A model generated the notes under the pieces. The model saw only the letters and a program-made list of their open reading frames with translations, searched no databases and was not told the origin of the DNA. DNA of 64,000 nucleotides from Pseudomonadota bacterium. GTDB taxonomy: Bacteria > Pseudomonadota > Gammaproteobacteria > Steroidobacterales > Steroidobacteraceae. The translations under genes were made by a program, and so were the position numbers. The stretch covers positions 141,589 to 205,588 of the forward strand of contig JAKAXA010000001.1 of the NCBI GenBank assembly GCA_021816775.1, in the 5' to 3' direction. Positions within the stretch are counted from its first letter, which is position 1; each line of letters begins with the position of its first letter. Shown piece after piece: positions 1-64,000 of this stretch.

Positions 1-951
1 CAGTACGACGGCACGCTCGTCGGGCCGGACGGCGAGCCGGTGCCGGCGTACCGGGTGGTGCAGGCAATCGGCGCCCAATTCGCGCTCGCGGGAGCGGCGC
101 TCGCGGGCACGACGCCGCGCAGCCGCGTGGCGATGCTGCAGTCCTACGCCAGCCGCTGGGCCATCGACTTTCAGCGCCAGACCGTTCGCTTCGGTGTCGT
201 GCACGAATTCACGGCGTTCTACCAGCCGCTCGAGCGGTTTGCGCAGTCGGTAGACGTGATTTCGCCGCGCGCGCCGCTCGGACGTTACCGGCTGGTGGTC
301 GCGCCCGCTCTCAATGTGCTCTCGCGGGCCGAGGCGCGTCATCTGGCCGCTTACGTGCGCGCAGGCGGTCACCTGGTCCTCGGTCCACGCACCGGCATGA
401 AGGATCCCTACGATGCGCTGTGGCCCGGGCGCCAGCCCGGTCCACTGGTGCCGCTCCTCGGCGGTCACGTCGGGCAGTACTACTCGCTGCTGAAGCCCGT
501 GCCGCTGGCGGGGCGGCTCGGCTCGGGTCAGGCCTCCGTCTGGGCCGAAACGCTGGTTCCGCAAGCACCCGACACCCGCGTGCTGATGCGTTACGGCAAG
601 AGCAACGGGTGGCTGGACGGCAAGCCCGCCATCATCACGCGCCGCGTGGGCAAGGGATCCATCACGTACATCGGTGCATGGCTCGATCCCCCGCTGATGA
701 GCGCCGTGCTCGATGACCTCGCGCGAGCAGCGAACGTTCACCCTTTCATCCCCGGGGTGGCGCGCAACGTCGAGGTGTGCGAGCGGCTCGGTAACGGCAA
801 GCGTGTGTGGATCCTCATCAACCACGGACGCAAGCGCCACTCTGTGCGCCTCCCGGCGCCGGCCTCCCCGCTGCTGACCGGCGGTCCGGCCCGCCGGACG
901 GTAAAGCTCGCGCCCCATGAAGTCAGCGTACTGCTGGCGCCGCTCACATGA
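1..951 (+). CDS. GH42-type beta-galactosidase, C-terminal part (5' end outside window)
   Basis: The reading frame is open from base 1, so this is the 3' part of a longer gene. The visible 316 residues align by eye along their whole length with the C-terminal half of the next gene: both share a YDSRWAIDFQRQT-like stretch, an SVDVISxxAPLxxYR segment, a GPRxGMKDxYD segment and a closing INHG motif. In GH42 enzymes this half holds the beta-galactosidase trimerisation domain and a small beta domain; the catalytic barrel would lie upstream and cannot be seen. The stop overlaps the start of the next gene in an ATGA, so the two are probably translationally coupled. The likely role is removal of terminal beta-galactose from imported or periplasmic oligosaccharides. 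Confidence 0.85.
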   Translation, partial: QYDGTLVGPDGEPVPAYRVVQAIGAQFALAGAALAGTTPRSRVAMLQSYASRWAIDFQRQTVRFGVVHEFTAFYQPLERFAQSVDVISPRAPLGRYRLVVAPALNVLSRAEARHLAAYVRAGGHLVLGPRTGMKDPYDALWPGRQPGPLVPLLGGHVGQYYSLLKPVPLAGRLGSGQASVWAETLVPQAPDTRVLMRYGKSNGWLDGKPAIITRRVGKGSITYIGAWLDPPLMSAVLDDLARAANVHPFIPGVARNVEVCERLGNGKRVWILINHGRKRHSVRLPAPASPLLTGGPARRTVKLAPHEVSVLLAPLT

Positions 952-3065
952 AGCGCGTCGTCCGACCGCGCGTAGCCTGCGCGGCTGCCTGCGCCGCACT
1001 GGCCTTCACGGCCGGCGGCCGCACGGCATCCGCTGCCGTTGTGCATCCGCGTCTGCCGTCCCCGGCCGTGCGCACCGCGCTCGGCCGGCTGTGGCTCGGC
1101 GCGGCCTGGTACCCGGAGCAGTGGCCCGAGTCCCGCTGGCCGAAGGCCCTCGCCCTGATGCAGGCCGCGGGCATCAATGTGGTGCGCGTCGGGGAGTTCG
1201 CCTGGAGCAGGCTCGAGCCGCACCAGGGCGTCTATCACTTCGGCTGGCTGGCGCGCGCGATCGCCGAGGCGGCACGGCACCACATTTACGTCGTGATCGG
1301 CACACCGACCGATGCGCCGCCGGTGTGGCTGACGAGCCGCTATCCGCAGGTGCTGCGCGTACATGCCGATGGACGGACGGCCCAGCACGGCAACCGCCGG
1401 CAGTTCTCGTATGCGAGTCCGCTCTATCGGAAATTCTGTCGCGACATCGTCACCCGCCTGGCGAGGCGCTTCGGCCACGACCCGGACGTCATCGGCTGGC
1501 AGATCGACAATGAATACACCAACGAATCGTACGACGCCGGCACGCGGCGGCAGTTCCAGCTGTGGCTCAAGCACCGTTTCGGCACGCTCGCGGCGCTCAA
1601 TCGGGACTGGACCACCGCGTACTGGAGCCAGACCTACACCGCCTGGAGCCAGGTCCCGCTGAATGCCCTGCCCGGCAACCCCGGCCTGATGCTCGCGCAC
1701 CGGCAGTTCGTCACCGCCACCTGGCTCGGGTTCCAACGCAATCAGCTGCAGGCGCTGCGCGCGCACATCGCGCCGCGGCAGTTCGTCACCACCAACATCG
1801 GCGGTCTCGGCTGGAGCGACAACTGGGATCACTATGTGATCACCCGTCCGCTCGACATCGCGGCCTGGGACGACTACGTCGGGGAAGGCCAGCTCGATTT
1901 CTACCGCAACGGCGCGATGAGCGATTTCGTGCGCGGCTGGAAACGGCAGGACTACTGGGTCATGGAGGCCCAGCCCGGCTTCGTCGACTGGGCGCCCGTC
2001 AACAACTCGCTGGTCAAGGGCGGGGTGCGCGCCATGACCTGGGAGTCGATCGGACACGGCGCCGATGCGGTGCTCTACTGGCAGTGGCGCAGCGCGCTCG
2101 GCGGCCAGGAACAGTACCACGGCACGCTGGTCGGACCGGACGGCAGGCCCGAGCCGCTGTACGCCGAAGTGCGACGCATCGGCCGCGAGTTCAAGCGCGC
2201 ATCGGCCGTCATCGCGGGCACGAGCCCGCGGTCCCATGCGGCGCTGCTCGTCGCGTATGACAGCCGCTGGGCAATCGATTTCCAGCGCCAGACCCGCCGC
2301 TACCACCCGCTGCGCGTGCTGCTCGATTATTACCGTCCGCTCGAGAATCTGACTCACTCGGTGGACATCGTCTCGGCAGGGGCGCCGCTCGCGCAGTACC
2401 GGATCGTCTTCGCGCCGAGCCTGAACGTCATCTCCCGCTCGCTGGCGCGCCATCTGCGCGCCTACGTGCTCGGCGGGGGCGTGCTGGTGCTCGGCCCGCG
2501 CAGCGGCATGAAGGATCAGTACGACCGCCTCAATGTCGAGCGCCAACCGGGCCCGCTGGTGCCGCTGCTCGGCGCTCGGGTACAGCAGTATTACGCGCTC
2601 GATGCGCCCGTCGCGGTGCGCGGCGCCGCCGGCCGCGGCAGCGCGCGGATCTGGGCAGAGGCGCTGACACCGCGCTCGCAGGCAACGCGGGTGCTGCTGC
2701 GCTACGGGGCGGGCAACGCCTGGCTCACTGGAGAGCCGGCGGCGGTCGAGCGCCGCGCCGGGCACGGCGCCATCATTTACCTCGGCGCCATCCTCGATCG
2801 GCATCTGATGCACGCATTCGTCGCGCGACTCCTTGCGCAAGCGCGCGTGCGCTCGCCGTTCGGCGTTCTGCCGAGCGGCGTCGAGCTGATGCGGCGGATC
2901 GGCGCGGGGCGCGAGGTGGTGATCATCATCAACCACGGCGAGCGCGCCCGCACGGTGCGCCTGCCCTACGACATGCACGACGTGCTGCATCCGGGTCGCA
3001 CCGTCCGTACGCTGAAGCTGCGCACCCAGGGTGTCGCGGTCCTTGAACGCGCGTATCCGGGATGA
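948..3065 (+). CDS. GH42 beta-galactosidase, exported
   Basis: This 705-residue protein would hydrolyse terminal beta-D-galactosides. A signal peptide is visible (MKR start, Ala-rich core, cleavage near residue 29). The GH42 barrel opens with GAAWYPEQWPE at about residues 50-60. The acid/base is Glu189 in QIDNEYT and the nucleophile is Glu340 in WVMEAQPG; both are intact. The trimerisation domain follows from about residue 400 and a small beta domain ends the protein. It overlaps the preceding paralogue by four bases (ATGA) and is followed after three bases by a fucosidase gene, so the three look like one operon. The family call is firm; the natural substrate (galactan, arabinogalactan or rhamnogalacturonan side chains) is inferred from the neighbours. 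Confidence 0.93.
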   Translation: MKRVVRPRVACAAACAALAFTAGGRTASAAVVHPRLPSPAVRTALGRLWLGAAWYPEQWPESRWPKALALMQAAGINVVRVGEFAWSRLEPHQGVYHFGWLARAIAEAARHHIYVVIGTPTDAPPVWLTSRYPQVLRVHADGRTAQHGNRRQFSYASPLYRKFCRDIVTRLARRFGHDPDVIGWQIDNEYTNESYDAGTRRQFQLWLKHRFGTLAALNRDWTTAYWSQTYTAWSQVPLNALPGNPGLMLAHRQFVTATWLGFQRNQLQALRAHIAPRQFVTTNIGGLGWSDNWDHYVITRPLDIAAWDDYVGEGQLDFYRNGAMSDFVRGWKRQDYWVMEAQPGFVDWAPVNNSLVKGGVRAMTWESIGHGADAVLYWQWRSALGGQEQYHGTLVGPDGRPEPLYAEVRRIGREFKRASAVIAGTSPRSHAALLVAYDSRWAIDFQRQTRRYHPLRVLLDYYRPLENLTHSVDIVSAGAPLAQYRIVFAPSLNVISRSLARHLRAYVLGGGVLVLGPRSGMKDQYDRLNVERQPGPLVPLLGARVQQYYALDAPVAVRGAAGRGSARIWAEALTPRSQATRVLLRYGAGNAWLTGEPAAVERRAGHGAIIYLGAILDRHLMHAFVARLLAQARVRSPFGVLPSGVELMRRIGAGREVVIIINHGERARTVRLPYDMHDVLHPGRTVRTLKLRTQGVAVLERAYPG

Positions 3066-3068
3066 GTC

Positions 3069-4811
3069 ATGCCGCCGCATCCACACTTTGTCCATCGAGC
3101 GAACGAGTTCGACATGTCCTACCGCCTGCGTTTCGTTCCGGCCCGCGCGCCTGAGGCCGCGCCCCGGGCGCTGAAATATGTGCTGTTCGCCGCGTTCGGC
3201 CTGATCCTGGGCGCGCCGCCGCCGGGGGCGGCCGCGAGCCTGCCGGCTCCGCAGGTGCGCAGCGTGCACACCTTCCCGCCGCTCTGGGACGAGCCGAAGG
3301 ACTACGAGCAGGCCTTGCATCGGCAGATGCACGAGGTGGCGGCCAGGATCCGCCGTGGACCGTTCAAGGCCCGCTGGCATTCCCTCGAGGCCTATCACGT
3401 GCCGCGCTGGTTTCGAAACGCCAAGTTCGGCATCTTCATCCACTGGGGCGTGTTCTCGGTGCCGGCGTTTCAGAACGAATGGTACTCGCGTGACATGTAC
3501 GTCAAGGGCTCGCTCGCCTACGATTACCAGCGCGCCGTCTACGGCCCGCAGTCGAAGTTCGGCTACCGGACGTTCATCGCCCATTTCACCATGGCGAAGT
3601 TCAATCCCAAGGCCTGGGCCGCGCTGTTCAAGCGGGCGGGGGCCCGCTATGTGGTGCCGGTAGCGGAGCATTGCGACGGGTTCGCGGAGTACAACTCGAG
3701 ATTCACGCTTTGGGACGCGGTGCGCATGGGCCCGAAGCAGGACCTGGTCGGCGAGCTGGAGAAGGCGGTGCGTGCCGAGGGCATGCGCTTCGGCGTCTCC
3801 TCGCACCGGGCCGAGCACTGGTGGTGGTATCACCCGGGCACGAAGTACGATTCGGACGTCAACAACCCCCGCTATGCCGGCCTCTATGGACCCGCCGAGC
3901 CGATGCATCTGCCGGCAGACCACTCGCGCGGCGAGCCCGATCCGAATCAGCTGCAGGACTGGCTGCCGCCCTCGAAGGCGTTCCTTCAGGACTGGCTGGC
4001 GCGCAGCACCGAGCTCGTCGACGAGTATCACCCGGATTTCATTTACTTCGACTGGTGGATCAATCAGCCGGCGTTCGCGCCGTATCTGAAGCGCATGGCC
4101 GCGTATTACTACGACGTCGCCGCGGCACGCCACCAGGGTGTCGTGCTGTCGTACAAGCTGCAGGCGTTCCCGGCCGGGACCGCCGTGCTCGACATCGAGC
4201 GCGGCAAGCTCGATACGCTGCGGCTGCGGCCGTGGGAGAGCGACACGTCGGTGAGCCTGGACTCCTGGGGGTACGTGCGCCACGACAAGTATCGCAGCGC
4301 CCGCTCCCTGCTCACCGACCTGATCGACATCGTCAGCAAGAACGGCGACATGCTGCTGAACATCGGACCGCGCGCCAACGGGACGATTCCGGGCAAGGTG
4401 CGGCGCATCCTGCTCGCGATGGGAGCATGGCTGAGGGTGAATGGTCAGGCGATCTACGGCACGCGGCCGTGGGTGCTCTACGGGGAGGGGCCGACGCGCT
4501 CGCCCAAGGGCCGGGACAATGGCCAGCGCTACACGCCATACGATTTCCGCTTCACGCACAAGCACGGCGTGGTGTATGCGCTCGGCATGGTCCGCCCGCG
4601 CGACGGCAAGGCGCTGATCGAGACGCTGTACCGCGCGACACCGTATCTGCCCGGGCCCATCAGGCAGGTGCAGCTCCTCGGCGATCCGCGGCCGATCCGC
4701 TGGCAACAGACTGCCGATGGTCTTGCGGTGTGGTTGCCGCCCACGGCGAGCGGCATGCCGTACGCGCTGAAGATCCTCGCCCGCCCGGCCGCCGGGCATT
4801 CCGTACATTGA
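3069..4811 (+). CDS. GH29 alpha-L-fucosidase, exported
   Basis: This is a retaining alpha-L-fucosidase-type protein of up to 580 residues. The GH29 barrel starts near residue 110 with WFRNAKFGIFIHWGVFSVPAF and contains AEHCDGFAEYNSRFT. The nucleophile is probably Asp328 in FIYFDWW. The segment KNGDMLLNIGPRANGTIP, typical of the end of the catalytic domain, follows, then a C-terminal beta domain. A hydrophobic stretch preceded by basic residues (RALKYVLFAAFGLILG) looks like a signal peptide. ATG codons at 3069 and 3114 are both possible, and 3114 would give a more normal leader length. No strong ribosome-binding site separates them. It lies in the GH42-GH42-GH29-SDR operon and would release L-fucose. 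Confidence 0.9.
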   Translation: MPPHPHFVHRANEFDMSYRLRFVPARAPEAAPRALKYVLFAAFGLILGAPPPGAAASLPAPQVRSVHTFPPLWDEPKDYEQALHRQMHEVAARIRRGPFKARWHSLEAYHVPRWFRNAKFGIFIHWGVFSVPAFQNEWYSRDMYVKGSLAYDYQRAVYGPQSKFGYRTFIAHFTMAKFNPKAWAALFKRAGARYVVPVAEHCDGFAEYNSRFTLWDAVRMGPKQDLVGELEKAVRAEGMRFGVSSHRAEHWWWYHPGTKYDSDVNNPRYAGLYGPAEPMHLPADHSRGEPDPNQLQDWLPPSKAFLQDWLARSTELVDEYHPDFIYFDWWINQPAFAPYLKRMAAYYYDVAAARHQGVVLSYKLQAFPAGTAVLDIERGKLDTLRLRPWESDTSVSLDSWGYVRHDKYRSARSLLTDLIDIVSKNGDMLLNIGPRANGTIPGKVRRILLAMGAWLRVNGQAIYGTRPWVLYGEGPTRSPKGRDNGQRYTPYDFRFTHKHGVVYALGMVRPRDGKALIETLYRATPYLPGPIRQVQLLGDPRPIRWQQTADGLAVWLPPTASGMPYALKILARPAAGHSVH

Positions 4812-4821
4812 GGTGAGCGCC

Positions 4822-5583
4822 ATGCTGCTCGAAGGCAAGAACGTCCTGATCACCGGCGCCTCGCGCGGCATCGGCCGCGCGACCGCCATCGAGTGCGCGC
4901 GCCACGGGGCCGACGTCGCCTTGAACTGGTTCAAGGACCGCGCGGGGATGGAGGAGACCCTCGCCGAGATCGCCCGCCTGGGGCGGCGTGCCGTCGAGGT
5001 GGAGGGCGATGTGGCGCGCCCGGAATCCGCCGAGCGGTTCGTCTCGGCCGCGGCCGCGGCGCTCGGGGGCGTGGACGTGTTCGTCAGCAACGCGGGCATC
5101 TGTCCGTTTCACGCATTTCTGGATACGCCGATCGAGGTCTTCGAGCGGACCATGGGCGTGAACCTGCACGGCGCCTACTACATGTCACAGGCGGCAGCGC
5201 GGCACATGAAGCAGCAGGGCACCGGCGGGGCGCTGATCGCGATCAGCTCGGTCAGCGCGCTGGTCGGCGGCGGGATGCAGGCGCACTACACGCCGACCAA
5301 GGCCGGAGTGCACTCCCTGATGCAGTCGTGCGCGATCGCGCTCGGGCCCTATGGGATCCGCTGCAATTCGGTCATGCCCGGCACCATTGCGACGGACATC
5401 AACAGGGAGGACCTGGCCGATCCGGCCAAGCGTGCCTACATGGAAAAGCGCATCCCGCTCGGGCGGCTGGGTGAGCCACGGGATGTCGCCGGCTGTGTGG
5501 TGTTCCTGGCGTCGGATCTGGCGCGCTATGTCACGGGCGCCTCGGTGCTGGTCGACGGGGGGCTGTTCGTCAACCTGCAGTAG
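4822..5583 (+). CDS. short-chain dehydrogenase, probable sugar 1-dehydrogenase
   Basis: This is a classical SDR of 253 residues. The cofactor motif TGASRGIG is at residues 11-18, NAG follows in VSNAGIC, and the catalytic set is Ser in AISSVS, Tyr156 and Lys160 in HYTPTKAG. The C-terminus has the usual VTGASVLVDGG. The ATG at 4822 is preferred because GAGGTG lies eight bases upstream; an in-frame GTG at 4813 sits inside that site. It follows the fucosidase stop by ten bases. Aldose dehydrogenases acting on L-rhamnose or L-fucose belong to this family, and the neighbouring fucosidase and rhamnosidase make such a substrate likely, but this is inferred from context only. Confidence 0.85.
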   Translation: MLLEGKNVLITGASRGIGRATAIECARHGADVALNWFKDRAGMEETLAEIARLGRRAVEVEGDVARPESAERFVSAAAAALGGVDVFVSNAGICPFHAFLDTPIEVFERTMGVNLHGAYYMSQAAARHMKQQGTGGALIAISSVSALVGGGMQAHYTPTKAGVHSLMQSCAIALGPYGIRCNSVMPGTIATDINREDLADPAKRAYMEKRIPLGRLGEPRDVAGCVVFLASDLARYVTGASVLVDGGLFVNLQ

Positions 5584-5602
5584 GGAGAGGCTCCCGCAAG
5601 AT

Positions 5603-5636
5603 GCGCGGCGCCGGCCATCCTGGCGCGGCGCCGCGC
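5603..5636. terminator. hairpin between convergent genes
   Basis: A perfect 10-bp outer stem (5603-5612 with 5627-5636) encloses an inner GCCA/TGGC pairing. It lies between the convergent SDR and propeller-glycosidase genes. No T-run follows on either side, so terminator function is inferred from structure and place. Confidence 0.55.
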
Positions 5637-5652
5637 GGGGGGCTCGATCCGC

Positions 5653-6789
5653 TCAGCTCGTCCAGGGCCGCGAGCGCGCCACCGAGATGGCCCGGTCATC
5701 GTGCGGCCAGCTGCCGCTCACGCAGCAGTAGAACTGATACAGCATATCCTTCGAGTAGATGATCGACGGCTTGTGCGCAAAGGTGTCATCGATCGATCCC
5801 GGCGGGCCCACGTTCAGCATGATCTCCGGGACCTTCGCGAGGTGATACGGGTTCGTGCCAAGCGCGAGCAGGTCGCGCGCGTGACCGTCATTGGCGAAAC
5901 CGTAGTAATACACGCCCCACCACGGACCCCAGCGGACCACGCACGGGTCGCTGGCGAAGCGCGCGTCCCATGCGCTCGGGCCTCCATGATGGATGACGGG
6001 ATTGCCCGGATAGCGCGTCCAGGTCCGCAGGTCGGGCGAGGTCGCGATGCCGATCTGCTCGATCCAGTCGCGCTGCCTGTTGGTCTTGGCGTTGTAGAAA
6101 ATGTAGTACAGGCCGTCGTTGCGGATCAGGTACGGCTTGTAGAGCCCGCCGGCCTCCCAGGGGAACGCCGGATCGGGCCTCAGGATCGGCTCGGTGAGCT
6201 CCCAATGATACAGATCGTCGGTCCAGGCGAGGCCGATCACCGCCGGCCCCTGCTCGTAGCCCGGCCGCGGATAGGCGTGCCAGGCGCCAACGTAGCGCCC
6301 GTCGACCTTGAGGAGCGAGCCCCTGGAGTGCAGCCCGTCCTCGTGCAGGATCGACATCAGGGCGATGTTGTAGCGGATGATCGGGTTCTTCGGGTCCCGC
6401 CGCAGGATCAGGCCGGCGCGCCGCCAGTGCTCGAGGTCGTCGGATTCGGCAAGCCCGGTCTGATAGCCGATGCCGTCGAACCCGAGGTAGGTCATGTAGT
6501 AGCGGCCACAGTTCTCGAACACGAACGGGCAGTCCACCTTCAGCCGGTCGAAGCTGCCGGGCACGCCCGAGCGTGTGAGGATCCGGCGCTCGAGCTTGTA
6601 GGGAGTCCGAAACGGCGCGATGTCCGGCAGACTCCCGCCCGCGCGCGAACGCCCGGGCGGCAGATCCGGGCCGGGGAGCCGGCCGCCGCGGAACGCGGAC
6701 GGCACGGCAGCCCCGGCACCCTGACCCAGCCCGACTCCAGCCGCCGCCAACAGTCCCGTGAGGAGCGTCCGTTTCTGTTGGTCGACCAT
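5653..6789 (-). CDS. exported five-bladed beta-propeller glycosidase (GH43/GH130-like)
   Basis: This 378-residue protein has an N-terminal leader (KRTLLTGLLAAAG) that could be a Tat or Sec signal. The body shows repeated propeller-blade signatures: CPFVFENCGRYYMTYLGFDG, TGLAESDDLEHWRR, GLAWTDDLYHWEL, KPYLIRNDGLYYIFYNAK and GIATSPDLRTWTR. Such repeats are typical of the GH43/GH32/GH68/GH130 superfamily, which acts on furanosides, pyranosides or mannosides. The exact family cannot be fixed by eye. AAGGAG six bases before the ATG supports the start. It lies 20 bases downstream of the TonB-dependent receptor and is probably co-transcribed with it, which suggests periplasmic processing of an imported oligosaccharide. 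Confidence 0.75.
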   Translation of the reverse strand: MVDQQKRTLLTGLLAAAGVGLGQGAGAAVPSAFRGGRLPGPDLPPGRSRAGGSLPDIAPFRTPYKLERRILTRSGVPGSFDRLKVDCPFVFENCGRYYMTYLGFDGIGYQTGLAESDDLEHWRRAGLILRRDPKNPIIRYNIALMSILHEDGLHSRGSLLKVDGRYVGAWHAYPRPGYEQGPAVIGLAWTDDLYHWELTEPILRPDPAFPWEAGGLYKPYLIRNDGLYYIFYNAKTNRQRDWIEQIGIATSPDLRTWTRYPGNPVIHHGGPSAWDARFASDPCVVRWGPWWGVYYYGFANDGHARDLLALGTNPYHLAKVPEIMLNVGPPGSIDDTFAHKPSIIYSKDMLYQFYCCVSGSWPHDDRAISVARSRPWTS

Positions 6790-6809
6790 GGCTGTCTCCT
6801 TGAATCTCC

Positions 6810-9557
6810 CTAGAACTTGACGTTCACTCCGAGCATCACCTGCCGGTCATCGATCGTTGCGCCCTGCGGCAGCGTCGGCACGCCGTAGTAGGAAACGAGC
6901 TTCGTGCGCAACAGGTTCGAGCCGTCGACGTACACCTGGATATGGTGAGTGATGTTGTACTCCAGCGAGGCGTCCAGCCAGCCGTAACTCGCCGTGTAGA
7001 TCGGGTTGGCCGCCAGCTGGGCATTCGCACCGGCGTACAGCGAGCTGTAGAACGCGCTGCGCCAGTTGTACGCGACACGGAACGAGATGGGCCCCTTCTC
7101 GTAAATGCCGATCAGGTTGTAGCTGTCCTTCGAGAGACCTGGCAGGGTCGTCGTCTGGCCGGCCACAGCCGTCGGCGCCGAGGCATCGATGTACGTGTAG
7201 TTGGCCGCGATCCCGAGGCCGCTCAGCCAGCCCGGCAGGTTGCGGAAGAACTGCTGGTAACCGAACTCCGCGCCCTTGACGGTGGCGCTGCCGCCGTCGA
7301 CCGCGCCCGTCAGGTTGTAGTTGACTCCGTTGATGGTAAAGGCGTCCTGCTGTGTCTCGGAGAGCCAGAAGTTGCTCATGCGCTTGTAGAACAGATCCGC
7401 GGTGAGCGCCGAGCCGCGCGCGAAGTAATACTCGAGCGACGTGTCGAACTGCGTCGCGGTCATGGGCTTCAGGTTGGGGTTGCCGCCGCTTGCCGCGCCC
7501 TGCGCGGGCAGGAGGCTGATGGACGGGCGGATCTGGCTGAAGTCCGGATAGGCGATAACCTTGGAGGCCGCGATACGCCACTGCAGGTCGTGCGTCAGCT
7601 TGAACAGCAGGTTGAGGCTCGGCAGCGGGTCGGTCTCGCCGTGCGAGAAGTTTGCCGGCGTGTAGACCCCGGCCGTGCCGACCTCGCCGCTCATGAAGTC
7701 CTCATGGCGCACGAGACGCACACCGATGTTGCCCGACATCGGGATGCCGATGTTTGCAGAGAAGTTCAACTGCACGAAGCCCGCATAGGTGCGCTCGTCG
7801 ATGTGGTAGTCAGCCGTGCCGGTGTCGGTCGGCGGCGGCGCGCCGAACGCCGAATACACCGCTGCGCTGTTGAAGTGCAGCTGGTTCGGGTCGAAAACGG
7901 CGTACGGCGGATCGACCGGCACCGAGGAGGCGGCCGAGAAGAACGGGCTCAGCGGAACCGGGTTGAACCACTGGGAATTGGCCTGGACCTGGCTGGTCAC
8001 GACGTTCGCGAACGTGGACCATTGGTTGAAGGTGTCCTTGCGGTCCGCCCAGCGGATGCCGCTTTCGATCGAGCTGAGAAACCCGTGGGCGAAAGCGTAG
8101 CTCACGTTGAGCGTGCCGGCCGTTTCGTCGCCGCGGAAATGCTGTTCGGTATCGTACAGGTAGCTCTGATAGCTGAAGTTCTCGCCTCCGTAGTACGCGA
8201 GGTCCAGAGGATTGAAGCCGTTGACGACCGAGCGCGTGACCCCCGACAGGGAGTTGATCTGCGTGAGGGTGGGTGGAGTCGGCGTCTGGGGTCCGAATGC
8301 GCCGACGTCGACTGCCGGGTTGTTCAACCGCTCAGTGGCCTTCGTGTAGCTGATGTCGCCCGTGACGGTCCACGGGATGGGAGTCCATTTGGCGTGCAGA
8401 TTGAACTGACGGTTGACGTCTTCCACGGTGCGCCAGGCGCCCACGGTGCTGTCGAGTGCGTTCTGGAAGGTGATCGACTGGACGTTGTTCGTGCCGGGGA
8501 AGAGCGTCACTGAGCCCGGAACGATCTGGTTCACGACGCCCGCGAGCCCGGCCTGATACCCGGCAAGGCCCTGGGTGTAGAAGGTGTATTGATTCTGTGC
8601 CCAGGTGAAGTCCTCACTGGTCGCCTCGGCGTACGTCTGGAAGTCCTCGGTCGGCTGCCACTGCAGCACGGCATCGACACCGATGCGGTGGCGGTTGCCG
8701 ACGAACATCGTGTTGTAGACGCCGTTGGTGAAATTGATGGTCTTGCCCGGCACCGCGGTAGTGCTGGTGGCGATCGCGCTGTTGGTTATGCCGTCTTCGC
8801 GGTACGCGCGGTCGTGGTAAGAGACATCGAGCAGCGCGCCGATCTTGCCGATGCCGGTGTGCCAGATGTCGCTGCCGAGCACGTTGAAGTTCGGCTTGGC
8901 CGTACCGACCATGTCGCCGTAGGTTTCCCCGGCGCTCAAGTCGAGCTCCCGGCCGGCGAAATCGAAAGGCTTGTGGGTGCGCAGATTGACCGTGCCGGCG
9001 AGGCCGCCGGCGATCAGGCTCGCCGTCGGGTCCTTGTAGACTTCGATGCCGGCCAGCAGCGCCGACGGGATGTCCTCGAGATTCAGCACGCGATCGCCCT
9101 GCGCGCTGAAGACCTCTCGGCCGTTCAGAGTCGTTTCCGCGTACGGCAGGCCGCGGATTTCATAGCCGCTCATGATGACCGAGCCGCCGATGTTGACCGT
9201 GCCACCGCCCTCGCCGAGCTGCCGGCTGATCTGAATGCCGGGGATGCGCTGCAGGGCATCGATGGCGGTGACATCGGGAAGCTTGCCGATCTGGGAAGCG
9301 ACGATCGCGTCCACGATCGTATCGGAGAAGCGCTTGATATTGAGCGCGCTTTCCATGCTGGCTCGGATGCCGCTCACCACCACCTCTTTGAGGACCGCCG
9401 GCTGCGCGGTCTTCTTGGCATTGTTCTCGGTCGCCGCGGTCGGGTTGGCGGACGATGCGGCCTGGGGTCCGGGTCCGGCGGTTTTGGCCCAGGCGGGCAC
9501 GGCACCCGCCATGGCCAGGGCGACGGCCCCGGACACGAGCCTTGACGTAAGCTTCAT
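6810..9557 (-). CDS. TonB-dependent outer-membrane receptor
   Basis: This 915-residue protein has a clear signal peptide (MKLTSRLVSGAVALAMAG, cleavage after AWA). A TonB-box-like segment KEVVVSGIR is followed by the plug domain with IVASQIGKLPDVTAIDALQRIPGIQI. A long barrel ends in VMLGVNVKF with a terminal Phe, as expected for BamA-dependent assembly. The ATG at 9557 is chosen because GAGGGGG lies seven bases upstream; a TTG six bases earlier is less likely. Receptors of this type in Xanthomonadales and Caulobacterales import plant oligosaccharides, and the glycosidases on both sides support such a role. The substrate itself is not readable from the sequence. Confidence 0.93.
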   Translation of the reverse strand: MKLTSRLVSGAVALAMAGAVPAWAKTAGPGPQAASSANPTAATENNAKKTAQPAVLKEVVVSGIRASMESALNIKRFSDTIVDAIVASQIGKLPDVTAIDALQRIPGIQISRQLGEGGGTVNIGGSVIMSGYEIRGLPYAETTLNGREVFSAQGDRVLNLEDIPSALLAGIEVYKDPTASLIAGGLAGTVNLRTHKPFDFAGRELDLSAGETYGDMVGTAKPNFNVLGSDIWHTGIGKIGALLDVSYHDRAYREDGITNSAIATSTTAVPGKTINFTNGVYNTMFVGNRHRIGVDAVLQWQPTEDFQTYAEATSEDFTWAQNQYTFYTQGLAGYQAGLAGVVNQIVPGSVTLFPGTNNVQSITFQNALDSTVGAWRTVEDVNRQFNLHAKWTPIPWTVTGDISYTKATERLNNPAVDVGAFGPQTPTPPTLTQINSLSGVTRSVVNGFNPLDLAYYGGENFSYQSYLYDTEQHFRGDETAGTLNVSYAFAHGFLSSIESGIRWADRKDTFNQWSTFANVVTSQVQANSQWFNPVPLSPFFSAASSVPVDPPYAVFDPNQLHFNSAAVYSAFGAPPPTDTGTADYHIDERTYAGFVQLNFSANIGIPMSGNIGVRLVRHEDFMSGEVGTAGVYTPANFSHGETDPLPSLNLLFKLTHDLQWRIAASKVIAYPDFSQIRPSISLLPAQGAASGGNPNLKPMTATQFDTSLEYYFARGSALTADLFYKRMSNFWLSETQQDAFTINGVNYNLTGAVDGGSATVKGAEFGYQQFFRNLPGWLSGLGIAANYTYIDASAPTAVAGQTTTLPGLSKDSYNLIGIYEKGPISFRVAYNWRSAFYSSLYAGANAQLAANPIYTASYGWLDASLEYNITHHIQVYVDGSNLLRTKLVSYYGVPTLPQGATIDDRQVMLGVNVKF

Positions 9558-9773
9558 GATCAATCCCCCTCAGTCAGTTGATGCAGTGCAGTTGCGCGAA
9601 CGCCTGATGCCGCGATACTCGGCGGCTCCGCCCGCAGCGTCGTTTACAGGCGGACGATATCTTCGTATATAAATATAAATACCATTGGCGGACGGGGCGG
9701 CGCAAGAGGAATCTCATAATATGAAACGTGAATTCATATTTTTGGACGCGGGCTTCTGTTGGGCCGGCGCAAC
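9558..9773. promoter_or_regulatory. divergent promoter region of receptor and rhamnosidase genes
   Basis: This spacer of 216 bases separates the leftward receptor gene from the rightward rhamnosidase gene. It contains an unusually AT-rich tract at about 9656-9685 with overlapping TATA-like hexamers on both strands, in otherwise GC-rich surroundings. This is the most likely place for the divergent promoters. No convincing -35/-10 pair could be fixed on either strand. Confidence 0.55.
9718..9740. promoter_or_regulatory. 23-bp inverted repeat, candidate operator
   Basis: The half-sites AATATGAA (9718-9725) and TTCATATT (9733-9740) are exact reverse complements separated by seven bases. The repeat lies about 35 bases before the rhamnosidase start, in the shared divergent spacer. 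Its size and symmetry fit a dimeric repressor site. The regulator is unknown, and none is encoded in this part of the window. Confidence 0.5.
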
Positions 9774-12626
9774 ATGACCTCGAGACGCGCGCTGCTGCGG
9801 CTGCTCGCGCTGGGCGGGCCGGCGGTTTCCGGCGCCAGCCGGGCGCAGGCCGCCGCCGCGCCGCCGGGCCCCTGCGACGTGAGCCCCATGGACCTGCAGG
9901 TCGAGTGGCGCTCGGCCGCGCACGGCATCGATGCCCCCCGGCCGCGATTCGCCTGGACCCTTGCGCCCCGGGATCCGCAGCTGCGCGTGCTCGGGCAGGG
10001 TGCCTGGCAGGTCATCGTCGCGCGGTCGGCTGCGGCGATCCGCGCCGGCCGCGGGGACGTCTGGAACAGCGGCCGCCAGCCAGGCGGGACATTGCGTGTT
10101 GCCCCGGAACAGGATCTGCCGCTTCACTCGCAAAGCGACTACTGGTGGGCGGTGCGCGTGTGGGACCAGCGCGGCTGCCCCGGCGAGTTCAGCGCGCCCG
10201 CGCTCTTCACCACCGGCATCCTGCATGCCGACCCCTGGCGCGCACAATGGATTTCGGACGGGGCGGACTGGCCGCCGAGCCCCCTGCCTCCGCCGGCCAT
10301 CAACCCCAGCCCGCCGTCCGAGCCGCGCCCGATGCCCCTGTTCCGCCGCGACTTCACGCTCGAGAAGCCGCTCGCGCGCGCGCTGGTGTCCGCCTGCGGC
10401 CTTGGCCAGTACACCCTGCACGTCAATGGCCTGCCCGCCACCTCCAGCGTGCTGAATCCCGGCTGGACCGATTACCGCAGGACGGTCCTCTACGATACGT
10501 TTGACGTCACGGAGCTGCTGCGGCCGGGCGCGAACGTGCTCGCGGTCATGCTCGGCAACGGCTTCTTCAATGTCGAGAAATATCCCGGCCGCTACACCAA
10601 GTTCATCGGCAGCTTCGGGCGGCCGAAGCTCATCCTGCAGCTGCGGCTGGTGTTTGCCGACGGCAGCGAGCAGTGGGTGGTCAGCGACGAATCGTGGCGC
10701 ACCCATCCGGGACCGATCACACTGTCCTCGGTGTACGGGGGCGAGGATTACGACGCGCGGGCCGCCCTGCCGGGCTGGGACCGGCCGGAATTCGCCGGAC
10801 ATGACGCCTGGGCGCGCGCGACCCGGGTCACGAGTCCCGGCGGGCGATTGCGGGCCCAGAACGTCCCGCCGGTGCGGGGGGTGCGCACCCTGGAGCCGGT
10901 GACGGTGACTCAGCCCAAAGCGGGCGTGTTCGTCTACGACCTCGGTGAGAATTTCTCCGGCTGGCCCGTGATCGCCGTGCGCGGACCGGCAGGCCGCACG
11001 GTACGGCTGCTGCCGGGCGAGCTGCTCGACGCGCACGGTGGTGTCACGCAGCGCAGCGCAGCGGCCAGCCCCGGGGATGCGGTCTGGTTCACCTACATCC
11101 TCGCGGGCCGCGGTCTCGAGCACTGGCGGCCGCGTTTCAGCTACTACGGCTTCCGCTACGTGCAGGTCGAAGGCGCGGCGCCGAGCGGCACGGCACGCCC
11201 CGGGGAAGCGGAGTTGCTCCAGCTGAGCGGCGAGTTCCTGCACGCGGCCCTGCCGCGGATCGGCACGCTCGAGACCGGCCAGCCGCTGCTGCAACGCATC
11301 CACCAGCTGATCCTGCAGGCGCTGCACAGCAACAGCTTCAGCGTGCTCACCGACTGTCCGCAGCGCGAGAAGCTCGGCTGGCTGGAGCAGACCTACCTCA
11401 ATGCCGACACCGTCTTCTATAACGAGCAGGCGGTGACGGTATACGAGAAGATGCTCCGCGACATGATGGACAGCCAGCGCCCCTCCGGGCTGGTGCCGAG
11501 CATCGCGCCGGAATACGTGGCGTTCATCGATCCCGATGGACGCAACTCCGCGTTCCGCGACTCGCCGGAGTGGGGCTCGGCCATCGTGCTCTCGCCGTGG
11601 GCGGCGTACCGCTTCACCGGCGATCGGCGCCCGCTCGAGACCGGCTATCCCGCCATGTGCCGCTACGCGGCATATCTGCAGTCCCGCGCACGGGGCGATC
11701 TGCTCGACTATGGGCTCGGCGACTGGTTCGACTGGGGTCCCAGGCCGCCGGGCGAATCGCAGCTGACCAGCAGACGGCTCACCGCTTCGGCCACCTATTG
11801 CCGGCTGCTCGCCACGCTCTCGAGCATTGCCCGGGTTCTGGGGCACGCGAGCGACGCGCACCGCTTTGCGCGCCGCGCCGTGGCGGTGCGCCGGGCGCTG
11901 AATCGCGCGCTCTTCGATCCGACGACCCATGAATACGGTCGCGGCAGCCAGACGGCCAACGCCATGCCGCTCGCCATCGGCCTGGTGCCGGCGCGACACC
12001 GCGCGGCAGTGCTGGCAAATCTCGTCGCCAACATCCGCGCGCACGGCAATCACGTGACCGCGGGCGACATCGGCTACCTGTACGTGATCCTAGCGTTGAT
12101 GCGCGGCGGCCGCGGCGACGTGCTGCTCGACATCCTCACGCAGACCACAGCGCCGAGTTACGGTTATCAGCTCGCGCGCGGCGCGACCGCCCTGACCGAG
12201 ACCTGGAACGCCAACCCCGACAATTCGCAGAATCACTTCATGCTCGGCCAAGCGGAAGCGTGGCTCTACGGCGGGCTCGCCGGCCTGCGCATCGACATGC
12301 ACCGTGCGTCAAGCGAGCGCATCCGCATCGAGCCGCAGCCGGTCAAAGGGATCCGCAGCGCCTCGGTGCGCTATCGGACGGTGGACGGCGAAGTGGCGGC
12401 GGGCTGGGAGAAGAATGAGGAGGAGACCCGCTTGCGGCTGCACGTGGAGGTTCCCGCCGGAGCGCTGGCCACTGTCGTCCTGCCCTGCGCCGAAGCGACG
12501 CGCGTGCGCGAAGGCGGCCGGCCGCTCGGCCGGACTTTCGGCGTATTGCGCGTGCGCGCCGCCGGCGGTCGCACGCACGTCACGCTCGGCTCAGGCCGCT
12601 ACCTGTTCGATGCGCCGCTCGCCTGA
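9774..12626 (+). CDS. GH78 alpha-L-rhamnosidase, exported
   Basis: This protein of about 950 residues would hydrolyse alpha-L-rhamnosides by inversion. The leader TSRRALLRLLALGGPA has a twin-arginine look. The layout matches GH78: N-terminal beta domains, then a (alpha/alpha)6 barrel opening near residue 510 with DCPQREKLGWLEQ, where Asp527 and Glu532 have the five-residue spacing of the family's acid pair. The likely general base is Glu809 in LTETWNANPDNSQNHFMLG. A C-terminal beta domain follows. The ATG at 9774 is chosen over an in-frame TTG at 9759; neither has a strong ribosome-binding site. Its stop lies nine bases from the convergent mnmE stop. The product presumably frees L-rhamnose. 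Confidence 0.92.
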   Translation: MTSRRALLRLLALGGPAVSGASRAQAAAAPPGPCDVSPMDLQVEWRSAAHGIDAPRPRFAWTLAPRDPQLRVLGQGAWQVIVARSAAAIRAGRGDVWNSGRQPGGTLRVAPEQDLPLHSQSDYWWAVRVWDQRGCPGEFSAPALFTTGILHADPWRAQWISDGADWPPSPLPPPAINPSPPSEPRPMPLFRRDFTLEKPLARALVSACGLGQYTLHVNGLPATSSVLNPGWTDYRRTVLYDTFDVTELLRPGANVLAVMLGNGFFNVEKYPGRYTKFIGSFGRPKLILQLRLVFADGSEQWVVSDESWRTHPGPITLSSVYGGEDYDARAALPGWDRPEFAGHDAWARATRVTSPGGRLRAQNVPPVRGVRTLEPVTVTQPKAGVFVYDLGENFSGWPVIAVRGPAGRTVRLLPGELLDAHGGVTQRSAAASPGDAVWFTYILAGRGLEHWRPRFSYYGFRYVQVEGAAPSGTARPGEAELLQLSGEFLHAALPRIGTLETGQPLLQRIHQLILQALHSNSFSVLTDCPQREKLGWLEQTYLNADTVFYNEQAVTVYEKMLRDMMDSQRPSGLVPSIAPEYVAFIDPDGRNSAFRDSPEWGSAIVLSPWAAYRFTGDRRPLETGYPAMCRYAAYLQSRARGDLLDYGLGDWFDWGPRPPGESQLTSRRLTASATYCRLLATLSSIARVLGHASDAHRFARRAVAVRRALNRALFDPTTHEYGRGSQTANAMPLAIGLVPARHRAAVLANLVANIRAHGNHVTAGDIGYLYVILALMRGGRGDVLLDILTQTTAPSYGYQLARGATALTETWNANPDNSQNHFMLGQAEAWLYGGLAGLRIDMHRASSERIRIEPQPVKGIRSASVRYRTVDGEVAAGWEKNEEETRLRLHVEVPAGALATVVLPCAEATRVREGGRPLGRTFGVLRVRAAGGRTHVTLGSGRYLFDAPLA

Positions 12627-12635
12627 GCGCATCAC

Positions 12636-13988
12636 TCACTTGCCGATGCAGAAGCTGCCGAAGATGCGTCCGAGCAAATCGTCGCTGGTGAACTCGCCGG
12701 TGATCTCACTGAGGGCCTGCTGTGCGCCGCGCAGCTCCTCGGCGACGAGTTCCCCGGCGCGGCTCTCGCGCAGCCGCTGCTCGGCCGCCTCGACGAGGCC
12801 GCGCGCGCGCTGCAGCGCCTCGAGGTGCCGGCGGCGCGCCGAGACCGTGCCGCCCTCGACGCTCTTGAACCCCATGCACTCTTTCAGGTGGGCGCGCAGC
12901 CGCTCGAGTCCGCCGCCGGTCAGTGCAGACACGGCGATGCGCGGTGGCCCGGTGATCGTGTCGGCGAGCGGGATGCCGGCGGCCAGATCGCTCTTGTTCA
13001 ACACCAGCGTGACCGGCACGTCGCGCGGCAGGCGGTCCCTCTCCTGCGCATAGGCGGCGGCGTGCGGATCGGCGACGAGATCGATCACGAACAGCACCCG
13101 GTCGGCGCGGCTCATTTGCTCGTGCGCCCGGCGAATGCCTTCCGCCTCGACCACATCGGCGCTGTCGCGCAGGCCCGCGGTATCGAGCACGTGCAGCGGC
13201 ATGCCGTCGATGTCGATCCGTTCGCGCACGATGTCGCGCGTCGTTCCGGGAATGGGCGTGACGATCGCCGCCTCGTAACCGGCCAGTCGGTTGAGCAGGC
13301 TCGACTTGCCGGCGTTGGGGCGGCCCGCGATCACGACCGTCATGCCCTCGCGCAGCAGCGCGCCCTGGCGCGCGCTCTGCTCGACGCCCTCGAAATGATC
13401 GGCGAGCGCGCGGAAGCGCTCGTACAGCTGACGGTCGGCCAGAAAATCGATTTCCTCCTCGGGGAAATCGATGGCCGCTTCCACATGCGTGCGCACGTCG
13501 ATCACCGCCTCGGTCAGGCCGTGCACCATGGCGGAAAACTCCCCCTGCAGCGAGCGCATTGCAGCGCGGGCCGCTTCGCGCGAGCCCGCATCGATCAGAT
13601 CGGCGATCGCCTCGGCCTGCGCCAGATCGAGTTTGTCGTTGAGGAAGGCACGCAGCGTGAACTCTCCCGGCTGCGCGCGCCGGGCGCCGATTTCCAGGAC
13701 GCGCGCCACCACCGCCTCGAGCACTGCCGGGCCGCCGTGGCCATGCAGCTCGAGGACGTGCTCGCCCGTGTAGGAATGCGGCCCGGGGAAAAATAGCGCC
13801 AGGCCCGCATCGATGGGCTCGCGGCGCGCATCGAGGAAGCGCGCGAAGCGCGCGGCGCGCGCTGCGGGGAGCTCGCCGAGCAGGACCGCGGCGATCTCGG
13901 GGACCTTCGGCCCGGACACACGCACGATGCCGATACCCCCGCGTCCCGGCGGGGTTGCCGGCGCCACGATGGTATCCGTACGCGTCAT
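12636..13988 (-). CDS. mnmE: tRNA modification GTPase MnmE
   Basis: MnmE works with MnmG to put the carboxymethylaminomethyl group on U34 of tRNAs that read NNA/NNG codons. The 450 residues cover the whole family: an N-terminal folate-binding domain starting with DTIVAPATPPGRGGIGIVR, the helical domain, an inserted G domain (P-loop GRPNAGKSSLL near residues 221-231, then GTTRD, DTAG and NKSD), and the C-terminal FCIGK whose Cys447 is functionally important in the family. It heads the usual gammaproteobacterial series before yidC, about 50 bases from the yidC stop. The start is supported by length and by the conserved N-terminus. Confidence 0.98.
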   Translation of the reverse strand: MTRTDTIVAPATPPGRGGIGIVRVSGPKVPEIAAVLLGELPAARAARFARFLDARREPIDAGLALFFPGPHSYTGEHVLELHGHGGPAVLEAVVARVLEIGARRAQPGEFTLRAFLNDKLDLAQAEAIADLIDAGSREAARAAMRSLQGEFSAMVHGLTEAVIDVRTHVEAAIDFPEEEIDFLADRQLYERFRALADHFEGVEQSARQGALLREGMTVVIAGRPNAGKSSLLNRLAGYEAAIVTPIPGTTRDIVRERIDIDGMPLHVLDTAGLRDSADVVEAEGIRRAHEQMSRADRVLFVIDLVADPHAAAYAQERDRLPRDVPVTLVLNKSDLAAGIPLADTITGPPRIAVSALTGGGLERLRAHLKECMGFKSVEGGTVSARRRHLEALQRARGLVEAAEQRLRESRAGELVAEELRGAQQALSEITGEFTSDDLLGRIFGSFCIGK

Positions 13989-14039
13989 TCACGCAAGGGT
14001 ACCCCGAGGCCCGGGGCGATGAAAGAGGCCGCCGGCTGT

Positions 14040-15725
14040 CTAGCTGCGCCGGCCCGTCGCCGCGGCAATGCGGCGGTTGATGTTCCACTGCTGCGCGATC
14101 GACAGCAGGCTGTTCACGACGTAGTACAGCACCAGGCCCGAGGGAAAGAACGCGAACAGGCCCGCCATGACGATCGGCATGAACATGAACATCTTGGCCT
14201 GAATCGGATCCGGCGGGGCGGGATTGAGCTTGAACTGCAGGAAGCCGGTGAGCGCCATGATGGCCGGCAGGATGAAGTACGGGTCACGCGAGGAGAGGTC
14301 CTGGATCCACAGCACGAACGGCGCCTGGCGCAGCTCGACGCTGTAGAGCAGCACCCAGTAGAACGCGATGAACACCGGGAACTGCAGAATCATCGGCAGG
14401 CACCCGGAGACCGGGTTGACCTTCTCGCGCTTGTAGATCTCCATCATGGCGCGGCCGAGCTTCTCCTTGTCGTCCTTGTAGGTCTCCTGGATGCTCTTGA
14501 TGCGCGGCCCGAGCGCTTTCATTTTCGCCATCGAGCGGCCGCTCGCTTCCGAGAGCGGGTAGAAGACGAGCTTCAGCAGCACGGTCACCAGGATGATCGC
14601 CACGCCCCAGTTGCCGGTCAGGCGGTGCGCCTGGCGCAGCAGCCAGAACAGCGGACGTGCCAGGAAGGAGAGCTTGCCGTAGTTCTCGACGTAGGTGAGG
14701 GTCGGATCGGTGGCGGCCAGCTGCGCGTGCAGCGTGGGGCCGACGAACAGGGTCTGCCCGAGCGTGAGCGTCCCGCCCGGCGGCACGGTCCGCGTCGGTC
14801 CGAGGGCCTCCAGCAGGTAGTCGGTCCCCGAGACCTGCGAGGTGAAGCGATAGCGCGCGCCCTTCGGCGGCACGACGGCGCTGACGAAGTCATGTTGCGG
14901 CACGGCGATCCATCCGTCCGTGACGACACGCTGGTAGTGATGGTAGTCGCTGCTCGACGGATCGAGCTCGACGTATTCGTGCCCGTTCCACATGGCCGGC
15001 CCGTGGTAGGCGGTGCTCGCCGGGTCGAAGTAGCTGCTCTTGGTGCGCGGATCGTTGCGGAACAGCTGCGCGTACTCGGAGAATGTCCAGGTCTCGGTGC
15101 CGCCGTTGCGGATCGCGTACTCGAGGCCAATGCGGTAGGAGCCCTTGCGGAAGACGAACGTCTTGGTGACCGTGACGCCGCCGCCCTGCCACGTGAGCGG
15201 CACTCGCAGCACGCCGGTGGGGCCCATGTGGTACTCGGCGCTCGCGGTGCTGAAGCGCGCCGTCTGGGTGGGATAGGCCCCGCCGGCCGGCCCGGTCAGG
15301 CCCGTCTGCAAGAGGTATTCGGTCGCGGGATCGGGATTCTCGAGCACCACGCGCGCGCGCTTGCCTTTGACCTTGGCGTATTTCAGCAGCTGCACTGTCT
15401 CGAGCGTGCCGCCCTGCGTGCTGATCTCGAGGTCATAGACGTCGGTGCGCACGTGAATGACCGGTGCGGACGAGGCGGCCGGCACTGCGGGAGGGGCAGC
15501 GGCCTTCACCGCCGCCGGAGCGCTGCTCGACGGGGGGATGCTCGCAGCGGCAGGCGCCGCAGTCTGCGGCACGTTGTTCGCGAGGCTGGGAGCTGCCGCG
15601 GGGCCCGGCGCCTGCCTCGCCGCCGCAGTCGGCGCCGAGGCGAAATGCTCGCTCCACGTGGTGTAGTTGAACCACAGCAGCACCAGCAGCCCGAGCCAGA
15701 GGAAATAGCGCAGTTGATTAGTCAT
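14040..15725 (-). CDS. yidC: membrane protein insertase YidC
   Basis: YidC inserts and folds inner-membrane proteins alone or with SecYEG. The chosen start at 15725 gives 561 residues beginning [21 protein letters not shown], the typical first membrane segment. A Pro/Ala-rich linker and a large periplasmic beta domain follow (residues about 70-330). The conserved C-terminal core then begins around residue 340 with [22 protein letters not shown] and contains KYKREKVNP-like and [19 protein letters not shown] segments. The frame stays open upstream, but those codons lie within yidD. The first bases overlap the yidD stop by eight, so the two genes are probably coupled. Confidence 0.98.
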
Positions 15726-15963
15726 GTCGGTGAGCAATTCGGGTCGAGCCGTGAGCCGGCACCGGATCGTAGCCGCCGGGATGCCAAGGATGGCAGCGGC
15801 CGATGCGCCGCAGCGCAAGCCAGCCGCCGCGCAGCACGCCGAAGCGGTCGATCGCCTCGAGCGCGTACTGAGAGCAGGAGGGATGGAATCGGCAATTCGG
15901 GCCGAGCAGAGGACTGATCGTCCACTGGTACAGGCGAATCAGGGCAATGGCGAGTGCGCGCAT
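15718..15963 (-). CDS. yidD: membrane protein insertion efficiency factor YidD
   Basis: This small protein of 81 residues starts [18 protein letters not shown] and carries the family signature [18 protein letters not shown], with the conserved cysteines, followed by [17 protein letters not shown]. YidD is thought to sit at the inner face of the membrane and help YidC-dependent insertion. It overlaps the end of rnpA by 25 bases and the start of yidC by eight, which is the normal compact arrangement of this locus. Confidence 0.96.
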
Positions 15964-16322
15964 CGCACGCTGACCTCTTTCCACAGGGCCCGCAGGCTTC
16001 CGTGCAGCTGCGCGCCCGGGGCGCCGAGCGCCCTGGGGCGGGCGCTGACGACGATGTCCGCCGCAGGCAGTGCCTGCTGATGCAGGCGAAAGGACTCGCG
16101 GATGATGCGGCGGATGCGGTTGCGCTCCACTGCGGTGCGTGCGATGCGCAGCGCGACCGCCAGGCCGAGGCGGGGACCGGTCTTGTCGTTGCTGATCACT
16201 GTCACCGCGAAAAATCCGTTGCCAAAGCGCCGGCCCCCCGCACGCGCCGCGTCGAACTCCGATTTACGTCGCAGGCGCCTCGCCGCCGGAAAGGCCAGCC
16301 GCTCTCGAGGCACATGGGGCAT
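15939..16322 (-). CDS. rnpA: ribonuclease P protein component
   Basis: RnpA is the protein subunit of RNase P, which trims the 5' leader of precursor tRNAs. The 127-residue basic protein contains [18 protein letters not shown] and the RNR-type signature [22 protein letters not shown]. The ATG at 16322 is chosen because GAGG lies eight bases upstream; a GTG nine bases earlier is also in frame. It lies about 100 bases downstream of rpmH and overlaps yidD, as in most gammaproteobacteria. Confidence 0.96.
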
Positions 16323-16425
16323 GTGGGCCACCTCGTCTACCGTCCGTCGGCGGGAGCGACCGCGGCCGCAGCGGCTGCGGGTCGCACCGGCGGGAGCTGC
16401 GCGGCGGACGGGGCGCCCTCCCGCT

Positions 16426-16560
16426 CTACGGGATCAGCTTCCTGCGTCCCTTGGCACGGCGCCGGGCCAGCACCTTGCGGCCGTTTTGGGTCGCCATGCG
16501 AGCCCGGAACCCGTGCGTGCGCTTACGGCGCAGCTTGCTCGGTTGATAGGTACGCTTCAT
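16426..16560 (-). CDS. rpmH: 50S ribosomal protein L34
   Basis: The 44 codons translate to the canonical L34 sequence: [19 protein letters not shown] at the start and [12 protein letters not shown] at the end, with [11 protein letters not shown] between. L34 is a small basic protein of the large ribosomal subunit. A GGAG lies eight bases before the ATG. It is the first gene of the leftward rpmH-rnpA-yidD-yidC-mnmE series and is divergent from dnaA. Confidence 0.98.
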
Positions 16561-16880
16561 ACCGGGGCTCCAGAAGGTCCGTTAGGGGTTCCAAAAAGGG
16601 GCGGCAAGGCTAAGCCGTTGACCGCCAAGGTGTCAATATTTTATCGCGCGAAAATCTTCAGCAGGGCGTCCGATCGGTATAGACTGCCGAGCCTTTTCCA
16701 CGAAGCCGGACCCATCCATGATGCACCTTCTGCGGGCGCGCCGCAGCGGCATCTTTCCGCGATCGCTCGGAAGGCGAAGCCTCCGGACCCAGAGGGGAGC
16801 GATCGCGGAGACCTGCGTGCCGCGTTGCGTGAGCGCCGGAGCGTACATGGCCGGGAGCGGCGCCTAGATCACTTGGGGGA
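16561..16880. promoter_or_regulatory. rpmH-dnaA divergent intergenic region
   Basis: This 320-base spacer holds the leftward rpmH promoter and the rightward dnaA promoter. On the - strand a perfect TTGACA (16631-16636) is followed after 17 bp by the weak -10 TTAGCC. On the + strand a TATAGACT near 16677 could be a dnaA -10. No perfect DnaA box was found here. The remaining ~180 bases before dnaA show no gene or clear structure. Confidence 0.5.
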
Positions 16881-18230
16881 ATGCGCGTGGAAGCGTCGCT
16901 GTGGGCTCGGTGCGTATGTGCCCTGGAGGCCGAGCTCCCGGAACAGCAGTTCAATACGTGGGTGCGGCCGCTGCAGGCGCTCGAGGGCGCCGGCGCGCTG
17001 AAGCTGCTCGCGCCGAACCGCTTCGTGGTCGAATGGATCAACGAGCGGCTGCTGCCGCGCATCGGTGAGCTGCTGCGCGACAAGAGCACCGGCGATGTGC
17101 CCATCGTGACCGTCGAGGTCGGCTCGCGCAGCCCGGCATCGGAGCCGCCGCCGGCCGCGGTCGTTGCCGAGGCGCCGAAGCGACCGCGCCGCGCCGAGGG
17201 CCTGGTGATCGGTGCCCGGCTCAATGCCGATTTCACTTTTGCGACTTTCGTCGAGGGCAAGAGCAATCAGATGGCGAAGGCGGCCGCGCTGCAGGTCGCG
17301 GAAAATCCGGGCAAAGCGTACAACCCGCTGTTCCTCTACGGCGGCGTCGGTCTCGGCAAGACGCACCTGATGCACGCCATCGCGCATTACATCCGCGAGC
17401 AGAACGAGGAGGCGCGCATCGCGTACGTGCACTCCGAGCGCTTCGTGAGCGACATGGTGCGCGCGTTGCAGCACAATTCGATGAACGAGTTCAAGACGGC
17501 GTACCGCTCGCTCGATGCGCTGCTCATCGACGACATCCAGTTCTTCGCCGGCAAGGACCGCTCGCAGGAGGAGTTCTTCCATACCTTCAACGCGCTGCTC
17601 GAGGGCCAGCATCAGGTGATTCTCAGCTGCGACCGCTATCCCAAGGAGGTCCAGGGCCTCGAGGAGCGCCTGAAGTCGCGTTTCGGGTGGGGCCTGACGG
17701 TGGCGATCGAGCCGCCGGAGCTAGAGACCTGCGTGGCGATTCTGATCAGCAAATCGCGCCAGTTCGGCATGCCGCTGCCCGAAGAGGTCGCGTTCTTCAT
17801 CGCCAAGCGGATCCGCTCGAACGTGCGCGAGCTCGAGGGCGCGCTGCGCCGCGTGATCGCCAACGCGCGCTTCACCGGCCGCTCGATCACGCTCGAGTTC
17901 ACCAAGGAGGCCCTGAAGGATCTGTTGTCCCTGCAGGCCAAGCTCGTGACCATCGAGAACATTCAAAAGACGGTCGCGGACTACTACAAGGTGCGTGTGG
18001 CGGACCTGTTGTCCAAGCGGCGCAGCCGCTCGGTGGCGCGGCCCCGCCAGGTGGCGATGGCGCTCGCCAAGGAGCTCACCAGCCAGAGCCTGCCGGAGAT
18101 CGGCGATGCGTTCGGCGGCCGCGACCACACCACGGTGCTGCACGCCTGCAAGCGGATCAAGGGGCTGCGGGACATCGACGTGAGGATGAGCGAGGACTAC
18201 TCGAACCTGTTGAGAACCCTCACGGCCTGA
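16881..18230 (+). CDS. dnaA: chromosomal replication initiator DnaA
   Basis: DnaA binds DnaA boxes at oriC and opens the duplex. The 449 residues show domain I ([23 protein letters not shown]), a Pro/Ala-rich domain II linker, the AAA+ domain III with Walker [12 protein letters not shown] (about residues 153-163), Walker [12 protein letters not shown] (about 214-224) and an arginine-finger region, and domain IV ending with [14 protein letters not shown] (about 413-426), which contacts the DnaA box. The ATG at 16881 sits close to a GGGGGA; a GTG at 16887 (then MEASLW) has better spacing and may be the real start. Confidence 0.98.
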
Positions 18231-18449
18231 TGTGAACAAGCCTGTGGATTACCTGTGCACGCTCGTGGGGGTAAAGTTACGCACAGTGGATGCACAGCTC
18301 GCACCCAGGCACTCCCCGCAAAGCGCGGGCGCGAGCGGCGCGCAAGTGGTTGATCGGCCTCGGGCGCGGGCGAAATCACCGTTATCCACAGGGCCAATCA
18401 TCACTACAATCTGAATTCTTAGAGATCTCAAGAGAAGAAGATAAGACTT
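18231..18449. other. candidate oriC (dnaA-dnaN spacer)
   Basis: The 219-base spacer has a perfect DnaA box TTATCCACA at 18382-18390. Weaker look-alikes are TGTGGATTA at 18243-18251 (one mismatch on the reverse strand), TTACGCACA at 18277-18285, and a GTGGATGCA. The final ~50 bases are comparatively AT-rich and could melt. Origins next to dnaA with boxes in this spacer are common in Pseudomonas-like genomes. GC-skew over the whole chromosome would be needed to confirm. Confidence 0.6.
18382..18410 (+). promoter_or_regulatory. possible dnaN promoter overlapping a DnaA box
   Basis: A TACAAT at 18405-18410 is a good -10. The hexamer 17 bp upstream, TTATCC at 18382-18387, is a poor -35 but lies within the perfect DnaA box. 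DnaA binding there could therefore repress or tune dnaN transcription. This is a reading of spacing only. Confidence 0.35.
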
Positions 18450-19544
18450 ATGAAGCTGATGGCGAAACGCGAGGAGCTGCTCGCTCCCCTGCAAAGCGTG
18501 ATCGGTGTGGTGGAACGGCGGCAGACGATGCCGGTGCTGGCGAACGTGCTGCTGTCGGCGCGCGACAAGCGTCTTGGCATGACGGGAACCGACCTCGAGG
18601 TGGAGCTGGTGGCCACGAGCGCCGTTCAGGTCGAGGCCGCCGGGGACATTACGGTGCCGGGGCGGAAATTTCTCGACATTCTCCGCGCGCTGCCGTCAGG
18701 CGTCGAGGTCATCGTCACGAGCGAAGGGGAGAAGGCGACGGTGCGCGCGGGCCGCAGCCGCTTCACTCTCGCGACGCTGCCGGCCTCTGAGTTTCCGGTG
18801 CTGGAGGAGATTCATGCGCAGCAGACGCTCACTCTGGGGCAGGGAGAGTTTCACCGGCTGATCGACAAGACGCATTTTTCGATGGCACAGCAGGACGTAC
18901 GCTACTACCTCAACGGCCTTCTGCTCGAGACGCAGGAGGGCACGCTGCGCGCCGTGGCTACCGACGGTCACCGCCTCGCGCTGTGCGAAATGACGTTGCG
19001 CGAGGTGACGCGGGGCGGACAGGTCATCGTGCCGCGCAAGGCTATCCTGGAGCTGCAGCGTATCTTGGGCACCGATGGCGACATCGAGCTGGCCATTGGC
19101 ACGAATCACGTTCGGGCCCAGATCGGCGAAATTCGCTTCACTTCGAAGCTGATCGATGGACGATTCCCGGAGTACAGCCGTGTGATCCCGGAGAGCCCAC
19201 CGAATGTGGCGCAGGCGGACCGGGAACTGCTGCGCCAGGCGCTGCAGCGGACGGCCATTCTCTCCAACGAGAAGTACCGGGGCATCCGCATCGGCATCAA
19301 ATCCGGCGTGCTCACGCTGCAGGCCCATAACCCCGAGCATGAGGAAGCCGAGGACCAGATCGAGATCGACTATACCGGCGAGGACGTCGAGATCGGCTTC
19401 AACGTGAATTATCTGCTGGACGCGCTGGGTGCCATCGAAACCGACCGGGTAGAGCTGGGGTTCACGGACGCGAACAGCAGCTGCCTGATCCGCGCGCCGG
19501 GGCTGGCAGGAGCCCGGTACGTGGTCATGCCGATGCGACTCTGA
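18450..19544 (+). CDS. dnaN: DNA polymerase III beta subunit (sliding clamp)
   Basis: The beta clamp is a dimeric ring that tethers DNA polymerase to the template. The 364 residues span the usual three repeated domains, starting MKLMAKREELLAPLQSVIGVVERRQTMPVLANVLL and ending YVVMPMRL, the normal C-terminus that forms part of the clamp-binding pocket. Length and both ends match the gammaproteobacterial family. It lies downstream of the likely oriC and about 60 bases before recF. Confidence 0.98.
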   Translation: MKLMAKREELLAPLQSVIGVVERRQTMPVLANVLLSARDKRLGMTGTDLEVELVATSAVQVEAAGDITVPGRKFLDILRALPSGVEVIVTSEGEKATVRAGRSRFTLATLPASEFPVLEEIHAQQTLTLGQGEFHRLIDKTHFSMAQQDVRYYLNGLLLETQEGTLRAVATDGHRLALCEMTLREVTRGGQVIVPRKAILELQRILGTDGDIELAIGTNHVRAQIGEIRFTSKLIDGRFPEYSRVIPESPPNVAQADRELLRQALQRTAILSNEKYRGIRIGIKSGVLTLQAHNPEHEEAEDQIEIDYTGEDVEIGFNVNYLLDALGAIETDRVELGFTDANSSCLIRAPGLAGARYVVMPMRL

Positions 19545-19603
19545 GCTTACGCAACGCCGGACGCCCGACTTGGGGGCGATGCGGACGGCCGCGAAGGGCG
19601 TCC

Positions 19604-24798
<5,195 letters not shown>

Positions 24799-24803
24799 CG
24801 GGC

Positions 24804-24832
24804 GCGGCGGGCGGCGCCGAGCCGCCCGCCGC
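24804..24832. terminator. 12-bp perfect hairpin after gyrB
   Basis: A 12-bp perfect GC stem (24804-24815 with 24821-24832) and a five-base loop lie between the convergent gyrB and aldo/keto reductase genes. No T-run follows. It probably stops transcription from both sides, perhaps with Rho. Confidence 0.6.
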
Positions 24833-24844
24833 TTGCGCGGATTT

Positions 24845-25837
24845 CTAGAGATTCACCGTCGCCATGCCGGCTGGCGGATAGCGCGTGCCGGCGGCCGCCC
24901 CGAGCGGAAAGACCTTGTCGAGCGTCTCGAGATCCTCGCGGCTCAGCCGTACCTGGAGCGCACCGAGGTTTTCCTCGAGCCGCGAGCGGCGCTTGGTGCC
25001 GGGAATCGCCACGATGTCCTCGCCCTGCGCCAGCACCCACGCCAGTGCCAGCTGCGCCGCCGTGCAGCCTTTCTCGGCGGCGAGCGCGCGCACCTGCTCC
25101 ACCAGGCGCAGATTGCGGTTGAAATTCTCGCCCTGAAAGCGCGGATTGTTGCGCCGGAAGTCATCCGGCGCGAGGTCCTCCGGCCGGGTGAAGGCGCCGG
25201 TGAGAAACCCGCGGCCGAGGGGCGAATACGCGACCAGCGCGATGCCGAGGCGCCGGCAGGTCGCCAGCACGCCGTTCTCCTCCAGGTCCCGCGACCAGAG
25301 TGAGAACTCGGTCTGCAGCGCCGCGATGGGATGTACGCGCGCCGCCCGCTCGATGGTCTGCGACGAGGCCTCCGAGAGACCGAGGTAGCGCACCTTGCCG
25401 GCCGCGACGAGCCCGGCCATCGCGCCCACCGTCTCCTCGATGGGCACCTGCGGATCGACGCGGTGCTGGTAGTAGAGATCGACGTGCTCGACCCCGAGCC
25501 GCTTCAGGCTGGCCTCGCACGCGGCACGCACATACTCGGGCCGGCCGCTGATGCCGCGCCTGGACGGATTTGCCTCATCGCGGACGATCCCGAACTTGGT
25601 GGCGAGGAACACCTGGTCCCGCCGCCCCTGGATGGCGCGCCCGACCAGCTGCTCGTTCGTGAACGGCCCGTACATGTCCGCCGTGTCGAGCAGCGTCACC
25701 CCACGATCGAGCGCCAGGCGGATCGTCGCCAGAGACTCGGCATCATCCCCGGTACCGTAAAACTCACTCATCCCCATGCAGCCCAGCCCGAGCGCGGAGA
25801 CGCTTGGGCCGTTGCGGCCAAGAACACGTGTATGCAT
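24845..25837 (-). CDS. aldo/keto reductase
   Basis: This NADPH-dependent oxidoreductase of 330 residues has the AKR barrel and the full catalytic tetrad: Asp51 and Tyr56 in LLDTADMYG, Lys81 in FLATKFG and His125 in LYYQHR. It also has [14 protein letters not shown] and the C-terminal cofactor-binding [14 protein letters not shown]. It resembles the AKR13/YakC-type group of reductases. The ATG at 25837 is chosen because AAGGAG lies seven bases upstream. It converges with gyrB across a strong hairpin. The substrate is unknown. Confidence 0.9.
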
Positions 25838-26014
25838 GGCTAACTCCTTGTTCATCAAGAAAAAACATGAACTCCGGCGGCATCGCCCCGAGGCGACGAG
25901 TATATCGCCCAGCGCCGTCGGGCGGTGGCGGTGAGCGCAGCGCGCGCACCCTGGCGGTGCAGGGATGGCAGAATCCCCGCCTCACTTTTGACCGCCCCGA
26001 AGAGGAACGCCCGC

Positions 26015-27832
26015 ATGTCCACCGAGAACCTTCCGCAGTCTGCGCTGCAGCTCAGTCCCCGCCGGCATTCCACCGCCGCCGCATCCGTCGAGGAGCTGGT
26101 GCGCGAGCAGCTCGAGCACTTCGGGATCACCGTCGGATCACCGCATGGGCAGGCGCTTACGCGCCTCTCCCGCGCGCTCATCGAAGCCAACGGCGCCGCC
26201 CAGGACGCGTGGCGGCTGACGACCGAGACCCTCTGCCGCCTCGATCGGCGCGACCGCATCGCCTGGTTCAACGCCAAGCGCTTCGCCTGCTTTCAGCTGG
26301 CGAAGGTGCTCGACACGCTGCAGAACCCGCTGCGCGCCACCTACCAGTCCATCATGGACGATGTGCCCACCGCCATTGCCAAAGGGCCGTATCCGCTGTT
26401 CGACAACGTGACAGCGCTGTTCAGCGCCACGCCCGTGATCACGCGCACCGCGACCTACGTCTATGCGTGCACGGAGTGGGTCGAGGACGCCTTCCAGGGC
26501 AAGGAGCTGCTGCACGAGATCTACTCGCGCCTGCTCAATCCCACTTCCATCTGCCTTGCCAACCACATCGTCGACCTGGAGGCGGGTGCGGAGGCGGCGG
26601 ACTATTTCGCGTGGAACTTCAACTCCGGCATGGCGGCGATCGACGCCACGCTCGCCAACCTCGTCGGCTACGAGGACATCGTGCTGGCCAGCCGCAACGT
26701 GTACGGCGGCACCTATCAGCTGCTGCACGACTGGTACGGCAAGCGCAGCAACCTCAGCGTCTCGGTCGAGTGGTTCGACGGCGAAGCGGCCGCATCCTTC
26801 GCCGAGCGGCTCGCCGCGGTCGAGCGGCGCTATGCGCAGCGCCTCGCCCAGGGCCGGCAGATCTACGTGTTCCTCGAGTCCCCGTGCAATCCGCACGGCA
26901 ACATCCTCGACGTCCCGGGCATCTGCCGCGCGGCGCACGCCCGCGGCGTCACGGTGATCTGCGATGCGACCGTCGGCACCCCGGTGCTGCAGCGCCTCCT
27001 GCAGCGCGCGGACCGCAGCGAGCGGCCGGACTTCCTCATCCATTCCTACACCAAGGATCTGTGCGGCTCCGGCAACACGACCGCCGGCGTGGTGATCGGC
27101 CGCAGCGAGCGGATGTTTCTGCCCAAGGGGCAGACGGTGCGCGCCACGGGCCATGACGGCCGGGAGCGCGACTACCGCTGGGACGAGACCATGTTCTGGA
27201 ACGTCTACTACGTCAAAGGCGCCTTCCTGGACGCCGACAAGGCGTTCGAGGTGCTGAGCGGCATGCGCACCCTGGAGCTGCGCGTGCTGCACAAGTGCAT
27301 CAACACCATCGTGCTCGCCCGCAGCCTCTCGCTGCACCCGATGATCAACGTACACTGCTCGGCCGTCGAGAACCACCCCAACGGCGAGCTGCGCGAGCGG
27401 ATCATGACGCTCGGCCTGCCGGCGCCGCTGTTCACCATCGACTTCCAGGGCACCCCGCGCCATCCGCTGCCTCTGGCGAAATGGCGTCTGCAGCGCCTGC
27501 TCGACAGCCTGGAGCCGGCCTTCGGGCTGCAGGTGACGCTCGGTCAGACCAACACCGTGGTGCTCTGTCCGGCGCTCACCAGCCACTCGGAGATGTCCGA
27601 GCAGGCGCTCGCCGCCGCGGGCATCACCCCGACCACGCTGCGCATCTCGGTCGGCGACGAGGACCCGCGCTACCTGCTCGAGCATCTGCGCCGCGCGGCG
27701 GAACTGGCGGCCGGGGACGGGGCGCCCGAGTTCACCGCGGGCTTTCCTTCGCGCGCGCAGGTCAACGAGATTTACGAGGCCGTCTACACGGACGTGCACC
27801 GCCGCTGGATCGCGGCGCGCTGCGCGAACTGA
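26015..27832 (+). CDS. large PLP-dependent enzyme, Cys/Met metabolism family
   Basis: This protein of 605 residues is much longer than the usual ~400 of cystathionine gamma-synthase or methionine gamma-lyase. The core is recognisable: AWNFNSGMAAIDATLANL, the substrate-side VYGGTYQLLHDWY, the PLP-phosphate region, VICDATVGTPV (the Asp that pairs with the ring nitrogen) and the Schiff-base lysine Lys347 in IHSYTKDLCGSGNTTAG. The first ~150 residues form an extra helical N-terminal region, and there are extra segments after the lysine. The ATG at 26015 follows AGAGGA. It is flanked by unrelated genes, so the reaction (a gamma-elimination, gamma-replacement or beta-lyase) is not settled. Confidence 0.8.
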   Translation: MSTENLPQSALQLSPRRHSTAAASVEELVREQLEHFGITVGSPHGQALTRLSRALIEANGAAQDAWRLTTETLCRLDRRDRIAWFNAKRFACFQLAKVLDTLQNPLRATYQSIMDDVPTAIAKGPYPLFDNVTALFSATPVITRTATYVYACTEWVEDAFQGKELLHEIYSRLLNPTSICLANHIVDLEAGAEAADYFAWNFNSGMAAIDATLANLVGYEDIVLASRNVYGGTYQLLHDWYGKRSNLSVSVEWFDGEAAASFAERLAAVERRYAQRLAQGRQIYVFLESPCNPHGNILDVPGICRAAHARGVTVICDATVGTPVLQRLLQRADRSERPDFLIHSYTKDLCGSGNTTAGVVIGRSERMFLPKGQTVRATGHDGRERDYRWDETMFWNVYYVKGAFLDADKAFEVLSGMRTLELRVLHKCINTIVLARSLSLHPMINVHCSAVENHPNGELRERIMTLGLPAPLFTIDFQGTPRHPLPLAKWRLQRLLDSLEPAFGLQVTLGQTNTVVLCPALTSHSEMSEQALAAAGITPTTLRISVGDEDPRYLLEHLRRAAELAAGDGAPEFTAGFPSRAQVNEIYEAVYTDVHRRWIAARCAN

Positions 27833-27836
27833 TGCT

Positions 27837-27870
27837 CGCAGGGGCGCGGCCGCCCGGCCGCGCCCCTGCG
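27837..27870. terminator. 15-bp perfect hairpin between convergent genes
   Basis: The arms 27837-27851 and 27856-27870 pair perfectly over 15 bp with a four-base loop. The hairpin lies between the convergent PLP-enzyme and beta-propeller genes and is probably a two-way terminator. There is no T-run. Confidence 0.65.
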
Positions 27871-27884
27871 TCCCGTCCGCTGCC

Positions 27885-28967
27885 TCAGCGCACCGGGTCG
27901 AAGAACAGCAGGTGCAGTGAATTCGGCGTGAACGGCGAGCCGCGCGGCCGCTTGCCGGCGCGCCAGGCCGCATAGAACGCCCTCAGCGCCTGCGGCGTGG
28001 TATGCGCCGCGACGATGAACACTCGGCCGCTCTGGGGGTCGAGCGCCATGGTGCGACCCGAGACCGCCGTGTGCACCGTCGCTACCGGTACGAACCGGTC
28101 GGCATTGACTTCGCGGATGACCGACAGCGTCCCGTCGAGCCCGTTGGAGCTGAAGATGAGCCGGCGGCGCGGATCGAAGCGGTCTGAGTCCGTGCCCCGC
28201 CCTATGGGCAGCGTCGCAACCACCGACCCATTGTCGGCATTGACCACGACCAGGCGCTGATTCTCGCAGCTCGCGAACAGCCGGTGGGTCGCGGTGTCGA
28301 TCGCGAGCCCGTGCGGCGAGCGGCAGGTGGGCATGGGCCAGGCGGCATCGAGGCGGTTGCTCGCCGTGTTGATGCGGAAGATCTCGTGATGCGTCACGCC
28401 GTTGACGTACAGCTGGCCGTTGTTCCCCGGCACGGCGTACTCCAGATCTCCGCCGAGATGAATGAACGTCACGACCTTGCGTCGCGCCGGATCGATGACG
28501 GCGACCGTGCCCGTGTCGCCGTCGATCACGAACGCGTGCCCGCTCACCGGATCGAAGGTCACCGCGTCGGCGCCGCGCTGCACCTTGAGCCGGGCCAGCA
28601 CGTGCAGCGTCTTCAGGCTGAAGATCACGGCCTGGCCGTAGCGGCCGTCGTCGGTGATGCCGACGCCGGCCTTCGGGTCGAAGGCCGTCCCGTGCGGTCC
28701 GCCCGGAATCGGGCCCACCTGGCCGACGATGCGCCCGGTCCGCCCGTCGACCACGGTCAGACGGTTGCCGTGCGCCACGAATACCCGATGCGACCCCGGA
28801 TCGTAGAGCGCGTAGTCCCAGCTGTCCGGCGCGCCCAGCGCCACGCTGCGGACGAGGTGAAACGCCGGTTGCGGGCTGGCCGCGGCCGCACGGGCGAGCC
28901 CCAGCGCACCGCCCGCAAGCAGCAGCACGCCGGCCATTCGTGAAAGAGTCATGAGAGGTAAGCGCAT
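27885..28967 (-). CDS. exported YVTN-type beta-propeller protein
   Basis: This 360-residue protein has a signal peptide (basic start, MAGVLLLAGGALGLARAAA) and a body of about seven repeated beta-propeller blades. Typical repeats are YDPGSHRVFVAHGNRLTVVD, FDPVSGHAFVIDGDTGTVAVID, IDTATHRLFASCENQRLVVV and LDPQSGRVFIVAAHT. Such proteins are periplasmic or surface-exposed and often of unknown binding role. The ATG at 28967 is preferred because GGAG lies seven bases upstream; an ATG six bases earlier is too close to that site. No enzyme residues are recognisable, and the neighbours give no pathway. Confidence 0.8.
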   Translation of the reverse strand: MRLPLMTLSRMAGVLLLAGGALGLARAAAASPQPAFHLVRSVALGAPDSWDYALYDPGSHRVFVAHGNRLTVVDGRTGRIVGQVGPIPGGPHGTAFDPKAGVGITDDGRYGQAVIFSLKTLHVLARLKVQRGADAVTFDPVSGHAFVIDGDTGTVAVIDPARRKVVTFIHLGGDLEYAVPGNNGQLYVNGVTHHEIFRINTASNRLDAAWPMPTCRSPHGLAIDTATHRLFASCENQRLVVVNADNGSVVATLPIGRGTDSDRFDPRRRLIFSSNGLDGTLSVIREVNADRFVPVATVHTAVSGRTMALDPQSGRVFIVAAHTTPQALRAFYAAWRAGKRPRGSPFTPNSLHLLFFDPVR

Positions 28968-29174
28968 TTGCATTCTCCCCGGTTGCCGTGACGGATCATA
29001 CGTCGCTGTGGCGCCCTCACCGGAATTATGCTGCGGCCGGGATGCCGCCCGCGAGGTCCGGCTGCCTCACCCGCCCGTCGCACTGTCGCCATTTGTCGTC
29101 ACAATTGGCGCGCCCGGGCGCTCGCGCGCTAGGGTCTGCCCTGCCCAGACGATGCGCTCGCAGAAGGAGACGCC

Positions 29175-30752
29175 ATGACCCGAATTGAGCTGCAGGGCGG
29201 TGCACGCGAACCGCTGCCGGGAGCACGCCCGCTGCGTCCCGCCGCCGGGGACGAGCGGCTGGAGGTCAGCCTCATCCTGCGCCCAAATGACCAGGCGCGC
29301 TGGCGCGACCGGCTCGAACGACTCGGCCGCGGCGAGCGCCCGGCGCCCCTGACACGAGAGCAGTTTGCGCAAGCGCACGGCACGGCCGAGGCTGATCTGC
29401 GCGCCGTCGGCGCGTTCGCCGCCGCGCACGGCCTGGCCGTCGTCCAGCAGCATGCCGCGCGCCGCACCATCGTGCTTGCCGGCACCGTGACCCAAATGAA
29501 CGGCGCGTTCGGTGTCGAGCTGTGGCAATTCGAGCGTCCGCAAGGCACTTACCGCGGTTTGCGCACCGCGGTGCAGCTGCCCGAGGCACTGCGGGACATC
29601 GTGCTCGCCGTGCTGGGCCTGGACAACCGCCCGCAGGCCCGCCCGCACTTCCGTATGCGCACCGGCCCGAAGCCGCGCCGCTCGCGTGCCGCGACGCCGC
29701 TGGCCACTTCATTCACCGCCGTGCAGATCGCTTCCTTGTATCAATTCCCGGCCGGCTCGGGACAGGGTCAGTGCATCGCACTCATCGAGCTCGGCGGCGG
29801 CTACCGGCCGCAGGACCTGCAGGGCTACTTCGCGGGCCTCGGCCTGCCCGTGCCGGAGGTGATCACGGTGTCGGTCGATCATGCCGCCAATGCGCCGAGC
29901 GGCAATCCAAACAGCGCGGACGGCGAGGTGATGCTCGATATCGAGGTGGCCGGCGCCGTAGCGCCGGCGGCTAAGATCGCAGTGTATTTCGCACCCAACA
30001 CGGACGCAGGCTTCCTGGATGCGGTCACGACCGCTGTCCACGATACGGTCAATGCGCCCTCGGTGGTCTCCATCAGCTGGGGCGGAGCGGAGTCGACCTG
30101 GACGCAGCAGGCACTCGCCGCAATGGACCAGGCGCTGCAGGCGGCGGCGATGCTCGGCGTCACAGTGTGCGTGGCGTCAGGCGACAGCGGTGCGACTGAC
30201 GGTGTCGCCGACGGCGCCAATCACGTCGATTTCCCCGCATCGAGTCCGCACGCCCTGGGATGTGGCGGCACGCGCTTGAAAGCGACGAGCGCTGCCATAC
30301 TGGGCGAAGTCGTGTGGAACGACGGCAATCCCGCGTCGGGCGCATCGGGCGGCGGCGTCAGTACGTTCTTTGCACTGCCCTCATGGCAGCAAGGACTCGA
30401 CACGACCAACCTTCAGGGGCAAACGCAACCGTTGTCCGCGCGAGGCGTGCCGGACGTCGCCGCGGATGCCGACCCTCAGACGGGCTACGAGGTTGTCGTC
30501 GATGGAGTTCAGGCGGTTTTCGGCGGAACCAGTGCCGTGGCGCCGTTGTGGGCGGGGCTCATCGCGCGTATCAATGCGTTGACGGGCCGCAAGGCAGGGT
30601 ATATCCAGCCGGCCCTCTATACGCACGAGGCCGCCTGCCGCGACATCACGAAAGGCAACAACGGCGGCTACGAGGCTTCGGCCGGCTGGGACGCGTGCAC
30701 CGGCCTCGGCAGCCCCGACGGCCAGCAGATCGCCGCGATCCAGAGCCTTTAG
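29175..30752 (+). CDS. sedolisin/kumamolisin-type serine-carboxyl peptidase (S53)
   Basis: This 525-residue protein has the two-part S53 layout. The pro-domain (residues about 25-150, with LTREQFAQAHG and YRGLRTAVQLPEALRDIV) precedes the catalytic domain. The catalytic set is visible: Glu251 and Asp255 in GEVMLDIEVAGA (the E-x3-D spacing of the family), oxyanion Asp337 in ASGDSGATDG, and nucleophile Ser453 in GGTSAVAPLWAGL. A calcium-site-like segment DITKGNNGGYEASAGWDACTGLGSPDG closes the protein. Sedolisins are usually secreted acid proteases, but no N-terminal signal peptide is visible here. GGAG upstream supports the ATG at 29175. Confidence 0.93.
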   Translation: MTRIELQGGAREPLPGARPLRPAAGDERLEVSLILRPNDQARWRDRLERLGRGERPAPLTREQFAQAHGTAEADLRAVGAFAAAHGLAVVQQHAARRTIVLAGTVTQMNGAFGVELWQFERPQGTYRGLRTAVQLPEALRDIVLAVLGLDNRPQARPHFRMRTGPKPRRSRAATPLATSFTAVQIASLYQFPAGSGQGQCIALIELGGGYRPQDLQGYFAGLGLPVPEVITVSVDHAANAPSGNPNSADGEVMLDIEVAGAVAPAAKIAVYFAPNTDAGFLDAVTTAVHDTVNAPSVVSISWGGAESTWTQQALAAMDQALQAAAMLGVTVCVASGDSGATDGVADGANHVDFPASSPHALGCGGTRLKATSAAILGEVVWNDGNPASGASGGGVSTFFALPSWQQGLDTTNLQGQTQPLSARGVPDVAADADPQTGYEVVVDGVQAVFGGTSAVAPLWAGLIARINALTGRKAGYIQPALYTHEAACRDITKGNNGGYEASAGWDACTGLGSPDGQQIAAIQSL

Positions 30753-30927
30753 CCCCGCGGCTCACTCGCACGACGAGGATCCGGACCGAGGTGGGCCACG
30801 AGAGGCCCGCGCGGCCAATGCTCTCGCCGTCAGGCACTGGCGTCCGACGGAACGTACGACTGTTGAGCGAGCCGTTTGCTGACATCCGGAACGGCCCGGC
30901 TCGTGGTGGGCGGGACGGCGGGACGGA

Positions 30928-31713
30928 TCAGATCTCGGCGTCCCCTTCCAGATAAAACACGCAGGCCCCCTCGAGCTCGACACGCTCGCCGCTGACCCGA
31001 CACGTCATCTCCCCGCCGCGCCGGGATGCCTGATAGGCGCGCAGCTGCGCCTTGCCGAGGCGCTCGGACCAGTACGGAGCCAGCGCGCAGTGGGCGCTGC
31101 CGGTCACGGGATCCTCCGCAACGCCTCGTGCCGGGGTGAAGTAACGGCTGACACAATCGTACTCGCCGTCGCCTTGCGCCGTGATGATCACCCCCTGTCG
31201 GTCCAGTGCGGCGATGGCCGCGATATCCGGCGCCAAGCCGCGCACCGCCCGCTCGCTGTCGAGCACGACGAGATAATTGATGGCATCGGCGCGCACTTCC
31301 TGCGGGAGCGCACCCAGCGCCCGGATGAGCGCATCTGATGCGCCCGCCGCCACGGTCGGCCGCGCGGGAAAGTCCATCGCGTAGCCGTCGGCGGCGCGTG
31401 TCACGTGCAGCGCGCCGCTCGCGGTGTGAAACGTAACTGCCGCGCGTTGCGGCTCCAGCTTCTCCAGCACCACCGCGGCGCTAGCGAGCGTGGCGTGTCC
31501 GCACAGCGGCACCTCGACCTTCGGCGTGAACCAGCGCAGCTGGTAGACCCCGTTACCGCCGACCAGGAACGCCGTCTCGGAAAGGTTGTTCTCCGCCGCG
31601 ATCGCCTGCAGCACGTCGCCCGATGGAAATGCCTCGAGCGGCATCACCGCCGCGGGATTGCCGCTGAAGCGCCGACGGGTGAAGGCATCGAGCTGAAAGA
31701 TTCGTGTGTGCAC
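30928..31713 (-). CDS. PhzF-family isomerase/epimerase-like protein
   Basis: The 261 residues match the PhzF fold, built of two related halves. The N-terminal half starts IFQLDAFTRRRFSGNPAAVMP and contains ENNLSETAFLV with the family's catalytic glutamate at Glu46. VPLCGHATLASAAVV follows, then the second-half signature GVAEDPVTGSAHCALAPYWSERLG. PhzF itself isomerises a phenazine precursor, but most homologues, including YddE of E. coli, have no known substrate. No phenazine genes are nearby, so only the family is claimed. It starts 12 bases downstream of plsC and may share its transcript. Confidence 0.88.
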   Translation of the reverse strand: MHTRIFQLDAFTRRRFSGNPAAVMPLEAFPSGDVLQAIAAENNLSETAFLVGGNGVYQLRWFTPKVEVPLCGHATLASAAVVLEKLEPQRAAVTFHTASGALHVTRAADGYAMDFPARPTVAAGASDALIRALGALPQEVRADAINYLVVLDSERAVRGLAPDIAAIAALDRQGVIITAQGDGEYDCVSRYFTPARGVAEDPVTGSAHCALAPYWSERLGKAQLRAYQASRRGGEMTCRVSGERVELEGACVFYLEGDAEI

Positions 31714-31725
31714 CGGTCCGCTCTC

Positions 31726-32451
31726 TCACTGGCCCGTGGCGCGCCCTTCCAGGCGCGCCACGGTCGCCTCGACCCACGCCTGAACCTCCTGATTGACCTC
31801 TCGCGGGTCGCGCCCGGAGGCGCTCACCGGCGGGCCGATCACCAGGCGGATGGTGCCGGGCCGCTTGCGCCACCCGCGCCGCGGCCAGTACCGGCCCGCA
31901 TCGTGCGCCACCGGCACCAGCAGCGCGCCGGTCTGCGCCGAGAGCAGCGCCCCGCTGACGCCGTAGCGACGCGTCTGGCCCGGAGCCATGCGCGTGCCTT
32001 CCGGAAAAATGATGATCCAGTCGCCTTCCGCCAGGCGCTCCTTGCCCTGCGCGACCACCTGACTGACGGCCGAGTGACCGGACTTGCGGTCGATGGCGAT
32101 GGCATGCATCTGGCGGATGCCCCAGCCCACGAAGGGAATCCAGGTGAGCTCGCGCTTCAGCACCCATACCTGCCGGGGGAACACCAGGGCCATGGCGATG
32201 GTTTCCCACGAGGAGGAGTGTTTCCACAGCGCGATGTGATTGCCCGCCGGCAGGTGCTCGAGGCCCTCGATGCGGTAATCCAGCCGGCAGGTCGCCTTCA
32301 GCGCCGCGAGCAGGACCCGGGACCAGACCCGCACCAGCGCGAAACGGCGCGGAAAGGGCAGCATCGCGCAGGCGATCACGAAGAAGATCGCGTAGCAGAA
32401 CGTCCACAGGAACAGGAACACCGTGAAAAACAGCGATCCGAGCAGCTGCAT
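31726..32451 (-). CDS. plsC: 1-acyl-sn-glycerol-3-phosphate acyltransferase
   Basis: This membrane-bound acyltransferase of 241 residues would make phosphatidic acid from lysophosphatidic acid. A strongly hydrophobic N-terminus (LGSLFFTVFLFLWTFCYAIFF) anchors it. The catalytic motif has the His-x4-Glu form, KHSSSWET, in place of the common His-x4-Asp. This variant is frequent in gammaproteobacterial relatives. The substrate-binding motif IIFPEGTRMAPG is intact. It starts ten bases after the glyS stop, so it is likely the third gene of a glyQ-glyS-plsC transcript. Confidence 0.9.
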   Translation of the reverse strand: MQLLGSLFFTVFLFLWTFCYAIFFVIACAMLPFPRRFALVRVWSRVLLAALKATCRLDYRIEGLEHLPAGNHIALWKHSSSWETIAMALVFPRQVWVLKRELTWIPFVGWGIRQMHAIAIDRKSGHSAVSQVVAQGKERLAEGDWIIIFPEGTRMAPGQTRRYGVSGALLSAQTGALLVPVAHDAGRYWPRRGWRKRPGTIRLVIGPPVSASGRDPREVNQEVQAWVEATVARLEGRATGQ

Positions 32452-32460
32452 GATGCTCCC

Positions 32461-34611
32461 TCAGCCCGGCAGCCGCGACAGGTCCGCCACACCCGCGAAG
32501 AGCGCGCGCATGTCCGACAGCAGCGCCAGGCGGTTGCCGCGCAGCCGCGGGTCCTCGTCCATCACCATGACGGTATCGAAGAACGCATCGACCGCCTGGC
32601 GCAGTCCCGCGAGCTCCGTCAGCGCCCCGGCGTAGTCGCGCCGCTCGATGGCGGATGCAACGGTCGCACGCAACGCATGCAGTGCCTCAAACAGCTCGCG
32701 CTCGGCCAGCTCCTTGAACAGCGTTGGATCGACCGCCGCCACCGCCCGCTCGCCGCCGCGCGGCTCGCTCTTCTTCAGGATGTTGGCGACGCGCTTGTTC
32801 GCCGCCGTCAGGCTGGCCGCCTCCGGCAGCACCAGAAAGGCGCTGAGCGCGGCGAGCCGCGCATCGAATTCGAGCGGTGAGCGCGGTCGGGTCGCGAGCA
32901 CCGCGTCGAACATCTCCGGGGTGACGGGGCGCGCACCGCCCGCCGCAGCGCGCGGCTCGCCTTCGAGGTAATGGGCGCGCAGCCGCTCGAACACGTACTC
33001 GTACAGCTCGCCTGCGAAGTCCGGCACCGCCGGCACCGGGTTGCCGGCGCTGACCGCGATCCGCTCGATGTCCGCGCGCGCCAGACGCGCCGCCTGCTCC
33101 AGCAGCGCGGTGAGATCGATCTCGAGGCGCTTCTCGAGCAGGATGCGGATCACTCCGATGGCCGCGCGCCGCAGGCCGAACGGATCCTTCGTGCCCGTGG
33201 GCTTCTCGCCGATGGCGAAAATCCCCGCCAGGGTATCGAGCTTGTCGGCCACCGCGAGGACGGTGCCCGCGGCGGTGAGCGGCAGCGCGTCGCCGGCGAC
33301 GCGCGGCAGGTAGTGCTCGCCGATCGCCGCGGCCACCTCACGGTCCTCGCCGTCGGCCGCGGCATAGTGGGTGCCCATGATGCCCTGCAGCTCCGGGAAC
33401 TCCCCGACCATGGCGGTGAGCAGATCGCATTTGCACAGCATCGCCGCCCGCTCGAGTGGCGCAGCCGGCTGCCCGAGCGCGGTGGCCATCTGCACGGCCA
33501 GCGCACGGATGCGCCGCGCGCGGTCGCCGAGGGAGCCGAGCCGCGCCTGGAACGTCACCGCATCGAGCCCCTCGATGCGGGCAGCGAGCGGGGCCTTGCG
33601 GTCCTGCTCCCAGAAGAACGCGGCGTCGGCCAGGCGCGGGCGCACCACGCGCTCGTTGCCTTCGATCACCTTCGCCGGCTCGCGGCTCTCGATGTTGGCG
33701 ACCGCGACGAAACACGGCAGGAGCGCGCCGTCTGCGCGCTCGAGCGGGAAATAGCGCTGGTGATCCTCCAGCGTCGAGATCAGCACCTCGCGCGGCAGGT
33801 CGAGGAAACGCGGCTCGAAGCGTCCCGCGAGCGGCACGGGCCACTCCACCAGCGCGGTCACTTCATCGAGCAGCGCATCGTCGAGCAGCGCCCGACCGCC
33901 GAGCGCGGCTGCCGCCGCGCTCACACCCTCGCGGATCCGTTCCCGCCGCGCGGCGAAGTCGGCCACGACATGCCCGCGTTGCCCGAGGGTCCGCTCATAC
34001 GCGCCGGGGCTGGCGAGGCGCAGGGGCTTCGGGGCATGGAAGCGGTGGCCCCAGGTCACATTGCCCGCGACCGTCTCCAGCAGCGTCGCCGGCACGACTT
34101 CCCGGCCGTAGAGCATCACGAGCCAGTGCACGGGACGCACGAACTGCGCCTCGCTCGCGCCCCAGCGCATGCGGCGCGGAATGGGCAGCGCATCGAGCGC
34201 GCTCTGCACGATGCCGGGCAGCAGCTCGGCGGTGGGCGCGCCGCGCCTGACCCCGCTGTAATAGAGAAATTCGCCCTTGGCGTCCATGCGCCGCTCGAGC
34301 GCTTCGAGGCTGACCGCGCAACTCGCGGCGAACGCCTGCGCGGCCCGCGTGGGCGCACCGCCGGCATCGAACGCCGTGCTGACCGGCGGGCCGCGCCGCT
34401 CCACGCGCTGATCGGGCTGGCTGGCGGCCAGCCGCTTGACTCGCACCGCGAGCCGCCGCGGCGTGGCGAAGGACTGCAGCGCGCCGTGCGCGAGCGCCGC
34501 CTTGCCGAGTCCGGCCTCGATGCCGGCCGCGAACGAGTGCTCCAACAGCCGCAACGCCTTGGGCGGCAGTTCCTCGGTGCCGATCTCGACCAGGAAGTCG
34601 CGCTTTTCCAT
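32461..34611 (-). CDS. glyS: glycyl-tRNA synthetase beta subunit
   Basis: GlyS is the tRNA-binding subunit of the alpha2-beta2 type glycyl-tRNA synthetase. The protein has 716 residues from MEKRDFLVEIGTEELPPKAL, a family hallmark, and ends with the helical anticodon-binding region (FFDTVMVMDEDPRLRGNRLALLSDMRALF). The ATG at 34611 is chosen over a GTG nine bases upstream, because it gives the conserved N-terminus and clears the glyQ stop by five bases. It is coupled with glyQ upstream and plsC downstream. Confidence 0.97.
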   Translation of the reverse strand: MEKRDFLVEIGTEELPPKALRLLEHSFAAGIEAGLGKAALAHGALQSFATPRRLAVRVKRLAASQPDQRVERRGPPVSTAFDAGGAPTRAAQAFAASCAVSLEALERRMDAKGEFLYYSGVRRGAPTAELLPGIVQSALDALPIPRRMRWGASEAQFVRPVHWLVMLYGREVVPATLLETVAGNVTWGHRFHAPKPLRLASPGAYERTLGQRGHVVADFAARRERIREGVSAAAAALGGRALLDDALLDEVTALVEWPVPLAGRFEPRFLDLPREVLISTLEDHQRYFPLERADGALLPCFVAVANIESREPAKVIEGNERVVRPRLADAAFFWEQDRKAPLAARIEGLDAVTFQARLGSLGDRARRIRALAVQMATALGQPAAPLERAAMLCKCDLLTAMVGEFPELQGIMGTHYAAADGEDREVAAAIGEHYLPRVAGDALPLTAAGTVLAVADKLDTLAGIFAIGEKPTGTKDPFGLRRAAIGVIRILLEKRLEIDLTALLEQAARLARADIERIAVSAGNPVPAVPDFAGELYEYVFERLRAHYLEGEPRAAAGGARPVTPEMFDAVLATRPRSPLEFDARLAALSAFLVLPEAASLTAANKRVANILKKSEPRGGERAVAAVDPTLFKELAERELFEALHALRATVASAIERRDYAGALTELAGLRQAVDAFFDTVMVMDEDPRLRGNRLALLSDMRALFAGVADLSRLPG

Positions 34612-34616
34612 GCGGC

Positions 34617-35531
<915 letters not shown>

Positions 35532-35561
35532 GAGTTGGCCGATGGAGCAAAACAGCCCCCG

Positions 35562-35567
35562 AGTATA
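35562..35567 (-). promoter_or_regulatory. glyQ: probable glyQ -10 element
   Basis: TATACT on the - strand matches the -10 consensus at five of six positions and lies 31 bases before the glyQ ATG. No good -35 sits at the usual distance, so the call rests on the -10 alone. Confidence 0.4.
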
Positions 35568-35656
35568 GCGAAGGCCTGCCGCGCGGGAATGGCGCACCAA
35601 AACAGGGCCCGAGACCGCAGCCGAGGCGCCGCCTGGTGCTCGGCTGCGTCCATCCA

Positions 35657-35704
35657 TGCACCGTGCTGGTGCTATAATTGCGACCATCGCACCGTTTTGG
35701 TGCA
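35657..35704 (+). promoter_or_regulatory. glnA: paired NtrC enhancer sites upstream of glnA
   Basis: Two copies of the NtrC dyad TGCACC-N5-GGTGCA are visible: TGCACC/GGTGCT at 35657-35673 and CGCACC/GGTGCA at 35688-35704, each with one mismatch. Their centres are 31 bp apart, three helical turns, as in the enterobacterial glnA enhancer. A TGCTATAAT (extended -10 form, TATAAT at 35673-35678) touches the first site, so phosphorylated NtrC should block that sigma-70-type promoter while activating the sigma-54 one. Binding is inferred from sequence. Confidence 0.75.
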
Positions 35705-35754
35705 ACTGTCAGCCGCGAAGCGGCCAGGCCATTGATTCGCAAAGAGCCTCGCTT

Positions 35755-35770
35755 TGGCACGGCAGCTGCA
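35755..35770 (+). promoter_or_regulatory. glnA: sigma-54 promoter of glnA
   Basis: TGGCACGGCAGCTGCA fits the -24/-12 consensus TGGCAC-N5-TTGCA with one mismatch, and the invariant GG and GC are ten bases apart as required. It lies about 60 bp downstream of the second NtrC site centre and about 140 bp before the glnA start. Confidence 0.75.
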
Positions 35771-35910
35771 CTATCCGGTTGCTCCGCCGCGCGGCGCGCA
35801 AGCGGATGGACGTCGAGCGACCGGCAGATCCGGGCGATCGGTACGGTCCGGCGGCAGCTCGGGCTGTCCCGAGGCGGCAGGCGCGCTACCCCTATTCCTC
35901 TGGAGGCGAT

Positions 35911-37320
35911 ATGACACCGAGCGATGTACTGAAGCTGATCACGGAAAAGGACGTCAAGTTCGCGGACCTCAGGTTCACCGACACCCGCGGCAAGGAACAG
36001 CACGTCACCATTCCGGCGCGCCTGGCCGACGAGGACCTGTTCCGCGACGGCAAGATGTTCGACGGCTCCTCCATCGCCGGCTGGAAGGGCATCAATGAGT
36101 CCGACATGATCCTGATGCCCGAGGCGGACACGGCGGTGATCGATCCGTTCTTCGAGGAAACCACCGTCAACCTGCGCTGCGACGTCATCGAGCCGGCGAC
36201 CATGCAGGGCTACGAGCGCGATCCGCGCTCCCTCGCCAAGCGCGCCGAGGCGTACCTGAAGTCCACCGGCATCGCCGACCGGGCGACATTCGGGCCGGAG
36301 AACGAGTTCTTCATTTTCGACAGCGTGCGCTTCGGCAATGAGATGCGCGGCTCCTTCTATTCCATCGATTCCGTGCAGGGCGCGTGGAGCTCGGGCACCG
36401 AGTTCTCCGAGGGCAACACCGGGCACCGCCCGGGCGTCAAGGGCGGCTACTTCCCGGTGCCGCCGGTCGATGCGTATCAGGACATCCGCTCGGCCATGTG
36501 TCTGGCGTGCGAGGAGCTCGGTCTGAAGGTGGAGGTGCACCACCACGAGGTGGCCACCGGCGGTCAGGGCGAAATCGGCATCGGCGCCGGCTCCCTGGTG
36601 CAGAAGGCCGACCAGGTGCAGCTGCTGAAATACGCGGTGCTGAACGTGGCGCAGCGCTACGGCAAGACCGCGACGTTCATGCCCAAGCCCCTGGTCGGCG
36701 ACAACGGCAGCGGCATGCACGTCCATCAGTCCCTGCAGAAGGACGGCAAGGCGCTGTTCGCCGGCGACAAGTACGGCGGGCTCTCGGAGCTCGCCCTCTA
36801 CTACATCGGCGGCATCATCAAGCACGCCAAGGCACTGAACGCCTTCACCAACGCCGGCACCAACAGCTACAAGCGCCTGGTGCCGGGCTTCGAGGCGCCC
36901 GTGATGCTCGCGTATTCGGCGCGCAACCGTTCCGCCTCCATCCGCATCCCGTGGGTCTCGAACCCCAAGGCCCGCCGCATCGAAGTGCGCTTCCCCGACT
37001 CGAGCGCCAATCCGTACTTCGCCTTCACGGCCATGATGCTTGCCGGCCTCGATGGCATTCAGAACAAGATTCATCCCGGTGAGCCGGCCGACAAGGACCT
37101 CTATGACCTCGAGCCCGAGGAGGCCAAGCACATTCCCACCGTGTGCCACTCGCTCGACATGGCGCTCGAGCACCTCGACAAGGACCGCGAGTTCCTCACC
37201 CGCGGCGGCGTGTTCTCCAATGACGTGATCGACGCCTACATCACCCTGAAGATGCAGGAGGTCACGCGCTTCCGCATGGCCACGCATCCGGTGGAGCTGG
37301 AGCTGTACTACAGCTGCTGA
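35911..37320 (+). CDS. glnA: glutamine synthetase, type I
   Basis: GlnA makes glutamine from glutamate, ammonia and ATP in a dodecamer. The 469 residues equal the enterobacterial length. Visible motifs are [27 protein letters not shown], the [17 protein letters not shown] metal site, the ATP-binding [16 protein letters not shown] and the adenylylation loop DLYDLEPEE with Tyr398. It is therefore the type controlled by adenylylation. The start is fixed by a GGAGG eight bases before the ATG; the open frame upstream overlaps the enhancer and sigma-54 promoter and is not coding. It heads a nitrogen-control block with ntrB and ntrC downstream. Confidence 0.98.
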
Positions 37321-37465
37321 TCGCTCGTGACCGCGCCGTTCCCATCCCGCACCGAGGCTGCTCCGGATACCGGGGCACGCTTCGGCGCGGGAGCGGGCCG
37401 CGGCGTCGCCGGCGTGCGACAGCGGCCCGTACTTTTGTGCTCGGCGGGCCGAGGCGATATGCTCG

Positions 37466-38044
37466 ATGCCCATGAGTGCCTTCCGCTTGAGCGTGGGGAC
37501 GGCTTTGGCCGCGCTGCTGTGTGTGGGGCTGTCGGCCGCCGTCTGGGCCGGCAATGGCGCCAACGCCACGGTCTACAAATGGGTCGACGCCCACGGCGTC
37601 ATTCACTACAGCGATCGGCCGCACCCCAACGCCACCAAGCTGAGTATCAAGGGTGCGCAGACCTATGCGCCTTCGCCGCCGCCCCCGGCCGATCTGAACG
37701 CCGCGCCGACGCCGGCGGATACGCGGCCCGCGCACGCCTACAGCAGCTGCCGTATCGCGCAGCCGCGCGATCAGCAGATGCTGATGAACGTCTACCACAC
37801 GACCGCCATCGTGCGCACCGACCCGCCGCTGTTTGCCGGCAACCGGGTGCAGCTGTACCTGGACGGCCGGCGCATGCCGGGCGATGGGCCGGCGTTCACC
37901 TTTCCGGTCAACCGCGGGCAGCACTCGCTGTCGGCGGTCGTGGTGAACAGTTTCGGGCAGATCGTCTGCGAGACCTCGACGGTGACCTTCTACGTCCACC
38001 AGCCGTCGATTCAGAATCCGCACAATCCCGTCCATCCCCACTGA
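37466..38044 (+). CDS. exported DUF4124-domain protein
   Basis: This 192-residue protein has a signal peptide (FRLSVGTALAALLCVGLSAAVWA) and a DUF4124 domain at about residues 33-65 with the typical VYKWVDAHGVIHYSDRPHPNA. A Pro/Ala-rich linker follows, then a C-terminal beta-rich domain (VQLYLDGRRMPGDGPAFTF ... GQHSLSAVVV) that looks like an Ig-like fold. Function is unknown. The position between glnA and ntrBC is a repeated arrangement in related gammaproteobacteria as recalled, which hints at a link with nitrogen supply but does not prove one. An ATG six bases further in is a possible start. Confidence 0.8.
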   Translation: MPMSAFRLSVGTALAALLCVGLSAAVWAGNGANATVYKWVDAHGVIHYSDRPHPNATKLSIKGAQTYAPSPPPPADLNAAPTPADTRPAHAYSSCRIAQPRDQQMLMNVYHTTAIVRTDPPLFAGNRVQLYLDGRRMPGDGPAFTFPVNRGQHSLSAVVVNSFGQIVCETSTVTFYVHQPSIQNPHNPVHPH

Positions 38045-38089
38045 CGTCGAGCGCGCCCGCCGCTTCGGGCCGGGTGCGGGGAGCGCCCC

Positions 38090-39184
38090 GTGGCCCCTGA
38101 CCGCGGCTCACCCTCGCCGCTCGCGCACTTCGATCCGGCCTGTCTGTTCGACACGCTCTCGACCGGCATCATCGTCCTCGATGCGCAGCTGTGCGCCATC
38201 TACGCGAACGTGGCCGCCCAGGACCTGCTGGCGTTCAGCCTGAACCAGGCGCGGGGCCGGCCGTTCACCGACTTCCTGACCGACGGCAACGGCCTGCGCA
38301 CCCTGCTGCGCCGCGCGCTCGCGACCGGCGAGGGGATCGCGGACCGCGAGCTCACCGTGCGAGCGGCTGCAGCGCCGCGCGAGGTCCGCACGCTCGATGT
38401 CACCGTCACGCCGCTCGAGGGGCAGATCACAGGCAACCACCTGCTGCTGGAGCTCGCCGACGCCACGCAGCGCCAGCGCATCACTCGCGAGAACGATCTG
38501 CTCGCCCGCCTCGACGGCAGCCGGCTGATGATCCGCCAGCTCGCGCACGAGATCAAAAACCCGCTGGGCGGGCTGCGCGGGGCGGCGCAGCTGCTCGAGC
38601 GCGAGCTGCCGGGTCAGGAGCTGAAGGAATACACGCGCGTGATCATCGGGGAAGCGGACCGGCTCGCCGCCCTGGTCGACTCGATCGCGGGCCCGGCCCG
38701 CGCGCCGGACAAGTCGGTGCTCAACGTGCACGAGATCTGCGAGCACGTCTTCCGGCTGCTGCGCGCGGAAGCCGCCGCCGCCGTCCTGATCGAGCGCGAC
38801 TACGACCCGAGCCTGCCGTCGGCGACGCTGGATCGCAACCAACTCATCCAGGCCCTGCTCAACGTGGCGCGCAACGCGCTGCAGGCGCTCGCCGGCCGCG
38901 GCCGCATCGTGCTGCGCACGCGCGCGCTGTCCGGCGTCAGCATCGGCTCGACCCGCCACCGGCTGGTCGCGAGCGTGCAGGTGCAGGACGATGGGCCGGG
39001 CGTGCCGCCGCAGCTGTACACGAGCCTCTTCTATCCGCTCGTCACCGGCCGCCCCGACGGCACGGGTCTCGGCCTCGCCGTGGCCCAGGAGCTCGTGAGC
39101 CGCAACGGCGGCCTGATCGAATTCGAAAGCGAGCCCGGCTGCACGGTGTTTACGCTGCTGCTGCCGCTCGGAGAAGGCGTATGA
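38090..39184 (+). CDS. glnL: nitrogen-regulation sensor kinase/phosphatase NtrB
   Basis: NtrB phosphorylates or dephosphorylates NtrC according to the PII signal. The 364 residues hold an N-terminal PAS-like domain (about residues 15-130), the dimerisation/phosphotransfer domain with His153 in RQLAHEIKNPLGGLRGAAQLL, and the ATPase domain with the N box (NVARNALQAL), G1 (DDGPGVP) and G2 (GTGLGLAVAQ). It has no membrane segments, as expected for a soluble NtrB. The start is a GTG with GGGAG eight bases upstream. It overlaps ntrC in an ATGA. Confidence 0.95.
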   Translation: MAPDRGSPSPLAHFDPACLFDTLSTGIIVLDAQLCAIYANVAAQDLLAFSLNQARGRPFTDFLTDGNGLRTLLRRALATGEGIADRELTVRAAAAPREVRTLDVTVTPLEGQITGNHLLLELADATQRQRITRENDLLARLDGSRLMIRQLAHEIKNPLGGLRGAAQLLERELPGQELKEYTRVIIGEADRLAALVDSIAGPARAPDKSVLNVHEICEHVFRLLRAEAAAAVLIERDYDPSLPSATLDRNQLIQALLNVARNALQALAGRGRIVLRTRALSGVSIGSTRHRLVASVQVQDDGPGVPPQLYTSLFYPLVTGRPDGTGLGLAVAQELVSRNGGLIEFESEPGCTVFTLLLPLGEGV

Positions 39185-40602
39185 ACGAGGCGCTGCGGGT
39201 GTGGATCATCGACGACGACGCCTCGATCCGCTGGGTGCTCGAGCGCGCGCTGCGCAACGCTGGGCTCGTTGCGCGCGCCTTCGACTCCGCCGAAGCAGCG
39301 CTCGAGGCGCTGCGCCGCGATGCGCCCGATGTGTTGATGACCGACATCCGCATGCCCGGCCGCAGTGGCCTCGACCTGCTGCGGCGCGTGCGCGACACGC
39401 GCCCGCAGCTGCCGGTCATCGTCATGACGGCCCACTCCGATCTCGGCAGCGCCGTGTCCGCCTACGAGGGCGGCGCATTCGAGTACCTGCCGAAGCCCTT
39501 CGACATCGACCAGGCCGTCGCGCTGGTGCGCCGCGCGGCGCGCGTCCAGCCGCCGGCGGCGGCCGACGGCGCCGCCGAGGCGCGCATCCCGGAACTGCTC
39601 GGCACGGCGCCGGCCATGCAGCAGGTGTTTCGCGGCATCGGCCGGCTGTCGCGCTCGAGCGTGACCGTGCTGATCACCGGCGAGTCGGGCACCGGCAAGG
39701 AGCTCGTGGCGCGCGCGCTGCACGAGCACAGCCCGCGCGCGGGGCGCCCGTTCATCGCGCTCAACACCGCGGCGATTCCGGCCGATCTGCTCGAATCGGA
39801 GCTCTTCGGCCACGAGCGGGGCGCCTTCACCGGCGCCGACGCGCAGCGCCGCGGACGCTTCGAGCAGGCCGACGGCGGCACGCTGTTTCTCGATGAGATC
39901 GGCGACATGTCGCTGCCGCTGCAGACGCGGCTGCTGCGCGTGCTGGCGGAGGGGGAGTTCTACCGCGTGGGCGGTCAGACACCGATCCGCGTCGACGTGC
40001 GCGTCATCGCGGCTACTCACCAGAACCTGCAGGAACGGGTTGCCCAGGGATCGTTCCGCGAGGATCTGTACCACCGGCTGAACGTCATCCGGCTCGCCCT
40101 GCCGGCGCTGCGCGAGCGTGCCGAGGACATCCCGCTGCTGCTGCGCCACTACCTGCGCACGGCGGCGCGCGACCTCGGCGTCGAGGTCAAGGCGCTCGCC
40201 CCGGAAGCCGAACGCAGACTCGCCGCCTATCGCTGGCCGGGCAACGTGCGTGAGCTGGTCAACGTGTGCCGTCGGCTGTCGGTACTCGCCCCGGGCAGCG
40301 AGATCGGCGCGGAGGATCTACCGGCGGAGATCGACGCGCGCGGGGCCGATCTCAAGGCCGACTGGCAGAGCGCGCTGGCGGATTGGGCGGTGTGCCAGGC
40401 CGCGCGCGGGCAGGGCGCGCTGCTCGATCTGGCGCTGCCGGAGTTCGAGCGCATCCTGATCCGCGCCGCCCTCAAGCGCACCCAGGGCCACCGCCAGGAG
40501 GCCGCGAGGCTCCTCGGCTGGGGGCGCAATACCCTCACTCGCAAGCTGAAGGAGTTGTCGCTCGAGGCGAGTCCTGACTCGCAGGGGGTGGACGTTTCCT
40601 GA
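39181..40602 (+). CDS. glnG: nitrogen-regulation response regulator NtrC
   Basis: NtrC is a sigma-54 activator. The 473 residues contain the receiver domain with phospho-acceptor Asp55 in VLMTDIRMPG, the AAA+ domain with Walker A GESGTGKELVARALHEHS, the sigma-54 contact loop GAFTGA (about residues 214-219), and a C-terminal Fis-like helix-turn-helix (GHRQEAARLLGWGRNTLTRKL). It is translationally coupled to ntrB. The paired dyads in front of glnA in this window are the obvious target. Confidence 0.97.
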   Translation: MNEALRVWIIDDDASIRWVLERALRNAGLVARAFDSAEAALEALRRDAPDVLMTDIRMPGRSGLDLLRRVRDTRPQLPVIVMTAHSDLGSAVSAYEGGAFEYLPKPFDIDQAVALVRRAARVQPPAAADGAAEARIPELLGTAPAMQQVFRGIGRLSRSSVTVLITGESGTGKELVARALHEHSPRAGRPFIALNTAAIPADLLESELFGHERGAFTGADAQRRGRFEQADGGTLFLDEIGDMSLPLQTRLLRVLAEGEFYRVGGQTPIRVDVRVIAATHQNLQERVAQGSFREDLYHRLNVIRLALPALRERAEDIPLLLRHYLRTAARDLGVEVKALAPEAERRLAAYRWPGNVRELVNVCRRLSVLAPGSEIGAEDLPAEIDARGADLKADWQSALADWAVCQAARGQGALLDLALPEFERILIRAALKRTQGHRQEAARLLGWGRNTLTRKLKELSLEASPDSQGVDVS

Positions 40603-40619
40603 CCCCCGGGGGCGCGCCC

Positions 40620-41567
40620 TCAGATACGCAGCGTGCCGGTGAGCTCGGCGACGCTGCCGATGCCGTGCTCGCGCAGATAGTCTGCGATTCCCGCATTGAT
40701 GCGCTTGCACACCATCGGGTCATAGAACAGCGCCGTGCCGACGCCCACCGCGCTCGCGCCGGCGATGAGGAACTCGATCGCGTCGGTGGCCGTCGCGATG
40801 CCGCCCTGCCCGATGATCGGAATGCCGTGCTTGCGCGCCACCTCGTAGACCTGGTGCACCTTCAGCAGCGCGATGGGCTTGATCGCCGGGCCCGACAATC
40901 CCCCCTGGATGTTGCCGATCACCGGCCGGCGGCTGTGCGCATCGATGGCCATCCCCATCACCGTGTTGATCACCGCGAGCCCGTCCGTGCCCGCCTCGAT
41001 GCAGCGGCGCGCGTTCTCGCGGATGTCGGTCTGATTGGGCGAGAGCTTGGTGATCAGCGGCTTGCCGGTCACGCGCCGGCACGCCTCCACCACCTGCGCG
41101 GACATGTCCGGGTAGTTGCCGAAGGCAACCCCGCCCTCCCTGACGTTGGGGCAGGAGATGTTGATTTCGATGGCATCGATGGGCGACTGATCGAACAGGC
41201 GCGTGACCTCGGCGTACTCCTCGACCGTCGAGCCCGAGACGTTGGCGATGAAGCGGGTCTCGCTGAAATCCAGCTCCGGCAGGATGTGCTCGATGACGTG
41301 CTGCGTGCCGGGGTTCTGCAGGCCGATCGCGTTCAGCATGCCGGCGGGGGTCTCGTACACCCGGTGCGGGGGATTGCCGAGCCGCGGCGCGAGCGTGGTG
41401 CCCTTGAGGACCACGGCGCCCGCATCGCCGTTGGAGAAGCCCGCGATGCGCGTGTACTCCTCGCCGAAGCCCACACAGCCGGACAGCAGCACGATCGGCG
41501 AGGCGAGATGCAGGCCGCAGAATTTCAGTGCCAGCGTGTCGGACGGAGCGGTCGAAGCCTGGGTCAT
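40620..41567 (-). CDS. pyrD: dihydroorotate dehydrogenase, class 1B-like
   Basis: This 315-residue FMN enzyme would oxidise dihydroorotate to orotate in pyrimidine synthesis. It opens with a short beta segment and SPIVLLSGCVGFGEEY, then has KGTTLAPRLGNPPHRVYETPAGMLNAIGLQNPG, INISCPNVREGG with the active-site Cys of class 1 enzymes, KLSPNQTDI, and the FMN phosphate region GQGGIATATDAIEFLIAGASAVGVGTA. These fit class 1B, the NAD-linked form that pairs with PyrK, not the membrane class 2 usual in gammaproteobacteria. No pyrK lies next to it in this window. It converges with ntrC. Confidence 0.85.
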   Translation of the reverse strand: MTQASTAPSDTLALKFCGLHLASPIVLLSGCVGFGEEYTRIAGFSNGDAGAVVLKGTTLAPRLGNPPHRVYETPAGMLNAIGLQNPGTQHVIEHILPELDFSETRFIANVSGSTVEEYAEVTRLFDQSPIDAIEINISCPNVREGGVAFGNYPDMSAQVVEACRRVTGKPLITKLSPNQTDIRENARRCIEAGTDGLAVINTVMGMAIDAHSRRPVIGNIQGGLSGPAIKPIALLKVHQVYEVARKHGIPIIGQGGIATATDAIEFLIAGASAVGVGTALFYDPMVCKRINAGIADYLREHGIGSVAELTGTLRI

Positions 41568-41645
41568 TGTGGATTCAGCAGTGGGGTCCGGCGCGCGCGC
41601 CGGGTGGCCCGCGCATTATTGCATCCCGCGCACGCCGCCACGATC

Positions 41646-42023
41646 TCAATCCCGATGGATGTGGATCTGGATGCGGCCCTTCGGCCCGATCAGCCAGGAA
41701 GCCAGCCACCCGGCCATCCACACGATGAGTGCGGCCTCAAACGCGGTCCAGAAACCCCCGGTGAGATGAAAGCCCGGCAGCATCCAGGCCACGAGAGCGA
41801 GCATCGCGGTATTGACCACCAGCAGGAATACGCCCAGCGTGAGGAGCGTCAGCGGCAGCGTCAGCAGGATCACGACGGGGCGGACGATCGCGTTGACGAT
41901 TCCGAGCAGCAGCCCCGCGAGAATCAACGTTCCGGCGTTGTCGATGCGGATCCCGGGGACCCAGCGCGTGGCGGCCCACAGCCCCAGCGCGCTCACCACC
42001 GCGCGCAGCACGAATGAGGTCAC
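41646..42023 (-). CDS. phage holin family 4-type membrane protein
   Basis: This protein of 125 residues has four likely membrane segments (about 3-18, 32-55, 58-84 and 88-111) and the family pattern LLLGIVNAIVRPVVILLTLPLTLLTLGVFLLVVN. It is a widespread small inner-membrane protein of unknown function; the holin name comes from sequence resemblance only, and nothing here suggests a prophage. The GTG start overlaps the stop of the gene before it in a GTGA, so the two are coupled. Confidence 0.85.
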   Translation of the reverse strand: MTSFVLRAVVSALGLWAATRWVPGIRIDNAGTLILAGLLLGIVNAIVRPVVILLTLPLTLLTLGVFLLVVNTAMLALVAWMLPGFHLTGGFWTAFEAALIVWMAGWLASWLIGPKGRIQIHIHRD

Positions 42024-42472
42024 GGGCCCTCCGCAGCGTCGGACGATTCGAGCAGTGTCTTCAGGCGACTGAGAGCGGCCTGCCAGCCGGTCCGGTGGCG
42101 CAGGTAGGGGATGTCCCAGTCGGGCGCCCCGGGGACCCCCGAGCCGAGCAGCCGCAGGATGGTGCCCGAGCGTCCCGGCTCCAGGATGAAATCATCCACC
42201 AGGGCGCTGTCGGCCGGCGGCAGGGCCGCTGACGGCAGATAGATCAGCCGCAGCCGCTTGCCCGGCGTGAAAATGTCGATGCAGGCCTCGAGCTCGGTGA
42301 CTCGGTCGACACGCGCGCGAAACAGCCCTCCGGGCCGGGCGCTGATGACCGCATCGGGCGAGCACCATTGCGCGAGCAGCCGCGAATCCGTGAGTGCCGC
42401 CCACACCGGCGTGACGCCGGTGCGCAGGTCGAGCCGATGGGCATAGCCCCGAGTTTTCTCCATGTACTGCAT
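42020..42472 (-). CDS. SRPBCC/AHSA1-domain protein
   Basis: The protein of about 150 residues fits the START-like SRPBCC fold with an AHSA1-type sequence: RTGVTPVWAALTDSRLLAQWCSP at the start, PGGLFRARVD in the middle and GWQAALSRLKTLLES at the C-terminal helix. This family binds hydrophobic ligands or acts as a helper for Hsp90-like chaperones; no substrate is evident. ATG codons at 42472 and 42463 are both possible and neither has a clear ribosome-binding site. It is coupled to the downstream holin-like gene by a GTGA overlap. Confidence 0.7.
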   Translation of the reverse strand: MQYMEKTRGYAHRLDLRTGVTPVWAALTDSRLLAQWCSPDAVISARPGGLFRARVDRVTELEACIDIFTPGKRLRLIYLPSAALPPADSALVDDFILEPGRSGTILRLLGSGVPGAPDWDIPYLRHRTGWQAALSRLKTLLESSDAAEGP

Positions 42473-42612
42473 TGTGCCATCGAGACGCCGCGTGTGCAGT
42501 GGCGTCCCGTCCCGTGACGAACGGCCGCCATGCCTGCGCGGGAATGGGCACAATAGCCCCCGCGGGCCCGGGCGGGCCCGCGTTCATGTCGTGAGCCGAC
42601 CCGGAGGTCTCG

Positions 42613-43005
42613 ATGGCGCTCGTGCATCTGGTTATCGTCCTGGCATTGCTTGAGTTCTTTGCGTTCGGTGCGGCCGTGGGCAAGGCGCGCGGGACCTATC
42701 ACCTGGCCGCTCCGGCCACGACCGGTCATGAGATGTTCGAACGCTACTACCGGGTGCAGATGAACACTCTCGAGCTGCTCGTGATGTTGGTTCCGGCGAT
42801 GTGGCTGTTCGCCCGCTATCTGAGCCCCGCCGCGGCCGCCGGTCTCGGCGCGCTGTATCTGCTCGGCCGGCTGGTCTATTTCGTCGCGTACGTGAAGGAT
42901 CCGAAGACGCGCAGCCTGGGTTTTGCGCTCTCGATCGGACCGATTCTGCTGCTCATGCTCGGCGCGCTCTTCGGGGCGGCGCGAGCCGCCTGGCATCACC
43001 CCTGA
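42613..43005 (+). CDS. MAPEG-family membrane protein
   Basis: This 130-residue protein has four membrane helices and the MAPEG signature ERYYRVQMNTLELLVML in the second helix region, where the Arg, Asn and Glu form the glutathione-binding pattern in eicosanoid and microsomal glutathione transferases. A second motif, LYLLGRLVYFVAYVKDP, follows. In bacteria most members are uncharacterised glutathione-transferase-like proteins. The gene stands alone between divergent and convergent neighbours. Confidence 0.85.
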   Translation: MALVHLVIVLALLEFFAFGAAVGKARGTYHLAAPATTGHEMFERYYRVQMNTLELLVMLVPAMWLFARYLSPAAAAGLGALYLLGRLVYFVAYVKDPKTRSLGFALSIGPILLLMLGALFGAARAAWHHP

Positions 43006-43023
43006 GCGCATCGGGCGCGCCGC

Positions 43024-44043
43024 TCAGTCCGTCTCGGATTTGATCGGCCGGCGCATCAGGCCGCGCACCGCCTCGCGGGGCGGGACGCCCTCATAGAGCA
43101 CCCGATAGACCGCTTCGCTGAGCGGCATCTCGACGCCGTGCCGCGCGGCCAGCTGATGCAGCGCTTTCGCGGCCGGATAGCCCTCGACCACCTGCCCGAT
43201 CGCCGCCAGCGCCGCGGCCGGGGTGCGCCCGGCGGCCAGCTGCAGTCCGAAGCGCCGATTGCGCGACTGATCGTCGGTGCAGGTCAGCACCAGGTCGCCG
43301 AGTCCCGCGAGCCCCATGAAGGTGTCGCGCTGCGCGCCGAGCGCCACACCGAGGCGCATCATCTCGGCCAGCCCGCGGGTGATCAGCGCCACGCGGGTGT
43401 TGGCGCCGAAGCCCAGCCCGTCAGACAACCCCGCGCCGACGGCCAGCACGTTCTTGACGGCGCCGCCGACCTCGACGCCCACGATGTCGGTGGAGGTGTA
43501 GGCACGGAAATTCTCGGACGAAAGGTCCTGTGCGAGCGAGGCGGCAAAGGCCGCATCCGCCGACGCGATGGTCATGGCGGTCGGCAGCCCCGCGCCCACC
43601 TCGCGCGCGAACGTCGGGCCGGAGAGCACCGCGACGGAGCGCCCGGGCCCGAGAACCTCGCGGGCGATCTGATGGGGCAGCAGCCCGGAGGGCAGCTCGA
43701 AACCCTTGGTCGCCCAGGCGAGCTGCGTGTCGCGCCCGAGCAGCGGGGCCACCTGCGTGAGCAGTGCCCGGAACGCGTGACTCGGCACCGCGATCAGCAG
43801 ATCGCCCGCGCCCTGGAGCGCGGCCTCGAGGTCCGGCTGCACCTGCAGCGCATCGGGGAACGTCCCCGACGGCAGATACCGCTCGTTGCGGCGCGCTCGG
43901 GCCATGTGCGCCAATTGCGCGCGGTCACGGCCCCACAGGCGTGTCGGACGGCCGCTGCGCGCGAACTGCAGCGCGAGCGCCGTTCCCCACGAGCCCGCGC
44001 CCAGCACGGCCACCGGCCGGTCAGTCCCGGATGCGCCGCTCAT
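43024..44043 (-). CDS. gpsA: glycerol-3-phosphate dehydrogenase [NAD(P)+]
   Basis: GpsA reduces dihydroxyacetone phosphate to sn-glycerol-3-phosphate for phospholipid synthesis. The 339 residues show the Rossmann motif VAVLGAGSWGTALALQFARSG, WATKGFE, the catalytic lysine in GGAVKNVLAVGAGLSDGLGFG, and GLAGLGDLVLTCTDDQSRNRRFG. It is the last gene of the rhodanese-grxC-secB-gpsA series, lying 23 bases after secB. This is the same order as in E. coli. Confidence 0.97.
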   Translation of the reverse strand: MSGASGTDRPVAVLGAGSWGTALALQFARSGRPTRLWGRDRAQLAHMARARRNERYLPSGTFPDALQVQPDLEAALQGAGDLLIAVPSHAFRALLTQVAPLLGRDTQLAWATKGFELPSGLLPHQIAREVLGPGRSVAVLSGPTFAREVGAGLPTAMTIASADAAFAASLAQDLSSENFRAYTSTDIVGVEVGGAVKNVLAVGAGLSDGLGFGANTRVALITRGLAEMMRLGVALGAQRDTFMGLAGLGDLVLTCTDDQSRNRRFGLQLAAGRTPAAALAAIGQVVEGYPAAKALHQLAARHGVEMPLSEAVYRVLYEGVPPREAVRGLMRRPIKSETD

Positions 44044-44066
44044 GGTCGGGGCGCGGGCCGCGCGGC

Positions 44067-44555
44067 TCAGTTGGCCTGCTGGTTGGCCGGCATGCCCTGC
44101 GGCGCGTTCTGATTCGCCGCGAACAGGGCATCGAAGTTCACCGGCGGGAGCAGCAGCTGCGGGAAGCCGCCCTGGGTGATCAGGTGTGAGACCTGTGCGC
44201 GCGCATACGGGAACAGCACGCCCGGGCAGATCGCGCCGATGGCCCGCTTGGTGTCGTCCTCTGACAGGTTGCGCAGCACGAACACGCCGGCCTGCTTGAC
44301 CTCGACGAGGAACGCCGTGCTCTCGCCCTGCTTGGCCGATACCGTCACCGTCAGGACCACTTCCTGCACGTCCGTCCCGAGCGCCGTGACCGCGGTCTGC
44401 AGATCGAGGTTGATCTGGGGATTCCAGTTGCCGTCGCCGCGCGGACCGTTCGGGGCCTCGTAGGAGCAGTCTTTGAGGTAGACGTGCTGCAGCTGCAGGA
44501 TCGGGCCGTTGGTCTCTTCGGGTGCCGGCACGGTGCCGGCGGCTTCATTCGCCAT
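44067..44555 (-). CDS. secB: protein-export chaperone SecB
   Basis: SecB keeps presecretory proteins unfolded and delivers them to SecA. The 162 residues match the family along the whole length: LQLQHVYLKDCSYEAPNGP, the beta core with NPQINLDLQT, ICPGVLFPYARAQVSHLITQGGFPQLLLPPVNFDALFAANQ and a short Asn/Gln-rich tail. It lies three bases after grxC and 23 before gpsA. Confidence 0.97.
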   Translation of the reverse strand: MANEAAGTVPAPEETNGPILQLQHVYLKDCSYEAPNGPRGDGNWNPQINLDLQTAVTALGTDVQEVVLTVTVSAKQGESTAFLVEVKQAGVFVLRNLSEDDTKRAIGAICPGVLFPYARAQVSHLITQGGFPQLLLPPVNFDALFAANQNAPQGMPANQQAN

Positions 44556-44558
44556 GAT

Positions 44559-44825
44559 TCAGACTCCGCTTTGCAAAAGTTTGTCGAGGCCGCCGCGGGC
44601 CTCGAGCGCATAGAGATCGTCACAACCGCCGACGTGCGTCTCGCCGACGAAAATTTGCGGTACGGTATGCCGCCGGCTGCGGGCCGTCATCTCGGCCCGC
44701 GCCTCCGGGAACTCGTCCACGTCGATTTCCTGGAACGCAATGCCCTTTCGCTGCAGCAGCTGGCGCGCGCTCGCGCAGTACGGACACCAGCTGGTGGCGT
44801 ACATGAGCACCTTCGGAGCGCTCAT
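44559..44825 (-). CDS. grxC: glutaredoxin 3
   Basis: This 88-residue glutaredoxin has the dithiol active site CPYC (Cys14 and Cys17) in MYATSWCPYCASARQLL, the cis-Pro loop HTVPQIFVG and the glutathione-binding GGCDDLYALE. The ATG at 44825 overlaps the rhodanese stop in an ATGA and gives the family-typical N-terminus. It reduces disulfides with glutathione in the cytoplasm. Confidence 0.95.
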   Translation of the reverse strand: MSAPKVLMYATSWCPYCASARQLLQRKGIAFQEIDVDEFPEARAEMTARSRRHTVPQIFVGETHVGGCDDLYALEARGGLDKLLQSGV

Positions 44826-45307
44826 GCGGCGCTTCCCGCGCCCTTCTCCACCGGCAGATGCTCCGCGCGCCACGCCGAGATCCCGCCGCGTAGGTTCATC
44901 GCCTGCTCGAAGCCCTGCTCGCGCAGCTGGCGAACGGCCGCCGCGGCCAGCGAGCCGCTGTTACAGTACACGATAATCGGCTTCTGCTTGTGCTTCTTCA
45001 GCAGCTCCGCGGCCTTGAGAATCTGCTCGCCGTCCATCCGGCGCGCCCCCGTGACGTGGCCGTCGGCAAACTGCTCGCGCGCGCGCAGGTCGATGGTGAG
45101 CGCGCCGCGGTTCATCAGTTGGATCGCCTCCTGGGGCGAGACGGATGCGAAACTCTCGGTCCGGGAGCGAATCTCAACCAGGACCGCGAGCACCGCCACG
45201 ATCGCGGTCGCCGCAACGAGCCAGGGATGAAGGTGGAAATATTGAGTGAGATGGTCCGTGAACACAGGGGTGCCAGAAGATCGGCTCGGCCGCCAAAAGT
45301 TGCGCAT
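44822..45307 (-). CDS. membrane-anchored rhodanese-domain protein
   Basis: The protein of up to 161 residues has one membrane helix (WLVAATAIVAVLAVLVEI) followed by a rhodanese domain (residues about 55-155) with DLRAREQFADGHVTGARRM and the active-site Cys in IIVYCNSGSLAAAAV. It corresponds in place and build to YibN of E. coli. The ATG at 45307 coincides with a TATAAT (45306-45311 on the - strand) that may be the -10, so a GTG at 45265 (then FTDHLTQYFHLHPW) may be the true start and would give the usual family length. It is coupled to grxC. Confidence 0.85.
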   Translation of the reverse strand: MRNFWRPSRSSGTPVFTDHLTQYFHLHPWLVAATAIVAVLAVLVEIRSRTESFASVSPQEAIQLMNRGALTIDLRAREQFADGHVTGARRMDGEQILKAAELLKKHKQKPIIVYCNSGSLAAAAVRQLREQGFEQAMNLRGGISAWRAEHLPVEKGAGSAA

Positions 45308-45319
45308 TATAGCGCCCCG

Positions 45320-46516
45320 ATGCGATCCGGCATGACCCGAAGAGGCCCTGTGCACGCCGCGCCTGTTTTCATGGCGGCGCTGGCGCTGGCGCTCGCCCCG
45401 TCCCGACCGGCCCAGGCCCGGATTCCTCCCCAGGTCGCCGCGCGCCGCGCGCAGGCGCGCCTGCACGCGGTGCAGGCGCAGATCGCGCGGATCGCCCGGC
45501 AGGTCGAGCAATCCCGCATCGAGCAGGGCCGCCTGACGCGGGCGCTGCGCAGCACCGAGCAGTCCGCCGGGGCCGCCCGCGCGGCGCTCGCGGCCATCCG
45601 CCGCCAGCGCGCCGCACTCGCCGTGCGCCGCGCTCGCCTGGCCGCCCGGCGCCAGGCGAGCCAGGCAGACCTCGCGCGCACCCGTCAGGTCCTGATCCGC
45701 GAGCTGCGGGCCGCCTACCTCATCGGCCGCCAGGGTCCGCTGCGGCTGCTGCTCGACCAGGGCGGCCCGGGCCGCATGCAGCGTATGTTCGCGTATTACA
45801 GCTACTTCGGCCGCCAGCGGGCGCAGGACATCAGCCACATTGAGGCCGATCTGCAGCACATTACGCAGCTCGACGATCAGCTGCGCGCCGCCGACGCCCA
45901 GCTCGCCGGGCTTGAGCAGCAGCGCCGCTCACAGCTCACCGCGCTCGAGCGCGCCAGCGCCGCTCGCCGGCGGGTGCTCTCGAGCATCGCGGCGCGAACG
46001 CGCACCGGCGCCGAGCGCCTCTCGCAACTGCGCCGCCAGCAGCACGGCCTCGAAGTCCTGCTCGCCGCGCTGCGCCGCGCCGAGGCGCGCCTGCCGGCGG
46101 AGCGGCTGCCGCAGCGTTTCGCCCGCCTGCAGGGCCACCTGCCCTGGCCCGTGGTCGGCCGGCTGATCGCGCGCTTCGGTCAGCCGCGCGCCGGCGGCCT
46201 GCGCTGGGACGGGGATCTCATCGCCACACGGCTCGACGCGCCGGTGCGCGCCGTGGCGCCGGGCCGGGTGATCTTCGCCGACTGGCTCGCCGGGCTCGGG
46301 CTGCTCATCATCGTCGACCACGGCGGGGGCTACATGAGCCTCTATGGTCACAATGATCACCTCTATGCGCGCGTGGGACAGCAGGTCGCGGCCGGGCAGC
46401 TCATCGCCGCCGCGGGCGACAGCGGCGGCGCCAGCCGGCCGGAGCTGTACTTCGGCATCCGCGAGGGCATCCGGCCGATCGATCCCAGGCTGTGGCTCGA
46501 GCGCCATGCCCGCTAG
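45320..46516 (+). CDS. envC: EnvC-like murein hydrolase activator
   Basis: This 398-residue exported protein has a signal peptide (VFMAALALALAPSRPAQA), a long Arg/Gln/Ala-rich coiled coil (residues about 35-270) and a C-terminal LytM/M23 domain. The LytM domain is degenerate: the metal-binding HxxxD becomes RWDGD and the HxH region reads RPELYFG, so it should not cut peptidoglycan itself. That is the EnvC pattern, where the protein activates AmiA/AmiB amidases at the division site. Its start is only 12 bases from the divergent rhodanese ATG. Confidence 0.88.
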   Translation: MRSGMTRRGPVHAAPVFMAALALALAPSRPAQARIPPQVAARRAQARLHAVQAQIARIARQVEQSRIEQGRLTRALRSTEQSAGAARAALAAIRRQRAALAVRRARLAARRQASQADLARTRQVLIRELRAAYLIGRQGPLRLLLDQGGPGRMQRMFAYYSYFGRQRAQDISHIEADLQHITQLDDQLRAADAQLAGLEQQRRSQLTALERASAARRRVLSSIAARTRTGAERLSQLRRQQHGLEVLLAALRRAEARLPAERLPQRFARLQGHLPWPVVGRLIARFGQPRAGGLRWDGDLIATRLDAPVRAVAPGRVIFADWLAGLGLLIIVDHGGGYMSLYGHNDHLYARVGQQVAAGQLIAAAGDSGGASRPELYFGIREGIRPIDPRLWLERHAR

Positions 46517-46525
46517 ACTGTGGTG

Positions 46526-47176
<651 letters not shown>

Positions 47177-47308
47177 GCGTTCCGACGCGCTGCCCGGCCG
47201 ATGACACAGCGGTCAATGCCGCGGCACGCGCAGATTTCAATCCGCGGCCGTCCGGCCGTAAGATGCGGCGGCACCGAACGGCTCGATCGCGGCGCGTCGG
47301 CAAGAGGT

Positions 47309-47485
47309 ATGACAAGAGTCCGCGTCAAGATCCCGCGCACCCATGCCCAGCGCAAGCGTGATGCCCTGATCGCAGCGGGCGTCGCGCCCAGCAGTTTCGG
47401 CAAACGCAAGGCCGCGCAGCCGCACCGGGACCGCAAGCACGCGGCCGCGCGCGGCGAGCGCAAGCACAAGCGGCCCTGGGACTGA
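47309..47485 (+). CDS. small, highly basic protein of unknown function
   Basis: The 58-residue protein starts MTRVRVKIPRTHAQRKRDAL and ends with a Lys/Arg/His-rich tail (RKHAAARGERKHKRPWD). AAGAGG sits just before the ATG. The composition suggests RNA or ribosome binding, but no family was recognised. It lies alone between the DedA gene and a GMC oxidoreductase, both on the same strand. High-GC sequence can give chance basic frames, so the call is moderate. Confidence 0.55.
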   Translation: MTRVRVKIPRTHAQRKRDALIAAGVAPSSFGKRKAAQPHRDRKHAAARGERKHKRPWD

Positions 47486-47506
47486 CCGGCGCGCCGGGGA
47501 GGGCAG

Positions 47507-49099
47507 ATGGCTACAGCCTACGATTACATCATCGTCGGCGCCGGGTCCGCCGGCTGCGTGCTCGCGCATCGGCTGAGCGCCGATCCCACGATCCGGGTGC
47601 TGCTGCTCGAGGCGGGCGGCCGGGACGACTCGTTCCTGATTCACATGCCGGCGGGTATCGCCCGGCTCATCACCCCCGAGGTGAACTGGCTGTACGAGAC
47701 CGAGCCCCAGGCCGAGCTGCACGGCCGGCGCCTGTTCTGGCCGCGCGGCAAGACGCTCGGCGGCTCGAGCTCGATCAACGCCATGGTCTACATCCGCGGC
47801 CAGCCGCAGGATTACGATCACTGGCGCGCCCTCGGCAACCCCGGCTGGGGTTACGAGGACGTGCTGCCCTATTTTCGCCGCGCCGAAAACAACGAGTCGA
47901 TTTTCAACGACTGGCACGGCCGCGAGGGTCCGCTCAACGTCTGCGAGCGGCGTTACACCAATCCGCTCAGCCACAGGTTTGTCGAGGCAGCCGCCTCGAG
48001 CGGCCTCGCCCGCAACGCCGATTTCAACGGCCGCGCGCAGGAGGGCGCCGGGCTCTACCAGGTGACGCAGAAGGCCGGTCGCCGCTGCAGCGCGGCGAGC
48101 GCCTACCTCCACCCCGTCGCCCATCGACCCAACCTGACCGTGCTCACCGGCGCGCTGGCGCGGCGCATCGTGCTGCAGGGCCGCCGGGCCGTGGGGGTCG
48201 AGTACATCTGCGCCGCGGCTGCCCTCGAGGCCCGCGCCGAGCGCGAAGTGCTGCTCGCCGGCGGTGCGATCAACACGCCGCAGCTGCTGCTGCTCTCGGG
48301 CATCGGGCCGGCCGAGGAGCTGCGCTCCCTGGGCCTTGCAGTGCAGCACGATCTGCGCGGCGTGGGGCGCAATCTGCAGGATCACCTGGATGTGCACGTC
48401 ATCCACGCATGCACGCAGCCCGTCACCCTCGATCCACTGGCGCGCGGCTTCGGAGCGGCACGCACCGCGCTGCGCTATGCGCTGTTCAAGAACGGGCCGG
48501 GCGTCAGCAACGTCGCCGAGGCCGGCGCCTTCCTGCGCTGCACCGCGCAGAGCCCAAGCCCCGACGTGCAGCTGCATTTCATTCCGGCGTATGTGGTCGA
48601 TCATGGCCGGCGCCGCATGAGCGGGTACGGCATGACGCTGCACGTGTGCTTCCTGCGGCCCGCCAGCCGCGGCACGATCCGCCTCGCCTCGGCCGACCCG
48701 GCCGAGGCGCCGCGCATCGATCCGGCGTATCTGAACGAGCCGTCCGATCTGGCGCCGCTCATCGCCGGCATCCGGCGAGCGCGCGAGATCTACGCGCAGG
48801 CGCCTCTGCGCGGCTATCTCGGTGACGAGGTGTTTCCCGGCGCCGCTCGCCGCAGCGACGCGCAACTCGCGGAATTCGTCCGCGGCGCCGCCGAGACGGA
48901 ATATCACCCGGTCGGCACCTGCAGGATGGGCACGGACGGCGAGGCCGTGGTGGATGCGGCGCTGAGCGTGCACGGCCTCGAAGGCCTGCGCGTGGTCGAT
49001 GCGTCGATCATGCCGACGCTGGTGAGCGGCAATACCAACGCGCCCACCATCATGATCGCGGAGAAGGCCGCCGATCTGATCCTCGGCCTCGCCTCGTGA
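47507..49099 (+). CDS. GMC-family FAD oxidoreductase (choline dehydrogenase-like)
   Basis: This 530-residue flavoenzyme has the dinucleotide motif YIIVGAGSAGCVLAHRLS, the GMC signature 1 region WPRGKTLGGSSSINAMVYIRG and signature 2 GGAINTPQLLLLSGIGPAEEL. The C-terminal active site has His467 in EYHPVGTCRMG and Asn511 in SGNTNAPTIMIAEKAAD. Members oxidise choline, alcohols or glucose-like sugars. No betaine-aldehyde dehydrogenase is adjacent, so choline is not a safe substrate guess. GGGGAGG upstream supports the start. Confidence 0.92.
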   Translation: MATAYDYIIVGAGSAGCVLAHRLSADPTIRVLLLEAGGRDDSFLIHMPAGIARLITPEVNWLYETEPQAELHGRRLFWPRGKTLGGSSSINAMVYIRGQPQDYDHWRALGNPGWGYEDVLPYFRRAENNESIFNDWHGREGPLNVCERRYTNPLSHRFVEAAASSGLARNADFNGRAQEGAGLYQVTQKAGRRCSAASAYLHPVAHRPNLTVLTGALARRIVLQGRRAVGVEYICAAAALEARAEREVLLAGGAINTPQLLLLSGIGPAEELRSLGLAVQHDLRGVGRNLQDHLDVHVIHACTQPVTLDPLARGFGAARTALRYALFKNGPGVSNVAEAGAFLRCTAQSPSPDVQLHFIPAYVVDHGRRRMSGYGMTLHVCFLRPASRGTIRLASADPAEAPRIDPAYLNEPSDLAPLIAGIRRAREIYAQAPLRGYLGDEVFPGAARRSDAQLAEFVRGAAETEYHPVGTCRMGTDGEAVVDAALSVHGLEGLRVVDASIMPTLVSGNTNAPTIMIAEKAADLILGLAS

Positions 49100-49196
49100 G
49101 GCTGTGCCGTGCCGTTCGTGACGGCACACGCAGTGTCCCGGAGTGAGCCCTGCGGCCGCGGCGCGCTGCCCGGCGGCGCGCGCGAGTGACGGCCAT

Positions 49197-50963
49197 TCAA
49201 CGCCGGTCGCGGGTCCCGCGGAAGATCCGCGCGGCGTGGCCGTGGCGCCGATGAGCGGACGTGGCATGCGCCGCCGCTGCGCCAAGCCAGCCGCCGGTGA
49301 AGTCCGCGCGCCGCAGTCCGACGCGGATGTAGAGATTGTGGCGCATGATTCGCCAGATCAACCGGCTGCGCTCATTCTCGATCATGGCGATGATCGGTCC
49401 CTGATCGATGCCGAGGAAGGCGCTGTCGACCCAGCCACGGCCCGGCACGACGTGACCGTCGCGAGCCAGTCGGGCAACGGTGAAACTTGGGTTGAATGAA
49501 TCGAGAAAACCGAAGCGTGTGTAGATGATGTCGCCGTATCGGCGCAGAAGCGCCTGCGTCGCGGACGTCACGTACCGTGGGGCGAACATGATGGAGCCGA
49601 GCACCGCGGTCGGCGCAAGCGTGCCGTCGTCAACGTTCTGTTTGCTGATGCCGCGTGCGGCGTAGGCATAGAACTGTCGCATCCGTCCGTGATAGGGGGC
49701 GCGGACGTATCCCGGTCCGTCGCAGGCCGTGAGACCCCAGATGTTCGGGCCGTAGCCGGCCCAGCCGTGCGGGTTGATGATGGCGTACCTGCGCTGCACG
49801 AGGGTCGCGATGACGCCGTTCAGGAAATACGTTTCCCCTTGGGCGCGCATGAATGGGTCGGCGATGCCGCGCAGATCGACCCACACGGCCGTGTACTGAA
49901 ATCCAAACTGCGGGCCGAAGGACAGCAGGGTCAGGCCGCCGAGGCGCCGCAGATCGTGATGATTGGTCGCGGTCCAGGCGCCCCAGGCGTTGGCGCGCAA
50001 GGGGTGCGTCGGCGAGCCCAGGCCGAGGATGTAGAGGATCGAGGCCTCGTTGTAGCCGTGCCAGCGCAGCTTCGAGAAGCCGCGGCGGGGCCACCAGGCC
50101 ATGCTCACCAGCGGGTTCGAGCCCGGCGCCGCCCAGCTCCAATCGACGCGCCGGTACAAGCGCGTCGCGAGCCGCCGCACCTGCCGTTCCGTCGCGGTGT
50201 CGTGATCGAAGTACTGCCCGGCAGTGAGGACGCCCGCCATGAGCAGGGCGGTATCGATGGTCGAGAGCTCGCTGTGGCCGTACCGCAGGCCCGTGCGCAT
50301 GTTGAGAAAGTGGTAGAAGAATCCATGATAGCCGGCATAGCCCCTGCGCCCCGGCCCCTGCGGCCGGCTGAGCAGGAACGCGAGGACTTTGCGCACGCGT
50401 GCCGCGGCAGCGTGCCGGGTGACGTATCCGCGGTAGGCGCCGATCACATCTGCCGTCAGTGCGAAGCCAACGGCCGAAATGCTCGCCGGACCATGGGCGG
50501 GCGGCCAGCGATCCGGCGTCAGGCCGCTCACAGGGTCGGCCGTGACCCAGAAGTAATCGAACGTCCGCCGCTCGATGTCGCGAAACATGCGCCGAGAGTG
50601 GCGAGCGAGGCTGAGCACGCAGCTGCGCGAGAGCGGCGCGAGGGGGTGGCGCGGCGGCGGTTGCCGCGACAACGCCGGCGGACAGGCGGGGCCGGCCAGT
50701 GAGCCGCTCGCCTCGGCGCTGCCCGACTGCAGCGCCGGGGGCGCCGGGCGCGTCGCGCGGATCGCCGCCCGCGTCGCCTGGATGCTGTGCCGCGCCGCCC
50801 GGCTGGAGAGCTGCCCGGCTTGGGCGGCCAGCTGCGCCACCTCGGCGCTCAGCCGCCGCTCGGCGGCCTGCTCCGCCGCGGAGATCCGCAGCCACGCGAT
50901 CACGGCAATCGCCGTGAGCACGTCGAGCACAACGGCCAGGAGCAGCGATTTTCTGACACTCAT
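49197..50963 (-). CDS. membrane-anchored glycoamylase-like protein (GH144-type)
   Basis: The 588 residues start with an uncleaved-type anchor (residues 6-24, SLLLAVVLDVLTAIAVIAW) and a short Ala/Arg-rich helical stretch. A glycoamylase-like domain follows from about residue 120, with FRDIERRTFDYFWVTADPVSGLTPDR, ISAVGFALTADVIGA, GFFYHFLNMRTG, ELSTIDTALLMAGVL, NEASILYILGLGSPTHPL and NPHGWAGYGPNIWGLTACDGP. This is the pattern of the glycoamylase (PF10091) family that includes GH144 endo-beta-1,2-glucanases. The likely role is periplasmic glucan cleavage, perhaps of osmoregulated periplasmic glucans; the substrate is inferred. GC-rich antisense frames were discounted. Confidence 0.8.
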   Translation of the reverse strand: MSVRKSLLLAVVLDVLTAIAVIAWLRISAAEQAAERRLSAEVAQLAAQAGQLSSRAARHSIQATRAAIRATRPAPPALQSGSAEASGSLAGPACPPALSRQPPPRHPLAPLSRSCVLSLARHSRRMFRDIERRTFDYFWVTADPVSGLTPDRWPPAHGPASISAVGFALTADVIGAYRGYVTRHAAAARVRKVLAFLLSRPQGPGRRGYAGYHGFFYHFLNMRTGLRYGHSELSTIDTALLMAGVLTAGQYFDHDTATERQVRRLATRLYRRVDWSWAAPGSNPLVSMAWWPRRGFSKLRWHGYNEASILYILGLGSPTHPLRANAWGAWTATNHHDLRRLGGLTLLSFGPQFGFQYTAVWVDLRGIADPFMRAQGETYFLNGVIATLVQRRYAIINPHGWAGYGPNIWGLTACDGPGYVRAPYHGRMRQFYAYAARGISKQNVDDGTLAPTAVLGSIMFAPRYVTSATQALLRRYGDIIYTRFGFLDSFNPSFTVARLARDGHVVPGRGWVDSAFLGIDQGPIIAMIENERSRLIWRIMRHNLYIRVGLRRADFTGGWLGAAAAHATSAHRRHGHAARIFRGTRDRR

Positions 50964-51928
50964 CGTGTCACCCGGCCGGTTTTCGTGATGCGGTCGGTTT
51001 GCCGGGGAGCGCGCGCACCCCCGAGCCTCAAGCCATGCCGGCGACGATGATGAGCGTGCGCCAACAGATCGCGGGACTTGCCGGTGCTTGTGGAGGCAGC
51101 CGTCACTTCGCAGCGGCTAGACGCCGAATCCAGAGATCAACTTCGCGATGAGCGAGACGCCGGCGGTGCCGCCGGTCCTGTCGCGTGGACTGCGCTTGCG
51201 CGAAATGTTGAGCACGTCCAATTCCTTGAAGCTGACCCGATCGGCGGGCGTAACCGAGCGAATGGTGTATGCCAGAGCACTGGCGAAGCGGGGTCCATTC
51301 GAACGGCAATTGCCGTCCGCGTCAAGCGGCAGCGAGGTCGCAAGGGTGAGCTTGGCGGCCGCGGCCCGCTCCCCGGGGAGTCGCGCCGGGGGCGCTCCAG
51401 GCGTGGCGAGGCCGCTACGCGCGCCGGCCGGCGACCGTGATCCGGTTTGCGCGGGCGCACGAGCGAGCGGCGTGCGATTCCCCTGGAGGCGGCGCCCGGC
51501 CGCGCCGCGCGATGAAGGCGTCGTGCGCCGGCACGAGGGCGGGGCAGCTGCGGGTCACCTCCTGCACGTGACCGATGATCTGCCTGAGCCCGCGATCCCT
51601 CAGGCGATCGATCACGGACGGAGCGGCGCGCCCCGCGAGTGGGCCGGCCACGAAGCCTGCCACCTGCCCGCGACCATGATCGCTCGTCCCGCTCATCGCT
51701 TCGCTCTGACCGCAGACGACGCGCCGGTGCGGTCCCCGTCGAAGTCCGCAGCCCAGGGCGTCGCGTCTCCCCGATGCGACGCGTCGCTGCGCGCCGATCC
51801 CGTATGGGTCGTGTGCGCGCGCATTGACCGTGCGCGCAGCCTGCAACCGGCGTGTTGGGAACATAATGCAGTGACCGGCGCGTACCGCCCTGCGGTATCT
51901 TGTCGGTAACCCGGAAGGGAGCGCAGAG
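50964..51928. other. 965-base stretch with no convincing gene
   Basis: Frames are open on both strands, but none combines a start, a ribosome-binding site and a known motif. The most protein-like piece is on the - strand: an open frame from about 51552 to a TAG at 51117-51119, whose end reads RVSFKELDVLNISRKRSP and closes LIAKLISGFGV, but which has no start codon. A second - strand frame (about 51415-51700, MSGTSDHGRGQVAGFVAGPL onward) might be another remnant. The stretch may hold a decayed gene. Immediately before the cupin gene, CGGAAGGGAG serves as its ribosome-binding site. Confidence 0.4.
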
Positions 51929-52399
51929 ATGAAAAAGATCGAACTCGGCAACACACCGATGGTGACGGGCAGCCGTTACCCCTCGCCCTATGACGAGCCC
52001 TGCCTGCATCGCAAGCGCTGGCGCCTCGGGGAGGCGGCACGCCTCGCGCAGTTCGGCGTCAATCTGCTGCGGCTGGCGCCGGGCGCCTGGTCGAGCCAGC
52101 GGCATTGGCACGCCGCTGAGGATGAATTCGTCTACGTGCTCGAGGGCGAAGTCGTGCTCGTCAGCGAGGCGGGCGAGGAGCTGCTGAAGGCGGGCGATTG
52201 TGCGGGTTTCCCCTCCGGGGAGCCCGACGGTCATCATCTGCAGAATCGCAGCGGCGCCGAGGCGGTGATTCTCGAGATCGGCGCGCGCCACCCCGAGCGC
52301 GATGCGGTCGACTACCCGGACATCGACCTGGCCATCCGCGCCGGCCGCAGGCAATTCGTACACAAGGACGGCACACCCTATCCTCCGCGCCCAAAGTGA
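51929..52399 (+). CDS. cupin-domain protein
   Basis: This 156-residue protein is a single cupin. The first cupin motif is seen in PGAWSSQRHWHAAEDEFVYVLEGEVVLV (metal ligands His, His, Glu) and the second in AGDCAGFPSGEPDGHHLQNRS with a third His. Such small cupins act as sugar-binding, dioxygenase-like or regulatory proteins; the exact role is not readable. AAGGGAG lies upstream of the ATG. A short DUF4440-like gene follows after 21 bases, possibly in the same transcript. Confidence 0.88.
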   Translation: MKKIELGNTPMVTGSRYPSPYDEPCLHRKRWRLGEAARLAQFGVNLLRLAPGAWSSQRHWHAAEDEFVYVLEGEVVLVSEAGEELLKAGDCAGFPSGEPDGHHLQNRSGAEAVILEIGARHPERDAVDYPDIDLAIRAGRRQFVHKDGTPYPPRPK

Positions 52400-52420
52400 C
52401 GGCGGGGGTGTGCCGTCACC

Positions 52421-52723
52421 ATGAACACGCACGCGCTGCCCCGGCTGCTGAGCGATCATTACCTCGAAATCACCTACCAGGGCAGGATACGCGACAAGGC
52501 GGATGTCCTGCGGGCTCCCGCCACGCGCGCGCTGCGGCATACGCAACAGCTCGCGGACGAGCAGGTGCGGCTCCGTGGCCCTACCGGCATCGTCACGGGC
52601 CGCGGCGTTCTATTGGACATCGAGCAGCGGCGCATCGCCGCGTGGCGATTCACCGATGTGTTCGCGCGGCGCGACGGCCTCTGGAAGGCGGTCTCGTCGC
52701 AGGAGACCGTGGAGCGTCGCTAA
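52421..52723 (+). CDS. DUF4440/SnoaL-like protein, possibly N-terminally shortened
   Basis: The 100 residues match the NTF2-like DUF4440 fold: LPRLLSDHYLEITYQGRIRDKADVL, then GPTGIVTGRGVLLD and AAWRFTDVFARRDGLWKAVSSQETV. Family members are normally about 120-140 residues with an extra N-terminal helix before LLSDHY; that helix is missing here, so the gene may be truncated or have a different start. No catalytic role is known for most members. It lies next to a decayed xylanase gene. Confidence 0.65.
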   Translation: MNTHALPRLLSDHYLEITYQGRIRDKADVLRAPATRALRHTQQLADEQVRLRGPTGIVTGRGVLLDIEQRRIAAWRFTDVFARRDGLWKAVSSQETVERR

Positions 52724-52831
52724 CACCCGGCGGGGCCCCGGCGTGTTGGATCGGGAGCGCCGCGGGGCGGCGGCTCTTGCCCGCGGCGCCGGCTCACGCG
52801 GCTTTGACAAAACCCGGCGCCCGCCGTCGCA

Positions 52832-52845
52832 TGATAGCGTTACCA
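52832..52845. promoter_or_regulatory. LacI-type operator resembling the XylR box
   Basis: TGATAGCGTTACCA (reverse complement TGGTAACGCTATCA) matches 12 of 14 positions of the xylan-responsive operator TGGTAGCGCTAACA recalled for Xanthomonas and Caulobacter. A TTGACA lies at 52804-52809, so the operator overlaps where a promoter -10 would be. It sits 27 bases before the first ATG of the decayed xylanase. No LacI-type repressor is encoded in this window. Confidence 0.55.
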
Positions 52846-52871
52846 GCCTCCCGAGGGCTGGGCCCCGGGAG

Positions 52872-54765
52872 ATGCCGATCGCAATCAATCCGGGGCGTTG
52901 GAGCGCATATGTCTTGTCGTGCGTGTCGCTCATCGCACCGCTCTGGGCCGTTCCATCTGAGATCGATATTAGTCTTCGCCGTCGGGCTGTTCGGACCAGC
53001 CAAACGCAGTGTTAAGGCTGGCCGCTACGCTCGTCACCAAGCGCGTGGCCGCGTGGGACGGCCCGCAGATCGGCGTCAGCGACAGGATGTACGTCGCTCG
53101 TCCTACGCCGTCAGCGTCTGGGTCATGCTGGCCCCGGATGCGGCCCAGGCGAACACGCTGCGGGTGAGTCTGCAGGCGACCCTCACCGACCCGACCACCG
53201 GGCAGGCCACGACCTCGTATGACACGGTGGTGCCGGATAGGCCCGTTGCGCCGGGCCGGTGGGTCAGGCTCTCGACTCCCAACTACTCCATGGCGGCAGC
53301 CTACGATCCGGGCAAGGCGTACCTGTACGTCGAGTCGGCGAGCGGCACGCAGGACTTCTACATCACGGACTCCAAGCTGACGAACCTGCCGCCGCTCACG
53401 ATCCGGCAGAACATTCCTTCCATTCACCAGACCCTGGCGGACTACTTCCCGGTCGGCGCCGACATCGATCAGGCCGATCTCGCCGGCCCCATGCGCAGCG
53501 GCTCGTGAAGCCCTTCGACAGCATCGTCTCCGGCAACGACATGAAATGGCAGGAGACCGAGCCGACGGCAGGACCGTTCCCCTACGCCGCCGCGGCCGCG
53601 CAAGTGCAGCTCGCCGAGCAGCGCCACATGCTGATCCCCGGCCACGATCTCGTCGGGCCCACCGGTGCGCAGACTCCCGCGTGGGTGCTCCTGGAGAAGG
53701 ATGGCGCCACGCCGCTCTCGGCGTCGAAAGCGGCGGACGTCATGGTTCTCACCGGGCACATCCGCAGTCACATCGAGAACCGCGTGCAGCACTTCGGCAG
53801 CGCGGTCTGCGTCTGGGACGTGGTCAACGAGCCGATCGACCCCAGCGAGCCGGACTGCCTGGTGCACGGCCCCTTCTGCAAGGTACTGGGCGCGCGCTAC
53901 ATCAGCCTCGCGCTGTGGGCTGCGCGCGAGGCGTGCCGCTCGATGGCAGCGGGCACGAGATGCACACCCACATCGACAATCCCTCGCCGTGGGCGGAGTA
54001 CGGGTCGATCGAGACGCTGCACCGGCTGTTCCCGGGCCTGCGCCCGCAGGTGACCAAGCTCGACGACAGCGTCTATCCGGCGAGCGACAACACGTCGATC
54101 GACGGCGCCAACGGCGGCACGGTGCCGCCCGCGATCCTCGACGAGCGGGGCTGGCTCTACAAGAACTACTTCGACGTGTTCCGGGCTCTCCGGGGCAGCC
54201 TGGAGGCCGTCACCTTCTGGGGCATGGCGGATGACAACACCTGGATCGACAGCTTCCCCATCAACCGGCTGGACATGCCGCTGCCGTTCGATACGCGGCT
54301 GCAGGCCCGGCCGGCCGACTGGGGCATCGTCGATCCGACGCATCGGGCGGGCTACGGCCTCGAGGTAGCGCTCGCCTCGCGCGCCGGGCCGTCGCAGTCG
54401 TAGACCTGGACGATCACCGCGACCAACCCCAGCGAGTCAACGGCCTACGACACGCAGATCGACCGCCTGTTCCTGATCCCGATGCGCGGCGAGGAGGACG
54501 AGATGCGTGAGGAGCACGGACAAGCTGAACCGGGACACCGCTGGACAGGCTGCCGCGCGACGCTCGACATGCCGTCCAACCTGCCACTGTCGCTCGGTAA
54601 CATCGCGCCCGGCGGATCGGGCAGCGCGTCCTGCATCGTCGAATTCCATCACTGCGGGACCCACGTCCTGTTCATGCTGCAGGCGCCATGGAGCTCCGCG
54701 GTCTATGAGACGGGCCTGCTGGTGGCGAAGGATCTGCAGCCTGAGGCAGCCGGCGCGCCTGCGCC
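52872..54765 (+). pseudogene. decayed CBM-GH10 endo-1,4-beta-xylanase
   Basis: All parts of a secreted xylanase can be followed across frames. After a weak leader comes a CBM4/9-CBM22-like domain (VTKRVAAWDGPQIGVSD, then in another frame YAVSVWVMLAPDA ... YLYVESASGTQDFYITD). The GH10 domain begins (SIHQTLADYFPVGADI), stops at 53506-53508, and continues in a new frame with GNDMKWQETEPT and the acid/base Glu (53829-53831) in VCVWDVVNEPID. About 60 residues are then missing and the frame changes near 53935, resuming GVPLDGSGHEMHTHID. The nucleophile motif TELD reads TKLD (AAG at 54056). A TAG at 54401-54403 interrupts before a C-terminal beta domain (SLGNIAPGGSGSA). Confidence 0.9.
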
Positions 54766-54774
54766 GGCGAGGCG

Positions 54775-57273
54775 TCAATCGGATCCGTCGCGCAGGGAGG
54801 CCAGTGGCGGTTGTTTGAGCACCGAGCGGGTGGCGAGCCACCCGCTCGCCGCCACGAGCAGCGTGCCGCCGACGATGCCGATGAGGCAGGCAACGGGGTT
54901 GAACCGGTACGGCAGGTTCAGGACCTGGCGCGTCAGGTACCAGGCGGCGACGCTCGCGCCGGCCGCCGCGATGAGGCCTGAGAGCGCCCCGAGGGCAGCG
55001 AATTCCGCGAGCACTCCCTGTGTCACGGTCGAGCGGCTCGCGCCCAGGGTGCGCAGCATGGCGCTCTCGTAGCGGCGCTGCTCGCGGCTGGAGCGCGCGG
55101 CGGCCAGCAGCACCGTCAGGCCCGCGAGCAGCGTGAAGACGAACACGCTCTGTACCGCCAGGATCGCCTTGTCGAGCATGGCGCGCACGTCCTGCAGCAG
55201 GTCATCGATGTCGAAGATCGACACGCTGGGAAACCGGCTCGCCACCTGCGTGAGGGAGCGCGCCTGGGACGGCGTCAGATACGCGCTGGTGAGGTACGTC
55301 CCGGCCTCCTTCTCCAGCAGCCCCGGCGCCAACACGATGAAGAAATTCGGCTTGAAGCTGTCCCAACTCACCTTGCGTACGCTGGCGATACGTACCGAGA
55401 AGGTGTCGCCCGCGACGTCGAACGTCAGCTGCTCGCCGAGGCGCAGGCCCAGCCAGCGCATGAACTCCGTCGACACCGATACGAGCGGCTTGCCGTAGTC
55501 GGCCGCGCCCCACCAGCGGCCGGCGACGATGCGGTTCCCACTGCCGAGCGCGGCCGACCAGGTCAGGTTCTGCTCGCGCGTGGCGAAGCGCTCCCCGCGC
55601 GGGTCGGCGAAGCGGATCGACTCCACCGGCCGGCCGCCGATGCGGGTCAGACGGCCGCGCAGCAGCGGCAGCATGCGCGCCGGATGCGCCCCCTGCTCGC
55701 GCAGGAACGCATCGAAGGCCGCGCGGCTCGGCCGCGGAATATTGATGAAGAAGTAATTCGGCAGATCCGCCGGCAGGGTGCGGCGCCAGCCGCCGGTGAG
55801 GTCGGTGCGGATGATGCCGAGCAGCAGCAGCGCCATGATGCCCGTACCGAAGGCGACGATCTGCACCACGCTGTCCATGCGGCGGCGGCCGAGATTGGCG
55901 ATGCCGTAGCGCCAGGCGACCCCCACCCGGCCGCGCAGCCGGTTCGTGATCATCACCAGCAGCAGCCCGGCGCCGGCCAGCAGCGCAACGAACGCCGCCA
56001 GGCCGAGCGACAGTGTCACGAACGGCTTGCCGGCGCCCATCACCCAGTAGATGAGGAGCACGATGAGGGCGAGGGCGGGTCCGAAGGCGAGCAGCGCCGC
56101 CGGCCGCGGCGGCCCGACGTCGCGCCGCAGCACGCGCAGCGCGGGCGCGCCAGTCAGCTGCAGCAGCGGCGGCAGCGCAAAGCCGGCCAGCAGCGCCAGC
56201 GCCGTCAGCAGGCCGATGCCGGCGGGCGCCAGGCTCGGTGCGGGCAGCTCGCGCGCCGCCAGCAGGCCGCGCAGTGCGTGGACCAGCCACAATTGGGACA
56301 GGTCGCCGAGCGCGCAGCCGAGCGCTGCCGCCACCAGCGCGACCGCCGCGAGCTGAATCAATGTCACGCTCAAGATGGTGTGTCGCGTCGCGCCCAGGGT
56401 CTTCAGCAGCGCGACGGTGTCGAGGTGGCGCGCCACGTAGCGCCGCGCCGCCATCGCGACCGCCGCAGCGCACAGCAGCACCGCGGCGAGGCTCGCCAGG
56501 TTGAGGAATCGGTCCGACCGATCGACCGCGCCGTGGATCTGCCGGCTGGCATCCGCGACCGTGCGCAGCCGCTCCCCGCTCGTGAGATGAGTCTGCAGCC
56601 ACGCGCGGAATGCGCGGACGCGTGAAGGAGGGCCGGCGAACAGCGCGCTGTAGCTGACGCGGCTGCCCGGCTGGATGAGCTGCGTGCGCGGCACATCCGC
56701 GGCGTTCATCAGCAGGCTCGGAACCAGTCCCGTGAAGGTGCTGCCCTGATCGGGCCGTGAAATCAGCACCCGCCCGACGGCGAGCGTGGCGGAGCCGATG
56801 GACAGATGCGAGCCGACGCGGGCGCCGAGCGCCGCCAGCAGCCGCGAATCGGGCCACACCACCCCAGGTGGCGGGATGCCGGCGGCGGGGGTCCCGGGGG
56901 CGAACGGCGCCCCCGCGACGAGCACCCGGCCCCGTAGCGGATAGCCGTTCGTGACCGCATACAGGTCGGTCAGCTGACTGCGCTCGCCCTGAAACACAAC
57001 GCTCAGCATGCCGACGGCGCGCGCGCTGCGCAGGCCTTCCCGCGCAGCTGCGGCGAAATCCGCCGCCGCAATGGGCTTGGGCGACTCCAGACGCAGGTCG
57101 GCCGCCAGCACCTGCGTTGCCTGCAGCGCCACTGCCGCGCGGATGCGGCTCACGAGGAAGCCGACGCCGCTCAGCGCTCCAACGGCGACGATCAGCGCGA
57201 GCAGCAGGACGCCGAGCTCTCCGGCGCGCCACTCGCGGCTCAGCATGCGCAGGGCGAAGCGGACCGTGCGCAC
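54775..57273 (-). CDS. YbbP-like ABC transporter permease (FtsX family)
   Basis: This 832-residue inner-membrane protein has the FtsX/MacB-like build in double form: a first membrane helix (GVLLLALIVAVGALSGVGFLV), a large periplasmic domain, a helix bundle near residues 270-430 (DTVALLKTLGATRHTILSVTLIQLAAVALV), a second periplasmic domain, and a final bundle with SAMLRTLGASRSTVTQGVLAEFAALGALSG. It pairs with the ATPase gene ybbA, whose stop lies one base before this GTG start. With tesA divergent, the set equals the ybbP-ybbA/tesA cluster of E. coli, thought to export or extract an unknown lipid-like substrate. Confidence 0.9.
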   Translation of the reverse strand: MRTVRFALRMLSREWRAGELGVLLLALIVAVGALSGVGFLVSRIRAAVALQATQVLAADLRLESPKPIAAADFAAAAREGLRSARAVGMLSVVFQGERSQLTDLYAVTNGYPLRGRVLVAGAPFAPGTPAAGIPPPGVVWPDSRLLAALGARVGSHLSIGSATLAVGRVLISRPDQGSTFTGLVPSLLMNAADVPRTQLIQPGSRVSYSALFAGPPSRVRAFRAWLQTHLTSGERLRTVADASRQIHGAVDRSDRFLNLASLAAVLLCAAAVAMAARRYVARHLDTVALLKTLGATRHTILSVTLIQLAAVALVAAALGCALGDLSQLWLVHALRGLLAARELPAPSLAPAGIGLLTALALLAGFALPPLLQLTGAPALRVLRRDVGPPRPAALLAFGPALALIVLLIYWVMGAGKPFVTLSLGLAAFVALLAGAGLLLVMITNRLRGRVGVAWRYGIANLGRRRMDSVVQIVAFGTGIMALLLLGIIRTDLTGGWRRTLPADLPNYFFINIPRPSRAAFDAFLREQGAHPARMLPLLRGRLTRIGGRPVESIRFADPRGERFATREQNLTWSAALGSGNRIVAGRWWGAADYGKPLVSVSTEFMRWLGLRLGEQLTFDVAGDTFSVRIASVRKVSWDSFKPNFFIVLAPGLLEKEAGTYLTSAYLTPSQARSLTQVASRFPSVSIFDIDDLLQDVRAMLDKAILAVQSVFVFTLLAGLTVLLAAARSSREQRRYESAMLRTLGASRSTVTQGVLAEFAALGALSGLIAAAGASVAAWYLTRQVLNLPYRFNPVACLIGIVGGTLLVAASGWLATRSVLKQPPLASLRDGSD

Positions 57274-57274
57274 G

Positions 57275-57943
57275 TCAGAGCACCCGGCCGGCTTCCATGC
57301 GCACGATGCGACCACAACGCTCCGCGAGCTCGCGGTCGTGGGTCACGAGAATCAGCGTCGTGCCGGCCTCGGCGTTCAGCTCGAACAGCCGCGCGATGAT
57401 GTTCGCGCCGGTCACGCTGTCGAGATTTCCGGTCGGCTCATCGGCGAACAGAACGGCCGGCCGCCCTACGAACGCGCGCGCGAGGGCGACGCGCTGCTGT
57501 TCGCCGCCGGAGAGCTGCCGCGGATAGTGTCCGGCACGCCCCGCCAGGCCCACGTGCTCGAGCGCCGCGCGCGCCGCCGCGCGCGCGCCGCTGTGCCGCG
57601 CCAGCTCGAGAGGCAACGACACGTTCTCGAGTGCCGTCAGCGCGGGAATGAGGTGGAAGGCCTGGAACACGAAACCGACATGCTGGGCGCGGACACGCGC
57701 CCGCCCGTCCTCATCGAGCGCCGTCAGGTCGTGCCCGGCGAGCACGACCCGGCCGCTGGTCGGCAGATCGAGGCCCGCCAGCAGAGCGAGCAACGTCGAC
57801 TTGCCTGCGCCCGAGGGGCCGGTCACCGCGAGCGTCTCGCCGCGGGCGATCTCGAGCGACGCCTCCTGCACTATAGTGAGGGGACCGGCCGGACTGTCGA
57901 CCGTCTTGGTGAGGTGCTCGGCTTTGAGAACGCACTCCTGCAT
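57275..57943 (-). CDS. ybbA: YbbA-like ABC transporter ATP-binding protein
   Basis: This 222-residue ATPase belongs to the LolD/MacB-type group. It has Walker A GPSGAGKST, the Q loop in VGFVFQAFHLIPALTALENV, signature LSGGEQQR, Walker B AVLFADEPTGNLD and the switch His in LVTHDRELAERC. The ATG at 57943 is chosen; another in-frame ATG at 57967 shares the same CATG with the divergent tesA start. It is coupled to the permease gene downstream. Confidence 0.92.
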   Translation of the reverse strand: MQECVLKAEHLTKTVDSPAGPLTIVQEASLEIARGETLAVTGPSGAGKSTLLALLAGLDLPTSGRVVLAGHDLTALDEDGRARVRAQHVGFVFQAFHLIPALTALENVSLPLELARHSGARAAARAALEHVGLAGRAGHYPRQLSGGEQQRVALARAFVGRPAVLFADEPTGNLDSVTGANIIARLFELNAEAGTTLILVTHDRELAERCGRIVRMEAGRVL

Positions 57944-57965
57944 CGCGCCGTCTTGGCTCGCTGTC

Positions 57966-58574
57966 ATGGTGGGTATCGGGCTGCTGCTCTTCACGGTGCC
58001 ATCCGCCTGGGCTTCGAACCGGACCATCCTCGTTTTCGGCGACAGCCTGAGCGCCGCGCACGGATTGCGCCCGGAGCAGGGATGGGTGGCGCTGCTGGCG
58101 AAGCGCCTGCGCAAGCAAGGGTACCGATACCGTATCGTCAACGCCAGCGTCAGCGGCGAGACCACCACCGGCGGGCTGCAGCGCCTGCCGCACGAGCTGC
58201 GCGCCTGTCATCCGGGCATCGTCATCCTCGAGCTCGGCGCGAACGACGCCCTGCGCGGGCTGCCGCTGACGCTCGCGGCGCGCAACCTCGCCGGGATGGT
58301 GCGCCTCGCGCGCGCCGCGGGCGCGCGGGTCCTGCTGGTCGGCCTGCTCCTGCCTCCGAATTACGGTCCGCGTTATACACAGCAGTTCGCGGCGATGTAT
58401 CCGCACCTGGCGCGGGAGTTTCGTCTGCCGCTCGTGCCCTTCCTGCTCGCGCACGTCGCGCTCGATTCGCACCTCATGCAGGCCGACGGCCTGCACCCCA
58501 ACGCGCGCGGCGAGCCGCTGCTGCTCAACAACGTATGGCCGTATCTGCAGCCGCTGCTCAGCCGTGCACCCTGA
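57966..58574 (+). CDS. tesA: TesA-type esterase/lysophospholipase (SGNH/GDSL)
   Basis: This 202-residue periplasmic hydrolase has a short signal peptide (MVGIGLLLFTVPSAWA) and all four SGNH blocks: Ser27 in LVFGDSLSAAHG, the Gly of SVSGETTTGG, GANDALRG, and Asp174/His177 in ADGLHPNA. TesA-like enzymes cleave acyl-CoA thioesters, lysophospholipids and esters. It is divergent from ybbA with almost no spacer, so its promoter must lie within the ybbA coding region. Confidence 0.93.
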   Translation: MVGIGLLLFTVPSAWASNRTILVFGDSLSAAHGLRPEQGWVALLAKRLRKQGYRYRIVNASVSGETTTGGLQRLPHELRACHPGIVILELGANDALRGLPLTLAARNLAGMVRLARAAGARVLLVGLLLPPNYGPRYTQQFAAMYPHLAREFRLPLVPFLLAHVALDSHLMQADGLHPNARGEPLLLNNVWPYLQPLLSRAP

Positions 58575-58641
58575 ACGGCGAGCTTGGTCGGCGGGTCAAG
58601 CCGCGCTATTGTTGCCGCCTTTGACACCCGGAGGTCGTTCC

Positions 58642-59643
58642 ATGCGCACACCCGCTCTGATCGCTCCGCAGCCATCGCCCGCACACCGTTACGGTCACGC
58701 TCCGGCCCGTCTCCTGCTGTGGGCGGGCGCGTGCGCACTCGCCTTCGCTCTGTGCGCGTCCAGCGCCCGAGGGGCGAGCGCGCCCCTGCGCAGCGCCGCA
58801 CCCTCGTCACCCGCGCCCAGCGCCAGCGGCACCGCCGGCGCACAGAATGCGAGTTCGGACCCGACCCCGGCCGCTGTCCAACAGGCGCTCGAGGCCGCCA
58901 TCAACGGCCCGCAGCGCACCCCGGCCTACAAGAAGCGGGACAAGTACCGCCATCCGCTCGCGACGCTGGAGTTCTTCGGCATCCGCCCGAACATGCGCGT
59001 CGTCGAAGTGTTGCCCGGAGGGGGCTGGTATACGGAGATTCTCGCGCCGTTCCTGCACGCGCACGGCCAGCTCATCGAGGCGACGTCTCCCGTGGCCGGC
59101 ACGAGCGGCTATGCGCATCGCTCGGCGCTGTACTACAAGCACAAGCTCGCTGCGGATCCGGCCGTCTACGGCCGGGTGCGGCTCGAGCCGTTCGAATTGC
59201 CGAATTACCTGCATCTCGGCGCGCCGGATTCCGCCGACATGGTGGTCACGTTCAATAACATGCACGATCTGATGTTCGAGAACGTGCACCACGAGGTGAC
59301 GCCGATCTTCCTCGAGAAGTTCCTGCGCAGCGCCTACCACGTGCTCAAGCCGGGCGGCATTCTCGGCATCGCCGGCCATCGCTGCGCGCCCGCAACGCCG
59401 CTGCCCACGTGCTTCCCGATGGCGCGCCTGCCCCAGGCCTTCGTGATCCACGAGGCCGAGGCGGCCGGCTTCAAGCTCGGCGGGACCTCCGAGGCCCTCG
59501 CCAACCCGAAGGATCCGCGCAACGTGCCGGTCTTCTTCCTGCCGCCGACGCTGGCGGACAAGACTGCGGCGGCCCGCCGCCACTACGCGGCCATCGGTTA
59601 CGCCGACGCCTACCTGCTGAAGTTCATCAAGCCGGCGGACTGA
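58642..59643 (+). CDS. exported SAM-methyltransferase-like protein
   Basis: This 333-residue protein has an N-terminal signal peptide or anchor (RLLLWAGACALAFALCASSARGAS) and a low-complexity Ser/Ala linker. A Rossmann-like methyltransferase domain follows from about residue 95: TPAYKKRDKYRHPLATLEFFGI, then motif I VVEVLPGGGWYTEILAPFL and VVTFNNMHDLMFEN. Motif I lacks the usual acidic E/DxGxGxG form and reads EVLPGGG. It fits the 'predicted methyltransferase' group of exported proteins, whose substrate and even activity are unknown; a periplasmic SAM enzyme would lack cofactor. GGAGG upstream supports the start. Confidence 0.85.
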   Translation: MRTPALIAPQPSPAHRYGHAPARLLLWAGACALAFALCASSARGASAPLRSAAPSSPAPSASGTAGAQNASSDPTPAAVQQALEAAINGPQRTPAYKKRDKYRHPLATLEFFGIRPNMRVVEVLPGGGWYTEILAPFLHAHGQLIEATSPVAGTSGYAHRSALYYKHKLAADPAVYGRVRLEPFELPNYLHLGAPDSADMVVTFNNMHDLMFENVHHEVTPIFLEKFLRSAYHVLKPGGILGIAGHRCAPATPLPTCFPMARLPQAFVIHEAEAAGFKLGGTSEALANPKDPRNVPVFFLPPTLADKTAAARRHYAAIGYADAYLLKFIKPAD

Positions 59644-59654
59644 CCTGCCGGTAC

Positions 59655-59680
59655 CGGCCGGCGCCGCGCGGCGCCGGCCG
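59655..59680. terminator. 11-bp perfect hairpin between convergent genes
   Basis: Arms 59655-59665 and 59670-59680 pair perfectly with a four-base loop, between the convergent methyltransferase-like and MFS genes. No T-run is present. It probably acts as a two-way terminator. Confidence 0.6.
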
Positions 59681-59682
59681 TC

Positions 59683-60921
59683 TCAGCGCTCGGTCGGCGC
59701 ATTGACGAACGCCACGCTCTTGGCTTCCTTGCCGAGGAGCGTCGCCACCGTCAACGCCACGGCGACGATGCCGAGTGTCCAGGCGAGCACCGCCGCGAGA
59801 TCGTGCCCCTGACGGGCGGCGATGGCGGACTGCAGCGGCGCGAGCAGCGCCATCGCGAAGTTGCCGAGCTGGTAGGCGAAAGCCGGCAGGATCGCGCGTA
59901 CGCCCGGCGGAGACAGCTCGTTCAAGTGCGCCGGCACAACGCCCCAGGCCCCCTGCACCATGAACTGCATCAGGAACGCGCCGAGCGCGAGCAGCGGCAC
60001 GCCCGGGGCGTCAGTCCACAGCGGGATCACCGGCAGGGCGAGCAGCGCCGCGCACGCGATCGCCTTTCTGCGGCCGATCCGCTCGGAGAGCGCGCCGAAG
60101 ACCATGCCGCCGAGCAGCGCCCCGATGTTCATCAGCATCAGCAGATCGTCGGCGCGCGCGCTCGTGAGTCCGCGCTGCGTGATGAGAAACGGCTTGTACA
60201 GGTCCTGCGAGCCGTGCGAGAAGGCGTTGAAGAGCGCCATCAGCACGATCATGTAGAGCAGCAGCGGCGCATTCGCGACCGCCGTGCGCCACAGCTCGCC
60301 CAGGGTTGCGCGCCGGGCGTGGCGGCCCTCGAGCCACGCCGGCGACTCCCCGACGCCGAAGCGGATGTAGAGCACGAGCAGCGCCGGCAGCGCGCCGATG
60401 ACGAACAGCCCGCGCCAGCCGACGGCGGCGAAGAACAGGCGCGAGACGGCCGCGGCGAGCAGGAAGCCGAGCACGTAGCCTTCCTGCAGCAGCCCGGAGA
60501 AGAAGCCGCGCCCCTCGGCCGGCAGCGTCTCGAAGGCGAGCGCCGCTCCGACCCCCCACTCCCCGCCCATCGCGAGTCCGAACAGCGCCCGCAGCACCAG
60601 CAGCACGGCGAGATTCGGCGCGAACGCGGTGGCGAGCTCGATGAGCGCGAAGGAGAGCACGTTCACCATCAGGATCGGCCGGCGCCCGTACTTCTCGGCG
60701 AGCCAGCCGAACAGCAGCGCGCCCACCGGGCGCAGCGCGAGCGTGAGGGTGATGCCGAAGCTGACGGCGGTGAGGCTGGTGCCGAAGCTCGTGCTGATCG
60801 CCCGCAGCGACACGATGAAGATGAAGAAATCGAACGCATCGAGCGTCCAGCCCCCGAGCGCCGCGAAGTAGGCGTGGCGCTGCGCACGCGTCAAGCGGGC
60901 AAAGCTGCGGATCCCTTTCAT
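59683..60921 (-). CDS. MFS transporter, metabolite:H+ symporter type
   Basis: This 412-residue transporter has twelve likely membrane helices. The first helix has GGWTLDAFDFFIFIVSL, the aspartate pattern of the sialate/carboxylate:proton symporter group. The MFS loop motifs GWLAEKYGRRPILM (2-3) and GALSERIGRRKAIAC (8-9) are intact, as is RALFGLAMGGEWGVGAALAFE in helix 4. A monocarboxylate or aromatic acid is the usual kind of substrate, but the neighbours do not point to one. The ATG at 60921 is supported by AGAGG. It lies 28 bases downstream of the POT gene. Confidence 0.88.
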   Translation of the reverse strand: MKGIRSFARLTRAQRHAYFAALGGWTLDAFDFFIFIVSLRAISTSFGTSLTAVSFGITLTLALRPVGALLFGWLAEKYGRRPILMVNVLSFALIELATAFAPNLAVLLVLRALFGLAMGGEWGVGAALAFETLPAEGRGFFSGLLQEGYVLGFLLAAAVSRLFFAAVGWRGLFVIGALPALLVLYIRFGVGESPAWLEGRHARRATLGELWRTAVANAPLLLYMIVLMALFNAFSHGSQDLYKPFLITQRGLTSARADDLLMLMNIGALLGGMVFGALSERIGRRKAIACAALLALPVIPLWTDAPGVPLLALGAFLMQFMVQGAWGVVPAHLNELSPPGVRAILPAFAYQLGNFAMALLAPLQSAIAARQGHDLAAVLAWTLGIVAVALTVATLLGKEAKSVAFVNAPTER

Positions 60922-60949
60922 GCCGTGCCCTCTCGCGACGCGCGGCCCG

Positions 60950-62452
60950 TCACTGCACACCCGCCATCAGCCGCTTCACGGCCGGAGTGATCAGCAGCAT
61001 CAGCACCCCGCCGGCGGCGCTCCACCAGAACAGCGTCAGGTACAGCGCCGGCAGCGTTGCAAGGTGATGGGCGTTGTAATCGCCCGAGAACAGCCCCGCG
61101 AGGAAGCTCCCGAGCGCGAGCGTGAGGAACCACAGGCCCATGGTCTGTCCGGCGAAGCGCGCGGGCGCGAGCTTGGTGGTGGAGGAGAGGCCGACGGGCG
61201 AGAGGCACAGCTCGCCGCAGGCGTTGAGGAAGTAGGTCGCCGTCAGCCACAGCGGCGAGACGATGTGCCCGTGCATCACCCGCAGCGCCGCCACGTACAT
61301 GACGACCATGCTCGCGGCCATCAGCAGCAGTCCCCAGGCGAACTTCGCCGGCGAGGACAGGTCGCGGCCCCGCCGGCCGAGCCACACCCACAGCGCCGCG
61401 AACACCGGGGCCAGCGTGATGATGAACACCGGATCGACCGCCTGCATGTCACCCGCCGGCATGCGCCAACCGAAGATCTCGAGGTCGGTGTAGCGCTGCG
61501 CGAACAGCGTGAACGAGCCGAACATCTGCATGTAGGCCATCCAGAACACGGTGGACGCCGCGAACAGCGCCATCATGGCGAACACGCGACCGCGCTCCTC
61601 GCGGGTGAGGCCGCCGGCGAGCGCCATGTAGAGCAGGTACGCCGCCATCAGCATGCCGACCGCCCAGGACACTGTCGCCGAGAGCGTCACGGCGTTGACC
61701 GTGACGAGGCCGCCGAGCATCAGGGCCGTGAGCACGGCGATCGCGGCGAGGAACCCCCAGAGCGCGAGCCAGGAGCGCGGCCGGGTGCTCGCCGGGGCGG
61801 CGCCCGCGCGGCCGAGGTAGCGCCGCGTGGCGAGGAACTGCACCACGCCGAAGAACATGCCGACCGCCGGCAGCGCGAAGCCGCCGTGCCAGCCGAACTC
61901 GCGCGCCACGATCGGCACGAACAGCGGCCCGAAGAGCGAGCCGATGTTGATGCCCATGTAGAAGATCGAGAAGCCCGCGTCGCGCCGCGAGCCGTCCTCG
62001 GACTGAGGATACAGCTGCCCGACCGTGGCGCTGACGTTGGGCTTGAGCAGCCCCACGCCGAGCACGTTGAAGATCAGCCCAAGAAAGAATGCCTGGTGGC
62101 TGCCGGCGGCGAGCAGCGCGTTGCCGGCGGTGATGAGGATCCCTCCCGAGAGCACCGCGAGCTGCCCGCCGATCAGGCGGTCGGCGATCCAGCCGCCGAG
62201 CAGCGACAGCAGATAGGTGCCGCCGAAGTACAGGCCGACGATGGCGTTGGCGTTCTGGTCGTGCAAGCCGAGCCCGCCGCGGCCGCTCGCGGCAACCATG
62301 AACAGAATCAGGATCGACTGGATGCCGTAGTAGGTGAACCGCTCCCACATCTCGGTGAAGAACAGCGTCGCGAGGCCGCGCGGGTGGCCGAACAGGGTCC
62401 GTTCGGCCGCCGGGGCGCCGTTCGCTCGTGCGTCACTCGTGGTCGTGCTCAT
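60950..62452 (-). CDS. POT-family peptide:H+ symporter
   Basis: This 500-residue transporter has the POT hallmarks: GLATLFFTEMWERFTYYGIQSIL in helix 1 (the ExxER-like motif), GGWIADRLIGGQ in loop 2-3, FSIFYMGINIGSLFGPL in helix 5 (PTR2 signature) and CGELCLSPVGLSSTTKLAP near the C-terminal bundle. Insert helices between the two halves are present, as in bacterial POTs. It imports di- and tripeptides with protons. The likely start is the ATG at 62452. It may be co-transcribed with the MFS gene. Confidence 0.92.
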   Translation of the reverse strand: MSTTTSDARANGAPAAERTLFGHPRGLATLFFTEMWERFTYYGIQSILILFMVAASGRGGLGLHDQNANAIVGLYFGGTYLLSLLGGWIADRLIGGQLAVLSGGILITAGNALLAAGSHQAFFLGLIFNVLGVGLLKPNVSATVGQLYPQSEDGSRRDAGFSIFYMGINIGSLFGPLFVPIVAREFGWHGGFALPAVGMFFGVVQFLATRRYLGRAGAAPASTRPRSWLALWGFLAAIAVLTALMLGGLVTVNAVTLSATVSWAVGMLMAAYLLYMALAGGLTREERGRVFAMMALFAASTVFWMAYMQMFGSFTLFAQRYTDLEIFGWRMPAGDMQAVDPVFIITLAPVFAALWVWLGRRGRDLSSPAKFAWGLLLMAASMVVMYVAALRVMHGHIVSPLWLTATYFLNACGELCLSPVGLSSTTKLAPARFAGQTMGLWFLTLALGSFLAGLFSGDYNAHHLATLPALYLTLFWWSAAGGVLMLLITPAVKRLMAGVQ

Positions 62453-62501
62453 GATCCCCCGCGGTTTGTTGTTGTGCTCGTCGATGAACGCCGGCCGGGT
62501 C

Positions 62502-63272
62502 TCAGGAGGGCGCGTCCGGCTCCTCCTCGGCCGCCTCGCTCTTGGGGCGCACCAGGATGCGCGCCATGATCATGCCGGCTTCGTAGAGCAGGTACATCGG
62601 CAGCGCCATGATCGACTGCGAGACGGCATCAGGCGGCGTGATGAACGCCGCGACGATGAACACCCCGAGCAGCACGTAGCCGCGGATGGAGCGCAGCTTC
62701 TCCACCGTCACCAGGTTCATCACCACCAGCAGCACCACCGCGACCGGTACCTCGAATGCCGTGCCGAACGCGAAGAACATCACCAGCACGAAGTCCAGGT
62801 ACTGCGAGATGTCGGTCATCATCGCCACGCCCTTCGGCGTGGTCGCGGCGAAGAAATGGAATATCGCCGGAAACACCGCGAAGTAGGCGAACGTCATGCC
62901 GGTGTAGAACAGCACGATCGAGGAGACGAGCAGCGGCAGGGCGAAGCGCTTCTCGTGCCGGTACAGGCCCGGCGCGACGAACGCCCAGACCTGATACAGC
63001 ACGTACGGCATGGCCGCGAACAGCGCGACGAAGAAGGCGAGCTTGAAGGGCGTGGTGAACGGCGCCGCCACGCCGGTGGCGATGAGCCCCGCGCCCTTCG
63101 GCAGCATCTTCAGCAGCGGCCGCGCCACCCAGGTGAAGATCTGATTGGCGTACAGCGCGCAGGGCACGAACAAAATGCCGACGGCGACCAGCGCCCGGAT
63201 GATCCGCTCGCGCAGCTCGAGCAGATGCGAGATCAGCGTGCCTTCGGCGAGATTTTCAGGCTCGGGGCTCAT
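62502..63272 (-). CDS. tatC: Sec-independent protein translocase TatC
   Basis: TatC is the signal-peptide receptor core of the twin-arginine translocase. The 256 residues have six membrane helices. Conserved pieces are LISHLLELRERIIRAL at the N-terminus, VALFAAMPYVLYQVWAFVAPGLYRHEKRF in the first periplasmic loop and helix region, FGTAFEVPVAVVLLV (conserved Glu) and FIVAAFITPPDAVSQ. It overlaps the end of tatB by 17 bases. Predicted Tat-type leaders on exported glycosidases in this window would depend on this system. Confidence 0.97.
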   Translation of the reverse strand: MSPEPENLAEGTLISHLLELRERIIRALVAVGILFVPCALYANQIFTWVARPLLKMLPKGAGLIATGVAAPFTTPFKLAFFVALFAAMPYVLYQVWAFVAPGLYRHEKRFALPLLVSSIVLFYTGMTFAYFAVFPAIFHFFAATTPKGVAMMTDISQYLDFVLVMFFAFGTAFEVPVAVVLLVVMNLVTVEKLRSIRGYVLLGVFIVAAFITPPDAVSQSIMALPMYLLYEAGMIMARILVRPKSEAAEEEPDAPS

Positions 63273-63660
63273 GAGTGCCGGGCGCGGGAGCAGGCGCGTC
63301 CGCCGGCGCGCCGGATGCGGCTGAGGCCTCGGACTCGGGGGGATGTGCCGTGGATCCGGCAGGTTCGACGGCTTGCGCGGGCTCGAAGGGCTCGGCCGTG
63401 CCGATTGCCTCGCCCGCGGTCACCGGCCCGGCCGGCGCGCCTGCAGGCTCGGGGGATGCCGGATCGGGCGCGGCGGGGCGCCGGCGGCCTTCCAGATCGA
63501 TTTCCTCCTCCAGCTGCTCCTGGAACTGCCGCGCCATGGCACGCGCACGCCCGACCCAGCGGCCGACACGGCGCACCACACCGGGCAGCTTCTCCGGGCC
63601 CAGCACGATCAGGGCCAGGACGAAGACCAGCAGGATTTCGGAAAAGCCGAAGTCGAACAT
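63256..63660 (-). CDS. tatB: Sec-independent protein translocase TatB
   Basis: TatB, 134 residues, has the family start MFDFGFSEILLVFVLALIVLGPEKLPGVVRRVGRWVG: a short membrane helix, the hinge Gly-Pro, then an amphipathic helix (ARAMARQFQEQLEEEIDLEG). The tail is a low-complexity Pro/Ala/Glu segment. TatB partners TatC in signal recognition. It lies 92 bases after tatA and overlaps tatC. Confidence 0.95.
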   Translation of the reverse strand: MFDFGFSEILLVFVLALIVLGPEKLPGVVRRVGRWVGRARAMARQFQEQLEEEIDLEGRRRPAAPDPASPEPAGAPAGPVTAGEAIGTAEPFEPAQAVEPAGSTAHPPESEASAASGAPADAPAPAPGTHEPRA

Positions 63661-63752
63661 GGCGTCTCAGCGGACGCGCCGGGCGCGGACCCAAACCCTG
63701 CCGGCCGCGGTCGCAGGGACCGCGCCGTCCGGGCCCGCCCTCGCCGCGGGCC

Positions 63753-64000
63753 TCAGGTGTTGCGACCGCCCTTGGGGGCCTGCGCGCCGCTCTTCATCTC
63801 GGGGAATTCGGCATCGGTCCCGTCGGAGCGGATCTGCCGAGTCTCGGCGGGCGAGGCGGACTCTTCCTTGTCGCCCTCGCTCATCGCCTTTTTGAAACCC
63901 CGCACGGCGTGGCCCAGATCATCGCCGATCGTACGCAGTTTCTTGCCGCCGAAGATCAGCAGCACCACAACCAGGATGACCAGCAGGGTCTTGAAATCGA
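63753..64000 (-). CDS. tatA: Sec-independent protein translocase TatA (5' end outside window)
   Basis: The frame runs open to the window edge, so the first residues are missing. The visible part begins [29 protein letters not shown], the TatA membrane helix, FG-KK hinge and start of the amphipathic helix, followed by [12 protein letters not shown] and a polar tail. TatA forms the size-adapting pore. A GTG at 63968 is inside the membrane helix and is not the start. Confidence 0.92.

Follow-up and report, generated by a model that had tools for sequence, protein, structure and literature searches.

Gene Content of the Locus

The window, by which we mean the whole 64,000-nt stretch of DNA analyzed here, lies on contig C24 of a draft genome of 3.94 Mb (G000; 90 contigs, 97% complete), and was compared with related genomes at one genome per species. 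At 52900-54741 it holds the remains of a GH10 xylanase gene, in which fragments of one protein are spread over three frames (Table 1). When trained on the window, a simple gene caller left this stretch empty and called genes on either side of it. The GH10 profile PF00331 matched the relic in two pieces and two frames with 92.9 and 52.8 bits, both above the cut-off of 22.1, which places it in the GH10 catalytic-domain family by sequence. The preliminary description of this DNA had named a broken CBM-GH10 gene at this place, and the identification was correct.

The comparison with a sister species that it had proposed was provided by genome G069 (JAJYUL010000001.1, isolate DX4.bin29), in which an intact, syntenic open gene of 861 aa adjoins the same permease and confirms the lesions of the window copy. 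Its product comprises two CBM_4_9 stretches, a GH10 domain and a C-terminal part, and its N-terminus reads like a Sec signal peptide. The catalytic domain scored best, within the PDB set, against the thermostable celloxylanase 2dep. Among the related genomes, those with the enzyme are MAGs recorded as Proteobacteria, Pseudomonadota or Gammaproteobacteria.

Table 1. Features of the relic and its surroundings (window positions unless a contig is given).
Feature	Position	Strand	Evidence or remark
Cluster of GH42 beta-galactosidase, GH43/GH32-like protein, TonB receptor and GH78 rhamnosidase	948-12626
Putative glucoamylase, intact, about 2 kb from the relic	49197-50963		PF10091
Cupin gene	51929..52399	+	PF07883
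DUF4440 ORF between cupin gene and relic	52421..52723	+	PF14534
Signal-peptide coding remnant of the GH10 gene	52900..52990	+	Local alignment to G069
N-terminal deletion junction	52991..53032	+	About 40-50 non-aligning nt replace about 0.65 kb
Second CBM_4_9 and start of catalytic domain	53033..53486	+	-1 frame change after 53095
GH10 domain, first half	53487..53929	+	New frame after -1 at 53486; PF00331 28-162
103-nt deletion junction	53929..53930	+	34 codons + 1 nt; 8-nt similarity near both edges
GH10 second half and C-terminal part	53930..54741	+	Third frame; PF00331 193-310
GC-rich inverted repeat between convergent genes	54750..54769	.	Read directly; retained at the empty place in both G067 and G008
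FtsX-type permease, open, convergent neighbor, locus marker	54775..57315	-	PF02687
Secreted-looking protein of about 650 aa between ManD and UxaC	C65:36239-38194 (L107:16239-18194)

The relic had been described as part of a glycan locus that otherwise stays intact. This holds for the neighboring putative glucoamylase, but the locus itself was misplaced: among the scanned window proteins, the GH42/GH43-32/TonB/GH78 cluster is 40-50 kb from the relic, and the functional partners of the xylanase are found on another contig, C65. No match was obtained in a plasmid similarity search. Neither an Rfam match in 48000-58000 nor a tRNA in the whole window was found, and there is therefore no sign that an insertion took place at an RNA gene. 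Elsewhere in the window, gyrB (20662-24798, 1378 aa) contains an intein with splicing and LAGLIDADG domains (PF14890, PF14528), and a pro-kumamolisin/subtilase-type protease gene is located at 29175-30752 (PF09286, PF00082).

Disabling Lesions in the GH10 Gene

Lesions were defined by alignment to the intact orthologue at L046:5544-8129 of G069. Three single-base deletions were found, after 53095, after 53486 and at 54741, the last of which pushes the gene's own stop out of frame; a further frame change follows from the 103-nt deletion after 53929. The codon at 54401-54403 is TAG in the relic and CAG in G069. With three frames and this stop, the relic has no single open frame that could encode a functional GH10 enzyme. 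Of the two glutamates that form the catalytic pair in this family, the acid/base residue is retained at 53829-53831, and the nucleophile has become lysine (AAG at 54056-54058), with glutamate kept in all eight other copies compared, including a relic in G029. The frame changes, the stop and the altered nucleophile had all been noticed in the preliminary description. Two lesions go beyond it. About 0.65 kb of coding DNA before 53033, comprising the first CBM and the start of the second, has been lost, and the tryptophan of the LVW motif, present in all seven intact copies, is replaced by glycine (GGG at 53655-53657). Upstream of the N-terminal loss, 52900-52979 can still be aligned to L046:5562-5641 of G069 with a local score of 47, the maximum in 500 block-shuffles being 37; downstream of it, the CBM and catalytic-domain start share 83% amino acid identity with G069 over 130 residues.

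The internal loss had been put at about 60 residues, which is too large, as only 103 nt are missing. Its suggested origin from a short repeat has modest support from the edges as read: an 8-nt match lies near both of them, a situation shared by 27 of the 2440 deletions of 103 nt that the intact gene allows, but the junction falls 1-2 nt past the repeat. With an intact orthologue at the same place in G069 and several disabling lesions, the relic is a pseudogene.

The draft state of the genome and the single-base size of some of the deletions would be compatible with an error of sequencing or assembly, and the single-base items are accordingly less firm than the others. As a full account of the lesions, error is refuted by two large deletions, a stop codon, two active-site changes and a raised level of nonsynonymous change, by neighbors with open frames of 588 and 846 codons, and by flanks that both match sister genomes; we regard the chance that it explains the relic as negligible.

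State of the Locus in Related Genomes

The permease that marks the locus was matched (E <= 0.001) in 52 of 58 genomes of the genus, with some of these matches only partial or weak. In G067 and G008, whose permeases are 95-96% identical to that of the window, the stretch from just past the cupin gene to the permease-side inverted repeat is absent, the DUF4440 ORF is missing with it, and the cupin gene directly adjoins the permease. The latter arrangement is also present in G036 and G013, where the same place is empty, and for this reason loss rather than gain is not proved by the tree alone. The ancestral presence of the GH10 gene is argued instead from synteny and from the similar divergence of this gene and its flanking genes between G000 and G069: dS is 0.39 for GH10 and 0.51-0.53 for the flanking genes, values of the same order, which speaks for vertical inheritance and against recent transfer. 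A recent transfer from a G069-like donor was rejected on the same comparison. The relic was most likely inherited in place from the common ancestor with G069, as far as divergence and gene order can tell.

Two further relics were recognized. In G029, the sister of G069 on the permease tree, the gene carries frame changes of -1, -2, -2, +2 (giving TAA) and another -1 together with a 169-nt loss at the C-terminal end, and its N-terminal half is unrecognizable; over the overlapping part it has no lesion in common with the window relic. In G079 (L112:1-500, contig C62), a catalytic-domain stub is followed directly by the C-terminal end, nearly the whole catalytic domain having been deleted; this relic occupies the locus at which the gene is found in G034, G065 and G080. 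These alignments show that decay of the same enzyme has also taken place, independently, in further species of the genus.

The enzyme profile was matched in 14 of the 58 genomes, the window's own included: seven full-length CBM_4_9 GH10 copies (G069, G034, G020, G065, G080, G068 and G071), one copy at a contig edge (G012), three relics, and three GH10 genes of another type (G010, G031 and G070). In a permease tree built from 49 rows (48 genomes), which does not include G068, G071 and G012, relics and intact copies are scattered, and well-supported branches force at least three and at least four changes, respectively. The copy in G020 was probably transferred, since it sits elsewhere and lacks the flanks common to G034, G065 and G080, and its dN is 0.10 to G034 and 0.19 to G069, whereas the permease tree groups G020 with the G069 clade. 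A PF00331 match of 22.9 bits in G032 was set aside, as its translation reads as another type of glycoside hydrolase and has no match to the enzyme profile.

Selection on the Relic and Age of Its Decay

Changes were polarized with G034, G020 and G065 as outgroups and, in a second set free of G020, with G068, G071 and G080; the counts exclude gapped codons, sites at which the outgroups disagree and codons outside 6330-7905 of G069. On the relic branch, nonsynonymous changes number 59 and synonymous ones 42, whereas the branch of the intact G069 gene has 19 and 39, respectively (Fisher p = 0.003); the computed neutral ratio is about 2.4-3.2. In the same two lineages the permease has no G000 excess (57:119 in G000 vs. 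85:114 in G069), and the relic differs from the G000 permease with p = 3e-5. For the loosely constrained glucoamylase, the ratios are equal in the G000 and G069 lineages (54:57 and 54:63), and on the G000 branch itself no significant difference between this gene and the relic was obtained (p = 0.17). The case for relaxed selection therefore rests on the intact GH10 gene and the permease. The corresponding test for the G029 relic was not significant by itself (p = 0.086). Taken with the alignment, these counts show a gene that died by several deletions, a stop codon and active-site changes and then drifted.

The neutral share of the relic branch was 0.40 (5-95%: 0.22-0.64) with the first set of outgroups and 0.50 (5-95%: 0.30-0.78) with the second, so leaving out G020 and its probably transferred copy gives a similar answer. 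The relaxed phase would thus cover about 0.4-0.5 of the lineage since G069, within a range of about 0.2-0.8, which makes the loss appear neither brand new nor ancient. Of the recent loss of xylanase proposed earlier, the loss of function stands, but "recent" is only partly right for a phase of this length. Flanking-gene dS is 0.13-0.18 between G000 and G067, compared with 0.51-0.53 between G000 and G069, and the death of the gene may have occurred either before or after the split from G067, as the dS data fit both.

Since one genome per species was compared, the broken copy might have been fixed by chance in the sampled strain of a species that otherwise has a working gene. This we consider very unlikely, because so many lesions, together with the drift signal, indicate a long inactive phase, and other species have relics of the gene or lack it.

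At codon positions 1+2, the relic has moved toward G+C, with AT>GC changes at 41 of 388 sites and GC>AT changes at 7 of 400 (53033-54480), and the G029 relic (L010:9745-10700) has 14 of 232 and 4 of 256, respectively; no comparable drift at these positions was found in intact GH10, permease or glucoamylase genes. Nearby intergenic DNA has about 70% G+C, with AT>GC (67) and GC>AT (59) changes in balance. The drift is as expected if the relic DNA relaxes to the G+C content of the nearby intergenic DNA, and its use as evidence on the upkeep of GC-richness was dropped for that reason. The relics could serve as a yardstick for drift and for neutral substitution of non-coding DNA in a GC-rich genome.

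Glucuronoxylan Locus on Contig C65

The search of the genome for other xylan genes, which the preliminary description had recommended, revealed a glucuronoxylan locus on C65 and no GH10 gene besides the relic. XylA (TIGR02630, 603.7 bits; cut-off 533.25) and XylB (TIGR01312, 548.2 bits; cut-off 380.25) were identified there, and a TonB receptor (TIGR01782), ManD (NF043051) and a GH35-type protein were above their respective cut-offs. Pfam matches added two tryptophan-halogenase-like genes, SapC, a cupin, a PfkB sugar kinase, an AXE1 esterase, a glucuronoyl-esterase-type protein (presumably CE15), a GH3 enzyme, an MFS transporter, UxaC and GH67. The kinase, the GH3 gene and a fructuronate-reductase-like gene reached no specific NCBIfam cut-off.

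Eighteen genes of the locus were compared; as they were chosen as open frames, conserved length and omega are the evidence for their maintenance. In comparisons covering most of a gene in one frame, omega against G067 and G069 was 0.08-0.33, and for GH67, GH3, UxaC, ManD and MFS, all of which are open, it was 0.08-0.27. The AXE1 and XylB genes of G069 have stops only within N-terminal ORF extensions ahead of the domains, and its match to the CE15-type gene is free of stops; for the GH35-type gene, the G069 stretches compared contain no full orthologue. A short MFS fragment in G008 gave an omega of 0.71 over about 91 residues. Only a few genes near GH67 were comparable in G008 and G029, which have short contigs, and the G067 contig ends inside GH3. 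These values show a glucuronoxylan-fragment locus that, in the close relatives with comparable orthologues, is under purifying selection. By sequence, the oligomer uptake and digestion steps are intact (TonB receptor, GH67, GH3, XylA, XylB, UxaC and ManD).

The GH67 gene was found in all five close species (G000, G067, G008, G029 and G069), with or without GH10. In the genus, 30 of 58 genomes have GH67, of which 10 have a GH10 gene of either type that is intact or at a contig edge, three a relic and 17 none, and GH10 occurs in one of the 28 genomes without GH67; this association (Fisher p = 0.006) does not take phylogeny into account, and genes may be hidden where genomes are incomplete.

The suggested shift in diet, in which xylan use is given up and the xylanase is the first gene of the pathway to decay, finds no support in a locus whose xylo-oligosaccharide and glucuronate genes are open and conserved, nor in the presence of GH67 in five of five close species. 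That the xylanase is broken or absent in four of these five (all except G069), and that a neighbor gene in the G008 xylan locus (the counterpart of C65:36239-38194) also looks broken, would fit such a shift, which we nevertheless consider improbable.

Other Candidate Endo-Xylanases

The search for endo-xylanases covered GH10, GH11, GH30 (PF02055), GH8 and GH5. In the window's own genome, no match was obtained for GH11, GH30 (PF02055) or GH8, and the single GH5 match was below the cut-off. An endo-xylanase could sit in a gap of the draft genome or belong to a family outside this search, such as GH30_2, GH98 or GH141. A GH5 match of 57.9 bits in G029 was above the cut-off, with none above it in G000, G067, G008 or G069, and G029 may therefore not be devoid of every polymer-cutting enzyme. 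The six-frame GH43 search of the own genome gave one match below the cut-off; the GH43/GH32-type protein at window 5653-6789 scored 35.8 bits on its own (cut-off 32.2) and 23.4 bits in the six-frame search.

The secreted-looking protein encoded between ManD and UxaC (Table 1) matches nothing in Pfam or NCBIfam and nothing credibly in the PDB. Its gene is open in G067 (94%), G069 (87%) and, up to the contig end, G029 (86%), and is apparently broken in G008 by two stops and a gap. It could be a candidate glycan-active enzyme, conceivably an endo-acting one, given its place in the locus. It is not simply a substitute for GH10, because G069 has both.

This protein speaks in favor of the main rival explanation, that another, unrecognized endo-xylanase made GH10 redundant. 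The families outside the search and the GH5 enzyme of G029 lend it further weight, but the GH11, GH30 (PF02055), GH8 and GH5 results for G000 argue against it, as do the presence of the C65 protein in a genome that keeps GH10 and its apparently broken state in G008. We judge replacement unlikely, though somewhat less so than a shift in diet.

Loss of a Secreted Enzyme and Proposed Scavenging

The relic derives from a secreted two-CBM GH10 endo-xylanase that is dead. Considering all the above results, we propose, with a probability of roughly 0.6, that its death was a scavenger-type loss in which the private pathway was kept. A costly, shared secreted enzyme would have been lost, xylan chains would no longer be cut by the cell itself, and oligosaccharides freed by neighboring degraders would be imported and digested. 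We infer this feeding on neighbors' products from gene content: a cell with import and digestion and without chain cutting would have to obtain its fragments from others.

More tentatively, and a little short of an even chance, the secreted GH10 enzyme can be seen as a public good, repeatedly gained and lost in the genus, alongside a private glucuronoxylan pathway that persists. The window would then be part-way from degrader to scavenger, and the intact gene of G069, the differently broken copies of G000 and G029, and the clean loss in G067 and G008 would represent graded stages.

A similar division is known for alginate in Vibrionaceae, in which pioneers, harvesters and scavengers are distinguished and scavengers act as cheaters on the oligomers of pioneers (PMC5036157). 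In both cases close relatives differ in the secreted polymer cutter and the oligomer enzymes are kept. The alginate types were demonstrated by assays of growth and enzyme activity (PMC5036157), whereas the present case concerns xylan and sequence alone. Furthermore, that study stresses acquisition, and the words "pseudogene" and "gene loss" do not occur in its main text (PMC5036157), whereas the three broken copies described here represent the side of loss. In Paenibacillus sp. JDR-2, xylanases including the GH10 enzyme Xyn10A1 make oligosaccharides, among them aldouronates, and the proposed model is import followed by intracellular degradation by a cluster that includes GH67 (PMC4765114). That strain differs in having functional GH10 enzymes, of which one is intracellular, as well as ABC transporters (PMC4765114), whereas the only GH10 gene found here is dead and a TonB-receptor locus without GH10 is left.

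The relic is of the same sequence family as the CBM_4_9 GH10 enzymes of the seven genomes with full-length copies and their Acidobacteriota homologues; unlike these, it lacks a continuous frame, 34 catalytic-domain codons, the nucleophile and much of the N-terminus. By kind it is an ordinary pseudogene, which becomes more interesting through its genus-wide setting, and the loss of GH10 follows a familiar evolutionary pattern whose intermediates are unusually clear here. To our knowledge, the loss of shared secreted enzymes has often been proposed, mostly from presence/absence tables. No report of recurrent GH10 xylanase decay with a kept GH67 pathway was found in the titles and abstract beginnings among the matches listed. 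Within one small clade the enzyme is intact in some genomes, broken in others and missing from the rest, and the pathway downstream of it is open; the order, age and number of losses are therefore measurable, and the scavenger idea can be checked with a small number of isolates or co-cultures.

Relatives of the two-CBM GH10 protein were also recorded farther afield (L079-L102), in many Acidobacteriota records at 43-61% identity and in Paenibacillus and Pelagicoccus at 39-42% identity, and there are hints in these sequences that the gene may have been exchanged between phyla.
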